Below, piece by piece: positions 1 to 47,158 of a stretch of DNA of 47,158 nt. The translations under genes were made by a program, and so were the position numbers. Source of the DNA: Candidatus Limiplasma pullicola (GTDB lineage: Bacteria; Bacillota; Clostridia; Christensenellales; Aristaeellaceae); assembly GCA_018710985.1 (NCBI GenBank), contig DVIV01000021.1, positions 1 to 47,158 on the forward strand, written 5' to 3'. The notes beneath the pieces are model-generated. The model saw only the letters and a program-made list of their open reading frames with translations. It was not told the origin of the DNA and made no database searches. Position 1 is the stretch's first letter, and every line of letters starts with the position of its first letter.

Positions 1-47
1 GACAGGCACAGGATGACCGTCAGAATACCGCACACCAGCTTGTTCAT
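1..47 (-). CDS. N-terminus of a secreted or lipid-anchored protein, cut by the window edge
   Basis: Only the first 15 residues (MNKLVCGILTVILCL) are present: a lysine followed by a hydrophobic stretch, which is how a Sec signal peptide or membrane anchor starts. A GAGGTG ribosome-binding site lies 5 bases before the ATG and overlaps the stop codon of the carboxypeptidase gene just upstream, so the two are probably translated from one mRNA. The identity of the protein cannot be judged from this fragment. Confidence 0.6.
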   Translation of the reverse strand, partial: MNKLVCGILTVILCL

Positions 48-56
48 GCGAGCACC

Positions 57-734
57 TCATTCATTCGTAGCTTGATGGATCAAAAAATCATACACGCCCA
101 GCTTGTAGCCGGTCATGTAGGTTTCCATGGGGATGCCGGATTCATAGATGGCCTGGGCCTGCTCCTTGCCCACATAACGCACGTGCCAGGGCTCGTACAT
201 GTAGCCGGTCACGTCCTCATACTCCTTGAGGTAGCGCACGATAAAGCCGAAGCGATGCGCGTTGGCGGCCACCCACTGGCCCTCCTCGGTTTCGGCAAAG
301 GAGGTGTTGAGCTGGGAGCTGTTCTTTTTGGAAATATCCATCGCAAGGCCAAGCTGGTGCTCGCTGGTACCGGGACGCGCGGACACGCGGTCCGCCTCCT
401 CCTCGCCCTGGCTGGCCTTTTTGCGCGAATAGATGGTGGACTGCTTGGAATAGCTGCGATACCCTGATACGGTGGAAAGGGTCACGCCCTCCTCCTTGGC
501 GGCGGCGAACATCTCCTCCAGTGCCGTGGCCGCATCGTCGCGCATGGACTGGGACATGCCGGTGGCCTCCACCTTGCGCAGGGCTTCGGGCACAAAATAC
601 TCGCTCACCGCGTGCTGGCGGTTGATGAGGAACATCGTTCCTTCCATATTTTTATCCGGCAGCGCCACTTTCATACTTCCGTCCAGCAGGGCGGCGGAAG
701 CGGCGACGATGGACAGCACCTTTCCCAGCAGCAA
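57..734 (-). CDS. M15 family D-alanyl-D-alanine carboxypeptidase (VanY-like)
   Basis: 225 residues. A hydrophobic N-terminus (about residues 1-20) suggests export or membrane anchoring, followed by an M15B peptidase domain. The zinc and catalytic motifs of VanY-type enzymes are visible: SGYRS, then SARPGTSEHQLGLAMDIS (zinc His and Asp) and EPWHVRYVG (catalytic Glu and zinc His). Such enzymes trim the terminal D-Ala from peptidoglycan stem peptides outside the membrane. The only start that keeps the hydrophobic N-terminus is a TTG; its ribosome-binding site is mediocre. The gene follows hflX after 52 bases, has a likely promoter of its own at 758-786, and overlaps the ribosome-binding site of the next, truncated gene. 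Confidence 0.85.
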   Translation of the reverse strand: MLLGKVLSIVAASAALLDGSMKVALPDKNMEGTMFLINRQHAVSEYFVPEALRKVEATGMSQSMRDDAATALEEMFAAAKEEGVTLSTVSGYRSYSKQSTIYSRKKASQGEEEADRVSARPGTSEHQLGLAMDISKKNSSQLNTSFAETEEGQWVAANAHRFGFIVRYLKEYEDVTGYMYEPWHVRYVGKEQAQAIYESGIPMETYMTGYKLGVYDFLIHQATNE

Positions 735-757
735 TCTCCATCACGACCTTTCGCTTC

Positions 758-786
758 ATTGTATCATTTCCGTAACATTTACGCAA
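758..786 (-). promoter_or_regulatory. Sigma-A-type promoter before the M15 carboxypeptidase gene
   Basis: On the minus strand, TTGCGT (781-786) and TACAAT (758-763) are separated by 17 bases. It sits in the 52-base gap after hflX, so the peptidase can be transcribed independently. The spacer contains TGTTACG, a word that recurs upstream of spo0A. Confidence 0.55.
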
Positions 787-2559
787 CTACATCTTTTCGC
801 CGCTCAGCACTTTTGCCCCTTCCCGGCAGGCAAATTTTACATTTTGGGGCGTGATGCGCATGCGCAGCTCCACGCCTTCGTCGCTGTGGCGCTGCTCCAG
901 CACGCCGCCCATGGCGTGCAGGCGGCTGACCAGCGCATAGCGGCTGAAGGGTACCAGCAGGCGCACCTCCTGCGCGCCAGCGTCCAGCTCATCCTCCACG
1001 CGCCGGAGCAGCTCCTCCACGTTTCGGCCCGTGGATGCGCTGATGTAGAGCGCGCCGGGGAGCGTCTGCGCCTCCGGAGCGATTCGGTCGCACTTGTTGA
1101 CGGCCTCGACGCGGGGCGCCTGCGTGGCGCCCAGGCTGTCGAGCACCTCCTCCACGGTGCGGCGGCGGCTTTCCATCTGCGGGTCGGCGCCGCCCAGCAC
1201 CAGAACCAGCACGTCGGCCAGGCGGGCTTCTTCGAGGGTGGCACGGAAGGCCTTGACCAGCTCGTGGGGGAGCTTTCGGATAAAGCCCACCGTATCCACC
1301 AGCATCGCCTTGCCGCCGTGAGGCAGTTCAATGGGGCGGCTGACGCTGTCCAGCGTGGCGAACAGTTGGTTTTCCACATACACGCCCGCGCCGGTGAGGC
1401 GGTTGAAGAGCGTGGACTTGCCCGCGTTGGTGTAGCCCACCAGCGCCACGATGGGCACGCCGCTTTTCTCCCGGCTCTGGCGGCGCAATCCGCGCTGGCG
1501 CTCGATCTGCTCCAGCTCGCGCTCCAGGTCGGTCAGGCGCTCGCGGATGCGGCGGCGGCTAACTTCCAGCTTGCTCTCGCCCGGGCCGCGCGTGCCGATG
1601 CCGCCCGCCAGCCGGCTGAGCACCAGTCCCTGGCCCAGCAGGCGCTGGCTGCGGTATTTGAGCTGGGCCATCTCCACCTGCAATTTGCCCTCGCGCGTGC
1701 TGGCGCGCGCGGCGAAGATGTCCAGAATCAGCGCCGTGCGGTCCACCACCTTCAGGCGCAGAATCTCCTCAAGGTTTTTCTGCATCACGCCGGAGAGCTC
1801 CTCGTCGAAGATGACCAGATCGGCCTGCACGGCCTGGCAACGCAGGCTCAATTCCTCCGCCTTGCCACGGCCCACGCAGAAAACCGGATCGGGCTTGGGC
1901 CGCTTTTGCAAAACGCGCAGCACCGTTTCGGCGCCCGCCGTCCTGGCCAGCTCCTCCAGCTCATCCAGCGATTCCTCGCTCTCGATGCCCACCAGCACGG
2001 CGCGCTCGCGGCCCGTCTGCGTGGCGGGAGCGGCGGCGCGGTAGGCCGCGTCCGTGCGCTCGATTTCGCAAAGCCAGTCCTCCTGCGGCAGGCGGCGGGC
2101 GCTGATGAGCTCCGTGCGCCGCACCTGTCCCTCGCGCTCCGCGTCCAGAAAGGCGCACTGCACGCTGGTGGGCCGGCCGTCCTCGCTCACGCCCACGGCA
2201 CACATGGCGTCAAAGCGCATGCTCAGCAGCGCGCTCACGTCCACGTCGCTCAGTTCGCCCGTCGCGCGGGGGTGGGTGTGCACGCAGCGCACCATGCTCA
2301 GCCGCCGCTCGCCACGGCGCAGGCGCAGATCCGGCAGATCGATGCTGTCGGCCCGGCCGATGAACACATCCGCGATCTCCCCGTAGCGGGTGATGTACAC
2401 CGCGATTTCGCGGTTCATGGACGCAGAATAGCCGCAGAGACTTTGAAGCAAGTCCTGCGGCATGAATTGGCCGGGTTCGAGCTGCACGTCATAGAGCGCG
2501 GCCAGCTCGTCCAGCACGGTTTTTCGGATTCCCTCGGTGTTGCCATGAATCTCTGGCAT
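787..2559 (-). CDS. hflX: Ribosome-associated GTPase HflX with a JAMM-like N-terminal extension
   Basis: 590 residues, against about 420 for a standard HflX. Residues from about 187 on are a normal HflX: N-terminal domain beginning RAVLVGI, the conserved GGIGTRGPGE segment near 319-328, and a GTPase domain with P-loop GYTNAGKS (375-382), DTVG (422-425) and NKCD (488-491). HflX splits stalled or stress-hibernating 70S ribosomes. The first 185 residues are an extension holding Glu51, then His94-Thr-His96, Ser104 and Asp107. That is the exact spacing H-x-H-x7-S-x2-D of JAMM/MPN+ metal sites, as in RadC and deubiquitinase-like proteins. Whether the extension is a peptidase or only a fold relic is unknown. 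The gene is 24 bases downstream of the iscU-like gene and probably in the isc operon. Confidence 0.9.
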   Translation of the reverse strand: MPEIHGNTEGIRKTVLDELAALYDVQLEPGQFMPQDLLQSLCGYSASMNREIAVYITRYGEIADVFIGRADSIDLPDLRLRRGERRLSMVRCVHTHPRATGELSDVDVSALLSMRFDAMCAVGVSEDGRPTSVQCAFLDAEREGQVRRTELISARRLPQEDWLCEIERTDAAYRAAAPATQTGRERAVLVGIESEESLDELEELARTAGAETVLRVLQKRPKPDPVFCVGRGKAEELSLRCQAVQADLVIFDEELSGVMQKNLEEILRLKVVDRTALILDIFAARASTREGKLQVEMAQLKYRSQRLLGQGLVLSRLAGGIGTRGPGESKLEVSRRRIRERLTDLERELEQIERQRGLRRQSREKSGVPIVALVGYTNAGKSTLFNRLTGAGVYVENQLFATLDSVSRPIELPHGGKAMLVDTVGFIRKLPHELVKAFRATLEEARLADVLVLVLGGADPQMESRRRTVEEVLDSLGATQAPRVEAVNKCDRIAPEAQTLPGALYISASTGRNVEELLRRVEDELDAGAQEVRLLVPFSRYALVSRLHAMGGVLEQRHSDEGVELRMRITPQNVKFACREGAKVLSGEKM

Positions 2560-2583
2560 AGGCCGTCCTTTCGGCGCCCCGGA

Positions 2584-2958
2584 TCATTCCTTGGGGTGCT
2601 TTTTCTGATAATCCTCCACCGCGGCGTGGATGGCCTGCTCCGCCAGAAGCGAGCAGTGCATCTTGACCGGGGGCAGGCCGTCGAGCGCCTCGGCCACAGC
2701 CTTATTGGTCAGCTGAAGCGCCTCGTCGATGTGCTTGCCCTTGACCATCTCGGTGGCCATGCTGCTGGTGGCAATGGCCGCGCAGCAGCCGAAGGTCTTG
2801 AACTTGACGTCGGTGATGACGTCGTTTTCCACCTTGATATCCATCTTCATGATGTCGCCGCACTTGGCGTTGCCCACGGTTCCGGTGCCGGACGCATCGG
2901 GAATTTCGCCCACGTTGCGGGGATGCTCGAAATGCTCCATCACTTTTTCGCTGTACAT
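2584..2958 (-). CDS. iscU: IscU/NifU-like Fe-S cluster assembly scaffold
   Basis: 124 residues, the usual length for a bacterial IscU/NifU-N scaffold. The three cluster-ligand cysteines are in place: NAKCGD with its following Asp, FGCCA, and MHCS. The protein receives sulfur from the cysteine desulfurase and builds a [2Fe-2S] cluster for transfer to apo-proteins. A GGAGG ribosome-binding site precedes the ATG. It follows iscS by 52 bases, and the iscR-iscS-iscU order is the normal clostridial arrangement. The C-terminal NifU domain is absent. Confidence 0.93.
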   Translation of the reverse strand: MYSEKVMEHFEHPRNVGEIPDASGTGTVGNAKCGDIMKMDIKVENDVITDVKFKTFGCCAAIATSSMATEMVKGKHIDEALQLTNKAVAEALDGLPPVKMHCSLLAEQAIHAAVEDYQKKHPKE

Positions 2959-3010
2959 GGTCGTTCCTCCTTCAAAAACAATGGCGGTTCTTACGTTTCA
3001 TGCCCGCGTG

Positions 3011-4192
3011 TCAGGGCTGGAAGCTGTTCTGGGCAGACAGGGCGCTCATCTCGCGCAGATCCCTGACGATGCCGGGCAGCTTTTCAATCACATAATCCAC
3101 GTCGGCCTCGGTGGTATCGTTGCCCAGGGACAGGCGAAGGCTGCCGTGAGCGATCTCATGCGGCAGGCCGATGGCCAGCAGCACATGCGAGGGATCGAGG
3201 CTGCCGCTGGTGCAGGCCGAGCCGCTGGACGCTTCCACGCCGGCCAGATCAAGGCGCATGAGCAGGGCCTCGCCCTCCACGTAGCGCACGGAGACGTTGA
3301 CGTTGCCGGGCAGGCGCTGCGTGCGGTGGCCGTTGAGGCGCACGTCAGGGATGTTTTTGAGAATGCCGTCGATCAGCCGGTCGCGAAGCGCGGTCAGGCG
3401 GCGGGTATATTCGGGCAGCTCGGAAACGGCCAGCTCAATGGCCGCCCCCAGGCCCACGATGCCGGGCAGGTTTTCCGTGCCCGCGCGCAGGCCGCGCTCC
3501 TGCGCGCCGCCGAAGATCAGATTGGAAATCTTGACGCCCTTGCGGATGTAGAGCGCGCCGATGCCCTTGGGCGCGTGGAACTTGTGGCCGGAGAGGCTGA
3601 GCATGTCCACGTTCCAGTCGTTGACGTCGATGGGCACGGCGCCCACGGCCTGCACCGCGTCGGTATGGAACAGGACGCCCGCCTCATGGGCGACCTTGCC
3701 GATCTCGCGGATGGGCTCGATGGTGCCGATTTCATTGTTGGCGGCCATGATGGAGATGAGCACCGTATCCGGACGGATGGCCTTTTTCACATCCTCCACG
3801 CTCACCAGCCCGTTTTCATCCACGGGCAGGTAGGTGACCTCATACCCCTGCTTCTCCAGGTACTGGCAGGTGTGCAGCACGGCATGGTGCTCGATCTGGC
3901 TGGTGATGATGTGCTTGCCCTTGGCGGCCAGCGCCCTGGAGGCGCAGCGGATGGCCCAGTTGTCGCTCTCGCTGCCGCCGGCGGTGAAATAGATTTCACG
4001 GGGCTGCGCGCCCAGCGCCGCCGCCACCTGCTGGCGGGCCTTCTCCACCGCGCGCCGCGCGTCGCGGCCCACGCTGTGGATGGAGCTGGGGTTGCCATAA
4101 TGCTGGGTGAAGTAGGGAAGCATGGCTTCCAGCACTTCGGGACGGGTAGCGGTCGTCGCCGCGTTATCCATATAGATGATATGATCGGTCAT
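3011..4192 (-). CDS. iscS: Cysteine desulfurase IscS/NifS
   Basis: 393 residues, a class V PLP-dependent aminotransferase. The N-terminus MDNAATT, the PLP lysine in [12 protein letters not shown], and the mobile sulfur-carrying cysteine in SSGSACTSG are all present. It converts cysteine to alanine and hands persulfide sulfur to the scaffold encoded next. The start is the ATG that overlaps the iscR stop codon (ATGA). The longer open frame upstream runs through iscR in another frame and is not coding. Translational coupling to iscR is likely. Confidence 0.95.
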
Positions 4193-4617
4193 GGCTGTTC
4201 TTCCTCGCTTTCGCATGCCTGGGTCAGCATATCGCTGAGTTTGATCTTTTCCAGCTCCGTGTTGATGCTGTCGGTTACGCGCTGCCAGACCCACCGCACC
4301 GGACAGGTGCCGGACCGGCGGCAGGCATTGTCGGCCGAGGCGCACTCGCTGAGCTCGATGGGCCCCTCCACCGCGTCGATGATATCGCGCAGGCTCACGG
4401 TTTCCGGCGCGACGGCGATCTGGTAGCCCCCCTGCGCCCCGCGCACGGTGCTCACCAGCCCCGCACGGCGAAGGTTGCCCAGAAGCTGCTCCAAATATTG
4501 CTTGGGCACGCCGCCCATGGTGGAGATGCTCTGCAGCGGGAGCGGCCCCTCGCCCGCGTGGGCAGCCAGGTAGTACATGGCGTACAGGCCATATTTGCCC
4601 CGGGTGGATAGCTTCAT
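4189..4617 (-). CDS. iscR: Rrf2-family Fe-S regulator IscR
   Basis: 142 residues from the ATG preceded by AAAGGAG; an upstream in-frame start would lie inside the operator. The N-terminus [14 protein letters not shown] and the winged-helix region ([19 protein letters not shown], residues about 36-54) are typical of Rrf2 regulators. Three cysteines that can ligate a [2Fe-2S] cluster occur in the stretch [15 protein letters not shown]. It is expected to sense Fe-S status and repress its own operon; a palindromic site fitting this role lies just downstream of its promoter. Confidence 0.93.
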
Positions 4618-4633
4618 TCCGCGCTCCTTTCGG

Positions 4634-4658
4634 AATCCCGACTTTTTTAATCGGGTTT
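4634..4658 (-). promoter_or_regulatory. IscR-type operator
   Basis: A 25-bp imperfect palindrome with arms CCCGA and TCGGG around an AT-rich centre (minus strand ACCCGATTAAAAAAGTCGGG, flanked by AA and TT). The layout matches known IscR type 1 sites, which have GC-rich arms flanking an A/T core. It lies 9 to 33 bases downstream of the -10 box, where a bound repressor would block initiation. This implies autoregulation of iscR-iscS-iscU and probably hflX. Confidence 0.7.
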
Positions 4659-4667
4659 CCGACTGGA

Positions 4668-4696
4668 AGGATAGCACGAACGTGGGCGCGTGTCAA
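4668..4696 (-). promoter_or_regulatory. Promoter of the isc operon
   Basis: A perfect TTGACA (4691-4696), a 17-base spacer and TATCCT (4668-4673) on the minus strand, directly before the IscR-type palindrome and iscR. Confidence 0.85.
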
Positions 4697-4749
4697 TAGG
4701 GGCGGAAAAGTTTTTTTCCAGACATCGGAAACCCTCATGTATCCGAGGC

Positions 4750-4787
4750 AAAAAACGAGGAAGGCGTGCCCGATGGGCCCGCCTTCC
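4750..4787 (-). terminator. Rho-independent terminator after the phosphodiesterase gene
   Basis: Minus strand: GGAAGGCG(G)GCCC pairs with GGGCACGCCTTCC around a short loop, followed by TCG and six T. It ends the gerM / rph-rdgB / phosphodiesterase unit immediately upstream of the isc promoter. Confidence 0.85.
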
Positions 4788-4793
4788 CGCTTT

Positions 4794-5291
4794 CTATTCC
4801 CATTTGCAAAGGCTCACGCGCACGCCGCCGTTGTCGGCCACGCGGATATCGGCATAGGCCACGCCTCCGCCGAACCGGTCGCAGACCGCGCCGGGGTTGA
4901 TGAGGTACATGCCGCGCTCCAGATCGATCTGGGGGTGGTGCGTATGGCCGTAGAGCGCCACCTGCGCCTGACACTCCATCGCAGCATAGTACAGGCGGTC
5001 CAGCCCGTACTTGACATGCCATTCATGGCCGTGGCAGGCGTAGAAGCGCACGCCGTTGACCAGGAAGGATACGGCGCGTTCCTCGCGGCTGCCCCAGTCG
5101 TTGTTGCCGCGCACCGCATGGCACAGTGCGCCCGCCTCCAGCAGAAGCGGCCGCACGGCGGCAAAATCCGAAAGACCGTCGCCCAGAAAGGCCGCCGCAT
5201 AGACCGGACCCATGCGCAGGGCCTGCTCCACCGCGGCGCGCAGACCCGCCTTGTCCCCGTGCGAATCGGAAAGCGCGATCACCCGCTTCAT
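4794..5291 (-). CDS. YfcE/MJ0936-family metallophosphodiesterase
   Basis: 165 residues. Calcineurin-like metallophosphoesterase motifs are visible in order: SDSHGD near the N-terminus, FLGDG, RGNND, CHGHEW and YGHTHHP. These are the di-metal ligands of the small YfcE/MJ0936 family, which hydrolyse phosphodiester bonds; the physiological substrate is usually unknown. The start is 2 bases after the stop of the rph-rdgB fusion, with GGAGG inside the end of that gene, so the two are translationally coupled. A nucleotide- or RNA-related role fits this partner. Confidence 0.9.
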
Positions 5292-5293
5292 GC

Positions 5294-6607
5294 TCACAGC
5301 GCCTCCATGAGCACGCCGCGCATTTTCGCGGCGGCTGCCGCGCGGTGGCTGACGGCGTTCTTTTCCTTCTCGGTCATCTCGGCAAAGGTCTTGCCCGTAT
5401 GGTAACGGAACAACGGGTCGTAGCCGAAGCCGCCCTCGCCCGCGCGCTGATGGAGCAGCTCGCCCGGGCACTCGCCGCGCAGAACGCGCGTCTCCTCCCC
5501 CGGCAGGGCCAGCGCCATGGCGCACACGAAGCGGCAGGCGCGGTTGGTGACGCCCTCCATGTTTTTGAGCAGCAGGTCGTTGTTGGCCTGGTCGTTGCCA
5601 TGGTCACCCGCATAGCGCGCGCTGTACACGCCCGGTGCGCCATCCAGCGCGTCCACGCTCAGGCCGCTGTCATCCGCCAGCGCGGGCAGGCCCGTGGCCC
5701 GGGAGACGGCCTCGGCCTTGATGACGGCATTTTCCTCAAAGGTGGTGCCATTCTCCTCGATATCGCCCTCGAAGCCCGCATCCTTCATGCTGATGAGCTC
5801 CACCATGCCGCCGAAGATGTCGCCCAGCTCCTTGAGCTTGTGTGCGTTGCCGCTGGCCACCACCACGCGGCGCGGAGGCAGCAGCCAGTCGCCCATGCCG
5901 CGCAGCGCCTCGCGCTGGGCGCGCATCATGGCCCGCACGCCCGCGCGGCCCAGGTCCAGAAGCCGGTTCAGCTCCCGGTTGGTAAAGGGTCTTCCCTCGC
6001 CAGTGCCCTGCAATTCGATGAACTCGCCCCGCTGGTTCATCACCAGGTTCATGTCCGTCTGGGCGCGGCTGTCCTCCTGATAGCACAAATCCAGCATGGG
6101 CCGCCCGTCCACCACGCCCACGCTGATGGCCGCCACCTGCGCGATGATGGGGTTTTTGTCGATCAGCCCGTTTTGCATGAGCTTGTGCACCGCCATCACC
6201 AGCGCCACGAACGCGCCCGTGATGGAGGCCGTGCGCGTGCCGCCGTCAGCCTGCAAAACGTCGCAGTCCAGCGTGATGGTGCGCTCGCCCAAAAGGCTCA
6301 TGTCCACCGCCTGCCGCAGCGACCGGCCAATCAGCCGCTGAATCTCCACGCCGCGGCCATCCTTTTTGATGCCGTCGCGCGCCTTGCGCCGCCCGGTGGA
6401 GGCGGGCAGCATGGCGTACTCGGCCGTCACCCAGCCGCGGCCCTCGCCGCGCAGGAACGGCGGCACGCCCTCCTCCACGCTGGCGGTGCAGATGACGCGG
6501 GTCTTGCCCGCGGTGATGAGGCAGCTGCCGTCCGCCGTCTCCACAAAATTGGGTACAAGGGTCAGTTGGCGGGTCTGCGCGTCCCCGCGCCCATCGATGC
6601 GCTCCAT
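5294..6607 (-). CDS. rph-rdgB: Fusion of RNase PH and dITP/XTP pyrophosphatase
   Basis: 437 residues in one uninterrupted frame. Residues about 1-240 are RNase PH, a phosphorolytic 3'-5' exonuclease that matures tRNA ends; segments such as [20 protein letters not shown] and [13 protein letters not shown] are diagnostic. Residues about 243-437 are a Ham1/RdgB pyrophosphatase ([38 protein letters not shown]), which removes dITP and XTP from nucleotide pools. The chosen ATG has AGGAG 8 bases upstream; in-frame starts further upstream lie in a terminator-like hairpin. Such fusions exist in other Firmicutes, so this is a domain fusion and not an assembly error. Confidence 0.93.
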
Positions 6608-6635
6608 GCCGGTCGCTCCTTTGTCAAACATGCTG

Positions 6636-6668
6636 AAAAAGCCGCGCGGGCTGACGCTGCCGCGCGGC
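6636..6668 (-). terminator. Terminator-like hairpin before rph-rdgB
   Basis: Minus strand: GCCGCGCGG pairs perfectly with CCGCGCGGC across a 10-base loop and is followed by TTTTT. It can end the gerMN transcript. It also lies right after a possible -10 box (6678-6683), so it could act as an attenuator for rph-rdgB. Confidence 0.75.
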
Positions 6669-6677
6669 TCCCATGGC

Positions 6678-6706
6678 ATTATACATGGGCGCGAGGGAAA
6701 AGTCCA
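6678..6706 (-). promoter_or_regulatory. Possible promoter before rph-rdgB
   Basis: TATAAT (6678-6683) with a weak -35 TGGACT (6701-6706) at 17 bases on the minus strand. Transcription from here would enter the terminator-like hairpin within the first few bases. Confidence 0.4.
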
Positions 6707-6710
6707 GCAA

Positions 6711-7727
6711 TTAGTCCAGCTCCACCACGCCGGGATACTGGGCGATCACTTCCTCCTCGGCGTTGATGAAGGTGGTGGCGGTTTCGGGCTGGGCTTCGAT
6801 CTTCTCTCCCTCCACCTGCACCTCGACCTTTTTCACGCCCGGAAACTGCGAACAGGTGAACAGGATGGCGCGCACCGCCTGCTGGCCGCCGTCGGAGCTC
6901 TCCAGCGCCTGCTGAAACTCCCTGGAGAAGTTGACGGTCACCACGCCGTCCTTCATGGTGACGGATTTGACGCCGCAGTTTTCCGGCAGGGCGCGCTCCA
7001 GACCGCTGTCATCCTGCGGACCCTTGGCCAGCTCCAGAACGGCCGTGGTCGGGTCCGCGTCGCTGAACACGGCGCGCGTCACGGGCACCAGCAGCCGCCC
7101 CGTCTGCGACGGGAAGTACAGCTGTACCAGCCCCGCATCCTCGGAGAAGGTTTCCACGCTTTCCAGGTTCAGGTTGCCGCCGGTAAACACGCCGCTCACA
7201 TCGGTGCCGTAGGTGAGCTTGCTGCGCTTCTGCCCGTCAAATTCCAGCGTGACCTCATCCACCGTGGAAAAACAGGTGAGCGCGTTGGTGATGGCGTCCA
7301 CCATCAGGCTTTCCTGCCGCGCGTCGATGCAGTTGAGCGCCTCTTTGCTGACATTGACGTTCGCGCGGCCTTCGCTGATGTCGATGTCAAAGGTGGTGCC
7401 CTCCGGAATGACCGTGCGCAGGCCAAGCCGGGCGGCCTGCATGTCGTTTTCCGCGTCCTTGACCATCAGCGCGAGCGTGGCCTTGGCGATGCCGTCAGTC
7501 TTGGGCACCTGGCGCGTGACGGGCACCAGATAGCCGTCGCCGTCCTCATAGAAGACCACGGTCGCCACCGTGTCCTCCTGGGCGAGGGTCTGCTCAATGG
7601 GAATCGCCGTCTGCTCCACCAGCACCTGCGAGGTGGTCTGGTCGTTGCTGCGCAGGGCCAGCACCACCACCAGCGCCGCCGCGCACAAAATCAGGATACG
7701 CTCGATATCGGCCCGTTTGATCTTCAT
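6711..7727 (-). CDS. Membrane-anchored protein with two GerMN domains
   Basis: 338 residues. One N-terminal transmembrane segment ([15 protein letters not shown], about residues 10-26) is followed by two extracytoplasmic GerMN repeats, about residues 50-175 ([23 protein letters not shown]) and 195-320 ([28 protein letters not shown]). GerM-type proteins are linked to sporulation, cortex synthesis and germination in Bacillus, but GerMN domains also occur in other envelope proteins. The ATG is preceded by GGAAGAGG. It is transcribed away from rqcH and ends before the hairpin that separates it from rph-rdgB. Its own promoter is not clear. Confidence 0.85.
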
Positions 7728-7799
7728 GCCTCTTCCACTCCTCACGCAGTGATTGCACTCAAAAGGTATGCCGGGCCCATGGCGGACATGCGCACATGA

Positions 7800-7828
7800 T
7801 TGCGCTTTTTTGCTTGTTGTGCTATCAT
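7800..7828 (+). promoter_or_regulatory. Promoter of the rqcH operon
   Basis: TTGCGC (7800-7805), 17 bases, TATCAT (7823-7828), followed within 40 bases by a GGAGG ribosome-binding site and the rqcH start. Confidence 0.65.
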
Positions 7829-7865
7829 CCATCCATGCTTTTGAGGAAAGGAGGGGGTTTGGGCC

Positions 7866-9623
7866 ATGCCGATGGATGGCTTTACCCTGTCGTATATGCG
7901 CCGCGAGCTGCTTTCCGCGCTCCGGGGCGGACGGGTGGACAAGGTCAATCAGCCCGAGCGCGACGCGCTGGTTTTGCTCATACGCAGCGGCGGGGGCAAC
8001 CACAGGCTGCTTTTGAGCGCCAACGCCAACCAGGCGCGCGCCCAGCTGACCGCCCAGGCCTATGAGAACCCGGCCGAGCCGCCGATGTTCTGCATGCTCA
8101 TGCGCAAGCACCTTTTGGGCGCGCGCGTGAAGGATGTCGGGCAGGTGGCCGGCGACCGCATTCTGACCATCGCTTTTGACTGCCTGGACGAGCTGGGCGA
8201 TTCCGTGGAAAAAACGCTCTATCTGGAGGTGATGGGCCGTCACTCCAACCTGACGCTGGTGCGGAAGGACGGGGTGATCATCGACGCCATCCGCCACGTA
8301 AACAGCGAGATGAGCCGCGTGCGCACCGTGCAGCCCGGCGGCGTATACCAGCTTCCGCCCCAGCAGGACAAGCTGGCCCCGGAAGCCCTCACGCCGGACG
8401 CTCTGACCGCGCGGCTGACCGCGCAGGGGGGTACGCTGGCCAAGGGGCTGATGGCCTGCGTCGCGGGCATGGCCAGTGTGTGCGCCCGGGAGATCTGCGC
8501 CCAGGTGGGCGCGGACGCCGCCGCACCCGTGAGCGAGCTGGATCCCGGCGCGCTTTCGCCCCGGCTGGTTCAGGCGCTGCGGGACATTCCCGCCGCGCCC
8601 GTGGCGCTCTATGACGAGGCGGGGATGGCGGTTGATTTCTTCCCCTTCCCCTACCGCACCTTTGCGGCGGAGCGCCAGAAGGCCATGCCCGGCCTGAGCG
8701 CGGCCATGGACGCGTTCTATCTGGGGCGCGACCTGCGCGCGCGCATGCAGCAGAAGAGCGCCGGGCTTCAGCGGCACATCAAGAGCGCGCTGGAGCGCAC
8801 GGAGAAGAAAAAGGCCATCATGCTCGATTCCATCCGCCAGAGCGCGCTGGCCGAGCAGGACCGCATCTTCGGCGATCTGCTCACCGCCAATCTGCACCTG
8901 ATCGGCCGGGGCGCGGCCTGTGTGACGGTGCGGAACTACTACGAGGAGGGCTGTCCCGAGGTGGACATTCCCCTCTCCACGCGCCTGACCCCCTCGCAGA
9001 ACGCGCAGAGCTACTATAAGAAATACCGCAAGGCCAAGGTGGCCGAGCAGTACGCGCGCGAGCAGCTCGTCACCATCGAGCGGGACCTTGCGCTGCTGGA
9101 AAATGCGCTGGATGACCTGGACAAGTGCGAAACCACCGCCGATCTGGGCGAGGTACGCTACGTGCTTTCGCAGGCGGGTTTCCTGCGGCCCGAGCCCTCG
9201 CGGGGGCGCGGCGGCAAGCCCAAAAAGCTTCCGGAGGGCAAGCCCTGCCGCTTTACCGCGCCCGACGGCACCGTGATCGAGGTCGGCAAGAACTCGCTGC
9301 AAAACGACCGGCTTACCCTGCACGCGCGCGGCGGCGAAACCTGGCTGCACGCGCAGGGCATCCCGGGGTCGCACGTGCTGATCCGCACGGAGAGCGACCC
9401 GTCGGACGAGACGCTGCTCTATGCCGCCAAGCTGGCCGCCTACTTCAGCAAGGGGCGCAACCATCCCCAGCTTCCGGTGGACTACACCCGCCGCAAGTAC
9501 GTCAAGAAATCCGCCAACGCGCCTGCCGGGCTGGTCACCTACACCCATTTCAAAACCCTCATCATCGGCCTCACGCCCGAAGATGTGGCAAAAATCATCC
9601 GGGAAGGAGGCGGCGGCAAGTGA
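7866..9623 (+). CDS. rqcH: Ribosome quality-control protein RqcH (NFACT family)
   Basis: 585 residues, the usual length for bacterial RqcH/Rqc2, often annotated as fibronectin-binding protein A. The N-terminal NFACT-N domain starts MPMDGFTLSYMRREL, a predicted coiled-coil middle part spans about residues 270-420, and the C-terminal NFACT-R domain has GRNHPQLPVDYTRRKYVKK. RqcH binds stalled 50S subunits carrying peptidyl-tRNA and adds alanine tails that mark the nascent chain for degradation. A strong AGGAGG lies about 12 bases before the ATG. The next gene overlaps its stop codon. Confidence 0.92.
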   Translation: MPMDGFTLSYMRRELLSALRGGRVDKVNQPERDALVLLIRSGGGNHRLLLSANANQARAQLTAQAYENPAEPPMFCMLMRKHLLGARVKDVGQVAGDRILTIAFDCLDELGDSVEKTLYLEVMGRHSNLTLVRKDGVIIDAIRHVNSEMSRVRTVQPGGVYQLPPQQDKLAPEALTPDALTARLTAQGGTLAKGLMACVAGMASVCAREICAQVGADAAAPVSELDPGALSPRLVQALRDIPAAPVALYDEAGMAVDFFPFPYRTFAAERQKAMPGLSAAMDAFYLGRDLRARMQQKSAGLQRHIKSALERTEKKKAIMLDSIRQSALAEQDRIFGDLLTANLHLIGRGAACVTVRNYYEEGCPEVDIPLSTRLTPSQNAQSYYKKYRKAKVAEQYAREQLVTIERDLALLENALDDLDKCETTADLGEVRYVLSQAGFLRPEPSRGRGGKPKKLPEGKPCRFTAPDGTVIEVGKNSLQNDRLTLHARGGETWLHAQGIPGSHVLIRTESDPSDETLLYAAKLAAYFSKGRNHPQLPVDYTRRKYVKKSANAPAGLVTYTHFKTLIIGLTPEDVAKIIREGGGGK

Positions 9624-10210
9624 CCATTCAGCTTCGCATCGCCACGCCCCAGGACGCGCCGCTCATCCATGAGATCTTTGGCCATTACGTGCTTGCCTCC
9701 ACGGCCACCTTTAACGAAGTCAACCCCGGCGTGGAGGTTCGCGCCGAGGAGATCCGCAGCCAGCTGGAAACCTATCCCTGGCTGATTGCGCAGGATGAAA
9801 CGGGCCGTTTCCTGGGCTACGCCTGCGCCGAGCCCTTCCGCCCGCAGACGGGCTATCGCTATGTTGCCGAGCTGACCATCTTTCTCGCCCCCGATGCGCC
9901 GCGCCGCAGCGGCATCGGCCGGCAGCTGTACCGGGCGCTTTTGCCCTTCCTTCAGCGGCAGGGGTTCCGGCAGGTTATCGCGGTGATCACCTCCACCAAT
10001 GAAGGCAGCCTGGCCCTGCACCGTTCCTTTGGCTTTACCGAGGCGGCGCGCCTCACCTCCAGCGGCTACAAGCACGGCCAATGGCTGACGTCGGTCTGGA
10101 TGGTCAAGCAGCTCAATGATTTCGACCCTTCCCCCGGGCCCATCACGCCCTTCCGGGAGTGCCGGGCGGAGATGGAAGCGCGCCTGGCCGCGCTGAACGC
10201 GGAGGCGTGA
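9620..10210 (+). CDS. GNAT N-acetyltransferase, phosphinothricin-acetyltransferase type
   Basis: 196 residues from a GTG that overlaps the rqcH stop (GTGA), with GGAGG upstream. The fold is read from RIATPQDAPLIHEIF at the N-terminus, ELTIFLAPDAPRRSGIGRQL (acetyl-CoA loop Arg-x-x-Gly-x-Gly) and NEGSLALHRSFGFTEAARL. This arrangement matches the Pat/Bar/MddA branch, which acetylates phosphinothricin, methionine sulfone or other small amines. The substrate here is unknown. An extra C-terminal tail of about 30 residues follows the domain. Confidence 0.85.
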   Translation: MTIQLRIATPQDAPLIHEIFGHYVLASTATFNEVNPGVEVRAEEIRSQLETYPWLIAQDETGRFLGYACAEPFRPQTGYRYVAELTIFLAPDAPRRSGIGRQLYRALLPFLQRQGFRQVIAVITSTNEGSLALHRSFGFTEAARLTSSGYKHGQWLTSVWMVKQLNDFDPSPGPITPFRECRAEMEARLAALNAEA

Positions 10211-10213
10211 GGC

Positions 10214-10912
10214 ATGGACGAGGCGTTTCGGGAATGGCAGGAGTGGCGCGAGGCCACATGCGACGAGCCGCTGGAGGGCATGGCGGCCTTCTTTGACGCG
10301 CGCGCAGGGGATTACGAAAGCCACATGGCGCGCTGGGAGGCGCACTACCGCTGGATGGCCCGTCTGCTGCCGGACGGCGTCCGCACGCTGCTGGACCTGG
10401 GCTGCGGCACGGGTCTGGAGCTGGACCGCATCTTTGAACGGTTTCCCGACCTGGCGGTGACGGGCATCGACCTTTCGCCGGACATGCTGGAACGGCTGGC
10501 CCGTAAGCATGCGGGAAAGCGGCTCACGCTCATCTGCGCGAACTATTTCGGCTGCGACCCGGGCGAAAACCGCTTTGATGCCGCAGTTTCCTTTGAAACG
10601 CTGCACCACTGGCCCGCCGCGCGGAAAACGGAGCTGTTCAGGAGGCTCCGCCGCGCCCTCCGGCCCGGCGGGTGCTATCTGCAATGCGACTACGTCGCCA
10701 CCTCGCAGGCCATGGAGGATGCGGCCATGGCCGAATGCGCGCGCAGGCGGGCGCGCGACGGCGTGCCTGAGGACGCCTTTGTCCACTTCGACACGCCGCT
10801 CACTTTGGCACATGAGATGCAATGTCTCAGCGAGGCGGGATTCTCCTGCGTGGAGCTGCTGGGCTTTCTTGAGGGAGACGATCACACCGCCATGCTCAGG
10901 GCGCTCAAATAG
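10214..10912 (+). CDS. Class I SAM-dependent methyltransferase
   Basis: 232 residues. The SAM-binding motif I LLDLGCGTGLELDRI, motif II GIDLSPDMLERL and the later FDAAVSFETLHHWP give a class I methyltransferase of the UbiE/Methyltransf_11 type. No residues point to a particular acceptor. It starts 3 bases after the acetyltransferase and ends the rqcH operon at a bidirectional hairpin. Operon position alone does not show a role in ribosome rescue. Confidence 0.8.
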   Translation: MDEAFREWQEWREATCDEPLEGMAAFFDARAGDYESHMARWEAHYRWMARLLPDGVRTLLDLGCGTGLELDRIFERFPDLAVTGIDLSPDMLERLARKHAGKRLTLICANYFGCDPGENRFDAAVSFETLHHWPAARKTELFRRLRRALRPGGCYLQCDYVATSQAMEDAAMAECARRRARDGVPEDAFVHFDTPLTLAHEMQCLSEAGFSCVELLGFLEGDDHTAMLRALK

Positions 10913-10921
10913 GGGCCATAC

Positions 10922-10960
10922 AAAAAGCGCCCGGAACGCGATATGGCGTTCCGGGCGCTT
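10922..10960 (-). terminator. Terminator after rplL, shared with the convergent rqcH operon
   Basis: A perfect stem of at least 12 bp (GCGCCCGGAACG paired with CGTTCCGGGCGC) with a short loop. On the minus strand it is followed by TTTTTG and so terminates rplJ-rplL. On the plus strand the tail is poor in T. Confidence 0.85.
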
Positions 10961-10976
10961 GCTTGCATCCGGGAAA

Positions 10977-11348
10977 TTACTTGATTTCGACAGTCGCGCC
11001 GACCTCGGCCAGCTTGGCCTTGATCTTCTCGCACTCTTCCTTGGAAGCGGCTTCCTTGATGGTCTTGGGAGCGGATTCCACGAATTCCTTGGCTTCCTTC
11101 AGGCCCAGGCCGGTCAGCTCGCGCACGACCTTGATGACCTTGATCTTCTCGCTGCCGGCATCCTTCAGGATGGCGTCGAACTCGGTCTTCTCTTCCTCAG
11201 CGGGAGCGGCGGCGCCGGCGGCACCGGGCACAGCCACAACAGCGGCGGCGGCGGACACGCCGAACTTCTCTTCCAGGGCCTTGACCAGGTCGTTGAGCTC
11301 AAGCACAGTCATTTTCTCAATCTCGGCAATAAATTCCTCGTGAGTCAT
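10977..11348 (-). CDS. rplL: 50S ribosomal protein L7/L12
   Basis: 123 residues. N-terminal dimerisation helices ([20 protein letters not shown]), an Ala/Gly/Val-rich hinge around residues 37-52, and the C-terminal factor-binding domain ([20 protein letters not shown]). L7/L12 forms the ribosomal stalk that recruits translation GTPases. The start is the ATG 7 bases after GGAGG; an ATG five codons upstream overlaps that ribosome-binding site and is unlikely. It follows rplJ by 61 bases. Confidence 0.97.
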
Positions 11349-11409
11349 GTGAATAGCCTCCATTCTATCATCGGTTTTCGATTAGCTTGCGTAGGAAACG
11401 GGAAGCCTG

Positions 11410-11922
11410 TCAGGCTTCGGGAGCGGCCTCGGAGTCCTTCTTGGCGATCGCGTCCAGCACGCGCACGAAGCTGGCGATGCTGCTCTGCAGGCTGCCGACC
11501 AGGCGGGCCAGAAGCACTTCGCGGCTGGGCATTTCGGCCAGGGCCTTGATCTGCTCCATGCTCATCAGCTCGGTGCCAAGCAGGCCGGCCTTGATCTCGA
11601 TCGCGTCGCTCTTCTTCTTGACGATGAAGTCGTTGACGATCTTGGCGGGGCTTACGGGGTCGTTCATGCCGAAGGCGAAAGCCGACGGGCCGTTGAGCAC
11701 CTCGTCCAGACCTTCGATGTTCAGCTCCTTGAGCGCGCGGCGCACCAAAGTGTTCTTCAGCACGCAGTATTCAACGCCGTTGGCGCGGAACTGGGCGCGA
11801 AGGCCGGTCACCTGCTCCACGGTCAGGCCGCTGTAGCGGACCACGATCACGCTCTGCGCTTCCTGGAACTTCTTGACGATGTCGCTGACGACCTGCTTTT
11901 TCAGCTCAAGATTCTTGCTCAT
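11410..11922 (-). CDS. rplJ: 50S ribosomal protein L10
   Basis: 170 residues, standard length. The N-terminus KKQVVSDIVKKFQEAQSVIVVRYSGLTVEQVTGLR and the segment NTLVRRALKEL are typical of L10, which anchors the L7/L12 dimers to 23S rRNA. A strong AAAGGAGGTG lies before the ATG. The gene is preceded by an L10 leader whose attenuator is probably controlled by L10-L12 binding. Confidence 0.97.
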   Translation of the reverse strand: MSKNLELKKQVVSDIVKKFQEAQSVIVVRYSGLTVEQVTGLRAQFRANGVEYCVLKNTLVRRALKELNIEGLDEVLNGPSAFAFGMNDPVSPAKIVNDFIVKKKSDAIEIKAGLLGTELMSMEQIKALAEMPSREVLLARLVGSLQSSIASFVRVLDAIAKKDSEAAPEA

Positions 11923-11936
11923 TGGGGTTGCACCTC

Positions 11937-12092
11937 CTTTTTGAAAATCTGCGATTCCAAAAAGAAAACCCTTGCAGGCGCAAGGGCGAACAAGTCGCAG
12001 GGGATTTCTCCCGCCTTACACCTCGGCGGGAAGGTTTTACGGGGCTTGCGCCGCCAACCCGCTGTCTTAGGCATAGGTTTCCAAAAGAATCG
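11937..12092 (-). ncRNA. Ribosomal protein L10 leader RNA
   Basis: The transcribed leader of rplJ-rplL carries the words that mark this element: CCTAAGACAGCGGG near its 5' part and CCGCCGAGGTGT in the L10-binding region, the latter pairing with a downstream GGCGGG. In Firmicutes the L10-(L12)4 complex binds this kink-turn-containing leader. Here the leader ends in an intrinsic terminator (11959-11986), so feedback probably works by transcription attenuation. Confidence 0.85.
11959..11986 (-). terminator. Attenuator at the end of the L10 leader
   Basis: Minus strand: CCCTTGC, loop GCCT, GCAAGGG, then TTTTCTTTTT. It lies 37 bases before the rplJ start, in the position expected for a regulated terminator. 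Confidence 0.8.
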
Positions 12093-12098
12093 ACATCT

Positions 12099-12126
12099 AT
12101 TATACCCAAGGCGCGGCGTTTGTCAA
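12099..12126 (-). promoter_or_regulatory. Promoter of rplJ-rplL
   Basis: Perfect TTGACA (12121-12126) and perfect TATAAT (12099-12104) with a 16-base spacer on the minus strand; strong, as expected for a ribosomal protein operon. Confidence 0.9.
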
Positions 12127-12172
12127 GCGAAAAAGGCGTTTTTTTCTTCATCTGCCTTGAAAACATTTGTCA

Positions 12173-12201
12173 GCGTATTTTCAGCCCGCGGGGCCAAAAT
12201 A
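12173..12201 (+). promoter_or_regulatory. Possible sigma-G (forespore) promoter for the spore-protein genes
   Basis: GCGTA (12173-12177) and CAAAATA (12195-12201) are separated by 17 bases. They resemble the sigma-G boxes GHATR and CATAATA with one mismatch each. The position, 33 bases before the first spore-protein start, fits forespore expression. No good sigma-A promoter is visible here. Confidence 0.4.
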
Positions 12202-12233
12202 GCGTTGAACCCACTTGAGGAGGTGAACAACGG

Positions 12234-12470
12234 ATGGTGAACCGCCAGAGTACCGGCAAGAGCAGCCGGCCCGAGGCGCCTCAGGCCCGCGCCGCCCTGG
12301 ACAGCATGAAATACGAAATCGCCAAGGAATTGGGCATCAATTTCAAGCAGGGCTACAACGGCGACCTTAGCTCCAGGGACAACGGCTATGTGGGCGGCTA
12401 CATGGTCAAGCGCCTGATCGAGCAGGCCGAACGCCAGATGGCTTCCCAGGGAGGCAACACCATGCGCTGA
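12234..12470 (+). CDS. Alpha/beta-type small acid-soluble spore protein
   Basis: 78 residues. It contains the family signature KYEIAKELGINFKQGYNGDL and GGYMVKRLIEQAE. The EIAKE segment corresponds to the site cut by the germination protease GPR. These proteins coat spore DNA and protect it from UV and heat. GAGGAGGTGA before the ATG is a very strong ribosome-binding site. A second copy follows after 30 bases. Confidence 0.95.
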   Translation: MVNRQSTGKSSRPEAPQARAALDSMKYEIAKELGINFKQGYNGDLSSRDNGYVGGYMVKRLIEQAERQMASQGGNTMR

Positions 12471-12500
12471 AGCGCAAATCATTGATGAGGTGAAGGAAAA

Positions 12501-12728
12501 ATGTATCAGAATCAGCAAAGCACCACCGGCTCCAACCGCACCATGGTTCCCGAGGCCAAGCAGGCCCTGAACAACATGAAGTTTGAGATTGCCAACGAGC
12601 TTGGCATCAACCTCAAGCAGGGCTACAACGGCGATCTGCCCAGCCGTCAGGCGGGCTACATCGGCGGCTACATGGTCAAGCGCCTGATCGAAAACGCCGA
12701 GCGCGCCATGAGCGGCGGCCAGCAGTAA
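12501..12728 (+). CDS. Alpha/beta-type small acid-soluble spore protein, second copy
   Basis: 75 residues with the same core as its neighbour (KFEIANELGINLKQGYNGDL, GGYMVKRLIENAE) but a different N-terminus. The two genes look like a tandem duplication and are probably co-transcribed in the forespore. GAGGTGAAGG precedes the ATG. Two successive hairpin terminators follow. Confidence 0.95.
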   Translation: MYQNQQSTTGSNRTMVPEAKQALNNMKFEIANELGINLKQGYNGDLPSRQAGYIGGYMVKRLIENAERAMSGGQQ

Positions 12729-12750
12729 CCGCACGGCAAATCCGGATCAG

Positions 12751-12782
12751 GGAGCGGTCGCCCCAGCGCGGCCGCTCCTTTT
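12751..12782 (+). terminator. First terminator after the spore-protein pair
   Basis: GGAGCGG pairs with CCGCTCC around an inner GC-rich loop and is followed by TTTT. Confidence 0.7.
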
Positions 12783-12809
12783 GGCGCGCCCGAACACGCT
12801 TGCGGGCCT

Positions 12810-12839
12810 GCCCGCAGGATGCGCTCCGCGGGCTTTTTT
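12810..12839 (+). terminator. Second terminator after the spore-protein pair
   Basis: GCCCGC-A-GGA, loop TGCGC, TCC-GCGGGC, then six T. A typical intrinsic terminator, and a backup to the one 30 bases upstream. Confidence 0.8.
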
Positions 12840-12979
12840 CATTCCCCGCCGCGTCGGCATTTTCCGCCGCACCGGCGCATCTTCTTTTGTGCGGGCAGGA
12901 AAAGGGCCTTCGCTTCTTGAACCTCTATTGCGTCGGAAAGGACATTCTCATTACTGACGTTGGGAAGGCGGCGGTCGGC

Positions 12980-13705
12980 ATGGCGGCATATCCGCTCATC
13001 GGCGTATCTGGCAGCATCGACGCGGAGGAAACGCGTCACTTCATTTTGCGGGATTATCTGCGCGCGGTGATCGCCGCAGGCGGCGCGCCCGTGCTCCTCA
13101 GCCCCGACATGGAAGGCGGCCTGATGGAGGATTGCGTTGCGCGCCTGGACGGCCTTGTGCTGGCGGGCGGCAACGACGTGTCCCCCGCCCTCTTCGGCGA
13201 GCAGCCCATCGAAGCGCTGGGCGAGGTCAATCCCCTGCGCGACGCCTTTGAAATGCGCCTGGTGCGTCTGGCGGCGCAGCGCGGGCTGCCCACGCTGGGC
13301 ATCTGCCGGGGCGTGCAGGCGATGGCGGCGGCGCTGGGCGGCTCGCTGTGGCAGGACCTGCCCGGCCAGTACCGCACGGCTTACGGAGAACCGCCCATCG
13401 CGCACCGGCAGACGTCTCCGGGGCAGTATGCCAGCCACACGGTGTCCGTGGTGCCGGGCACGCTGCTTGCGCGCCTCTCGGACGGGGCGGAAACGCTGCA
13501 CGTCAATTCCTTCCACCATCAGGCGGTGAAGGCGCCGGGCAGCCTGCGCGTGTGCGCCCTCGCTCCGGACGGCGTGATCGAGGCCGTGGAGCATGAAGCC
13601 CTGCCCTTTTTCCTGGGGGTGCAGTGGCATCCGGAACGGATGTTCCGGCGCGACCGGCAGGCGGCGGCGCTGTTTGAAGGCCTGGTCCGGGCGGCGCGCG
13701 GCTGA
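12980..13705 (+). CDS. Class I glutamine amidotransferase-like hydrolase (peptidase C26, PuuD type)
   Basis: 241 residues from the ATG at MAAYPLIGVSG, where the family normally begins; the longer open frame upstream crosses a terminator. Catalytic parts are visible: LAGGNDVSP, the nucleophile Cys in TLGICRGVQAM, NSFHHQAVK and GVQWHPERM with the His-Pro-Glu of the triad. Relatives hydrolyse gamma-glutamyl-GABA and similar gamma-glutamyl amides. The substrate here cannot be assigned, since no putrescine pathway genes are near. The ribosome-binding site (GGGAAGG) is moderate and no clear promoter is seen. Confidence 0.85.
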   Translation: MAAYPLIGVSGSIDAEETRHFILRDYLRAVIAAGGAPVLLSPDMEGGLMEDCVARLDGLVLAGGNDVSPALFGEQPIEALGEVNPLRDAFEMRLVRLAAQRGLPTLGICRGVQAMAAALGGSLWQDLPGQYRTAYGEPPIAHRQTSPGQYASHTVSVVPGTLLARLSDGAETLHVNSFHHQAVKAPGSLRVCALAPDGVIEAVEHEALPFFLGVQWHPERMFRRDRQAAALFEGLVRAARG

Positions 13706-13720
13706 GCGGATCGCGGGCAT

Positions 13721-13759
13721 AAAAAAAGTGAACCATCTGCACGAAGCAAGACAGCCCAC
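13721..13759 (-). terminator. Terminator of tRNA-Trp
   Basis: Minus strand: an 11-bp stem GTGGGCTGTCT with AGATGGTTCAC, several pairs being G-U, around a 10-base loop and followed by seven T. It begins 3 bases after the tRNA CCA end. Confidence 0.75.
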
Positions 13760-13761
13760 CC

Positions 13762-13835
13762 TGGCAGGGGCAGAAGGATTCGAACCCTCAACAAAGGTTT
13801 TGGAGACCCACGTGTTACCATTACACCATGCCCCT
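13762..13835 (-). tRNA. tRNA-Trp (anticodon CCA)
   Basis: The acceptor stem AGGGGCA pairs with TGCCCCT, followed by discriminator G and an encoded CCA. The D-arm is GTGT/ACAC, the anticodon loop CTCCAAA has the anticodon at 13801-13803 (complement), and the T-loop is TTCGAAT. It closely resembles Firmicute tRNA-Trp. It is a single-gene unit with its own promoter and terminator. Confidence 0.96.
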
Positions 13836-13850
13836 ACGGAACGATTTGAA

Positions 13851-13879
13851 AGTATACACGACCTTTCCCGATTTGTCAA
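13851..13879 (-). promoter_or_regulatory. Promoter of tRNA-Trp
   Basis: TTGACA (13874-13879), 17 bases, TATACT (13851-13856) on the minus strand, 15 bases before the mature tRNA 5' end. Confidence 0.88.
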
Positions 13880-13908
13880 CAGAAAAATCCAAACATCCGT
13901 TTTTTGCA

Positions 13909-13945
13909 CGCCCGCCCCGCGCCGGCGGCGGCGCGGGGCGGGGCG
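13909..13945. repeat. Long GC-only inverted repeat after the small protein gene
   Basis: A stem of about 15 bp (CGCCCGCCCCGCGCC and its near complement) around a GGCGGC loop, starting right after the stop of the 60-residue gene. On the minus strand it has no T-run behind it. It may act as a 3' stability element or an atypical terminator. Confidence 0.5.
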
Positions 13946-13949
13946 GCGG

Positions 13950-14132
13950 CTATTCCTCGCCGTCCCGCGCGGGCTTCTGCTCGTGAATGGCGTACAGGTC
14001 GGCATAGCTGCGGGCCTGGCCGGAGGTATGCACGGCGGAGGGAATCAGCCCCGTGCATTCCGTAGCCGAGGCCAGCTCCGCCACCTCCGGAACGGGCGGG
14101 TTGACCGGGGTTTGTCTGGCGCGTGGTTTCAT
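13950..14132 (-). CDS. Conserved-looking small protein with an ECTGLIP motif
   Basis: 60 residues, no transmembrane segment. The core ECTGLIPSAV followed by SYADLYAIH resembles short clostridial proteins of unknown function that carry ECTGLIP and a YADLY-x-(I/V)H tail. That resemblance is from memory and was not searched. The N-terminal half is proline-rich (RQTPVNPPVPEVAELA). GGGAGG lies 11 bases before the ATG. The gene is divergent from the sortase gene and ends at a strong GC hairpin. No function can be given. Confidence 0.65.
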   Translation of the reverse strand: MKPRARQTPVNPPVPEVAELASATECTGLIPSAVHTSGQARSYADLYAIHEQKPARDGEE

Positions 14133-14213
14133 GTGCGAAATCGCCTCCCGTGATGCTCTCCGGGGCAGTGTGCTCCGCCGGGAGCCCCGCTATGCGTGCG
14201 GGTGCTATTTCCT

Positions 14214-14242
14214 TTGACATTTGATGGAACTCGCCGTATAAT
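14214..14242 (+). promoter_or_regulatory. Promoter of the sortase gene
   Basis: A consensus match: TTGACA (14214-14219), 17 bases, TATAAT (14237-14242), 37 bases before the start codon. Confidence 0.9.
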
Positions 14243-14279
14243 GATTCTACCCTGTTGGTATACAAAGGAGCGATGCGCC

Positions 14280-15362
14280 TTGAAGCACAAGGAGCCAGCC
14301 GGCCGCTCCGGCTACTATCCCCATGGGCATTATGCGGGTTCGCCCAACCGCCGTCAGAAAAGACCCGTGCGCAAGCCTCTTTTTTACGGGCTGATCGCAG
14401 TATGCGCCGTGATTTTTGTGACGTCCGCCACGCTGCTGATTCGCTATTATTCCGACATCGCCGCCTCCCGCAGCGCTTCGGCTCAGCTCAATCAGCTCTA
14501 CCAGTCCGCGCAGGATTCCGCTTTCACCCCTGCGACGGCGCCTTCGGCCGTACCTACGGCCGTACCTTCGGCCGCACCTTCGGCCACGCCCGCTTCCACG
14601 CTGCCGGCTGAGACCGTCTCCACCGCCGCGCCGCAGCCCGCCGCCATCACGCTCTCCGCTTCCGGCGCAGCCGGCGACCTGAGCGTGGAGGAGCTGTGGC
14701 CGACCACCTATCCGGACAACCCCCGCCTGGATGTGTCCTCCGTCTTTGACGAATTGCAGGAGCGCAACCGCGACATCATCGCCTGGCTCAAGATTGATGA
14801 CGAGCTGGAGGAACCCGTGGTCCAGCGCGACAACGTCTTTTACCTCACCCACAACGCCCTGCAGCAGGAGAGCGTGACCGGCGCGCTGTTTCTGGACGAA
14901 AACTGCGACCTCATCCACGTGCCCACCCAGATGGTCATTCACGGCCACAACATGAAGGAGGGCGCGATGTTTGGCATGCTCAAAAAATACAAGGTCAAGG
15001 GCGCGGCCTTCTACCGCGAGCATGCCTTCATCGACTTCAACACGCTTTACGAAAACGGCCGCTACGTCATCTTTGCGGTGGCGGAGGTGGATATCCGCGC
15101 CGGACAGCCGTACTACCTGCCCTTCTGGCACTATTCGCGCTTTGACAGCGTGGAGGCCTTCAACAACTACATCGAAACCGCGCGCGCCTGCTCCCTGTAT
15201 CACTGCACGGTGGATGTGCAGCCCGGCGACCGGCTGCTCACCCTGTCCACCTGCACCGGCACGGACGACAACCTGCGCCTGGTGGTCATCGCCCGAAAGC
15301 TGCGCGAGGGCGAAAACCAGCTGGATCTGAACATGGAGGTCATGAGCACCTACGACCGCTGA
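14280..15362 (+). CDS. srtB: Class B sortase
   Basis: 360 residues from a TTG start 9 bases after AAAGGAG; a start further upstream would lie in the promoter. A short basic cytoplasmic tail is followed by one transmembrane segment (about residues 34-55), a Pro/Ala/Ser linker of about 60 residues, and a class B sortase domain. Catalytic residues: His223 in IHGHNM, Cys325 in TLSTCTGT and Arg333 in NLRLVV. Sortases cut cell-wall sorting signals and join the protein to peptidoglycan. The linker is encoded in part by a 12-bp tandem repeat. A possible substrate with a PPKTGD signal is encoded at 34.1-35.5 kb. Confidence 0.92.
   Translation: MKHKEPAGRSGYYPHGHYAGSPNRRQKRPVRKPLFYGLIAVCAVIFVTSATLLIRYYSDIAASRSASAQLNQLYQSAQDSAFTPATAPSAVPTAVPSAAPSATPASTLPAETVSTAAPQPAAITLSASGAAGDLSVEELWPTTYPDNPRLDVSSVFDELQERNRDIIAWLKIDDELEEPVVQRDNVFYLTHNALQQESVTGALFLDENCDLIHVPTQMVIHGHNMKEGAMFGMLKKYKVKGAAFYREHAFIDFNTLYENGRYVIFAVAEVDIRAGQPYYLPFWHYSRFDSVEAFNNYIETARACSLYHCTVDVQPGDRLLTLSTCTGTDDNLRLVVIARKLREGENQLDLNMEVMSTYDR
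14541..14588 (+). repeat. 12-bp tandem repeat in the sortase linker
   Basis: Four successive units close to CCTTCGGCCGTA, encoding a Pro-Ser/Thr-Ala-Val/Ala repeat. Copy number could vary by slippage and alter the length of the wall-spanning linker. Confidence 0.8.
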
Positions 15363-15371
15363 GAGCGCCTC

Positions 15372-15400
15372 TTTACAAGGGGCAAAAACTGTGCTATCAT
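15372..15400 (+). promoter_or_regulatory. Promoter of the ileS T-box transcript
   Basis: TTTACA (15372-15377), 17 bases, TATCAT (15395-15400). Confidence 0.8.
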
Positions 15401-15405
15401 ACCTC

Positions 15406-15675
15406 CCAGCGGCTATGATGAGGACGGGTGCGCCTTCCTACCGCAGCCAAGCGAGTCCGGGGATGATGCGAGCCGGACGCCGCGGCGGCGCGCCGGATCA
15501 CCTCGGAGCCATCCGCATGAGGGCGCCTTGCGCCGTAAGGCGGGTCGGGCGCTCCCGTGACAGGGCCGGCCGGTGCATGCCGGCCATGAGCGGACGGCGT
15601 TATGCCGTCAAAATGGGTGGTACCGCGGAAAAAACGTTTTTTCCGTCCCGTTGCGCGGGGCGGTTTTTTCATGCC
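15406..15675 (+). promoter_or_regulatory. T-box riboswitch, isoleucine specific
   Basis: The leader holds the stem I words GATGAGGACG and AGCGAGTCCGGGGATGATGCGAG, a likely Ile specifier codon ATC at 15497-15499, and the T-box sequence GGGTGGTACCGCGG at 15615-15628. A terminator (15643-15669) lies downstream. Uncharged tRNA-Ile pairs with the specifier and, through its CCA end, with the T-box bulge, which switches the RNA to the antiterminator form so that ileS is transcribed when isoleucine is short. Confidence 0.95.
15643..15669 (+). terminator. Regulated terminator of the T-box
   Basis: CCGTCCCG, loop TTGCG, CGGGGCGG, then TTTTTT. The 5' flank is shared with the alternative antiterminator that includes the T-box core. 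Confidence 0.9.
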
Positions 15676-15719
15676 CCGAAAGTTTCTCCCCCACACATCC
15701 CAAAGGAGGCACGGACCCA

Positions 15720-18700
15720 ATGTACCGCAAAGTATCCACGGACATGAACTTCGTCGAGCGCGAAAAGGAAGTGCTGGACTTCTGGAAGCGCGAAGGCATC
15801 ATGGAAAAGAGCTTCCACCACCGCGACGGCGCGGAGCGCTTCACCTTCTTCGACGGCCCGCCCACGGCCAACGGCCGCCCGCATATCGGCCACATCGAAA
15901 CGCGCGCCATCAAGGACCTGATTCCGCGCTTCCAGAGCATGAAGGGTAAGGATGTGCTGCGCAAGGCCGGCTGGGACACCCATGGCCTGCCCGTGGAGCT
16001 GGAGGTGGAAAAGCTGCTGGGCCTGGACGGCAAGCCGCAGATCGAGGCCTACGGCATCGAACCCTTCATCGCCGAGTGCAAAAAAAGCGTGTGGAAGTAT
16101 CAGCACGAGTGGGAGGAAATGTCCGATCGCGTGGCCTTCTGGGCGGATATGAAAAATCCCTACATCACCTACAAGGACGACTATATCGAGTCCGAGTGGT
16201 GGAGCCTGAAGGAGATCTGGAAAAAGGGCCTGCTCTACAAGGGCTTCAAGGTGGTGCCCTACTGCCCCCGCTGCGGCACCGCGCTTTCCAGCCACGAGGT
16301 TGCGCAGGGATACAAGGAGGTCAGCGACGTTTCGGCCACCGTGCGCTTCAAGGTCGTGGGCCGCGAGAATACCTGCATCCTGGCCTGGACCACCACGCCC
16401 TGGACGCTACCCTCCAACGTGGCCCTGTGCGTCAACGCGCATGAGGACTACTGCGAGTTCGCCCTTGACGGCCAGACCTACATTCTGGCGCAGGCGCTGC
16501 TTCACGCCGTCTTTGGCGAGAAGGCGCACGAGGGCCAGGTGCTTAAGACCATGAAGGGCGCCGAGCTTTGCGGCACGGCCTACGAGCCGCTCTACCGCTT
16601 TGAGGGCGTGAGCTACCCGCGCGAGAAGGGCTGGTACGTGGTCAGCGACGACTACGTCACTTTGACTGACGGCACGGGCATCGTGCACATCGCCCCCGCG
16701 TTCGGCGAGGACGACGCGCGCGTGGGCCGCGACAACCAGCTGCCCTTCGTGCAGCTGGTGGACACGCAGGGCAAGTTCGTGGAGGGCACGCCCTGGGCGG
16801 GCGAAGGCACCAAGCAGGTCAACGAAAAGGTGATTGAGGACCTGCGCGGGCGCGGGCTGCTTCTGGCCGCTCTGCCCTTTACACACAACTATCCCTTCTG
16901 CTGGCGCTGTGACACGCCGCTGCTCTATTACGCCCGCGCCACGTGGTTCATCCGCATGACCGCCGTGCGCGACGAGCTGGTGCGCAACAACCGCACCGTC
17001 AACTGGATGCCCGACAACATCAAGGAAGGCCGCATGGGCAACTTCCTTGAAAACGTCGTGGACTGGGGCCTGTCCCGCGAGCGCTACTGGGGCACGCCGC
17101 TGCCCATCTGGGTCTGCGAGGAGGGGCACATCCATGTGATCGGCTCCCGCCAGGAGCTGCGTGAGATGGCCACCACGCCCGTGGGTGACATCGAGCTGCA
17201 CCGCCCCTATGTGGACCAGATCGAGATCACCTGCCCCGAATGCGGCAAGCCCATGCACCGCGTCAAGGAGGTCATCGACTGCTGGTACGACAGCGGCTCC
17301 ATGCCCTTTGCCCAGTGGCACTATCCCTTTGAAAACAGGGAAATCTTTGAAAAGCGCTTCCCGGCCAACTTCATCTCCGAGGCCATCGACCAGACCCGCG
17401 GGTGGTTCTACACCCTCATGGCCATCTCGACTTTGATGTTTAACCGCGCGCCGTTTGAAAACTGCATCGTGCTGGGCCACGTGCAGGACAAGGACGGCCA
17501 GAAGATGTCCAAGCACAAGGGCAACGTGGTCGATCCCTGGAGCGTGCTGGACAAGCAGGGCGCCGACGCCGTGCGCTGGTATTTCTATACCGCGGGCGCA
17601 CCGTGGCTGCCCAGCCGCTTCAGCCCCGAAGCCGTGGCCGAGGGCCAGCGCAAGTTCATGGGCACGCTGCAGAACACCTACGCCTTCTTCGTCCTCTATG
17701 CCAACATCGACAGCTTCGACCCCAAGGACCATCCCATCGAAAACGTGAAGCTGACCCTGATGGACAAGTGGGTGCTCTCCCGCCTGAACCAGCTGGTCAA
17801 GCGCGTGGACGACGACCTGTGCAACTACCGCATCCCCGAACCTGCCCGCGCCATCACCGATTTCGTGGACGATCTGAGCAACTGGTACGTGCGCCGCTGC
17901 CGCGAGCGCTTCTGGGGCAAGGGCATGGACGACACCAAGGAGGCCGCGTTTGTCACCCTCTACACGGTGCTGGTCACGCTTGCGAAGGTGATCGCGCCCT
18001 TCGTGCCCTTCATGGCCGAGGAGATGTACCAGAACCTGGTGCGCAACGTGGACCCCTCCGCGCCCGAAAGCGTGCATCTGTGCGACTTCCCCACCGCGGA
18101 TGAAAGCCTGATCGACGAAAGCCTCAACACCCAGATGAGCGCGCTGCTCAGCGTCGTCGGCCTGGGCCGCGCCTGCCGCGCCGCCGCAAACCTCAAGGTG
18201 CGCCAGCCGCTGAGCACCCTCTACGTCAAGGGCACGTCCTTTGACGAGGCGTTCAGCGCCCTGGCCGAGGACGAGCTCAACGTCAAAAAGGTCGTCTTTA
18301 CCGACGACGCGCGCGCCTTCACCACCTACAACCTCAAGCCCCAGATGCGCACCCTCGGTCCCAAATACGGCAAGCTCCTGGGCCGCATCGGCCAGCATCT
18401 CAAGGAGATGGACGGCAACGACGTGGTCGATGCCTTCCATCGCGGCGAAAACGTGACCTTCACGCTGGAGGGCACCGAGGTTACGCTCTCCAAGGACGAC
18501 GTGCTCACCGAAGCCACGCAGAAGCCCGGCTTCTCCGCCCAGATGGAGGGCGATGTGACGGTGGTTCTGGACTGCAACCTCACCCCGGAGCTGATCGCCG
18601 AGGGCTACCAGCGTGAGATGGTGTCAAAGCTGCAGAACATGCGCAAGGACGCCGGCTTTGAGGTCAGCGACCGCATCGAGGTGACCTACGAGGCCGGGGA

Positions 18701-18854
18701 CGAGCTCGCCGCCGCCATCGAGGCCGGACGCGATTTCATCATGCAAAGCGTGCTGGCGACCTCCTTTGCCCGCGGCGCCGCGCCCGAGGGCGCCGTTTCG
18801 CAGGAATGGGACCTCAACGGCAAAAAGGCCGTTCTGAGCGTGCGCAAGGCGTAA
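15720..18854 (+). CDS. ileS: Isoleucyl-tRNA synthetase
   Basis: 1044 residues. The class I signatures are HIGH in GRPHIGHIETR and KMSKH in DGQKMSKHKGN, with the CP1 editing domain between them and an anticodon-binding region after about residue 680. The length and the N-terminus (MYRKVSTDMNFVEREKEVL) match the long type-2 IleRS found in many Clostridia. That type tends to tolerate mupirocin, but this was not tested here. The ATG follows AAAGGAGG and the T-box terminator. Longer in-frame starts lie inside the T-box and are excluded. Confidence 0.97.
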   Translation: MYRKVSTDMNFVEREKEVLDFWKREGIMEKSFHHRDGAERFTFFDGPPTANGRPHIGHIETRAIKDLIPRFQSMKGKDVLRKAGWDTHGLPVELEVEKLLGLDGKPQIEAYGIEPFIAECKKSVWKYQHEWEEMSDRVAFWADMKNPYITYKDDYIESEWWSLKEIWKKGLLYKGFKVVPYCPRCGTALSSHEVAQGYKEVSDVSATVRFKVVGRENTCILAWTTTPWTLPSNVALCVNAHEDYCEFALDGQTYILAQALLHAVFGEKAHEGQVLKTMKGAELCGTAYEPLYRFEGVSYPREKGWYVVSDDYVTLTDGTGIVHIAPAFGEDDARVGRDNQLPFVQLVDTQGKFVEGTPWAGEGTKQVNEKVIEDLRGRGLLLAALPFTHNYPFCWRCDTPLLYYARATWFIRMTAVRDELVRNNRTVNWMPDNIKEGRMGNFLENVVDWGLSRERYWGTPLPIWVCEEGHIHVIGSRQELREMATTPVGDIELHRPYVDQIEITCPECGKPMHRVKEVIDCWYDSGSMPFAQWHYPFENREIFEKRFPANFISEAIDQTRGWFYTLMAISTLMFNRAPFENCIVLGHVQDKDGQKMSKHKGNVVDPWSVLDKQGADAVRWYFYTAGAPWLPSRFSPEAVAEGQRKFMGTLQNTYAFFVLYANIDSFDPKDHPIENVKLTLMDKWVLSRLNQLVKRVDDDLCNYRIPEPARAITDFVDDLSNWYVRRCRERFWGKGMDDTKEAAFVTLYTVLVTLAKVIAPFVPFMAEEMYQNLVRNVDPSAPESVHLCDFPTADESLIDESLNTQMSALLSVVGLGRACRAAANLKVRQPLSTLYVKGTSFDEAFSALAEDELNVKKVVFTDDARAFTTYNLKPQMRTLGPKYGKLLGRIGQHLKEMDGNDVVDAFHRGENVTFTLEGTEVTLSKDDVLTEATQKPGFSAQMEGDVTVVLDCNLTPELIAEGYQREMVSKLQNMRKDAGFEVSDRIEVTYEAGDELAAAIEAGRDFIMQSVLATSFARGAAPEGAVSQEWDLNGKKAVLSVRKA

Positions 18855-18863
18855 GCGATTGAC

Positions 18864-18891
18864 GGGGGCGGAATGAAACCGCCCCCTTTTT
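18864..18891 (+). terminator. Terminator of ileS
   Basis: GGGGGCGG, loop AATGAAA, CCGCCCCC, then TTTTT. Confidence 0.92.
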
Positions 18892-18921
18892 CCCCCACCG
18901 ACCCATACAGGAGCGAATCAG

Positions 18922-19786
18922 ATGTTTCTTTGCGATCAATGGCGCGATTACGAGGTGCTGGACACCGGCGAGGGCGAAAAGCTGGAGCGCTGGGGCGACA
19001 TCATACTGCGCCGCCCGGACCCGCAGGTGATCTGGCCCAAGGCCGACCCCGCCCTGTGGGACGCGGCGCAGGCCACCTATGTGCGCAGCGACACCGGCGG
19101 CGGGCACTGGGAGTTCCGCGAAAAGCTGCCGGAGCGCTGGGTCATCGGCCTGAGCGGCCTCAAATTCTACGTAAAGCCCACCGGCTTCAAGCACACGGGG
19201 CTGTTTCCGGAGCAGGCGGCCAACTGGGCCTTCATGCAGGAGCGCATCCGCTGCGCGGGCGCGTGGGGCTATCCGCCGCGCGTGCTCAACCTCTTCGCCT
19301 ACACGGGCGGGGCCACGCTGGCCTGCGCCGCCGCCGGCGCGCACGTCACCCATGTGGACGCGGCCAAGGGCATGGTGCTCTGGGCGCGCGAAAACCGCGA
19401 CCTGAGCGGCATCCCCGAGGAGCGCACGCGGCTGATCATCGAGGACGCGAAGGCGTTTGTCAGGCGCGAGCTTCGCCGCGGCAACCGCTATGACGGCATC
19501 CTCATGGACCCGCCCAGCTACGGGCGCGGCCCCGGCGGCGAGGTGTGGAAGCTGGAAAACGAGCTCTACCCGCTGGTGGACCTGTGCGCGCAGGCGCTGT
19601 CGGACACGCCGCTGTTTTTCCTGATTAACGGCTACACCACGGGCTTTTCGGCCTCGGTGCTGGGCAACATCGCCCGCCGCTGCCTCGTGGGCCGCTTTGG
19701 CGGCAAGGTGGAGGCGGACGAACTGTGCCTGACCGTGACGACAGGGGGCGTGCTGCCCTGCGGTACGACCGCGCGGTGGCTGCCCG

Positions 19787-19794
<8 letters not shown>
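18922..19794 (+). CDS. Class I SAM-dependent RNA methyltransferase, RlmI/RlmK type
   Basis: 290 residues. The SAM motif I LNLFAYTGGATLACAAAGA, the following THVDAAKG and the catalytic-loop motif ILMDPPSYGRG place it with COG1092-like 23S rRNA methyltransferases (RlmI and RlmK-C relatives), which methylate C5 of cytosine or N7 of guanine. The N-terminal PUA domain of RlmI is not evident. The modified position is unknown. The following pseudouridine synthase gene overlaps its end by 8 bases, so the two are coupled and probably both modify stable RNA. Confidence 0.85.
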
Positions 19795-21624
<1,830 letters not shown>

Positions 21625-21633
21625 GAGGGCGCC

Positions 21634-22017
21634 ATGGAGATCATCGAGGTGGCCGCCGGCGTGGTGCGCCGCGCGGACGGCCGCGTGCTCATCTGCCGCC
21701 GCACGGGGCGGCTGGAAGGGCTGTGGGAGTTTCCCGGCGGCAAGCTCGAACCCGGCGAAACCCCCGGCCAATGCCTTCGGCGCGAGCTGATGGAGGAACT
21801 GGACCTGCGCGTCCGTGCCGGAGAGGTGCTGGCCCGGGTCGAGCGCGAGGAGGACGGGCGCATGATCCGTCTGATCTTCGTCAGCGCCGTGCCCTGCGGG
21901 GTCGATGCGCTCACGCTGCATGTGCACGGCAAGGCCGCTTGGGCGCTTCCCTCCGAACTGGATCAGTACGCTTTCTGCCCGGGGGACCGGGCGTTTCTCA
22001 GCCGGGGGCTTTTATAG
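21634..22017 (+). CDS. Nudix hydrolase, MutT (8-oxo-dGTPase) type
   Basis: 127 residues. The Nudix box GGKLEPGETPGQCLRRELMEEL fits the consensus G-x5-E-x7-R-E-U-x-E-E. Length and flanks (WEFPGGKLE near residue 35) match MutT/CtpA-like enzymes that remove oxidised nucleotides from the pool. TAGGAGG before the ATG overlaps the tgt stop, so it ends the RNA-modification operon. Confidence 0.9.
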   Translation: MEIIEVAAGVVRRADGRVLICRRTGRLEGLWEFPGGKLEPGETPGQCLRRELMEELDLRVRAGEVLARVEREEDGRMIRLIFVSAVPCGVDALTLHVHGKAAWALPSELDQYAFCPGDRAFLSRGLL

Positions 22018-22048
22018 CGGCCCCCGGCCCGGTAAACAGGTCTTTTTT
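22001..22048 (+). terminator. Possible terminator after the Nudix gene
   Basis: GCCGGGGGC pairs with GCCCCCGGC across the stop codon. A run of six T follows only after a 12-base gap that itself can form a small hairpin, so it is not a textbook terminator. Confidence 0.4.
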
Positions 22049-22055
22049 CTCCCTA

Positions 22056-22082
22056 TTGACAAACGTTTTTTTTGCGTATAGT
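22056..22082 (+). promoter_or_regulatory. Promoter of the flavoprotein gene
   Basis: TTGACA (22056-22061) and TATAGT (22077-22082) with a short 15-base spacer. It is followed directly by the palindrome at 22086-22104. A suboptimal spacer is common in regulated promoters. Confidence 0.6.
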
Positions 22083-22085
22083 AAA

Positions 22086-22104
22086 AGTAGACCGGTCGTC
22101 TACT
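22086..22104 (+). promoter_or_regulatory. Palindromic operator, probably for the TetR regulator encoded downstream
   Basis: AGTAGACCGGTCGTCTACT has perfect 7-base arms (AGTAGAC and GTCTACT) around a 5-base centre. It begins 4 bases after the -10 box. The sequence is typical of TetR-family operators (TAGAC-N-GTCTA type), and a TetR gene follows the reductase gene. No copy was seen at the tetR promoter. Confidence 0.75.
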
Positions 22105-22126
22105 TAAGACTGAGAGGTGAAGTTCT

Positions 22127-23884
22127 TTGAAACGTCTCTGTGGCATCCTCATGGCACTGATTCTGCTTCTAAGTACCGTTGCCTGCGCCGAAGGCATGAC
22201 TGCCGGCACTTACAGTGCGGCGGCGCAAGGGTATCATGGCGATATTCAGCTGGAAGTGACCGTAGATGAAGATACAATCATCGACATTCAGGTCGTTTCC
22301 CATTCCGAGACAGAGGGCATCGGCGCCGCAGCACTCCCCCTGCTGGTAGAAACCGTGTTGGAAGCGCAGACCATCGGCATTGATGGAATCACCGGCGCAA
22401 CGGTGACCTCCGATGCTTTTAAGGCTGCCATGACCGATGCGCTGACGCAGGCTGGAGCAGATATGGAAAAGATGACCGCTCCTGTCTCTGCCGTCACGGA
22501 CAAGCAGGAAGAGACACTTACTGCCGACATTGTCGTAGTCGGCGCCGGTGCGGCCGGCCTGACCGCCGCGCTGACAGGCCTGCAGGAAGGAAAGTCCGTC
22601 ATTCTGCTAGAAAAAACCGCTTTTATCGGTGGCGCAAGCGCCACCGCAGGGGCAGGTACAATCGCCACTGGCTCCACCTGGCAGCAGGAGGACGGATATG
22701 AGGATTCTCCCGAAAAGCTGGTGGAGGACATGCTGGCAAACGGCCACAACAAAAACGACCTCGCCACCGTGGAGCTCTTCTCCCGCATCATCGGCCCCTC
22801 CTTTGACTGGCTGGTATCCGAGGACGGCGCTGCCGTTCCCTATACCCGTACCGGCAATCCCGTGCGTTATTACTCCGGCGCAGGACGCGGCGCAGGCGTG
22901 TGCAGCAGCTTAAATGACAGCTTCCTCGCCGCGGGCGGCACCCTGCTGCTGAGCACCCCCGCCACCGAGCTCATTGAGGAAGGCGGCGCCGTATGCGGCG
23001 TTGTGGCCGAAAGCAGCGATACGATTTACACCATCCGTGCCAAAGCCGTGATTCTGGCCTGCGGCGGGTTTGGCGCTAACGAGGATCTTCTCCCTGAAGA
23101 CCATTATGAGGATTACGTATATGCCGGACATGCCGGCGCTCAGGGCGACGCCATCCTCATGACGGAAAAACTGGACGCCGATCTGATTAACATGGAGTAT
23201 GTCAATATGCAGCCTCACTCCATGCGTTTCCCCGATGGCAACGGCCGCGGTATCGGCGGAGGCCCCGGCTACAAGTATGACGGCAGCTTTATGGTCAATC
23301 AGGATGGCGTGCGTTTCCTCAACGAGGTGGGCTCTGCCTGGGACAACACCCAACTGATGAAGCAGAACGAGCGCCAGTATCTCATCATGGATCAGACTTC
23401 CTTTGACGCCCTCAACGAAGCCAACAGCAGCATGTATACCGCCGAGGACGTGGCCCTGTGGACAGATGACAGCTACACCGGCGACCCCGTATACAAAAAA
23501 GGCGATACCATCGAAGACCTCGCGCAGAAGCTGAATCTGCCCGCCGATGCCCTAAAAGCGTCCGTGGAGGAATTCAACACGGCGTTCGCCTCCGGCCAGG
23601 CCGATGCGTTCGGCCGAACGCTTAACGCGGGGATCAGCGAGGAAGGGCCGTACTATGGACTGCAGGTTTTTGTTCGGTATTATGCCACCCTTGGTGGCCT
23701 GCATATCAATGATGACATGCAGGTACTTACCAAAGCCCAGGAACCCATTGAGGGCCTGTATGCGGCAGGTGAATGCGTGGGCGGCCTGGAAGGTGATGTC
23801 TATATGAGCGCAACGCTCTTTGGCTGGGCTATCGCCTCCGGCCATACTGCGGGCGCAGTAGCCGCCGCTTCCGTTTCCGATTGA
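22127..23884 (+). CDS. Secreted FMN-binding/FAD-dependent reductase (fumarate-reductase-like flavoprotein)
   Basis: 585 residues from a TTG start with AGAGGTGA upstream. Residues 1-22 are a signal peptide with an ACA cleavage site. About 28-110 is an FMN_bind domain; DGITGATVT (86-94) contains the Thr (about 92) that ApbE flavinylates. About 133-580 is a FAD-binding fumarate-reductase-like domain with GAGAAG (139-144) and the C-terminal GLYAAGECVGG. Relatives (UrdA, cinnamate and fumarate reductases) reduce organic acceptors outside the membrane, fed by flavin-based electron transfer. No apbE or membrane donor is in the window, and the substrate is unknown. Base composition is visibly lower in GC than the flanks. 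Confidence 0.88.
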   Translation: MKRLCGILMALILLLSTVACAEGMTAGTYSAAAQGYHGDIQLEVTVDEDTIIDIQVVSHSETEGIGAAALPLLVETVLEAQTIGIDGITGATVTSDAFKAAMTDALTQAGADMEKMTAPVSAVTDKQEETLTADIVVVGAGAAGLTAALTGLQEGKSVILLEKTAFIGGASATAGAGTIATGSTWQQEDGYEDSPEKLVEDMLANGHNKNDLATVELFSRIIGPSFDWLVSEDGAAVPYTRTGNPVRYYSGAGRGAGVCSSLNDSFLAAGGTLLLSTPATELIEEGGAVCGVVAESSDTIYTIRAKAVILACGGFGANEDLLPEDHYEDYVYAGHAGAQGDAILMTEKLDADLINMEYVNMQPHSMRFPDGNGRGIGGGPGYKYDGSFMVNQDGVRFLNEVGSAWDNTQLMKQNERQYLIMDQTSFDALNEANSSMYTAEDVALWTDDSYTGDPVYKKGDTIEDLAQKLNLPADALKASVEEFNTAFASGQADAFGRTLNAGISEEGPYYGLQVFVRYYATLGGLHINDDMQVLTKAQEPIEGLYAAGECVGGLEGDVYMSATLFGWAIASGHTAGAVAAASVSD

Positions 23885-23898
23885 GCCCTGTCCCTTAT

Positions 23899-23933
23899 AC
23901 CACCGGAGCACGCCCGCTCCGGTGGTCTTTTTT
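23899..23933 (+). terminator. Terminator of the flavoprotein gene
   Basis: ACCACCGGAGC, short loop, GCTCCGGTGGT, then C and six T. Confidence 0.93.
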
Positions 23934-23939
23934 CGTTTC

Positions 23940-23968
23940 TTGACATTCCTTGCAGCCGCAAATATAAT
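23940..23968 (+). promoter_or_regulatory. Promoter of the tetR gene
   Basis: Consensus TTGACA (23940-23945), 17 bases, TATAAT (23963-23968). The regulator is therefore transcribed separately from the reductase. Confidence 0.88.
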
Positions 23969-24018
23969 TAAGCAAAGATTTGACTCTTGCATTTAGCGGC
24001 AGATGGGGATGGAAACGG

Positions 24019-24579
24019 GTGGAAAAAAAGGAATTCATTCTTGTACAGGCTGAGCGTCTGTTTTCCGAAAAGGGCTACTATGGCATAGGCCTCACCGAGT
24101 TGCTCAAAGCATGCGATATCCCCAAGGGCAGCTTTTATTACTACTTTCCAAAAGGCAAATTGCAGCTGATTCAAGAAACGCTGGAGCATGCTTTTCGCCA
24201 TATGGAAGAGGGCATTCGTCTTATTCTGTCGCAGGCTTCCACAGCTGACGAGGCCTTTCAACACATGCTGTTGTCGCATGCAGACGGCATTGAGCAGGGA
24301 CGGCACTATGCTTCTCACTTTGTAGCGATGATTTCTATAGAATCGGTTTACCTCGATCCCAAGATTCATGAAACCTGTAAGCAGATATACCGGCAATGGG
24401 AACAGGTGTATGGAGACGTGCTTGTTGGCTTCGGCTACTCTCCGGAAGACACTCGCAGCCTGGTACCGCAACTGTTCGCGACAATTCACGGCGCCATGCT
24501 GATCGCCTGGATCCACCAGGACGGTTCGTCGCTTCGTGAGCTTGCACCCAAAGTAGCCTCATGGCTTGCAAAGCATTAA
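24019..24579 (+). CDS. TetR/AcrR-family transcriptional regulator
   Basis: 186 residues from a GTG start; a TTG further upstream would begin only 12 bases after the -10 box. The N-terminal helix-turn-helix is clear: ILVQAERLFSEKGYYGIGLTELLKACDIPKG and FYYYF. The C-terminal ligand domain (residues about 60-186) is of the YxaF/LmrA/QacR-like type. It probably binds the palindrome in front of the reductase gene and releases it when a small molecule binds, perhaps the reductase substrate. Confidence 0.88.
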   Translation: MEKKEFILVQAERLFSEKGYYGIGLTELLKACDIPKGSFYYYFPKGKLQLIQETLEHAFRHMEEGIRLILSQASTADEAFQHMLLSHADGIEQGRHYASHFVAMISIESVYLDPKIHETCKQIYRQWEQVYGDVLVGFGYSPEDTRSLVPQLFATIHGAMLIAWIHQDGSSLRELAPKVASWLAKH

Positions 24580-24616
24580 TTAGGACTCGACTAGTCACTT
24601 CCATCCTTCTTTTGCG

Positions 24617-24645
24617 TTGACACTTTCTTCGTCAGATGTTATACT
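24617..24645 (+). promoter_or_regulatory. Promoter of nagB
   Basis: TTGACA (24617-24622), 17 bases, TATACT (24640-24645), 85 bases upstream of the start codon. Confidence 0.85.
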
Positions 24646-24677
24646 CCCAATGTAAGATGTATTTCGCAAAAAGCGTT

Positions 24678-24691
24678 ATGCATCAATGCAT
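24678..24691 (+). promoter_or_regulatory. Inverted repeat in the nagB leader
   Basis: ATGCAT-CA-ATGCAT, two self-complementary hexamers, about 27 bases downstream of the likely transcription start. It could be an operator; it does not match the usual NagR (GntR-type) site, and no regulator gene is adjacent. Confidence 0.35.
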
Positions 24692-24729
24692 TCACAGCAT
24701 ACATATTATCATATGGAGGAGGCCGCATC

Positions 24730-25455
24730 ATGCAGATTCATCTCTACGACTCCGCCGCCCAGGTCGGTCAGGCTGCCGCGACGCTGATCGCCGCGCAGAT
24801 CATCGCCAAGCCAGACTCCGTGCTGGGCCTCGCCACCGGGTCCACCCCCATCCCCACCTATCAGGAGCTCATCCGCCTGTGCAAGGGCGGCGTGCTGGAC
24901 TTCTCCCGCGTGCGCTCCTTCAACCTGGACGAATACTGCAACCTGCCCGTGGATCACGAGCAGAGCTACCACAGCTTCATGCGCCAGCAGCTCTTTGACC
25001 ACATCAACATCGACCCCGCCAACACCCGCGTGCCCGACGGCAACGCCCGCGACCAGGCCGCTGAATGCGCCAGCTATGACACCGCCATCAACCAGGCCGG
25101 CGGTATCGACATCCAGCTGCTGGGCATCGGCCGCAACGGCCACATCGGCTTCAACGAGCCGGCCGACACCTTCGTCTACGGCTGCCACATCGTCAACCTC
25201 ACCCAGAGCACCATCGAGGCCAACCGCCGCTTCTTTGAAAGCGAAAGCGACGTTCCCCGCCAGGCCATCAGCCTGGGTATCGGCAGCATCATGAACGCCC
25301 GCCGCATTTTGCTCCTGGCCACCGGCGCAGACAAGGCCGAGGCCATCCGTGCCGCCGTCTATGGCGACATCAACCCCAAAACGCAGGCCAGCATCCTGCG
25401 CACCCATCCCAATGTGATCTTCCTTCTGGACAAGGCGTCCGCGGGGCTGCTCTGA
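24730..25455 (+). CDS. nagB: Glucosamine-6-phosphate deaminase
   Basis: 241 residues, the normal length. LATGSTPIPTYQEL is the phosphate/substrate loop, FNLDEY holds the catalytic Asp, and GIGRNGHIGFNEPA is the family signature with the active-site His. It converts glucosamine-6-phosphate to fructose-6-phosphate and ammonia, linking amino-sugar use to glycolysis. GGAGGAGG precedes the ATG. nagA is not adjacent. It is a single-gene unit with its own promoter and terminator. Confidence 0.96.
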   Translation: MQIHLYDSAAQVGQAAATLIAAQIIAKPDSVLGLATGSTPIPTYQELIRLCKGGVLDFSRVRSFNLDEYCNLPVDHEQSYHSFMRQQLFDHINIDPANTRVPDGNARDQAAECASYDTAINQAGGIDIQLLGIGRNGHIGFNEPADTFVYGCHIVNLTQSTIEANRRFFESESDVPRQAISLGIGSIMNARRILLLATGADKAEAIRAAVYGDINPKTQASILRTHPNVIFLLDKASAGLL

Positions 25456-25469
25456 CAATCGCACATCCG

Positions 25470-25504
25470 GGCCGGAGGGCGGAGAGCCGCCTTCCGGCCT
25501 TTTT
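25470..25504 (+). terminator. Terminator of nagB
   Basis: GGCCGGAGGGCGG, loop AGAG, CCGCCTTCCGGCC, then TTTTT. Confidence 0.93.
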
Positions 25505-25510
25505 GCCGGT

Positions 25511-25539
25511 TTGTCATTCCCTGCCGTATATGCTATACT
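25511..25539 (+). promoter_or_regulatory. Promoter of the YesN/YesM/pseudo-ABC/PAP2 operon
   Basis: TTGTCA (25511-25516), 17 bases, TATACT (25534-25539). It is the only good promoter seen before the four-gene unit, whose genes overlap or are 12 bases apart. Confidence 0.8.
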
Positions 25540-25579
25540 GAGGTTCCAAACGCTGCATGCCTGGAAAGGAGGATTCGCC

Positions 25580-27151
25580 GTGCTCAAGGTAGTGATCGCC
25601 GATGATGAGGCGCGCATTCTGAGCCTGATCCGCCTGCTGCCGGATTGGGACGCGCTGGGCATGGAGGTGGCCGGCACTGCGGCAAACGGGCTGGAGGCGC
25701 TGGCGCTGATCGAGCGCGAAAAGCCCGATATTCTCATCACCGACATCCGCATGCCCGGCTGCCAGGGGCTGGAGCTGATCGAGCGGGCCCGGCGGGCCGT
25801 GCCCGATATCGAAATCATCATCATCAGCGGCTACGCACATTTCGAGTACGCGCAGACCGCCATCAAGCTGGGCGTGGGCGACTATCTGCTCAAGCCCATC
25901 AAAAAGGACGAGCTGACCGCCACCCTTTCCAAGCTGGCGCAGCGCTGCCGCACCAAGCACCCCAGCGCCTCCGGCGTGGCACCGGAGGGAGAGGGCCGGG
26001 CCAGGGCCGCCCTTCGGGAAAAGCTGGTGCGCGAAGCCGCGTCAGGGCGCTCCTTTCCTGCCTCGGTCGAGGAGCTGGTGCAGACCTACGGCTTCGGCAT
26101 GCCGGAGGGCACCTATCGCGCCTTTGTGCTCAAGCTGGACTATCAGGGCCTGGGCCGTGACCCGCTGGAGATCATCCACGGCAAGGTGCGCGAGCTGATC
26201 GCTCCGCTCATGGCCCAGCCGGACGCACAGCTGGCCTGCGCGCACGAGGACGACCGGCTCACCGGCGTGGTCTGCGCCCCGCCCGACGTGCAGGCGGATG
26301 TCCGGCGTGCGCTTCGCCAGGTGCTCAACCAGCTGGAGGCCCAGAAGGGGCTGCTGGGGCCCGTATCGTTTTCGCTGTCGCTCAGCGAAGCCGGCGCCTC
26401 CCCTGAGCAGATTCCCGCGCTGGTTCGCCAGGCCGGCCAGCTGATCGACGAGCGGCTGCTGGAGGGGACCGGGCGTCTGCTGGAGGGGGCGTCCACCCCG
26501 TCCGGTCTCAGGGACGCCCGACTGCTGGAGCGCTACGGCCACGAGATCGAAAAGGCTCTTTCCACGCTGGATACGGGGCTTGCAGTCGACTGCACCAACG
26601 TCCTGGCGCGCGAGGCGATGTGCTTCCCGGGCGTACGCGGACATGAGCTGACGGAGCTGGTGCGCTCGGCGGGCAGCCTGTTTGCGCTGCGCCTGGGGCT
26701 GGACGGCGACGAGGAGGCGGCCTTTGCGCGGGAGGCGGGCCTTTCCAGCCGCGCGGACGAGCTGTTTGACTGCCTGATTCGCTTCGAAAAAAAACACATG
26801 GAAGCCGAGGACATCCGCCGCCGCAGCGAGGCCCTGCGCCCCATCCGCATTGCCAAGCAGTACGTGCAGGAGCATTACAGCCAGTCCATCACCCTGGAGG
26901 ACGTGTGCGCCGCCACGGGCTTCAGCGTCAGCTATTTCAGCGCGCTGTTCAAAAAGGAGAGCGGCGAGGGCTTTTCCAAGTACCTCACGGGGGTTCGCAT
27001 GGAGCGGGCCAAGGAGCTTTTGCAGGAAAGCAGCCTGCCGGTTTCCGAGGTCTGCGCACAGGTGGGCTACAGCGATCTCAAGCATTTCACGCAGACCTTC
27101 AAAAAATATACCAGTCTGAGTCCCGCGCAGTACCGCAAGCTCTACGGCTGA
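25580..27151 (+). CDS. AraC-type response regulator (YesN family)
   Basis: 523 residues from a GTG with AAAGGAGG upstream. Residues 1-120 are a receiver domain with acidic pocket DDE (8-10), phospho-acceptor Asp55 in ITDIRMPG and the conserved Lys in LLKPIKK. A long middle region (about 130-410) has no motif I recognise. The C-terminus (about 425-523) has a double AraC helix-turn-helix (ITLEDVCAATGFSVSYFSALFKKESGEGF, SEVCAQVGYSDLKHFTQTFKK). It is phosphorylated by the kinase encoded 12 bases downstream and should activate transport or catabolism genes; no target genes are obvious nearby. Confidence 0.92.
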   Translation: MLKVVIADDEARILSLIRLLPDWDALGMEVAGTAANGLEALALIEREKPDILITDIRMPGCQGLELIERARRAVPDIEIIIISGYAHFEYAQTAIKLGVGDYLLKPIKKDELTATLSKLAQRCRTKHPSASGVAPEGEGRARAALREKLVREAASGRSFPASVEELVQTYGFGMPEGTYRAFVLKLDYQGLGRDPLEIIHGKVRELIAPLMAQPDAQLACAHEDDRLTGVVCAPPDVQADVRRALRQVLNQLEAQKGLLGPVSFSLSLSEAGASPEQIPALVRQAGQLIDERLLEGTGRLLEGASTPSGLRDARLLERYGHEIEKALSTLDTGLAVDCTNVLAREAMCFPGVRGHELTELVRSAGSLFALRLGLDGDEEAAFAREAGLSSRADELFDCLIRFEKKHMEAEDIRRRSEALRPIRIAKQYVQEHYSQSITLEDVCAATGFSVSYFSALFKKESGEGFSKYLTGVRMERAKELLQESSLPVSEVCAQVGYSDLKHFTQTFKKYTSLSPAQYRKLYG

Positions 27152-27163
27152 GGAGGCACAGGC

Positions 27164-28177
27164 ATGAAACAACGCTGGCGGATGCTTTCCTTCCGTGTGA
27201 GTGCGCTGGGCGCGCTGGCTCTGGCGGCGCTGGTGCTCGCGGCCGTCCTGCTGATTCGGCGCGACCCGCTTGCCGCCGCGCTGCTGCTGTGCTGTGCGGC
27301 CGGCCTGGGGGTGGCGGGCTGGCTGTGCGTGATCCGGCCCTATCGGGCGCAGGAACGGGCCATGCTGATGTTTCTGGAGGGGTACACGCCCCCGCGTCAG
27401 GACGCCGCCTGCGCCCTCTCCCCCGCGCAGGCGAGGCTTCAGGAGCAGGTGGCCGCCATCCTCAATCCCGAACAGCTCTTCAACCTCAACAAACGACAGG
27501 CCCAGTATCAGGCCCTGCAAAACCAGATCAACCCGCATTTCCTCTACAATACGCTGGAGAGCATCCGCGGCGAGGCGCTGCTTTCCGGCATGGACACCAT
27601 CGCCGACATGACCGAGGCGCTGGCCACGTTTTTCCGCTACACCATCAGCAAGGTGGAAAACCTGGTGTCCGTGGAGGAGGAGCTGCAAAACTGCGAAACC
27701 TATTTCCACATTCAGCGCTACCGCTTCGCCGACCGGCTGGAGCTGCACATCAGCTGCGACCCCGCCGACCGCGAGGCCATCTACCGCTGCCGCCTGCCCA
27801 AGCTGACCATCCAGCCCATCGTGGAAAACAGCATCATCCATGGCACGGAGCTGAAACTGGGCACCGGCCACATCCGCATCCAGCTGGAGCGCACCCAGAA
27901 GCGCCTGCTCATCCGCATCTCGGACGACGGCGTGGGCATGGATGCCGAAACGCTGTTTCGCCTCAACGAGCGGCTGGGCAAAAGCGCCATCGCCCAGCCC
28001 CCGCAGAGCCGGGGCGGCCTGGCGCTGGCCAACGTGGACAGCCGCATCCGCCTGCTCTTTGGCGACAAGTACGGCCTGCACGCCTTTTCCACACCGGGCG
28101 TGGGCACGGACGTGGAGATCACGCTGCCCATGATCGCCAGCGACCGCGACATTCCCAACCGGGAGGCGCTTGTGTGA
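27164..28177 (+). CDS. LytS/YesM-type sensor histidine kinase without an extracellular sensor
   Basis: 337 residues, short for a YesM kinase (usually near 600). Two transmembrane segments (about 11-31 and 37-57) are separated only by a tight turn, so almost nothing is exposed outside, and no HAMP domain is evident. The kinase core is intact: His125 in NQINPHFLYNTLES, the N box IVENSIIHGTE and the G box ISDDGVGM, with later glycine motifs (RGGLALANVDSR). With no periplasmic sensor, the input must come from a partner protein, most simply the degenerate ABC protein encoded by the overlapping next gene (GTGA overlap). Confidence 0.9.
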   Translation: MKQRWRMLSFRVSALGALALAALVLAAVLLIRRDPLAAALLLCCAAGLGVAGWLCVIRPYRAQERAMLMFLEGYTPPRQDAACALSPAQARLQEQVAAILNPEQLFNLNKRQAQYQALQNQINPHFLYNTLESIRGEALLSGMDTIADMTEALATFFRYTISKVENLVSVEEELQNCETYFHIQRYRFADRLELHISCDPADREAIYRCRLPKLTIQPIVENSIIHGTELKLGTGHIRIQLERTQKRLLIRISDDGVGMDAETLFRLNERLGKSAIAQPPQSRGGLALANVDSRIRLLFGDKYGLHAFSTPGVGTDVEITLPMIASDRDIPNREALV

Positions 28178-29673
28178 GAAACGAAGTGCTTCGCCTGGAA
28201 AAGGTCACCCTGCGCGAACAGGGCGTGACCCTGCTGGACAACTTGAACCTGCACATCTTCGAGGGCGAGATCATGGGGCTGGTGCCCATCGACACCCACG
28301 GTCTGTCCGCCCTGTGCGACCTTCTGCGCGAAAATGTGCCTCTTCACTACGGCTATGTCTTTTACCGGGAAAAGCTGATCAATACCTGGCGCTCGCCCCG
28401 GCCGCACTACAACCGCATCAGCGTAATCCAGGCCAAGAGCTGTCTGGTGGACGGGCTGACCGTCGCGGACAACATCTTTGTGCTCCGGCCGGGATTTCGC
28501 GGCCGGCTGATGCGGCCGTCCGCGTTCCGGCGGCAGCTGATGCCCTTTATTCACAGCATCGGCATTCCCATCGACGCCGATGCGCGCGTGGAGGATCTCA
28601 CCGTATTTGAACGCTTTGTGGTGGAGCTGCTCAAGGCTGTGGTAGCGGGAAGCCGGCTGATCGTGCTCAACGAAATCAGCACGCTGATCAACGAGGCGGA
28701 GCTTGGCAAGCTGCACGCCATCCTCCGCCACTACGCGGCGGAGGGCGTCTCCTTTTTGTATGTGTGCTTTCATTTCGAGGAGCTTTTGCAAATCAGCGAC
28801 CGCACCGCCCTGATGATGCAGGGCCGCGTGGTGAAGCTGCTGGAGGGCAGCGAAATGATCCCCCAGTCGCTGCTGCCCTATTCCGCCCCCTATGAGCAGA
28901 TGGTGGCCAGCCAGCTGGCGCGCGGCGCGCACCAGATCGGCGGGGAGGTCTTCAGCGCCCGGCTGCCGGAGGCCGCGGTCGGGGGGCTTGCCTTCTCGGT
29001 GCGGGCGGGCGAATGCCTGGTGCTGCAGGATCTGGACAATCATTTCATCGACGGCTTTCTGGGGGTGCTGTCGGGGGCGCATCCCCCGCAGGGAACCCGC
29101 CTTTTGCTCTGCGGGCGTCCCTTCCGGCCGGGACATGACCGGCGGCTGGCGGTCATCCAGGATCAGCCGGGCCGCACGATGGTGTTTCCGGGGCTGAACT
29201 ACCTGGAAAACCTCTGCTTCACCATGGATCACCGCATCCCCTCCCTCTGGCGAAGCGGCCGCGTCAAGCGGGGCCTGCGCCGCGCCTATACCGAGTGGCT
29301 GGGGCCGGACCTGCTGGAGCGCCGCGTGGAGGACCTGACCGAAACCGGGCGCTGCGAGCTGGTGTATCGCCGCATCCTGCTGCAGCGGCCGGACGTGGTG
29401 TTCTGCGTGCAGCCCTTCCGCATGGCGGATGTGGCCATGCGCATGAGCATCTGGCGGCTATTGGAGGAGCTGTTGGACCGGGGCGTGGCGGTGGTGATCC
29501 TGGCGGTTAACCTGGCGGACTCGCTCTCTCTGGCTGACCGCCTGATTCGCGTCCGGCGTGGGCAGCCGCAGGAGGCCTTTGACCGCGTGCACTTCAATGA
29601 CCTGCCCGCCGACGTGCCATGGCGCAGCCTGTATCAGGGAATCCCCAACCGTGAAAAGGAGGAATTGCCGTGA
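28174..29673 (+). CDS. Degenerate tandem ABC ATPase (RbsA/MglA-like) with all catalytic motifs lost
   Basis: 499 residues, full length for a two-domain sugar-importer ATPase, from a GTG overlapping the kinase stop. It can be aligned by eye along RbsA. First domain: Walker A is LVPIDTHGLSAL (Lys replaced by Leu), the Q-loop Gln remains (VIQ), the signature is DLTVFERF instead of LSGGQ, Walker B is LIVLNEIS (Asp to Asn), and the switch His is lost (LYVCFHF). Second domain: no Walker A (LVLQDLDNHFIDGFL), signature DLTETGRCEL, and VVFCVQPF in place of Walker B. ATP hydrolysis is therefore very unlikely. No permease or binding protein adjoins it. I infer a signalling or scaffold role for the adjacent kinase. 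Confidence 0.85.
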   Translation: MRNEVLRLEKVTLREQGVTLLDNLNLHIFEGEIMGLVPIDTHGLSALCDLLRENVPLHYGYVFYREKLINTWRSPRPHYNRISVIQAKSCLVDGLTVADNIFVLRPGFRGRLMRPSAFRRQLMPFIHSIGIPIDADARVEDLTVFERFVVELLKAVVAGSRLIVLNEISTLINEAELGKLHAILRHYAAEGVSFLYVCFHFEELLQISDRTALMMQGRVVKLLEGSEMIPQSLLPYSAPYEQMVASQLARGAHQIGGEVFSARLPEAAVGGLAFSVRAGECLVLQDLDNHFIDGFLGVLSGAHPPQGTRLLLCGRPFRPGHDRRLAVIQDQPGRTMVFPGLNYLENLCFTMDHRIPSLWRSGRVKRGLRRAYTEWLGPDLLERRVEDLTETGRCELVYRRILLQRPDVVFCVQPFRMADVAMRMSIWRLLEELLDRGVAVVILAVNLADSLSLADRLIRVRRGQPQEAFDRVHFNDLPADVPWRSLYQGIPNREKEELP

Positions 29674-30608
29674 CGTTTCTCAGGATGCTGGAATCCATCC
29701 GCACCCCGCTGGGGGAACAGATAGCCGCCGCCGTGACCCTGCTGGGCGAGGAGACCTTCTTCATGCTGGTGGGGCTGGCGCTGGTGTGGTGCTTTGACAA
29801 GCGCTGGGGGTTTCGCCTGCTGTTTGTGGGCCTGACGGGCACGGTGCTCAACCAGCTGCTCAAGGCGGTGTTTCTCATTCCCCGCCCGTGGGTGATCGAC
29901 CCGGAGTTCACCATCGTCGAGGCGGCCCGCGCGGGCGCGACGGGCTATTCCTTCCCCAGCGGGCACACGCAGTCCGCCGCTTGCGTGCTGGGCATGCTGG
30001 CCCTGTGGGTGCGCGACCGGGTCTTTACCGTCCTGTGCGTGCTGGGGGTGCTGGCGGTGGCGTTTTCGCGCATGTACCTGGGCGTGCACACGCCGCTGGA
30101 CGTGGGCGTGTCGCTGGTGACGGGCGCGGCCACGGTGGCTGTGATGCCCCGCCTGTTTGACCGCGCGGAAGCGTCCGTGCGCGGCCGGCGGTGCATGGCC
30201 GCGGGACTTATGGGCTTTGCGCTGCTGTTGCTGCTCTACGTGCTTTTCTGGCCCAGGCGGGAGGCCAATGTGGCCGAGTTTGACGCGCATGGCGTGGAAA
30301 GCGCGTGGACGCTGTTTGGCACCATGCTGGGACTGCTGGCGGCCTGGTATGCCGACCGTCGCCGGCTGCATTTTGACACCCGCGCCGTATGGTGGGCGCA
30401 GGCGCTCAAGCTGGTGCTGGGCCTGGCGCTGGTGATGGGCGTGCGCGTGGGGCTCAAGGCAGGGCTTGCCGCGCTCTTTGGCGACGCGCCGTTTACCGAC
30501 GGCGTGCGCTACCTGTGCATCGCGCTCACGGGCGGCATTCTGTGGCCCATGACCTTTGGCTTCTGGAGCCGTCTGGGCCGGGGACAGCGCGCCGGCGCGA
30601 AGGGCTAG
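29670..30608 (+). CDS. PAP2-family membrane phosphatase
   Basis: 312 residues, several transmembrane segments. The three phosphatase motifs are present in order: K-x6-RP in KAVFLIPRP, PSGH in FPSGHTQSA, and SR-x5-H-x3-D in SRMYLGVHTPLD. Such enzymes dephosphorylate lipid phosphates such as undecaprenyl diphosphate or phosphatidate on the outer face of the membrane. The C-terminal third holds extra hydrophobic segments with no known motif. A GTG start overlaps the stop of the pseudo-ABC gene, with AAAGGAGG upstream, so it belongs to the signalling operon, which is unusual for this enzyme. Confidence 0.9.
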   Translation: MTFLRMLESIRTPLGEQIAAAVTLLGEETFFMLVGLALVWCFDKRWGFRLLFVGLTGTVLNQLLKAVFLIPRPWVIDPEFTIVEAARAGATGYSFPSGHTQSAACVLGMLALWVRDRVFTVLCVLGVLAVAFSRMYLGVHTPLDVGVSLVTGAATVAVMPRLFDRAEASVRGRRCMAAGLMGFALLLLLYVLFWPRREANVAEFDAHGVESAWTLFGTMLGLLAAWYADRRRLHFDTRAVWWAQALKLVLGLALVMGVRVGLKAGLAALFGDAPFTDGVRYLCIALTGGILWPMTFGFWSRLGRGQRAGAKG

Positions 30609-30619
30609 GGCCCGTTTTT
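30602..30619 (+). terminator. Weak terminator after the PAP2 gene
   Basis: A short stem GGGC/GCCC overlapping the stop codon, followed by G and TTTTT. Weak, but no better structure lies before the next promoter. Confidence 0.35.
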
Positions 30620-30630
30620 CCGGCAATCCC

Positions 30631-30659
30631 TTTACAATCCCGGCCGCAGGCTATATAAT
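30631..30659 (+). promoter_or_regulatory. Promoter of the panT-coaX-hom unit
   Basis: TTTACA (30631-30636), 17 bases, perfect TATAAT (30654-30659). The start codon is about 107 bases downstream of the expected transcription start; the leader can form GC-rich stems but matches no riboswitch I know. Confidence 0.8.
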
Positions 30660-30772
30660 GCAGGCGGGGCGCGCCGCCATCCGCGCAGGAGGCGGACGCA
30701 TCCCCCGTATCCCGGTTTCCCGTCCCTGGTATCGTCGGGTATCCCAACAGAACTCGAACGGAGGAAAACATC

Positions 30773-31468
30773 ATGAAAAACGTCGTCCCGTCCGCCCGTC
30801 GGCAGAGCGAGGCCATCCGCAGAATGGTCATTGCCGCCATGCTCAGCGCCATCACCGCCGTGCTCACCTTCACCCCCATCGGCATGATTCCCCTGCCTCC
30901 CCCGCTGCTCAGCGCCACGACCGTGCACCTGCCGGTCATCCTGGCCGCTTTGGTCGAGGGACCCTTGGTGGGGCTAGTGGTGGGGCTGGTGTTCGGCCTG
31001 TGCAGCTTCATCCGCGCGTGGGAGACCGGTTCGGTGGGGCTGACGCTGTTCTTCCGCAACCCGCTGGTGAGCGTGCTGCCCCGGCTGCTGGTCCCGCTGG
31101 CGGCGCTGGGCGTATACCTGCTGTGGAAGCGCCTCGCGCCCAGGGGCGCGGTATCCGACAAGGTGGGCGCTGCCGTGGCTTCCGCCGCCGGATCGGTGGC
31201 CAATACGGTTTTGTGCCTGGGCATGCTGCTTCTCATCTATGGGGCGGACCTGACCCAGCTGATCAACGGCATGATCTCCGCCGGCAGCGCGGACGCCGTC
31301 TATCTCAACGACGCGGGCGCGTGGCTGGTAACCGCCGTGGGCCTGCCCAACGGCATCGGCGAGGCCATCGTGGCCGCGGTGATCGTACCGATGATCAAAC
31401 TTGCGGTGGAGGCGGTCATGCGCCGCTCGCGCCGCGCGCCCGCCGGGCGCGCCCACCCGAACAAGTAA
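30773..31468 (+). CDS. panT: ECF transporter substrate-binding (S) component, probably for pantothenate
   Basis: 231 residues, about six hydrophobic segments. The N-terminal MVIAAMLSAITAVLTFTPIGMIPLP resembles the Ala-rich first helix by which S components contact the ECF-T subunit, and the general layout is that of the PanT/FolT-like group. The substrate is inferred from the neighbour: coaX, encoding pantothenate kinase, starts 13 bases after its stop. The energising module (EcfA, EcfA', EcfT) is not in the window. A CGGAGGAAAA ribosome-binding site precedes the ATG. Confidence 0.75.
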   Translation: MKNVVPSARRQSEAIRRMVIAAMLSAITAVLTFTPIGMIPLPPPLLSATTVHLPVILAALVEGPLVGLVVGLVFGLCSFIRAWETGSVGLTLFFRNPLVSVLPRLLVPLAALGVYLLWKRLAPRGAVSDKVGAAVASAAGSVANTVLCLGMLLLIYGADLTQLINGMISAGSADAVYLNDAGAWLVTAVGLPNGIGEAIVAAVIVPMIKLAVEAVMRRSRRAPAGRAHPNK

Positions 31469-31481
31469 GGAGTAGACCGCC

Positions 31482-32249
31482 ATGATCTTTACCATGGACG
31501 TTGGCAACACCAACATCAAAACCGCGCTGTTCGAGGGGCGTGAGATGCGCAACTACTGGCGCATCTCCACCAACACCTCCTACACCTCGGATGAATACGG
31601 GCTGATTCTGGAGGGGCTTTTCGCGCGCGCAGGGCTTTCGCTGGACGCGGTGGAGGGCATCGTGATATCCAGCGTGGTGCCCACCATCAACTTCACCCTG
31701 GAGCACATGTGCAAAAACTACTTCGGCAAGATGCCCATGACCGTGGCGCCCGGCATCAAGACGGGCATCAACCTCAGGTATGAAAATCCGCGCGAACTGG
31801 GCAGCGACCGCATTGCCAACGCCGTGGCCGCGCAGGCGGAATACGGCGGGCCGTGCATCTTCATCGACTTTGGCACGGCGACCACGTTCGGCGCGATTGA
31901 CCAGCAGGGGGCGTTTGCGGGCGGATGCATCTGTCCGGGCCTGAAATTGACCAGCGAGGCGCTGGTCAGCGGCACGGCCAAGCTGCCCCGCTTTGAGCTG
32001 GTCAAGCCCGATCACGTCATCGGCCGCACCACGGTGACCAACCTGCAGGCCGGCGTCATCTACGGCTACATCGGGCAGGTGAATTACCTGGTGCAGCGCT
32101 TCCGCAAGGAGCTTGGCGCGCCGGACGCGCTGGTGGTGGCGACGGGCGGCATGGCCCGCCTGGTGGCCGACGAGGTCGGGACCATCGACAGGCTGGACGG
32201 CATCCTCACCCTCAAGGGGCTGCGCCTGATCTACGAACGCAACCGCTGA
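31482..32249 (+). CDS. coaX: Type III pantothenate kinase
   Basis: 255 residues, normal length. The ASKHA-fold motifs are visible: MDVGNTNIKTALFEG (phosphate 1), FIDFGTATTFGAID (phosphate 2) and the catalytic-Asp region ENPRELGSDRIAN. It phosphorylates pantothenate in the first step of coenzyme A synthesis. The upstream S component would supply pantothenate, so the pair makes a small salvage module. Confidence 0.95.
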   Translation: MIFTMDVGNTNIKTALFEGREMRNYWRISTNTSYTSDEYGLILEGLFARAGLSLDAVEGIVISSVVPTINFTLEHMCKNYFGKMPMTVAPGIKTGINLRYENPRELGSDRIANAVAAQAEYGGPCIFIDFGTATTFGAIDQQGAFAGGCICPGLKLTSEALVSGTAKLPRFELVKPDHVIGRTTVTNLQAGVIYGYIGQVNYLVQRFRKELGAPDALVVATGGMARLVADEVGTIDRLDGILTLKGLRLIYERNR

Positions 32250-32271
32250 CGCGGGAAAGGATGATTGAACC

Positions 32272-33549
32272 ATGGACAGGACCATTACCATCGGCTTTCT
32301 GGGCTGCGGCAATGTGGGCGGGGGCGTGTGGAAGCTGCTCAGCGGCTTTGCCGACGACATCGCGCACCGCACGGGCCTTCGCTTTTCCATCAAGCGGGTG
32401 CTGGTGCGCTCGCTTGCGAAAAGGCGAGATATCGACTTTCCCGACGGCGTTCTGACCGACCGCGCGGAGGATGTGCTGGATGATCCCGAGATCTCCATCG
32501 TATTGGAGTTCCTGGGCGGCGAGGAGCCTGCCCACCGGTGGATCACCATGGCGCTGGAGCGCGGCAAAACCGTGGTCACGGCCAACAAGGTCGCCTTTGC
32601 CCTGCATTGGCACGAGCTGCAGAAGGCCGCCAAGCAAAGCGGCGCGGGCCTGTATTACGAGGCGGCGGTGTGCGGGGCCATTCCCATCATCCACACGCTG
32701 GAGGAAAGCCTGCAGGCCAACCGCATCAGCTATATCTACGGCATCGTCAACGGCACCACCAACTACATCCTCACCCGCATGAGCCGGGAGGGCGCGGAAT
32801 ACGCCGACGTGCTGGCCGACGCCCAGCGCCTGGGCCTGGCCGAGCCCGACCCCGCCAGCGACGTGGAGGGCCTGGACGCCGCCTACAAGCTCAGCATTCT
32901 GGCCAGCCTGGCCTTCCACGGGCGCGTGCCGTTTGAAAACGTGTATGTGGAGGGCATCACCCAGGTGCAGGCCGAGGACATCCGCTGCGGGCAGGAGCTG
33001 GGCTACACGCTCAAGCTGCTGGCCATCGCCAAGCGCGACGGGCTTCATGTGGAGACCCGCGTACATCCCACCTTCATCCGCAACGACCATCCCCTGGCCA
33101 ACATCTCCGGGGCGTTCAACGCGGTGTTCCTCCACGGCCATGCCTGCGGGGAGATGATGTTCATGGGCCGCGGCGCGGGCGACCTGCCCACGGCCAGCGC
33201 CATCGTGAGCGACCTGGTGCGCGCCGCCTCCGCGCAGAAGCACCTCTACCCCACCTTCGACAACGAGCTGCACCCCGCCGTTTCCCTGCAAAACAACACC
33301 GACTGGCGCTGCGCCTTCTATACCCGCATGCTCGCCAAGGACGAGCCCGGCGTGCTCAGCCGCATCGCGCAGACCTTTGCCGACCACGGCGTGAGCATCG
33401 CGGCGATGCAGCAGAAGGGCGAACAGCGCGACGGGCGGGTCACGGTGGTGTTCATCACCCACCAGGCCAGCGAGCGCGACATGCAGAAAGCCATCCTTGA
33501 AATCCGGCCGGAGGTGGCCACGGTGGAAAGCCTGCTGCGCGTGGAATGA
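32272..33549 (+). CDS. hom: Homoserine dehydrogenase
   Basis: 425 residues. N-terminal NAD(P)-binding motif GFLGCGNVGGGVWKLL, the catalytic domain with YIYGIVNGTTNYIL and DPASDVEGLDAAYK (the catalytic Lys-Asp region), and a C-terminal ACT domain (from about residue 350, PGVLSRIAQTFADHGVSI) for feedback control by threonine or related amino acids. It makes homoserine for threonine and methionine synthesis. It follows coaX by 22 bases and may share its transcript. thrB, thrC and lysC are not adjacent. Confidence 0.95.
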   Translation: MDRTITIGFLGCGNVGGGVWKLLSGFADDIAHRTGLRFSIKRVLVRSLAKRRDIDFPDGVLTDRAEDVLDDPEISIVLEFLGGEEPAHRWITMALERGKTVVTANKVAFALHWHELQKAAKQSGAGLYYEAAVCGAIPIIHTLEESLQANRISYIYGIVNGTTNYILTRMSREGAEYADVLADAQRLGLAEPDPASDVEGLDAAYKLSILASLAFHGRVPFENVYVEGITQVQAEDIRCGQELGYTLKLLAIAKRDGLHVETRVHPTFIRNDHPLANISGAFNAVFLHGHACGEMMFMGRGAGDLPTASAIVSDLVRAASAQKHLYPTFDNELHPAVSLQNNTDWRCAFYTRMLAKDEPGVLSRIAQTFADHGVSIAAMQQKGEQRDGRVTVVFITHQASERDMQKAILEIRPEVATVESLLRVE

Positions 33550-33589
33550 TGCGCGGCCGTCACCTGTAACCTGATTAGAATGGCAAAGC

Positions 33590-33624
33590 GAGGGAGAGCG
33601 TACTTACACAGTGCGCTCTCCCTC
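33590..33624 (+). terminator. Terminator-like hairpin after hom
   Basis: GAGGGAGAGCG pairs perfectly with CGCTCTCCCTC, extended by TAC/GTG inside. The T-run behind it is short (CTTATG), so termination may be incomplete. Confidence 0.55.
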
Positions 33625-33671
33625 CTTATGATCTGCGACAGCCGGAGTTCTGCAGTATGGAAATGTCTACT

Positions 33672-33700
33672 TTTGCAAACTGCGCTACTCACAGTATCAT
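33672..33700 (+). promoter_or_regulatory. Promoter inside the hom / surface-protein gap
   Basis: TTTGCA (33672-33677), 17 bases, TATCAT (33695-33700). Transcription would begin at about 33707, two bases before the outer stem of the candidate RNA. Confidence 0.5.
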
Positions 33701-33706
33701 TTGAGG

Positions 33707-33930
33707 ACGCATGCCGCAAGGGAAGAGAAAAAGGACAAAGGTCGGCAGGGCTGAGCCACCCTGCCGGACAGTCTGAGGAGCGGAGCGGCATGCCTGCACC
33801 TATGTTAAAAAGCTTTTTATATAAGGCTTTGCGGACCGGAAGCAAAACATGGCTACCTGCCTCGAAGGGGGAAGCCGCCGGGTACGTAGCCCTGCGTTTC
33901 GTGTTATGGCAACAGTCGTATACTTGGGAA
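33707..33930 (+). ncRNA. Candidate structured non-coding RNA of unknown family
   Basis: No credible protein gene lies between hom and 34059. After the promoter at 33672-33700, the RNA would open with GCATGCCGC (33709-33717), which pairs perfectly with GCGGCATGC (33785-33793). Inside is a perfect 8-bp hairpin CGGCAGGG/CCCTGCCG (33743-33766). Further stems are TTTGC/GCAAA (33828-33846) and GGCTAC/GTAGCC (33851-33901). A-rich single-stranded joints separate them. There is no clear terminator, so the 3' end is a guess. The surface-protein promoter lies downstream of it, so it is not simply that gene's leader. I cannot name a family. Confidence 0.4.
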
Positions 33931-33946
33931 AAAATACATTTCTATA

Positions 33947-33975
33947 TTGTACAATGTCAATGTTTGTGATATATT
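33947..33975 (+). promoter_or_regulatory. Promoter of the surface-protein gene
   Basis: TTGTAC (33947-33952), 17 bases, TATATT (33970-33975), in an AT-rich stretch; the start codon is 84 bases downstream. Confidence 0.65.
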
Positions 33976-34058
33976 ACATGGTGAAGGTAAATTTTCAAAA
34001 GTAGAGGTTTGTATACTCATGCCGCCTCTGCTTGGGAAAAGGAAAGGGAGAGGACCTC

Positions 34059-35516
34059 ATGCTGAAGAAAATCACATGGCTGACCTGCGCCGTGCTGCTG
34101 TGCGCGCTGCTCACCGCTCTGCCTGCGGGTCAGGCGGCGGTCGCTGCAGAGACAGTCGAAAATGTTTCAACCATTAGTTTTATCGGCGGAACGACAACGC
34201 AGGAAGATATTGATAAAGCATTAGGAGAGGGGGCGATTTCGTATACCTCCGAGCAAATTGATGGGGAAACCGTATACACGATCAAGCTCCTGAAAAACAT
34301 TACTATGAAAGCAGGGTGTGATGTCCGTATCGGAGAATATAGGGAAAACGGTCCGGCTCTACCGCAGATGATTTTGGATCTTAACGGCTGCACGATAACA
34401 AGCCAGAGCATAGGCCTTATAAATTACGGAGACCTGATCATCAGAGACACTTCCGACGCTAAGACAGGTACTATTAAATACTCAACGACAAGTGATAAAA
34501 GCTCCTTGGTAGCTATTTCGCATAAAGGAGGTCTGCTGGAAATAGAGGGAGGCACATTCATCTGCGAAAGCGGGTATGCCTTTACCGGCTATGTAGCGGC
34601 GGTCAGCACACAAGCCGGTGCTACCACCCACATTAAGGGCGGTACGTTTGTCAGCAATTCCAGCGCGGTGCTTTCCTCAGGTGAAACGGTTGTGTATGGC
34701 GGTACATTTAATGCGCCTTACGGAATGTATGCAAAATCCGCTAATGGCGTTCCCGGAACGATCACAATTCCGGAGGAATCTACCGCTGTTGTAAATGCAA
34801 GCTCTTTTGCACTCGTAATACAGCGCGATAATAACTGCGACGGCAAAATATCTGCGGCGGGCGGCACCTATAACGCTTCGAACATAGTTGGCGGAGTAAA
34901 ATCGCCGGATACTGCAACTGGTGTCAGCATCAGCGGCGGCACCTTTTCCGAATCGCCCGTGCGGTACACCGGGGACACTGTGATACTCAGCGGCGGCGAC
35001 TATTACGTAGGCGCGCAGGCCAACGACGTGCTGAGCAACCCCAACACGAAAGAAGTGACCGTGCTTCAGGCCAAGGGTGAGCTGAAGGTAGCCGACGGAA
35101 TCAAGCTGACAAACAGCACCGACAGCGCCATCACCGTCAACGGCAACTTGATTGAAGACGACTTTTCTCTGCTGATTCACGACTGGGAGGGGGTCCCCGA
35201 GAAGGCTCCCACCTGCACCGAAGCGGGGCATGCCGCCTACTGGAAATGCCTTTACTGCGGCCTGATGCAGGATCGGAACGGAAATACGCTGACCGCCGTA
35301 CCCGTCATCCCGGCCACGGGCCACAGCTATCAGAACGGCGTCTGCACGGTCTGCGGCGCGCGTGATGATGGGCCTGCGCCCACGCCCACCCCCGCGCCCG
35401 CAGCACCCCCCAAGACCGGCGACAGCGCGCATCCGCTGCTCTGGTCCGTGCTGCTGCTGGCGGCGCTGCTGGGCGGCGGGCTGCTGTGCACGGGGCTTCG
35501 CAAGCGCTTCCGCTGA
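34059..35516 (+). CDS. Sortase-anchored surface protein with a beta-helix-like repeat region
   Basis: 485 residues. Signal peptide about 1-31 (cleaved after AAVAA). Residues about 35-350 hold repeated GGTF elements (LEIEGGTF, HIKGGTF, VVYGGTF, SISGGTF) typical of right-handed parallel beta-helix adhesins. Next are two CxxC-bearing modules (APTCTEAGHAAYWKCLYCG; GHSYQNGVCTVCGA) common in secreted clostridial proteins. A Pro/Thr linker leads to the sorting signal PPKTGD (450-455), a hydrophobic helix and the tail RKRFR. It is probably joined to the cell wall by a sortase, perhaps the class B enzyme at 14.3 kb. The first two thirds are lower in GC than the rest of the window, suggesting acquisition. 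Confidence 0.85.
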   Translation: MLKKITWLTCAVLLCALLTALPAGQAAVAAETVENVSTISFIGGTTTQEDIDKALGEGAISYTSEQIDGETVYTIKLLKNITMKAGCDVRIGEYRENGPALPQMILDLNGCTITSQSIGLINYGDLIIRDTSDAKTGTIKYSTTSDKSSLVAISHKGGLLEIEGGTFICESGYAFTGYVAAVSTQAGATTHIKGGTFVSNSSAVLSSGETVVYGGTFNAPYGMYAKSANGVPGTITIPEESTAVVNASSFALVIQRDNNCDGKISAAGGTYNASNIVGGVKSPDTATGVSISGGTFSESPVRYTGDTVILSGGDYYVGAQANDVLSNPNTKEVTVLQAKGELKVADGIKLTNSTDSAITVNGNLIEDDFSLLIHDWEGVPEKAPTCTEAGHAAYWKCLYCGLMQDRNGNTLTAVPVIPATGHSYQNGVCTVCGARDDGPAPTPTPAPAAPPKTGDSAHPLLWSVLLLAALLGGGLLCTGLRKRFR

Positions 35517-35536
35517 CGGTTAAAAAGCATAACAAG

Positions 35537-35590
35537 ACCGCCCCCGCGTCCTCTCTTTCCGGAGGGACGCGGGGGCGGTTTCTTTGTTTC
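35537..35590. terminator. Bidirectional terminator between the surface-protein and LUD genes
   Basis: A perfect 15-bp stem (ACCGCCCCCGCGTCC and its complement, 35537-35579). On the plus strand TTTCTTTG follows; on the minus strand the run is weaker (CTTGTTATG). Confidence 0.85.
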
Positions 35591-35605
35591 CTTATTATGC
35601 GCCGG

Positions 35606-36220
35606 TCAGTAGCCCAGTGCTTCCTCCACGAAGATCACCGTCATATGCCGGTTGCGCGGCACGCGGTCCACCACCAGCGTCAGGCGGCAGATGCTGTTTT
35701 CGCACTCGTCGCCCCCGCAGTTGCCGGTGCGCGCGCAGGGCGTGTCAATGCCCAGGCGGCGCGTGTTCTGCGGGCAGGCGGTCTTTTTGATGCGGGCCAC
35801 GGCGGTGTTGATGCCGCCGTCCACCACCTTGGAGTGGCTGATTACAAAATAGACCTGTTCGGGGCCGTCGCACACGGCGCCCACGCGGTTGCCGTTGCCG
35901 TCCACCAGCACCAGCTTGCCCTTGCGCGTAACGGCGTTGGCCGAGGACAGATACACGTCGGCCCTGCGGCTGTTTTCGCGGATCATGGGCACGTCCTCGG
36001 GCTTCGCGCCCCAGCTGGTGTACACCTTGCAGCCCTTTTCCGCCAGCGCCGGCAGCACGCCGGTATCGCGCACGCTCACCGAGCCGCCCACGCCCACCGA
36101 CTGCCCCGCGTCGATGTGGGCCAGTAGATAGTCGCGCGCCTCGGCAGCGGTGCGCACCTCAATGACTTCAAAGCCGTTTTTCTTCATCCCTTCAACTGCC
36201 TGCTCAAGCAATGCATCCAT
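35606..36220 (-). CDS. LUD-domain protein (LutC/YkgG-like)
   Basis: 204 residues, one LUD domain (DUF162): VGVGGSVSVRDTGVLPAL, DVYLSSANAVTRKGKLVLVDGNGNRVGAV, and a C-terminal cysteine cluster around CARTGNCGGDEC. LutC-type proteins assist lactate oxidation with LutA and LutB, but stand-alone LUD proteins are common in Clostridia and their role is unclear. No lutAB is present. GGGAGAGG lies before the ATG, and a promoter is at 36264-36292. The cysteines could bind a metal or cluster; this is inference. Confidence 0.85.
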   Translation of the reverse strand: MDALLEQAVEGMKKNGFEVIEVRTAAEARDYLLAHIDAGQSVGVGGSVSVRDTGVLPALAEKGCKVYTSWGAKPEDVPMIRENSRRADVYLSSANAVTRKGKLVLVDGNGNRVGAVCDGPEQVYFVISHSKVVDGGINTAVARIKKTACPQNTRRLGIDTPCARTGNCGGDECENSICRLTLVVDRVPRNRHMTVIFVEEALGY

Positions 36221-36263
36221 CGCCGATCCTCTCCCTCCGTATCAAGAATATGATGATAGCTTC

Positions 36264-36292
36264 AGTATATCACAGCGGAAGGCCCGGCGCAA
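36264..36292 (-). promoter_or_regulatory. Promoter of the LUD gene
   Basis: TTGCGC (36287-36292), 17 bases, TATACT (36264-36269) on the minus strand, just after the spo0A stop codon. Confidence 0.6.
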
Positions 36293-36306
36293 ACGGTATC
36301 TTTGCT

Positions 36307-37071
36307 TCAGGCGGTACGGTCCAGCCGCAGCTTGTCGGCCAGCATGGCGATGAATTCGCCGTTGGTGGGCTTTTCCTCAGGGGTACACACGCGGCAGCCC
36401 AGCGCACGGTTGAGCGTGTCCACCCGGCCGCGGTTCCAGGCGACCTCAATCGCGTGCCGGATGGCGCGCTCCACCTTGCTGGCCGTGGTGTCAAACCGCG
36501 CCGCAATGCCGGGATAGAGCTCCTTGGTGATGCGGTTGACCACAGAGGGATTCTCCACCGCCATCTTGACGCCCGTCCGCAGGTACTGGTAGCCCTTGAT
36601 ATGCGCCGGGATGCCCAGCGTGAGAAACAGGCTGCCCAGACGCTCCTCCAGGCTGCGCTCACGCGGCGCCGCCTCCGATACCGGGACGACGGGCACCGTC
36701 TCCTCCCCGTTGGCCAGCCGGCGGATATGGCCCAGCAAAATCTCCGGCTGAAAGGGCTTGACCAGATAAAACTTCGCGCCCAGCTCCACCGCCCGCATCA
36801 CAAAGTCATCCCGCGCCAGCGCCGTAGCAACGATCACCTTCGGCGCCGGGCAAGGCATGAGCCGGCGCATCTCCTGCATCAGCGTATAGCCGTCCATCAC
36901 GGGCATCACGATATCGGTCACCACCACGTCATAGCTGCGCTGGCAAAGCATCTTGAGCGCTTCTGCACCGTTCGCGGCTCCGTCCACGAGGGCGATGTCC
37001 TCCTGCCGCGTCAGCACGTCGATCATGGCCTTGCGCAGCGCCTCATGATCATCCACAATCAGAATCCTCAT
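36307..37071 (-). CDS. spo0A: Sporulation master regulator Spo0A
   Basis: 254 residues. N-terminal receiver domain with Asp53 (VVTDIVMPVMDG) and LVKPF; C-terminal Spo0A DNA-binding domain with the family-specific helices KGYQYLRTGVKMAVENP and AIRHAIEVAWNRG. Phosphorylated Spo0A switches cells into sporulation. Of two close ATGs, the second is preferred because GGGAGG then lies 8 bases away; the first would be only about 2 bases from it. A TATAAT box is at 37106-37111 but its -35 is poor, consistent with an activated or alternative-sigma promoter. spoIVB is not upstream. Confidence 0.95.
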   Translation of the reverse strand: MRILIVDDHEALRKAMIDVLTRQEDIALVDGAANGAEALKMLCQRSYDVVVTDIVMPVMDGYTLMQEMRRLMPCPAPKVIVATALARDDFVMRAVELGAKFYLVKPFQPEILLGHIRRLANGEETVPVVPVSEAAPRERSLEERLGSLFLTLGIPAHIKGYQYLRTGVKMAVENPSVVNRITKELYPGIAARFDTTASKVERAIRHAIEVAWNRGRVDTLNRALGCRVCTPEEKPTNGEFIAMLADKLRLDRTA

Positions 37072-37105
37072 TCCCATTCCCTCCCGCTTGCGCTTTTGCT
37101 GGAGT

Positions 37106-37111
37106 ATTATA
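37106..37111 (-). promoter_or_regulatory. Likely -10 box of spo0A
   Basis: TATAAT on the minus strand, 35 bases before the spo0A start. No matching TTGACA-like -35 lies 16-18 bases upstream. Confidence 0.4.
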
Positions 37112-37586
37112 GCATGCGGGAGCCGTTCTGAGCGTTTTTTCGCGCAAAACCGCCACTTTGTTACGCCTTGACGCAAGCCGCCGGCCCGCTCTCCCGCCCC
37201 ACCCCGTCAGGTCGGCGCTTCCCAGCCGCTTTCCTCTTCTCCGCCCTGTTGTAAAAGAAAGTTTTTCTCGCTATCGGACAAAATGAAAGCTCTTTCCCGG
37301 GCGTGCAAACGCTTGCGCAGTCTTGTCTGCTCTCCTGTGACAGCATTGCGGATCTGTTACGTTAACGTTACACCTTCCCGTCAAACAGGCCTTGCTCTGC
37401 GCAGTAACGGAAGAAGCGCCGGCGGCCGTCCCGGCCAGATATAGGGGAAGGTTCCCTCACACTCCCCTATCCCTGCCCTTTGCGCCGGATTTTCCGCTCC
37501 GCTCTGGAAAAATGTTACGCAAATCCTGCAGGAGCGGCCATTTCCAAATGGCGGCAGAAAAATTTCGGATTTTTGGTTTTTCCATA
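37112..37586. other. Gene-free region between spo0A and the tRNA cluster
   Basis: About 475 bases with no convincing reading frame. It holds three copies of TGTTACG (37159, 37355, 37513), the second extended to TGTTACGTTAACGTTAC around the palindrome CGTTAACG. It also holds a hairpin ATAGGGGA/TCCCCTAT (about 37441-37472). These may be regulator sites for spo0A or part of an untranslated RNA; nothing more can be supported. Confidence 0.4.
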
Positions 37587-37615
37587 TTGACAAAACAGCG
37601 CTCAAGCGTTATGAT
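37587..37615 (+). promoter_or_regulatory. Promoter of the five-tRNA operon
   Basis: TTGACA (37587-37592), 17 bases, TATGAT (37610-37615), 45 bases before the first tRNA. Confidence 0.88.
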
Positions 37616-37659
37616 ATTACACGTCGCCGCGGTCGCCAAACGGTTGCGGCAAAGGTTGG

Positions 37660-37735
37660 GGGAGCATAGCTCAGCTGGGAGAGCATCTGCCTTACAAGCA
37701 GAGGGTCACAGGTTCGAGCCCTGTTGTTCCCACCA
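37660..37735 (+). tRNA. tRNA-Val (anticodon TAC)
   Basis: 76 bases with encoded CCA. Acceptor GGGAGCA/TGTTCCC, anticodon stem TCTGC/GCAGA with loop CTTACAA (anticodon 37693-37695), T-loop TTCGAGC. First of five tRNAs in one transcript. Confidence 0.96.
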
Positions 37736-37741
37736 GAATGT

Positions 37742-37818
37742 GGCCCGGTAGTTCAGTTGGTTAGAATGCCAGCCTGTCACGCTGGAGGTCGAGGGTTCGA
37801 GCCCCTTCCGGGTCGCCA
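37742..37818 (+). tRNA. tRNA-Asp (anticodon GTC)
   Basis: 77 bases with encoded CCA. Acceptor GGCCCGG/CCGGGTC with one G-U pair, anticodon stem CCAGC/GCTGG with loop CTGTCAC (anticodon 37776-37778). A substrate of the Tgt enzyme encoded at 20.5 kb. Confidence 0.96.
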
Positions 37819-37822
37819 TCAT

Positions 37823-37898
37823 GCCTTGGTAGCTCAGTCGGTAGAGCAGCAGACTGAAAATCTGCGTGTCGGTGGTTCGATTCCGCCCCAAGGCACCA
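37823..37898 (+). tRNA. tRNA-Phe (anticodon GAA)
   Basis: 76 bases with encoded CCA. Acceptor GCCTTGG/CCAAGGC, anticodon loop CTGAAAA (anticodon 37856-37858). Confidence 0.96.
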
Positions 37899-37903
37899 TG
37901 TGT

Positions 37904-37978
37904 GCGGTAGTAGCTCAGTGGTAGAGTGCCACCTTGCCAAGGTGGATGTCGCGAGTTCGAATCTCGTCTACCGCTCCA
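37904..37978 (+). tRNA. tRNA-Gly (anticodon GCC)
   Basis: 75 bases with encoded CCA. Acceptor GCGGTAG/CTACCGC, anticodon stem CCACC/GGTGG with loop TTGCCAA (anticodon 37936-37938). Confidence 0.96.
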
Positions 37979-37983
37979 CACCC

Positions 37984-38058
37984 GGTGCCATAGCCAAGTG
38001 GTAAGGCGAAGGTCTGCAAAACCTTTATTCTCCGGTTCAAATCCGGATGGCACCTCCA
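37984..38058 (+). tRNA. tRNA-Cys (anticodon GCA)
   Basis: 75 bases with encoded CCA. Acceptor GGTGCCA/TGGCACC, anticodon loop CTGCAAA (anticodon 38016-38018). Last tRNA before the terminator. Confidence 0.96.
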
Positions 38059-38083
38059 CCTTCATCCACCCTATGGTTGATGC

Positions 38084-38118
38084 AAAAAAGCCGTTGCGAT
38101 TCGCAAGCGGCTTTTTTT
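38084..38118. terminator. Bidirectional terminator between the tRNA operon and kdpE
   Basis: GCCGTTGCG pairs with CGCAAGCGGC (one bulge), with six A before and seven T after, so it works for the tRNA operon on the plus strand and kdpE on the minus strand. Confidence 0.92.
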
Positions 38119-38129
38119 GTATGCTGTTT

Positions 38130-38849
38130 TCAGGGCTTTTCCTCGTTTGTCTCCACACGCAGCATGCGATACCCCACGCCGATATGCGTCTGGATGTACT
38201 GCGTGCCGCCGTCCTTTTCCAGCTTTTTGCGCAGGGTGGCCATAAACACGCGCAGGGACGCGATATCGCTGTCCATGCTGTTGCCCCAGATCTTGCGGGT
38301 AATATAGGTGTGGGTGAGCACCTTGCCCACGTTCTGGGCCAGCAGGCACAGGAGCTTATACTCAATGGGCGTCAGGTGCAATTCCGCGCCCTGCAGATAC
38401 ACGCAGCCCGCCGCATAGTCGATGCGCAGGCCGCCGTTGACAAATACCGATGCGGCGGGAGCCGCCGTCTCGGCCATGGCCGCCAGCCGCCGCTGAGTGG
38501 CGCGCAGGCGGGCCAGCAGCTCCTCCACCGAGAAGGGCTTGGTCAGGTAGTCGTCCGCGCCGGCGTCCAAAGCGCTGATCTTGTCCGCGTCCTCGCTGCG
38601 CGCGCTGATAACGATGATGGGCGCGTTGGACCAGGCGCGAATCCGCGTGATCACCTCCACCCCATCCATGTCCGGCAGGCCCAGATCCAACAGGATGATA
38701 TCCGGATTGTGGGAGGATGCCTCCATCAGCGCAGCTTCCCCCGTGGCGGCCTCCAGATGGCGGTAGCCGTGCGCCTTGAGCGTGGTGGCGATTAACGTGC
38801 GCACCGGCCGGTCATCCTCCACGGCCAAAATCAGCGGCTTATGGTTCAT
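38130..38849 (-). CDS. kdpE: KdpE response regulator
   Basis: 239 residues, OmpR/PhoB class: receiver domain with Asp55 in ILLDLGLPDMDG and LTKPFSVEELLAR, then a winged helix (LTPIEYKLLCLLAQNVGKVLTH, IGVGYRM). It pairs with KdpD, whose gene overlaps it by 11 bases. KdpE normally activates kdpFABC, which is not here; the linked potassium genes are ktrAB. The ATG at MNHKPLILAVEDD is chosen because of GAGGAGG upstream and the KdpE-like N-terminus. Confidence 0.94.
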   Translation of the reverse strand: MNHKPLILAVEDDRPVRTLIATTLKAHGYRHLEAATGEAALMEASSHNPDIILLDLGLPDMDGVEVITRIRAWSNAPIIVISARSEDADKISALDAGADDYLTKPFSVEELLARLRATQRRLAAMAETAAPAASVFVNGGLRIDYAAGCVYLQGAELHLTPIEYKLLCLLAQNVGKVLTHTYITRKIWGNSMDSDIASLRVFMATLRKKLEKDGGTQYIQTHIGVGYRMLRVETNEEKP

Positions 38850-41436
38850 GCCATTGCACCTCCTCGGCGGGCAAAGTAAAGCGGAATATCGCGCCGTGCG
38901 GCTGATTCTGCGAAAGGGTGATCGTACCCCCATGCGCGGTGATGATGGAGCGGCACAGCGCCAGGCCCAGCCCCAGGCTGCGGCGGCTGTCGGCGGCGCG
39001 GTTGGCCCCGCTGAAGAACATGTCGAACACCCGCTCGCCCACCTCCGGGGGCACGCCCGGCCCGTCGTCGGCGATGGATATGGCCACCATGCCGTCCTCC
39101 CGTGCCGCCGTGATGTCGATATGCGAACCGGGCGGGGTATACTTGAGGGCGTTGTCCACGATGTTGACCACCACCTGCACGATCAGCCGCGCATCGGCAC
39201 GGGCCATCAGCCACTCATCGGCGCAGCTGAAGGTGATGGTATGATCCGTGCGGCCGCGTCCCACGTGGTTGAGCGCCTCGGTCACGATTTCCTCCACCAG
39301 CTCGGCCGAGGGCCGAAGCGCCATGCGCCCGTCCTCGATTCGCGTGACGGACAGCAGGTTTTCCACCACGTTGATCAGCCAGAGCGAATCATCATAGATA
39401 TCGGAATAGAGCTGACGGCGGGTATCCTCGTCAAAGTCCGCGCCGTTGGAAAGCAGGTTGCTGGCATTGCCCGATATGGCCGTAAGCGGCGTACGCAGGT
39501 CGTGCGAAATGGCGCGCAGCATGTTGGCGCGCAGCTGCTCGTTTTTGGCCAGGACGGCGGCGCGCTCCTTTTCAGCGGCGTTTTGCAGGTTTTCCAGCGC
39601 CAGCGCGCACTCGCCCAGAATCGAGAGAAGAATGCTGTGCTCGAAGGGGTCCAGCGGCGCGCCCTGCGCCGCCACGCCCACCGCCCCGTATACCCGCTCG
39701 CCCACGCGGATGGCCAGGTAGAGGCACTGGGCCTGAGAGAGCGTATCGGTGGTGGCGCCGGCGTGTTCGTTGTTTTTCATGGCCCATACGGCCACGGCGC
39801 GCTCATCCTCCGTCAGGAGGTCGGCGGTAGGTTCCTGCCCGGCGGGAAACACCTGCGGCTCGGCATCCGGCGCGGGATAGATGACCACGTCGCGTCCCAG
39901 CAGCTTGACCAGCTGTCCCGCCGTAGCGGCCACCACGGCCTGGCGGTCTCCTGCGCGGGCCAGCAGCTGGTCGGTATCAAAGAGCACCTTGGTGCGGTAG
40001 GCGGTCTGTGCCGATTCGCGGGCATGATTTTTCAGCCTCGCCGCCAGGTTGCCTGAAAGCGTGGCCGTGAGGAACATGATCAGAAACGTGACGGGATATT
40101 CCTTGCCATAGACGGCCAGCGTAAAGCGCGGCGCGATAAACAGCAGGTTAAACGCCACCACGCTGACCGCCGCCGCGGCCATGCTGTAGGCCATATGCGA
40201 GGTGACGACCGAGGTGACCAGCACGGCCAGCAGATAGGCCATGATGATGGTGGCCTCGCCAAACCCCAGGCGGTCAAAGACAAAGCCCAGCGCCGTGGCT
40301 CCCAGCAGCGCCAGGAGGCATTTGAGCCCGTCGGCCGCGGTGAGGGAGAAGCGCTTTTCCGGGGCGCCGTGCGGCGTATAGCGCGCCTGCGCCGCCCCGT
40401 CAGGAATGATGTGGATATCCAGCGAGGGCGCGTAGGCGATGAGCCGGTCGGTCAGCGAAAGGCGCCACGGAATGCGCCGGTGCCCCGCCGCGCTGCGCCC
40501 CAGCACAATGCGCGACACGCCCGAGAGGCGAGCAAACTCCGCGATCTGGTAGGCCACGTCGCCGCCGTAGACGGTTTCCAGATTGGCGCCCAGATGGCGG
40601 GCCAGGCGCATGTTGCGCCGGAGGCGCTCCTGATCCTGGGTGGACAGTTTTTCCGCGTGCGGCGTGCGCACATACAGCGCCGTAAAATCGCCATGGAACG
40701 CACCCGCCATGCGCGCCGCCGTGCGGATGATGCGCGCGTTGGAGGGCGCAGGCGAGAGGCAGGCCAGTATGTGCTCCTCCGCCAGCCCCGCGCCCGGCCC
40801 CACCGGCCGTGGTTCGGCCCGGTCCAGCCGGTCGGCGCAGCGGCGCAGCGCCATTTCGCGCAGGGCGGTAAGCTGTCCGATGCTCAGGCCATCCGGCGCC
40901 TCCCCCAGCCGGCGAATCAGCTCGGCCGGTTCCACGTCCAGAAACGTCACCTCGTCCGCTCCGTCAAAGACCGAGTCGGGAATCCTCTCCTGCACGGCGG
41001 TGCCGGTTACGGCGGCCACCGCGTCGCTCAGGCTTTCGATGTGCTGCACGTTGAGCGTGGCATACACATCCATCCCCGCTTTAAGCAGCTCTGCCGCATC
41101 CTGGCTTCGTCGGCTGTGACGGCTTCCCGCTGCGTTCCGATGCGCCAGATCGTCCACCAGCACCAGCTTTGGCGCGCGCGCCAGCGCCGCGTCCAGATCC
41201 ATTTCTCCGTCCTTTGCCAGCGCGGGCCCGGCCAGGCGCTCCAGCGCGGACAGAAGACGCGCCGTACAGGCGTGCCCGTGCGGGTCCACCACACCGGCCG
41301 CCACGTCCACGCCCCGGCCCTTCTGCTGCAGTGCGTCCCGCAGCATGGCGCAGGTTTTGCCCGCGCCGGGCGCGTAACTCACAAACAGCTTGAGCCTGCC
41401 CCGCTTCTCTGCGGTGGTCCGCCCGGCGTCCGTCAT
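38839..41436 (-). CDS. kdpD: KdpD osmosensitive potassium sensor kinase
   Basis: 865 residues, full length. N-terminal KdpD domain with Walker A (SYAPGAGKT, about 20-28) and LVLVDDLAHRN. A universal-stress-protein domain follows at about 220-345 (HILACLSPAPSN). Four closely spaced transmembrane segments lie at about 365-465, then a GAF-like region and a histidine kinase with ISHDLRTPLTAISGN, NIVDNALKYT, DDGPGVP and GLGLAL. KdpD responds to low potassium or ionic strength, and the stress-protein domain can bind c-di-AMP in other Firmicutes. GGAGGTGAGG precedes the ATG. Confidence 0.95.
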   Translation of the reverse strand: MTDAGRTTAEKRGRLKLFVSYAPGAGKTCAMLRDALQQKGRGVDVAAGVVDPHGHACTARLLSALERLAGPALAKDGEMDLDAALARAPKLVLVDDLAHRNAAGSRHSRRSQDAAELLKAGMDVYATLNVQHIESLSDAVAAVTGTAVQERIPDSVFDGADEVTFLDVEPAELIRRLGEAPDGLSIGQLTALREMALRRCADRLDRAEPRPVGPGAGLAEEHILACLSPAPSNARIIRTAARMAGAFHGDFTALYVRTPHAEKLSTQDQERLRRNMRLARHLGANLETVYGGDVAYQIAEFARLSGVSRIVLGRSAAGHRRIPWRLSLTDRLIAYAPSLDIHIIPDGAAQARYTPHGAPEKRFSLTAADGLKCLLALLGATALGFVFDRLGFGEATIIMAYLLAVLVTSVVTSHMAYSMAAAAVSVVAFNLLFIAPRFTLAVYGKEYPVTFLIMFLTATLSGNLAARLKNHARESAQTAYRTKVLFDTDQLLARAGDRQAVVAATAGQLVKLLGRDVVIYPAPDAEPQVFPAGQEPTADLLTEDERAVAVWAMKNNEHAGATTDTLSQAQCLYLAIRVGERVYGAVGVAAQGAPLDPFEHSILLSILGECALALENLQNAAEKERAAVLAKNEQLRANMLRAISHDLRTPLTAISGNASNLLSNGADFDEDTRRQLYSDIYDDSLWLINVVENLLSVTRIEDGRMALRPSAELVEEIVTEALNHVGRGRTDHTITFSCADEWLMARADARLIVQVVVNIVDNALKYTPPGSHIDITAAREDGMVAISIADDGPGVPPEVGERVFDMFFSGANRAADSRRSLGLGLALCRSIITAHGGTITLSQNQPHGAIFRFTLPAEEVQWHEP

Positions 41437-41596
41437 GCGCCCTCACCTCCTGACGCACCATTATACCATCATCCGTCTGCCTTGCGCCAGCCTCCGAAGT
41501 CACGCGATGCGCCAAAAAAGCGTCTACCCGGTCCATTACCCGGTAGCCCGTATACGCCAGCGCCGCCAGGCACCCGATCAACAGCACATTTGACAT
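41081..41596 (-). CDS. Uncertain small membrane ORF between ktrA and kdpD
   Basis: A good ribosome-binding site (AAGGGGAGGGCGG) precedes an ATG whose product begins MSNVLLIGCLAALAYTGYRVM, a clean single transmembrane segment, followed by a charged stretch to about residue 50. The frame then runs on for 356 bases inside kdpD, giving arginine-rich sequence that looks non-coding; the whole frame is 171 residues. The first 50 residues may be a real small membrane protein whose true end was lost by a frameshift, or chance. No family is recognised. Confidence 0.3.
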   Translation of the reverse strand: MSNVLLIGCLAALAYTGYRVMDRVDAFLAHRVTSEAGARQTDDGIMVRQEVRAHDGRRADHRREAGQAQAVCELRARRGQNLRHAAGRTAAEGPGRGRGGRCGGPARARLYGASSVRAGAPGRARAGKGRRNGSGRGAGARAKAGAGGRSGASERSGKPSQPTKPGCGRAA

Positions 41597-41629
41597 ACTC
41601 CGCCCTCCCCTTTCCGGGACACGGCCCTC

Positions 41630-42277
41630 CTACAGGTGGAAGCAGCGCTGGATGGCCTGGTTGCTGCCCAGCACCAGCACCGTTTCATCGCGCAGGAGCA
41701 TCGTATCCGAGGTCACATTCGCGTTCAGCTTGCCCTGCCTTTTCACGCCCAGCACGTTCAGGCCGAACTTGCGCCGCACGTCCAGCTCGCCCACGGTGCG
41801 GCCGACCCAGCCGTCCGGCACCGCCACCTCCACGATGGCATGGTCGGCATTGAGCTCGATATAGTCGAAGATGTGATCCGAACTGTAGCGGATGGCGGTC
41901 CAGGCCGCCAGCTGCTTTTCGGGGTAGACCACCTCATCCGCGCCGTTGCGCAGGAGAAACTTGGCGTGCACGTCGCGCGCCGCGCGCGCTACCACAAAGC
42001 GCGCGCCCAGGTCCTTCAGCAGCGAGGTGGTTTCCAGCGAGCTTTGAAAATCGTCTCCGATGGCCACGATGCACACATCGAAATTGCGCACCCCCAGCGA
42101 CGCCATGAACTCCTCGTTCTTGCTGTCGCCGATCTGCGCGCTGGTCACATAGGGCAAAGCCGCCTCCACGCACTCCTCGCGCCAGTCTACGGCCATGACC
42201 TGATGCCTGAGCTCATGCAGCTTGATGGCAATATGGCGTCCAAACCGTCCCAGACCGATCAGCAAAATGGATTTCAT
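41630..42277 (-). CDS. ktrA: KtrA/TrkA-type potassium channel regulatory subunit
   Basis: 215 residues, the one-unit (KtrA) length. N-terminal RCK_N domain with the Rossmann motif LLIGLGRFGRHIA and acidic AVDWREE; C-terminal RCK_C domain (about 135-215). KtrA octamers bind ATP/ADP or NAD(H) and c-di-AMP and gate the KtrB channel. The start follows GGAGAGG, and ktrB ends 20 bases upstream in the same operon. Confidence 0.94.
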   Translation of the reverse strand: MKSILLIGLGRFGRHIAIKLHELRHQVMAVDWREECVEAALPYVTSAQIGDSKNEEFMASLGVRNFDVCIVAIGDDFQSSLETTSLLKDLGARFVVARAARDVHAKFLLRNGADEVVYPEKQLAAWTAIRYSSDHIFDYIELNADHAIVEVAVPDGWVGRTVGELDVRRKFGLNVLGVKRQGKLNANVTSDTMLLRDETVLVLGSNQAIQRCFHL

Positions 42278-42296
42278 CTTTATCCTCTCCTTTTCC

Positions 42297-43634
42297 CTAT
42301 CCCACGGTGATTTTTTCACGAGGCAACTTGGAGGCGCAGGGGCGCTTACCCGCCAGTGCTGCAAAGATCAGCGTCAGTCCTCCCACTCTTCCAAAGAACA
42401 TCAGCGCGATCAAAATAGCGCGCGAGGGGCCGCCCAGTCCCGGCGTGAGGCCCAGCGTGAGGCCCACCGTACCAATGGCCGAAGCCGCCTCAAACAGGCA
42501 ATCCACCACCGGCAGGTCCTCCATGGCGCTGATGGTCAGCCCGCCCAGCAGGAACATCGACAGATACAAAAGCAGGATGGCCGCCGCGTTGCGCAGGGCA
42601 TCGCCCTCAATGCGCCGGCCGAAGCAGCGTGGTTCCTCTCGCCTGGAAAACACCGCCGCAGCCGAAAACAAAAGCACGGCCAGCGTGGTGGTTTTCATGC
42701 CACCTGCCGTGGAGCCCGGTGATCCGCCGATGAGCATGAGCATAACCAGCACCATCTGGCCCACCTCGCTTAGCGCGGTCAGATCAATGGTGTTGAAGCC
42801 TGCCGTGCGCGGCGTGATGGACTGGAACAGCGCACTGAGCACGCGCTCGCCCACAGGCAGCGCGTCGGAGAGCTCAAAAGCATAAAAATATGCCGCGGGC
42901 AGCACGATCAGTGCAAAGGTGACGCAGAGAATCACCTTGCTTTGCAGCCGGTAGGCGCGCAAATGCAGCCCGTTGGTGCGAATGTCTTCCCAGGTAAGAA
43001 AGCCGATGCCTCCCACCACGATCAGCCCCGCGATGGTCAGGCTGACCACCGGGTTACCCGCGTAAGCCACGAGGGATGAATAGGGCGCCCGTACGCCCAT
43101 AAGATCAAACCCCGCATTGCAAAACGCGGAAATGGAATGGAACACCGAGTACCACACGCCCTGCCCCACGCCAAACTCCGGAACGAACACGATCGCCAGC
43201 AGCATGGCGCCCACCAGCTCGATCAGCAGGCTGCCCCGCACGATAAAGCCCGTCAGCCGCACCACGCCGCCCACATGATGCGCCGAAATGGCTTCCTGCA
43301 TGGTGCTGCGCTGCATCAGGCTGATCTTTTTGCCCGAAATCATGGCAATGGCTACCGCCACCGTAACCACGCCCATGCCGCCGATTTGAATCAGTATCAA
43401 AATGACCGCCTGTCCGAACTCCGACCAGTACAATGCGGTATCTTGCACCACCAGACCGGTGACGCACACGGCGGAGGTAGCGGTGAACAGCGCGTCGGCA
43501 AAGTTGGCGCTGCCTGGCACGCGGCTCGCAAAGGGAAGCGTCAGCAGCGCCGCGCCCAGCAAAATCACCGTAGCAAAACCGGCGATAATGATCTGCGCGG
43601 AAGAAAAATGAACACGTTCCAGGACCTTCGTCAT
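42297..43634 (-). CDS. ktrB: KtrB/TrkH-type potassium uptake channel
   Basis: 445 residues, highly hydrophobic. The four pore-loop regions with selectivity-filter glycines are visible: SAVCVTGLVV, SAFCNAGFDL, TPRTAGFNTI and SAIGTVGLTL. It takes up potassium (often with sodium) through the membrane under control of KtrA. The ATG with GAGGATT upstream is preferred to a TTG four codons earlier. It is the first gene of the ktrB-ktrA-kdpD-kdpE unit. Confidence 0.94.
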   Translation of the reverse strand: MTKVLERVHFSSAQIIIAGFATVILLGAALLTLPFASRVPGSANFADALFTATSAVCVTGLVVQDTALYWSEFGQAVILILIQIGGMGVVTVAVAIAMISGKKISLMQRSTMQEAISAHHVGGVVRLTGFIVRGSLLIELVGAMLLAIVFVPEFGVGQGVWYSVFHSISAFCNAGFDLMGVRAPYSSLVAYAGNPVVSLTIAGLIVVGGIGFLTWEDIRTNGLHLRAYRLQSKVILCVTFALIVLPAAYFYAFELSDALPVGERVLSALFQSITPRTAGFNTIDLTALSEVGQMVLVMLMLIGGSPGSTAGGMKTTTLAVLLFSAAAVFSRREEPRCFGRRIEGDALRNAAAILLLYLSMFLLGGLTISAMEDLPVVDCLFEAASAIGTVGLTLGLTPGLGGPSRAILIALMFFGRVGGLTLIFAALAGKRPCASKLPREKITVG

Positions 43635-43717
43635 AACAATCCTCAACCTCTTCTACAGGGGAGTACGGCTTGATTATGACATGGCTCGCATAAAGACAGC
43701 ATGAAAACTGCGGAGCC

Positions 43718-43747
43718 AGTATAAAGATCAGATTAAGGTTTCGACAA
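43718..43747 (-). promoter_or_regulatory. Likely promoter of the ktrBA-kdpDE operon
   Basis: TTGTCG (43742-43747), 18 bases, TATACT (43718-43723) on the minus strand. The leader of about 80 bases shows no c-di-AMP riboswitch that I recognise. Confidence 0.5.
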
Positions 43748-43754
43748 AAAAGCG

Positions 43755-43783
43755 CAAAAAAGACCGTCCTGCAGGGAGGCGGT
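43755..43783 (-). terminator. Terminator of the DUF1836 gene
   Basis: Minus strand: ACCG-CC-TCC, loop, AGGACGGT with a bulge, then CTTTTTTG. Confidence 0.6.
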
Positions 43784-43814
43784 TTCGCCCCGCAAAACAG
43801 TCTGTCACAAGCGT

Positions 43815-44360
43815 TCAGGCCTTCGTTTCCTCCTCCTGCGCGCGCAGATAGCGCAGGTATTGCGAAAGGTAGATCTTGTGCGCCACCGCAAATCCGGCCG
43901 AGCGCACCAGGCGCGTCTCCCGCGCATGCGTGCGGCTGGAATCGGGCCGAAGCGGCGCGCCGTTAAAGACGTGGGCCAGAATGCTCTCCAGCTCTGTGCA
44001 AAAATAGTCGTAGGCCACGGCCACCTTAAACGCCGTGCCCTGCTGCACCCGGATGAGCTGCTGGATGTCCCCGATGGCAATTACCTGCTTGGTCAGGCAC
44101 ACAAAGATCAGGTAGGCCGCGTGGTCGCGCCCGTAGCGCTTGCCCTCCGGCCGCGGGATGACGCCCTGGCGCGCATAGTTGCCCACCATGGTGGCAGTGA
44201 TCCACTTCTCCCCGTCCGCGCCCATCAGGGGAGCCAGCGTCTTTTCCACCAGCGCGATCAGCTGGTCGATGTACAGGCGAAAATCCGGCAGCTCCGCATA
44301 GCGCGGCAGGCGAAAGGCCTCGATTTCCCTGCAAAAGGCGGATTCCTCGAACCGTTCCAT
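43815..44360 (-). CDS. DUF1836 protein, putative transcriptional regulator
   Basis: 181 residues. The family landmarks are clear: FRLPRYAELPDFRLYIDQ, ITATMVGNYARQGVIPRPEGKRYGRDHAAYLIFV. The second part resembles a MerR-like helix-turn-helix followed by a K-x-Y-x3-H motif, so DNA binding is likely, but the family has no established function that I know. GGAGGAGGG precedes the ATG. It is divergent from degV, and the two promoters overlap at their -35 boxes. Confidence 0.88.
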   Translation of the reverse strand: MERFEESAFCREIEAFRLPRYAELPDFRLYIDQLIALVEKTLAPLMGADGEKWITATMVGNYARQGVIPRPEGKRYGRDHAAYLIFVCLTKQVIAIGDIQQLIRVQQGTAFKVAVAYDYFCTELESILAHVFNGAPLRPDSSRTHARETRLVRSAGFAVAHKIYLSQYLRYLRAQEEETKA

Positions 44361-44392
44361 GCGCTTCCCTCCTCCGTCTGCGTAGTGGCCCC

Positions 44393-44443
44393 ATCATAGC
44401 ATAAAAAAAGCCCCTTGACAAGCATTGCAAACGATGATATAAA
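44393..44443. promoter_or_regulatory. Overlapping divergent promoters of DUF1836 and degV
   Basis: The plus-strand promoter is TTGACA (44415-44420), 17 bases, TATAAA (44438-44443). The minus-strand promoter is TTGTCA (44416-44421), 17 bases, TATGAT (44393-44398). The two -35 boxes are the same seven bases, so polymerase can occupy only one direction at a time. Confidence 0.8.
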
Positions 44444-44447
44444 GTTT

Positions 44448-44482
44448 TAGAAACTGTTTTTATCAGTTTTTTATACTGTTTT
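44448..44482 (+). promoter_or_regulatory. AAACTG/CAGTTT inverted repeat in the degV leader
   Basis: AAACTG-TTTTTAT-CAGTTT forms an inverted repeat with 6-base arms just after the degV transcription start; a further ACTGTTTT half-site follows. It is a plausible operator, possibly for the divergent DUF1836 protein. Confidence 0.45.
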
Positions 44483-44503
44483 ATAGGCTGGAGGAAATCC
44501 GCT

Positions 44504-45370
44504 ATGGAATGGATCATCGTTACCGATTCGGGCTGCGACCTGCTTCCCGGCGACCTTGCGCCCAACGTGCGCCTGCGCCGCGTACCGCTGAGCATCCTGC
44601 TGGGCGAGGAGGAATGGGTGGACGGCCCGGAGATGGACCGCGCCCGCTTTCTGGCGGCCATGGAGGCGCACAAGGGCAAGAGCAGCTCGGCCTGCCCCTC
44701 GCCGGAAACCTGGGCGCGCGCCTTTTCCGAAGGGGACAACGTCATCGCCATCACCATCACGGGCGGATTGTCGGGCAGCTACAACTCCGCCGTGCTGGGG
44801 CGCGATATGCTCTGGGAAAAGCAGCCTCACAAGCCCATTTACGTGCTGGATTCCCGCTCCGCGGGCGCGGAAATCGCGCTGCTGGTCTTTCGCGCATGCG
44901 AGCTGATCGCGCAGGGGCTGCCCTTTGAGCAGGTGACGCAGCAGCTGTGGCTGTATCACCAGCATACGCATCTGCTGTTTTTGCTGGAGCATGTGGACAA
45001 CTTCGTGAAAAACGGACGGCTCAACAAGCTGGTGGCCGCGACCATCGGCATGCTGGGCGTGCGCATCCTGGGCTGCGCCAGCGAGCACGGCACGTTGCAG
45101 CCGCTGATGAAGCCGCGCGGCGCGGCCCGCGGCCTGGAGCTGCTGGTGCGCGAGCTGGAGCGCGCGGGCTACGCGGGCGGGCCCTTGGCCATCACCCATG
45201 TGCAGAACGAGGAGGGCGCGTCCCGGCTGGTCGGGCTGATCCGCGAGGTCTGGCCGGAGGCGCCCTGCGAGCTTTTGCCCGCCAGCGGCCTGTGCTCCTA
45301 CTACGGCGAAAAGCACGGTCTGATCGTGGGCTTTGAGGACGGGCAGGCACGGACGCCGCGCGGCAGCTGA
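44504..45370 (+). CDS. DegV family fatty-acid-binding protein
   Basis: 288 residues, typical length. DegV motifs: IIVTDSGCDLLP at the N-terminus, SSACPSPETWARAF, ITITGGLSGSYNSAV, and VDNFVKNGRLNK in the second domain. DegV/FakB proteins bind fatty acids in a buried pocket and present them to the FakA kinase for phospholipid synthesis; no fakA is nearby, so this may be another paralogue. GGAGG lies before the ATG. Confidence 0.92.
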   Translation: MEWIIVTDSGCDLLPGDLAPNVRLRRVPLSILLGEEEWVDGPEMDRARFLAAMEAHKGKSSSACPSPETWARAFSEGDNVIAITITGGLSGSYNSAVLGRDMLWEKQPHKPIYVLDSRSAGAEIALLVFRACELIAQGLPFEQVTQQLWLYHQHTHLLFLLEHVDNFVKNGRLNKLVAATIGMLGVRILGCASEHGTLQPLMKPRGAARGLELLVRELERAGYAGGPLAITHVQNEEGASRLVGLIREVWPEAPCELLPASGLCSYYGEKHGLIVGFEDGQARTPRGS

Positions 45371-45377
45371 GGTTCTT

Positions 45378-45405
45378 TTCACAGGCATACAAAATATGGT
45401 ATACT
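45378..45405 (+). promoter_or_regulatory. Promoter of the YARHG gene
   Basis: TTCACA (45378-45383), 16 bases, TATACT (45400-45405). Confidence 0.55.
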
Positions 45406-45455
45406 GGACGGGGAAAACCGTACCGTTTCCATCATACCGGAGGGGGGCTTGGCCT

Positions 45456-46379
45456 GTGAGAAAAATCTCAGTCCTTCTGGGGCTGGCGCTTCTGCTTGCC
45501 ACGTCCGCGGCGCTGGCTTCCGGCGTCAACAACTTTTATATCATTCCCGACAGCGACACGCGCCTGCTCACTGAGGAGGAGCTGTGGGGCTGGCAGTACG
45601 AGGCAGTGGGCTACATTTATAATGAAATCTTCGCGCGTCACGGCCGTCCCTTCCGCTCCGGCGAAAAGTACGACGTGTATTTTCGCAGCCAGGCATGGTA
45701 TCAGGTCAACCCCCAGTACCGCTACGGCCTGCTCAACAGCGTGGAGCAGGCCAACGAACGCCTGGCGCATCAGGTGCTGGAGGACATGCGCGCCCAAAAT
45801 ACGCTCAATCCGCAGGGCCGTCCCCTGCCCCGAAGCAACGCGCAGGCCAATCCCCAGACCGTGCTGGACTTCCGTGCCTACGACCTCAAGCCCAACCAGA
45901 AGCTGGACGTCTACAGCGGTCCGGGCACGGGGTATTACCGGTCTGCCAACGGCAAGGCCAGCGTGTCCACCAACGGCTCGGTGTGGATTGCCGGGCGGGA
46001 AAACGGCTGGCTGGCCGTCGCCTATGAGACCAACGGCGGCAGCCGCCGCATCGGCTACATCGACATGAGCCGTCTCAAGGACAGTCTCAACCCGGTCAGC
46101 CTGAACCTGTCGTATACCGGCGCATCCATTTCCCGCGCCTGCAGCCTGACCGACGAGCCGGACGGGAGCTGCGTGGAAACGGCCCGGCTCGCGCAGGGTG
46201 CGCAGGTCACCTATCTGGGGCCCTATACCTCGCGCAACGGCGAGAGCTGGGCCTACATCGAGGTATCGGGAAGCCAGCCCATGCGCGGCTTCGTGCCCGC
46301 GGACTGCGTATCGGCCGGTGCATCCCAAAGCGATTACGACTGGGACGACGAGGCCGCCTACCGGGAGGAAAACGGCTGA
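45456..46379 (+). CDS. Secreted YARHG-domain protein with SH3-like repeats
   Basis: 307 residues from a GTG with GGAGGGGGG upstream. Signal peptide about 1-22 (LLGLALLLATSAALASG). The YARHG domain (about 36-100: EELWGWQYEAVGYIYNEIFARHG, then SQAWYQVNPQY) is an extracellular module of unknown ligand. Two SH3-like stretches follow (about 145-205 with LDVYSGPGTGYYR, and about 225-290), typical of cell-wall binding. An acidic C-terminal tail ends it. It probably acts at the cell wall; the exact function is unknown. Confidence 0.85.
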   Translation: MRKISVLLGLALLLATSAALASGVNNFYIIPDSDTRLLTEEELWGWQYEAVGYIYNEIFARHGRPFRSGEKYDVYFRSQAWYQVNPQYRYGLLNSVEQANERLAHQVLEDMRAQNTLNPQGRPLPRSNAQANPQTVLDFRAYDLKPNQKLDVYSGPGTGYYRSANGKASVSTNGSVWIAGRENGWLAVAYETNGGSRRIGYIDMSRLKDSLNPVSLNLSYTGASISRACSLTDEPDGSCVETARLAQGAQVTYLGPYTSRNGESWAYIEVSGSQPMRGFVPADCVSAGASQSDYDWDDEAAYREENG

Positions 46380-46392
46380 AACAGCAAAGCAA

Positions 46393-46422
46393 GCGCCGGA
46401 CGGAAAATTCCGTCCGGCGCTT
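46393..46422 (+). terminator. Terminator-like hairpin after the YARHG gene
   Basis: GCGCCGGACGG and CCGTCCGGCGC form a perfect 11-bp stem around AAAATT; the tail (TTCAG) is poor in T. Confidence 0.55.
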
Positions 46423-46424
46423 CA

Positions 46425-46458
46425 GACCGTTGACAAAAGCGAGTCAACGGTCATTTTT
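46425..46458 (+). terminator. Second hairpin with T-run, next to the IS element
   Basis: GACCGTTGAC and GTCAACGGTC form a perfect 10-bp stem followed by ATTTTTC. It may be the real terminator of the YARHG gene or belong to the left end of the insertion sequence. Confidence 0.6.
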
Positions 46459-46556
46459 CATAAGGAAAAACGAATAAGCATGTCGAATATATAAATGTAC
46501 GAGCAGAAAGAGAAAAGAGCGGGAAACACAAAAGTAAAGAGACAGGGGAGAGCGGC

Positions 46557-47158
46557 ATGCTGAACAAATTCCACGAAAAGCAGCAGGGGATGGAACTAAT
46601 CATTCTGGAACAGCTGGTACCGCAGGAGCATCTGCTGCGGAAGATCGATCGCAGCATCGACTTCTCATTCATCCGCAGGCTGTGCGCACCGCTGTACAGT
46701 GCCAACCTGGGCCGTCCGGCGATTGAGCCGGAGGTGTTGTTCCGCATGCTGTTTGTGGGGTATCTCTACGGCATCCGTTCGGAGCGGCGGCTGGAGGAAG
46801 AGGTTAACTATAACATGGCGTATAAATGGTTCTGTGGGCTGAGTCTGACAGAGAAAGCGCCGGACGCCACAACCCTGAGCGTAAATCGGAAACGACGTTT
46901 CCGGGATAACGACATTCCCGAGCAGATCTTCAATGAGATTCTGCGCCAGGCCATGGAAAAGGGATTGGTGGGCGGAACAATTCTGTATACGGATTCGACC
47001 CACGTCAAGGCCAAAGCCAACAAACACAAAAAGACGACGGTCGTGGTGGAGCGGACGCCCAAAGCGTATCTGGAAGAGCTGGACGAGGCCATCGAGCGGG
47101 ACCGCAAGGAGCTGGGCAAGAAGCCCTTTGAAAAGAAGGATGACGATGATCCGCCCCC
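46557..47158 (+). mobile_element. IS1182-like insertion sequence: 5' part of the transposase gene
   Basis: The ATG (GGGGAGAG upstream) opens a frame still uninterrupted at the window end, 200 codons long. The product starts MLNKFHEKQQGMELIILEQL and contains IDFSFIRRLCAPLYSANLG, a DUF772-like N-terminal region (VGYLYGIRSERRLEEEV), and the first part of the DDE domain with ILYTDSTHVKAKANKHK, whose Asp is the first catalytic residue. This is the layout of IS1182-family transposases. Codon usage differs from neighbouring genes (more AT-ending codons). The element's left end lies somewhere in 46425-46550; terminal repeats cannot be confirmed without the right end. Confidence 0.85.

Follow-up and report, generated by a model that had tools for sequence, protein, structure and literature searches.

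A degenerate RbsA paralogue in a YesM/YesN gene unit as a probable third component of sugar-uptake sensing with one RbsABC importer

Known transporter-coupled kinases and the locus in Candidatus Limiplasma pullicola

Histidine kinases of the YesM type usually carry an extracellular sensor domain. In UhpC-UhpB, a relative of a transporter serves as the receptor of the kinase, UhpC being related to a membrane carrier and not to an ATPase. In Ruminiclostridium cellulolyticum, cuaDSR is expressed constitutively, and the target of activation by CuaR is the region upstream of cuaA, as passages of PMC5663094 and PMC10384115 describe. In CuaDSR and XylFII-LytS, as far as these passages go, a YesN/AraC-type regulator and a kinase with an extracellular domain lie beside an ABC sugar importer operon, and the third component is a duplicated transporter part, namely an extracellular binding protein. 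BceS-like transporter-coupled kinases, as portrayed in parts of PMC7828314, have no extracellular sensor and take their signal from an ABC transporter; in BceAB-BceS the sensor is the working antibiotic transporter itself, whose permease carries a large extracellular loop.

We analysed a stretch of 47,158 nucleotides (the window; contig DVIV01000021.1, genome G000) in which a response regulator gene, a kinase gene and the gene for a tandem ABC protein, here called pseudo-RbsA, form a trio (Table 1). The module to which they belong resembles CuaDSR and XylFII-LytS, as outlined in PMC5663094 and PMC10384115, in pairing a YesN/AraC-type regulator and a kinase with an ABC sugar importer operon and in having a duplicated transporter part as third component. 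Here, however, that part is a cytosolic, dead relative of an ABC ATPase, and the kinase has no extracellular domain. The latter feature is shared with BceAB-BceS as characterized in parts of PMC7828314, but the module has another kinase family, another type of transporter and, in addition, a dead ATPase. Unlike a BceB-type permease with its large extracellular loop, the module permease of L018 is an RbsC-like BPD_transp_2 protein of 353 aa. With the RbsA/MglA importer ATPases, pseudo-RbsA has layout and descent in common, but it has lost the ATP site and its gene sits in a sensor unit. We regard the module as three-component sugar sensing, a known kind, with an unusual third component. In the top-ranked titles and abstract openings of the open-licence literature searched, we found no description of a YesM/YesN unit that contains a pseudo-ATPase of the RbsA type; one may exist elsewhere.

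Table 1. Genes of the putative module and adjoining features, in window positions
Feature	Position	Strand	Basis or remark
nagB (glucosamine-6-phosphate deaminase)	24730..25455	+	co-directional neighbour, window and G007; putative module member
YesN-type response regulator (receiver + AraC-type HTH)	25511..27151	+	domain search
YesM-type histidine kinase (PF06580, HATPase_c), membrane hairpin only, without extracellular sensor domain	27164..28177	+	domain search, hydropathy
pseudo-RbsA (tandem ABC protein, 499 aa, no usable ATP site)	28174..29673	+	ORF, homology, motif alignment, dN/dS
PAP2-family phosphatase gene	29670..30608	+	4-bp overlap with pseudo-RbsA gene

Domain searches place the regulator and the kinase (His_kinase, PF06580) in the YesM/YesN family. 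Judging from the sequence, the true start of the regulator may be a GTG near 25580. Hydropathy profiles place hydrophobic segments only before residue 93 in all 24 full-length kinases, and the NPHF box follows at residue 123-160, so there is no room for an extracellular domain in the module kinase. Two membrane helices without an extracellular domain are likewise a feature of BceS-type intramembrane-sensing kinases. Used as a query against 316 genomes of the class, a module kinase gave 14 matches, 12 of them in genomes with pseudo-RbsA and weaker ones in G111 and G187. The PAP2 gene probably lies outside the module, because among the loci examined it adjoins pseudo-RbsA only in the window and in the sister genome G007. 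Further downstream, the gene for the substrate-specific component of an ECF transporter (30773-31468) is unrelated as far as could be seen.

ATP-site motifs, selection and phylogeny of pseudo-RbsA

The pseudo-RbsA reading frame occupies exactly 28174-29673, with a GTG start and 499 codons plus a stop, and overlaps by 4 bp both the end of the kinase gene (28177) and the start of the next gene (29670). Compared with its best nine paralogues in the same genome, all RbsA-type ATPases, the protein is 20-25% identical (E down to 1e-28), with homology over the full length. It scores 26.5 bits against ABC_tran, barely above the cut-off of 25. This full-length tandem ABC homology is accompanied neither by the ATP-site motifs nor by the curated score of a functional RbsA-type protein: the top NCBIfam score is 118.6 bits where the cut-off is 699, and no NCBIfam cut-off was reached among the best 25 of 101 models. 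The fold predicted from a six-sequence alignment is a poor model (mean pLDDT 56.9; residues 1-117 below 50); Foldseek matched it to tandem ABC ATPases, which is consistent with the sequence homology and carries no evidential weight.

Which motifs are lost, and which of the losses are abnormal? We aligned 23 full-length homologues from 23 genomes, the open piece of the frame-broken homologue in L021 and 18 intact RbsA proteins from the same loci. Domain 1 of the window protein lacks Walker A, the Walker B Asp and the switch His, and domain 2 lacks LSGG and the Walker B Asp-Glu. The same holds throughout the family: GxxGxGK(S/T), the Walker B Asp and the switch His of domain 1, and LSGG and the Walker B Asp-Glu of domain 2, occur in 0 of the 23 full-length homologues. 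The 18 intact RbsA proteins retain their motifs, one of them ending at a contig edge before the domain-2 signature. The initial annotation had described a full-length RbsA-like protein without a usable ATP site, and the alignment bears this out. Part of the losses it enumerated are normal for the type, because intact RbsA also reads LAVSKQQ instead of LSGGQ in domain 1 and GAGRTE, without Lys, as Walker A of domain 2. The absence of domain-1 LSGGQ and of the domain-2 Walker A Lys is likewise reported for B. subtilis RbsA/NupO in passages of PMC11466899. As judged from the alignment, pseudo-RbsA is abnormal in that Walker A and the switch His are missing from domain 1 and LSGGNQQ from domain 2, together with the Walker B motifs of both domains. 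A "VIQ Q-loop" that had been read as retained is not one: its Q precedes the column of the RbsA Gln by one, and at that Gln column the window protein has Ala and only 4 of 23 homologues have Gln. Lys is found at the domain-1 Walker A position in 10 of 23, with the P-loop glycines gone, and many homologues have a His one residue past the switch position.

Pseudo-RbsA proteins also have conserved residues of their own, e.g., FLYICNHHEE and FCxQPFxxAD, which we take as a sign of a different job. Might the protein sense nothing and merely hold or stabilise the kinase as a passive scaffold? Its fast divergence would fit such a role, the mean distance over 17 genomes being 0.91 for pseudo-RbsA and 0.37 for RbsA (RbsC, 0.40; kinase, 0.69; regulator, 0.92, so that regulator and kinase are fast too). 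Many residues at the former active-site segments are nevertheless constant across the 23 genomes, and we consider a scaffold very improbable.

Fast divergence would also suit a decaying gene, as would the homologue in L021, which is frame-broken. The selection data speak against this. The sister gene in G007 (an uncultured Eubacteriales MAG whose contig is also L016) is 94% identical in the same gene context, and dN/dS between the two genomes is 0.154 by NG86 and about 0.09 by YN00. The NG86 value indicates purifying selection; for the same genome pair it is 0.101 for the kinase, 0.121 for the regulator, 0.090 for nagB and 0.149 for PAP2. In the tree, a branch supported at 100/100 separates the 23 pseudo-RbsA proteins from all 34 intact RbsA rows, as expected of one ancient clade; the 23 importer-associated RbsA proteins, that of the window's genome included, form another group (100/99). 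A pseudogene or relaxed selection is ruled out by this ratio, which is not near 1, together with the single well-supported clade, and the earlier reading of an intact frame, overlapped on both sides and free of decay, holds. Nor is an ordinary ATPase likely to have been misread, given that Walker A, DEP and His of domain 1 are intact in eight other RbsA-type ATPases that we read from this genome. Decay or misreading, taken together, is scarcely credible.

Several observations touch on the history of the family. The L021 homologue (L021:8001-9456, contig BCAA01000006.1) is split across frames, by decay or by sequencing error. Degenerate RbsA relatives lie at L124:9667-11154 (G111) and L125:4950-6443 (G187), each beside a related kinase, a regulator and an intact RbsABC; that of G187 retains more motifs. 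Both group on the pseudo-RbsA side (97/95), on very long branches, and they are possible intermediates. With the G187 paralogue as query against 16 genomes, no second strong homologue was found outside G187; the next best matches, 31-34% identical, are in the ordinary RbsA range, and several are intact module RbsA proteins. We therefore do not claim a wider family. The genome of G187 is unusual in its expansion of such proteins, with 46 RbsA-type matches at E up to 1e-45 in 3 Mb.

Linkage to one RbsABC importer and a tandem-repeat promoter element

The initial annotation saw no permease or sugar-binding protein beside pseudo-RbsA. This is true of the genes examined in the window, where neither was found among 10 proteins scanned or in a seed search of positions 18001-38000, but it does not extend to the genome, which holds the RbsABC on another contig, or to most relatives. 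We counted 25 genomes: 22 G-labelled ones plus L019 (Caloramator quimbayensis), L020 and L021, with L016, L017 and L018 duplicating G007, G204 and G319, respectively, by contig. The gene order kinase, pseudo-RbsA, intact RbsA occurs in 18 of the 25, and RbsC and RbsB come after RbsA in 15 of these 18. Among the 18, the regulator of L020 is off-contig, pseudo-RbsA of L021 is frame-broken, and RbsA of G289 and G132 is cut by a contig end, with their RbsC at the end of another contig. Elsewhere, RbsABC lies one gene away on the other side (G005) or on a separate contig (G000, G007, G028 and G137); in G062 the contig ends at pseudo-RbsA. In G377, the regulator and kinase genes are grouped with RbsABC, and pseudo-RbsA stands alone at L041:8615-10069 with the family motifs retained. 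This linkage, with the RbsABC elsewhere in the window's genome, rules out pseudo-RbsA as an isolated oddity without an importer. Homologues with Walker A and B next to permeases had been named at the outset as contrary evidence; permease genes do adjoin in the 18 genomes, and the motifs are kept in none of the 23 proteins.

By ORF starts, the kinase and pseudo-RbsA genes overlap or are at most 23 bp apart (leaving aside L021, as well as W and L049 with their long frames), and the gap from pseudo-RbsA to RbsA is 61-312 bp, or 661 bp in L018. Catabolic neighbours differ among the loci: nagB (window, G007), nagA (L059), iolE (L042), D-lyxose isomerase (L046, L048) and ROK and SIS proteins (L018). 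The RbsC proteins of G000 (L079) and G007 (L080) are identical; their dS is 0.019 and that of the trio genes 0.15-0.25, which may reflect a recent exchange of the importer region.

Does the association extend beyond gene order? With RbsC of G005 as probe, the module RbsC was found in 4 of 40 relatives, exactly the four with a pseudo-RbsA orthologue (a fifth match, G015, hits via intact RbsA). Among 391 genomes of the class, RbsC occurs in 14 and pseudo-RbsA in 14, with 13 common to both; among 398 of the phylum, each occurs in the same seven. Class and phylum were scored on the best 3 candidates per genome for pseudo-RbsA and the best 5 for RbsC. Fisher tests give 1e-5 (relatives), 3e-22 (class) and 3e-15 (phylum), values that are not independent probabilities because the genomes are related and the samples share members. 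As the searches covered relatives, class and phylum, statements on spread apply within the phylum. Two genomes are discordant. In G062, which is 85% complete, the trio occurs without a detected RbsC, and a contig end truncates pseudo-RbsA. G314 has the module RbsABC without pseudo-RbsA and instead a ROK-family gene directly upstream of RbsA. The importer thus occurs without pseudo-RbsA, and the reverse was seen only in the incomplete G062. The genes for regulator, kinase and pseudo-RbsA thus make up a single unit, retained in many clostridia with one particular RbsABC importer, a tie by gene order, co-occurrence and shared promoter element that the initial annotation had overlooked.

Proximity to RbsA in 18 of 25 genomes and descent from a subunit that docks on RbsC could also point to a transport brake, a protein that displaces RbsA on RbsC and lowers import, its link to the kinase being mere co-regulation. 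Gene spacing argues otherwise, pseudo-RbsA belonging to the tight unit of the kinase and not to that of RbsABC. Moreover, G314, which has RbsABC and no kinase, has no pseudo-RbsA either. We hold a brake to be improbable.

The gap before RbsA contains a tandem direct repeat, approximately TTCCAAAgaAtacCCCCTaA twice, 21-22 bp apart (20 bp in L081, going by the best score there). With a matrix trained on six genomes, the repeat was found before RbsA in 22 of 22 genomes that have the trio and upstream sequence, a count that omits G204, the twin of G319. Sixteen of these were not used for training: 14 exceed 300 of 300 resamples of their own sequence and two exceed 299, some of the 16 being close kin of training genomes (L059, L021, L037). 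The repeat also precedes RbsABC away from the trio in G007, G137 and G028, and it is present in G377 and in G005, the weakest at 12.4. G314, which lacks pseudo-RbsA, also lacks the repeat before its RbsA: the score there is -10, a value that 287 of 300 resamples attain. In 18 of 22 genomes, a -10-like box, taken as the best match and without a control, lies 18-21 bp past the second repeat, which puts this repeat over the -35 position, where an activator would bind. In CuaDSR and XylFII-LytS, according to the cited passages, the regulator activates the importer operon; for the present module, binding of the regulator to the repeat is predicted.

How specific is the element? Scanning both strands of 33 loci (475 kb) gave 28 sites scoring at least 17, of which 21 precede a module RbsA and seven fall in L021, L036, L041, L045, L046, L078 and L125. 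Two of these seven, L021:3499 (-), 32.9, and L036:14190 (+), 19.2, precede a large gene (about 990 aa, signal-like start) that is a possible second target of the regulator. In G137, the site at L045:9899 (+), 19.1, coincides with the end of the gene for pseudo-RbsA, though RbsABC of that genome is on another contig, and the repeat-like site in L125 (18.1) lies between the two operons. No repeat was found in the window (best 6.3) or in the trio contigs of G007 and G028. RbsA of the window's genome begins at a contig end, and for this organism the operator claim therefore leans on the sister genome G007.

Proposed mechanism and its alternatives

What does a dead ATPase do for a kinase? Pseudo-RbsA is most likely a signalling part, not a motor. 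It very probably has a regulatory role with RbsABC as the target. We favour, with some reserve, a three-component sugar-uptake sensor in which the dead RbsA paralogue couples the importer to the sensor-less kinase. The regulator would bind the repeat element and switch on RbsABC, acting in trans in the organism of the window. Pseudo-RbsA, which cannot hydrolyse ATP, would dock at the place of RbsA on the RbsC dimer, on RbsA itself, or on both, and would contact the kinase, which would receive its signal via the membrane hairpin and the cytosolic face only. The state of the sugar-loaded RbsB-RbsC complex would in this way be relayed through pseudo-RbsA to the kinase. That contact with the importer subunits provides the input has, in our estimation, about an even chance. 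Columns invariant in RbsA are kept in pseudo-RbsA at 0.51 and 0.47 in the post-Q-loop (permease-contact) segments, 0.46 in the domain-1 H-loop and 0.29 elsewhere. Docking would be favoured by these modestly better-kept post-Q-loop segments and by descent from an RbsC-docking subunit.

The distance data count against docking. Partial distance correlations of pseudo-RbsA are 0.37 with RbsA, 0.34 with the regulator, 0.32 with the kinase and 0.04 with RbsC, so that this measure failed to mark the RbsC permease as a special partner. A direct ligand sensor would agree with the correlations to kinase and regulator: pseudo-RbsA would bind a cytosolic nucleotide, sugar or sugar phosphate in a remodelled cleft and control the kinase itself, the importer being its target only. 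The Lys at the P-loop place in 10 of 23 homologues and the position of pseudo-RbsA apart from the importer operon in G377 fit as well. The P-loop glycines, the Walker B Asp and LSGG are, however, lost in all 23, and ligand binding leaves unexplained why an importer ATPase was chosen and why the protein is restricted to one RbsC type; we judge it rather unlikely. The initial annotation had likewise proposed an importer ATPase converted into a nucleotide- or partner-sensing subunit. A non-catalytic partner of a YesM/YesN pair, intact and under selection, stands; for nucleotide sensing we found no evidence.

The dead ATPase might dock on the permease that its living paralogue uses, part of the importer pool then being a non-transporting receptor that drives the kinase. 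One ABC importer would exist in two forms, one for transport and one for signalling, according to which ATPase subunit it carries, an idea we put forward tentatively and at less than even chances.

In the known three-component sugar sensors, a duplicated binding protein works outside the cell; here, a duplicated and catalytically dead ATPase seemingly takes that part inside. Such a module would account for the perception of sugar by a kinase without a sensor domain, and it would clearly exemplify, in bacteria, the use of an ABC pseudoenzyme for signalling. With a defined promoter element and natural arrangements in which importer and trio are linked, unlinked or replaced, the family offers a test bed for transporter-coupled sensing.
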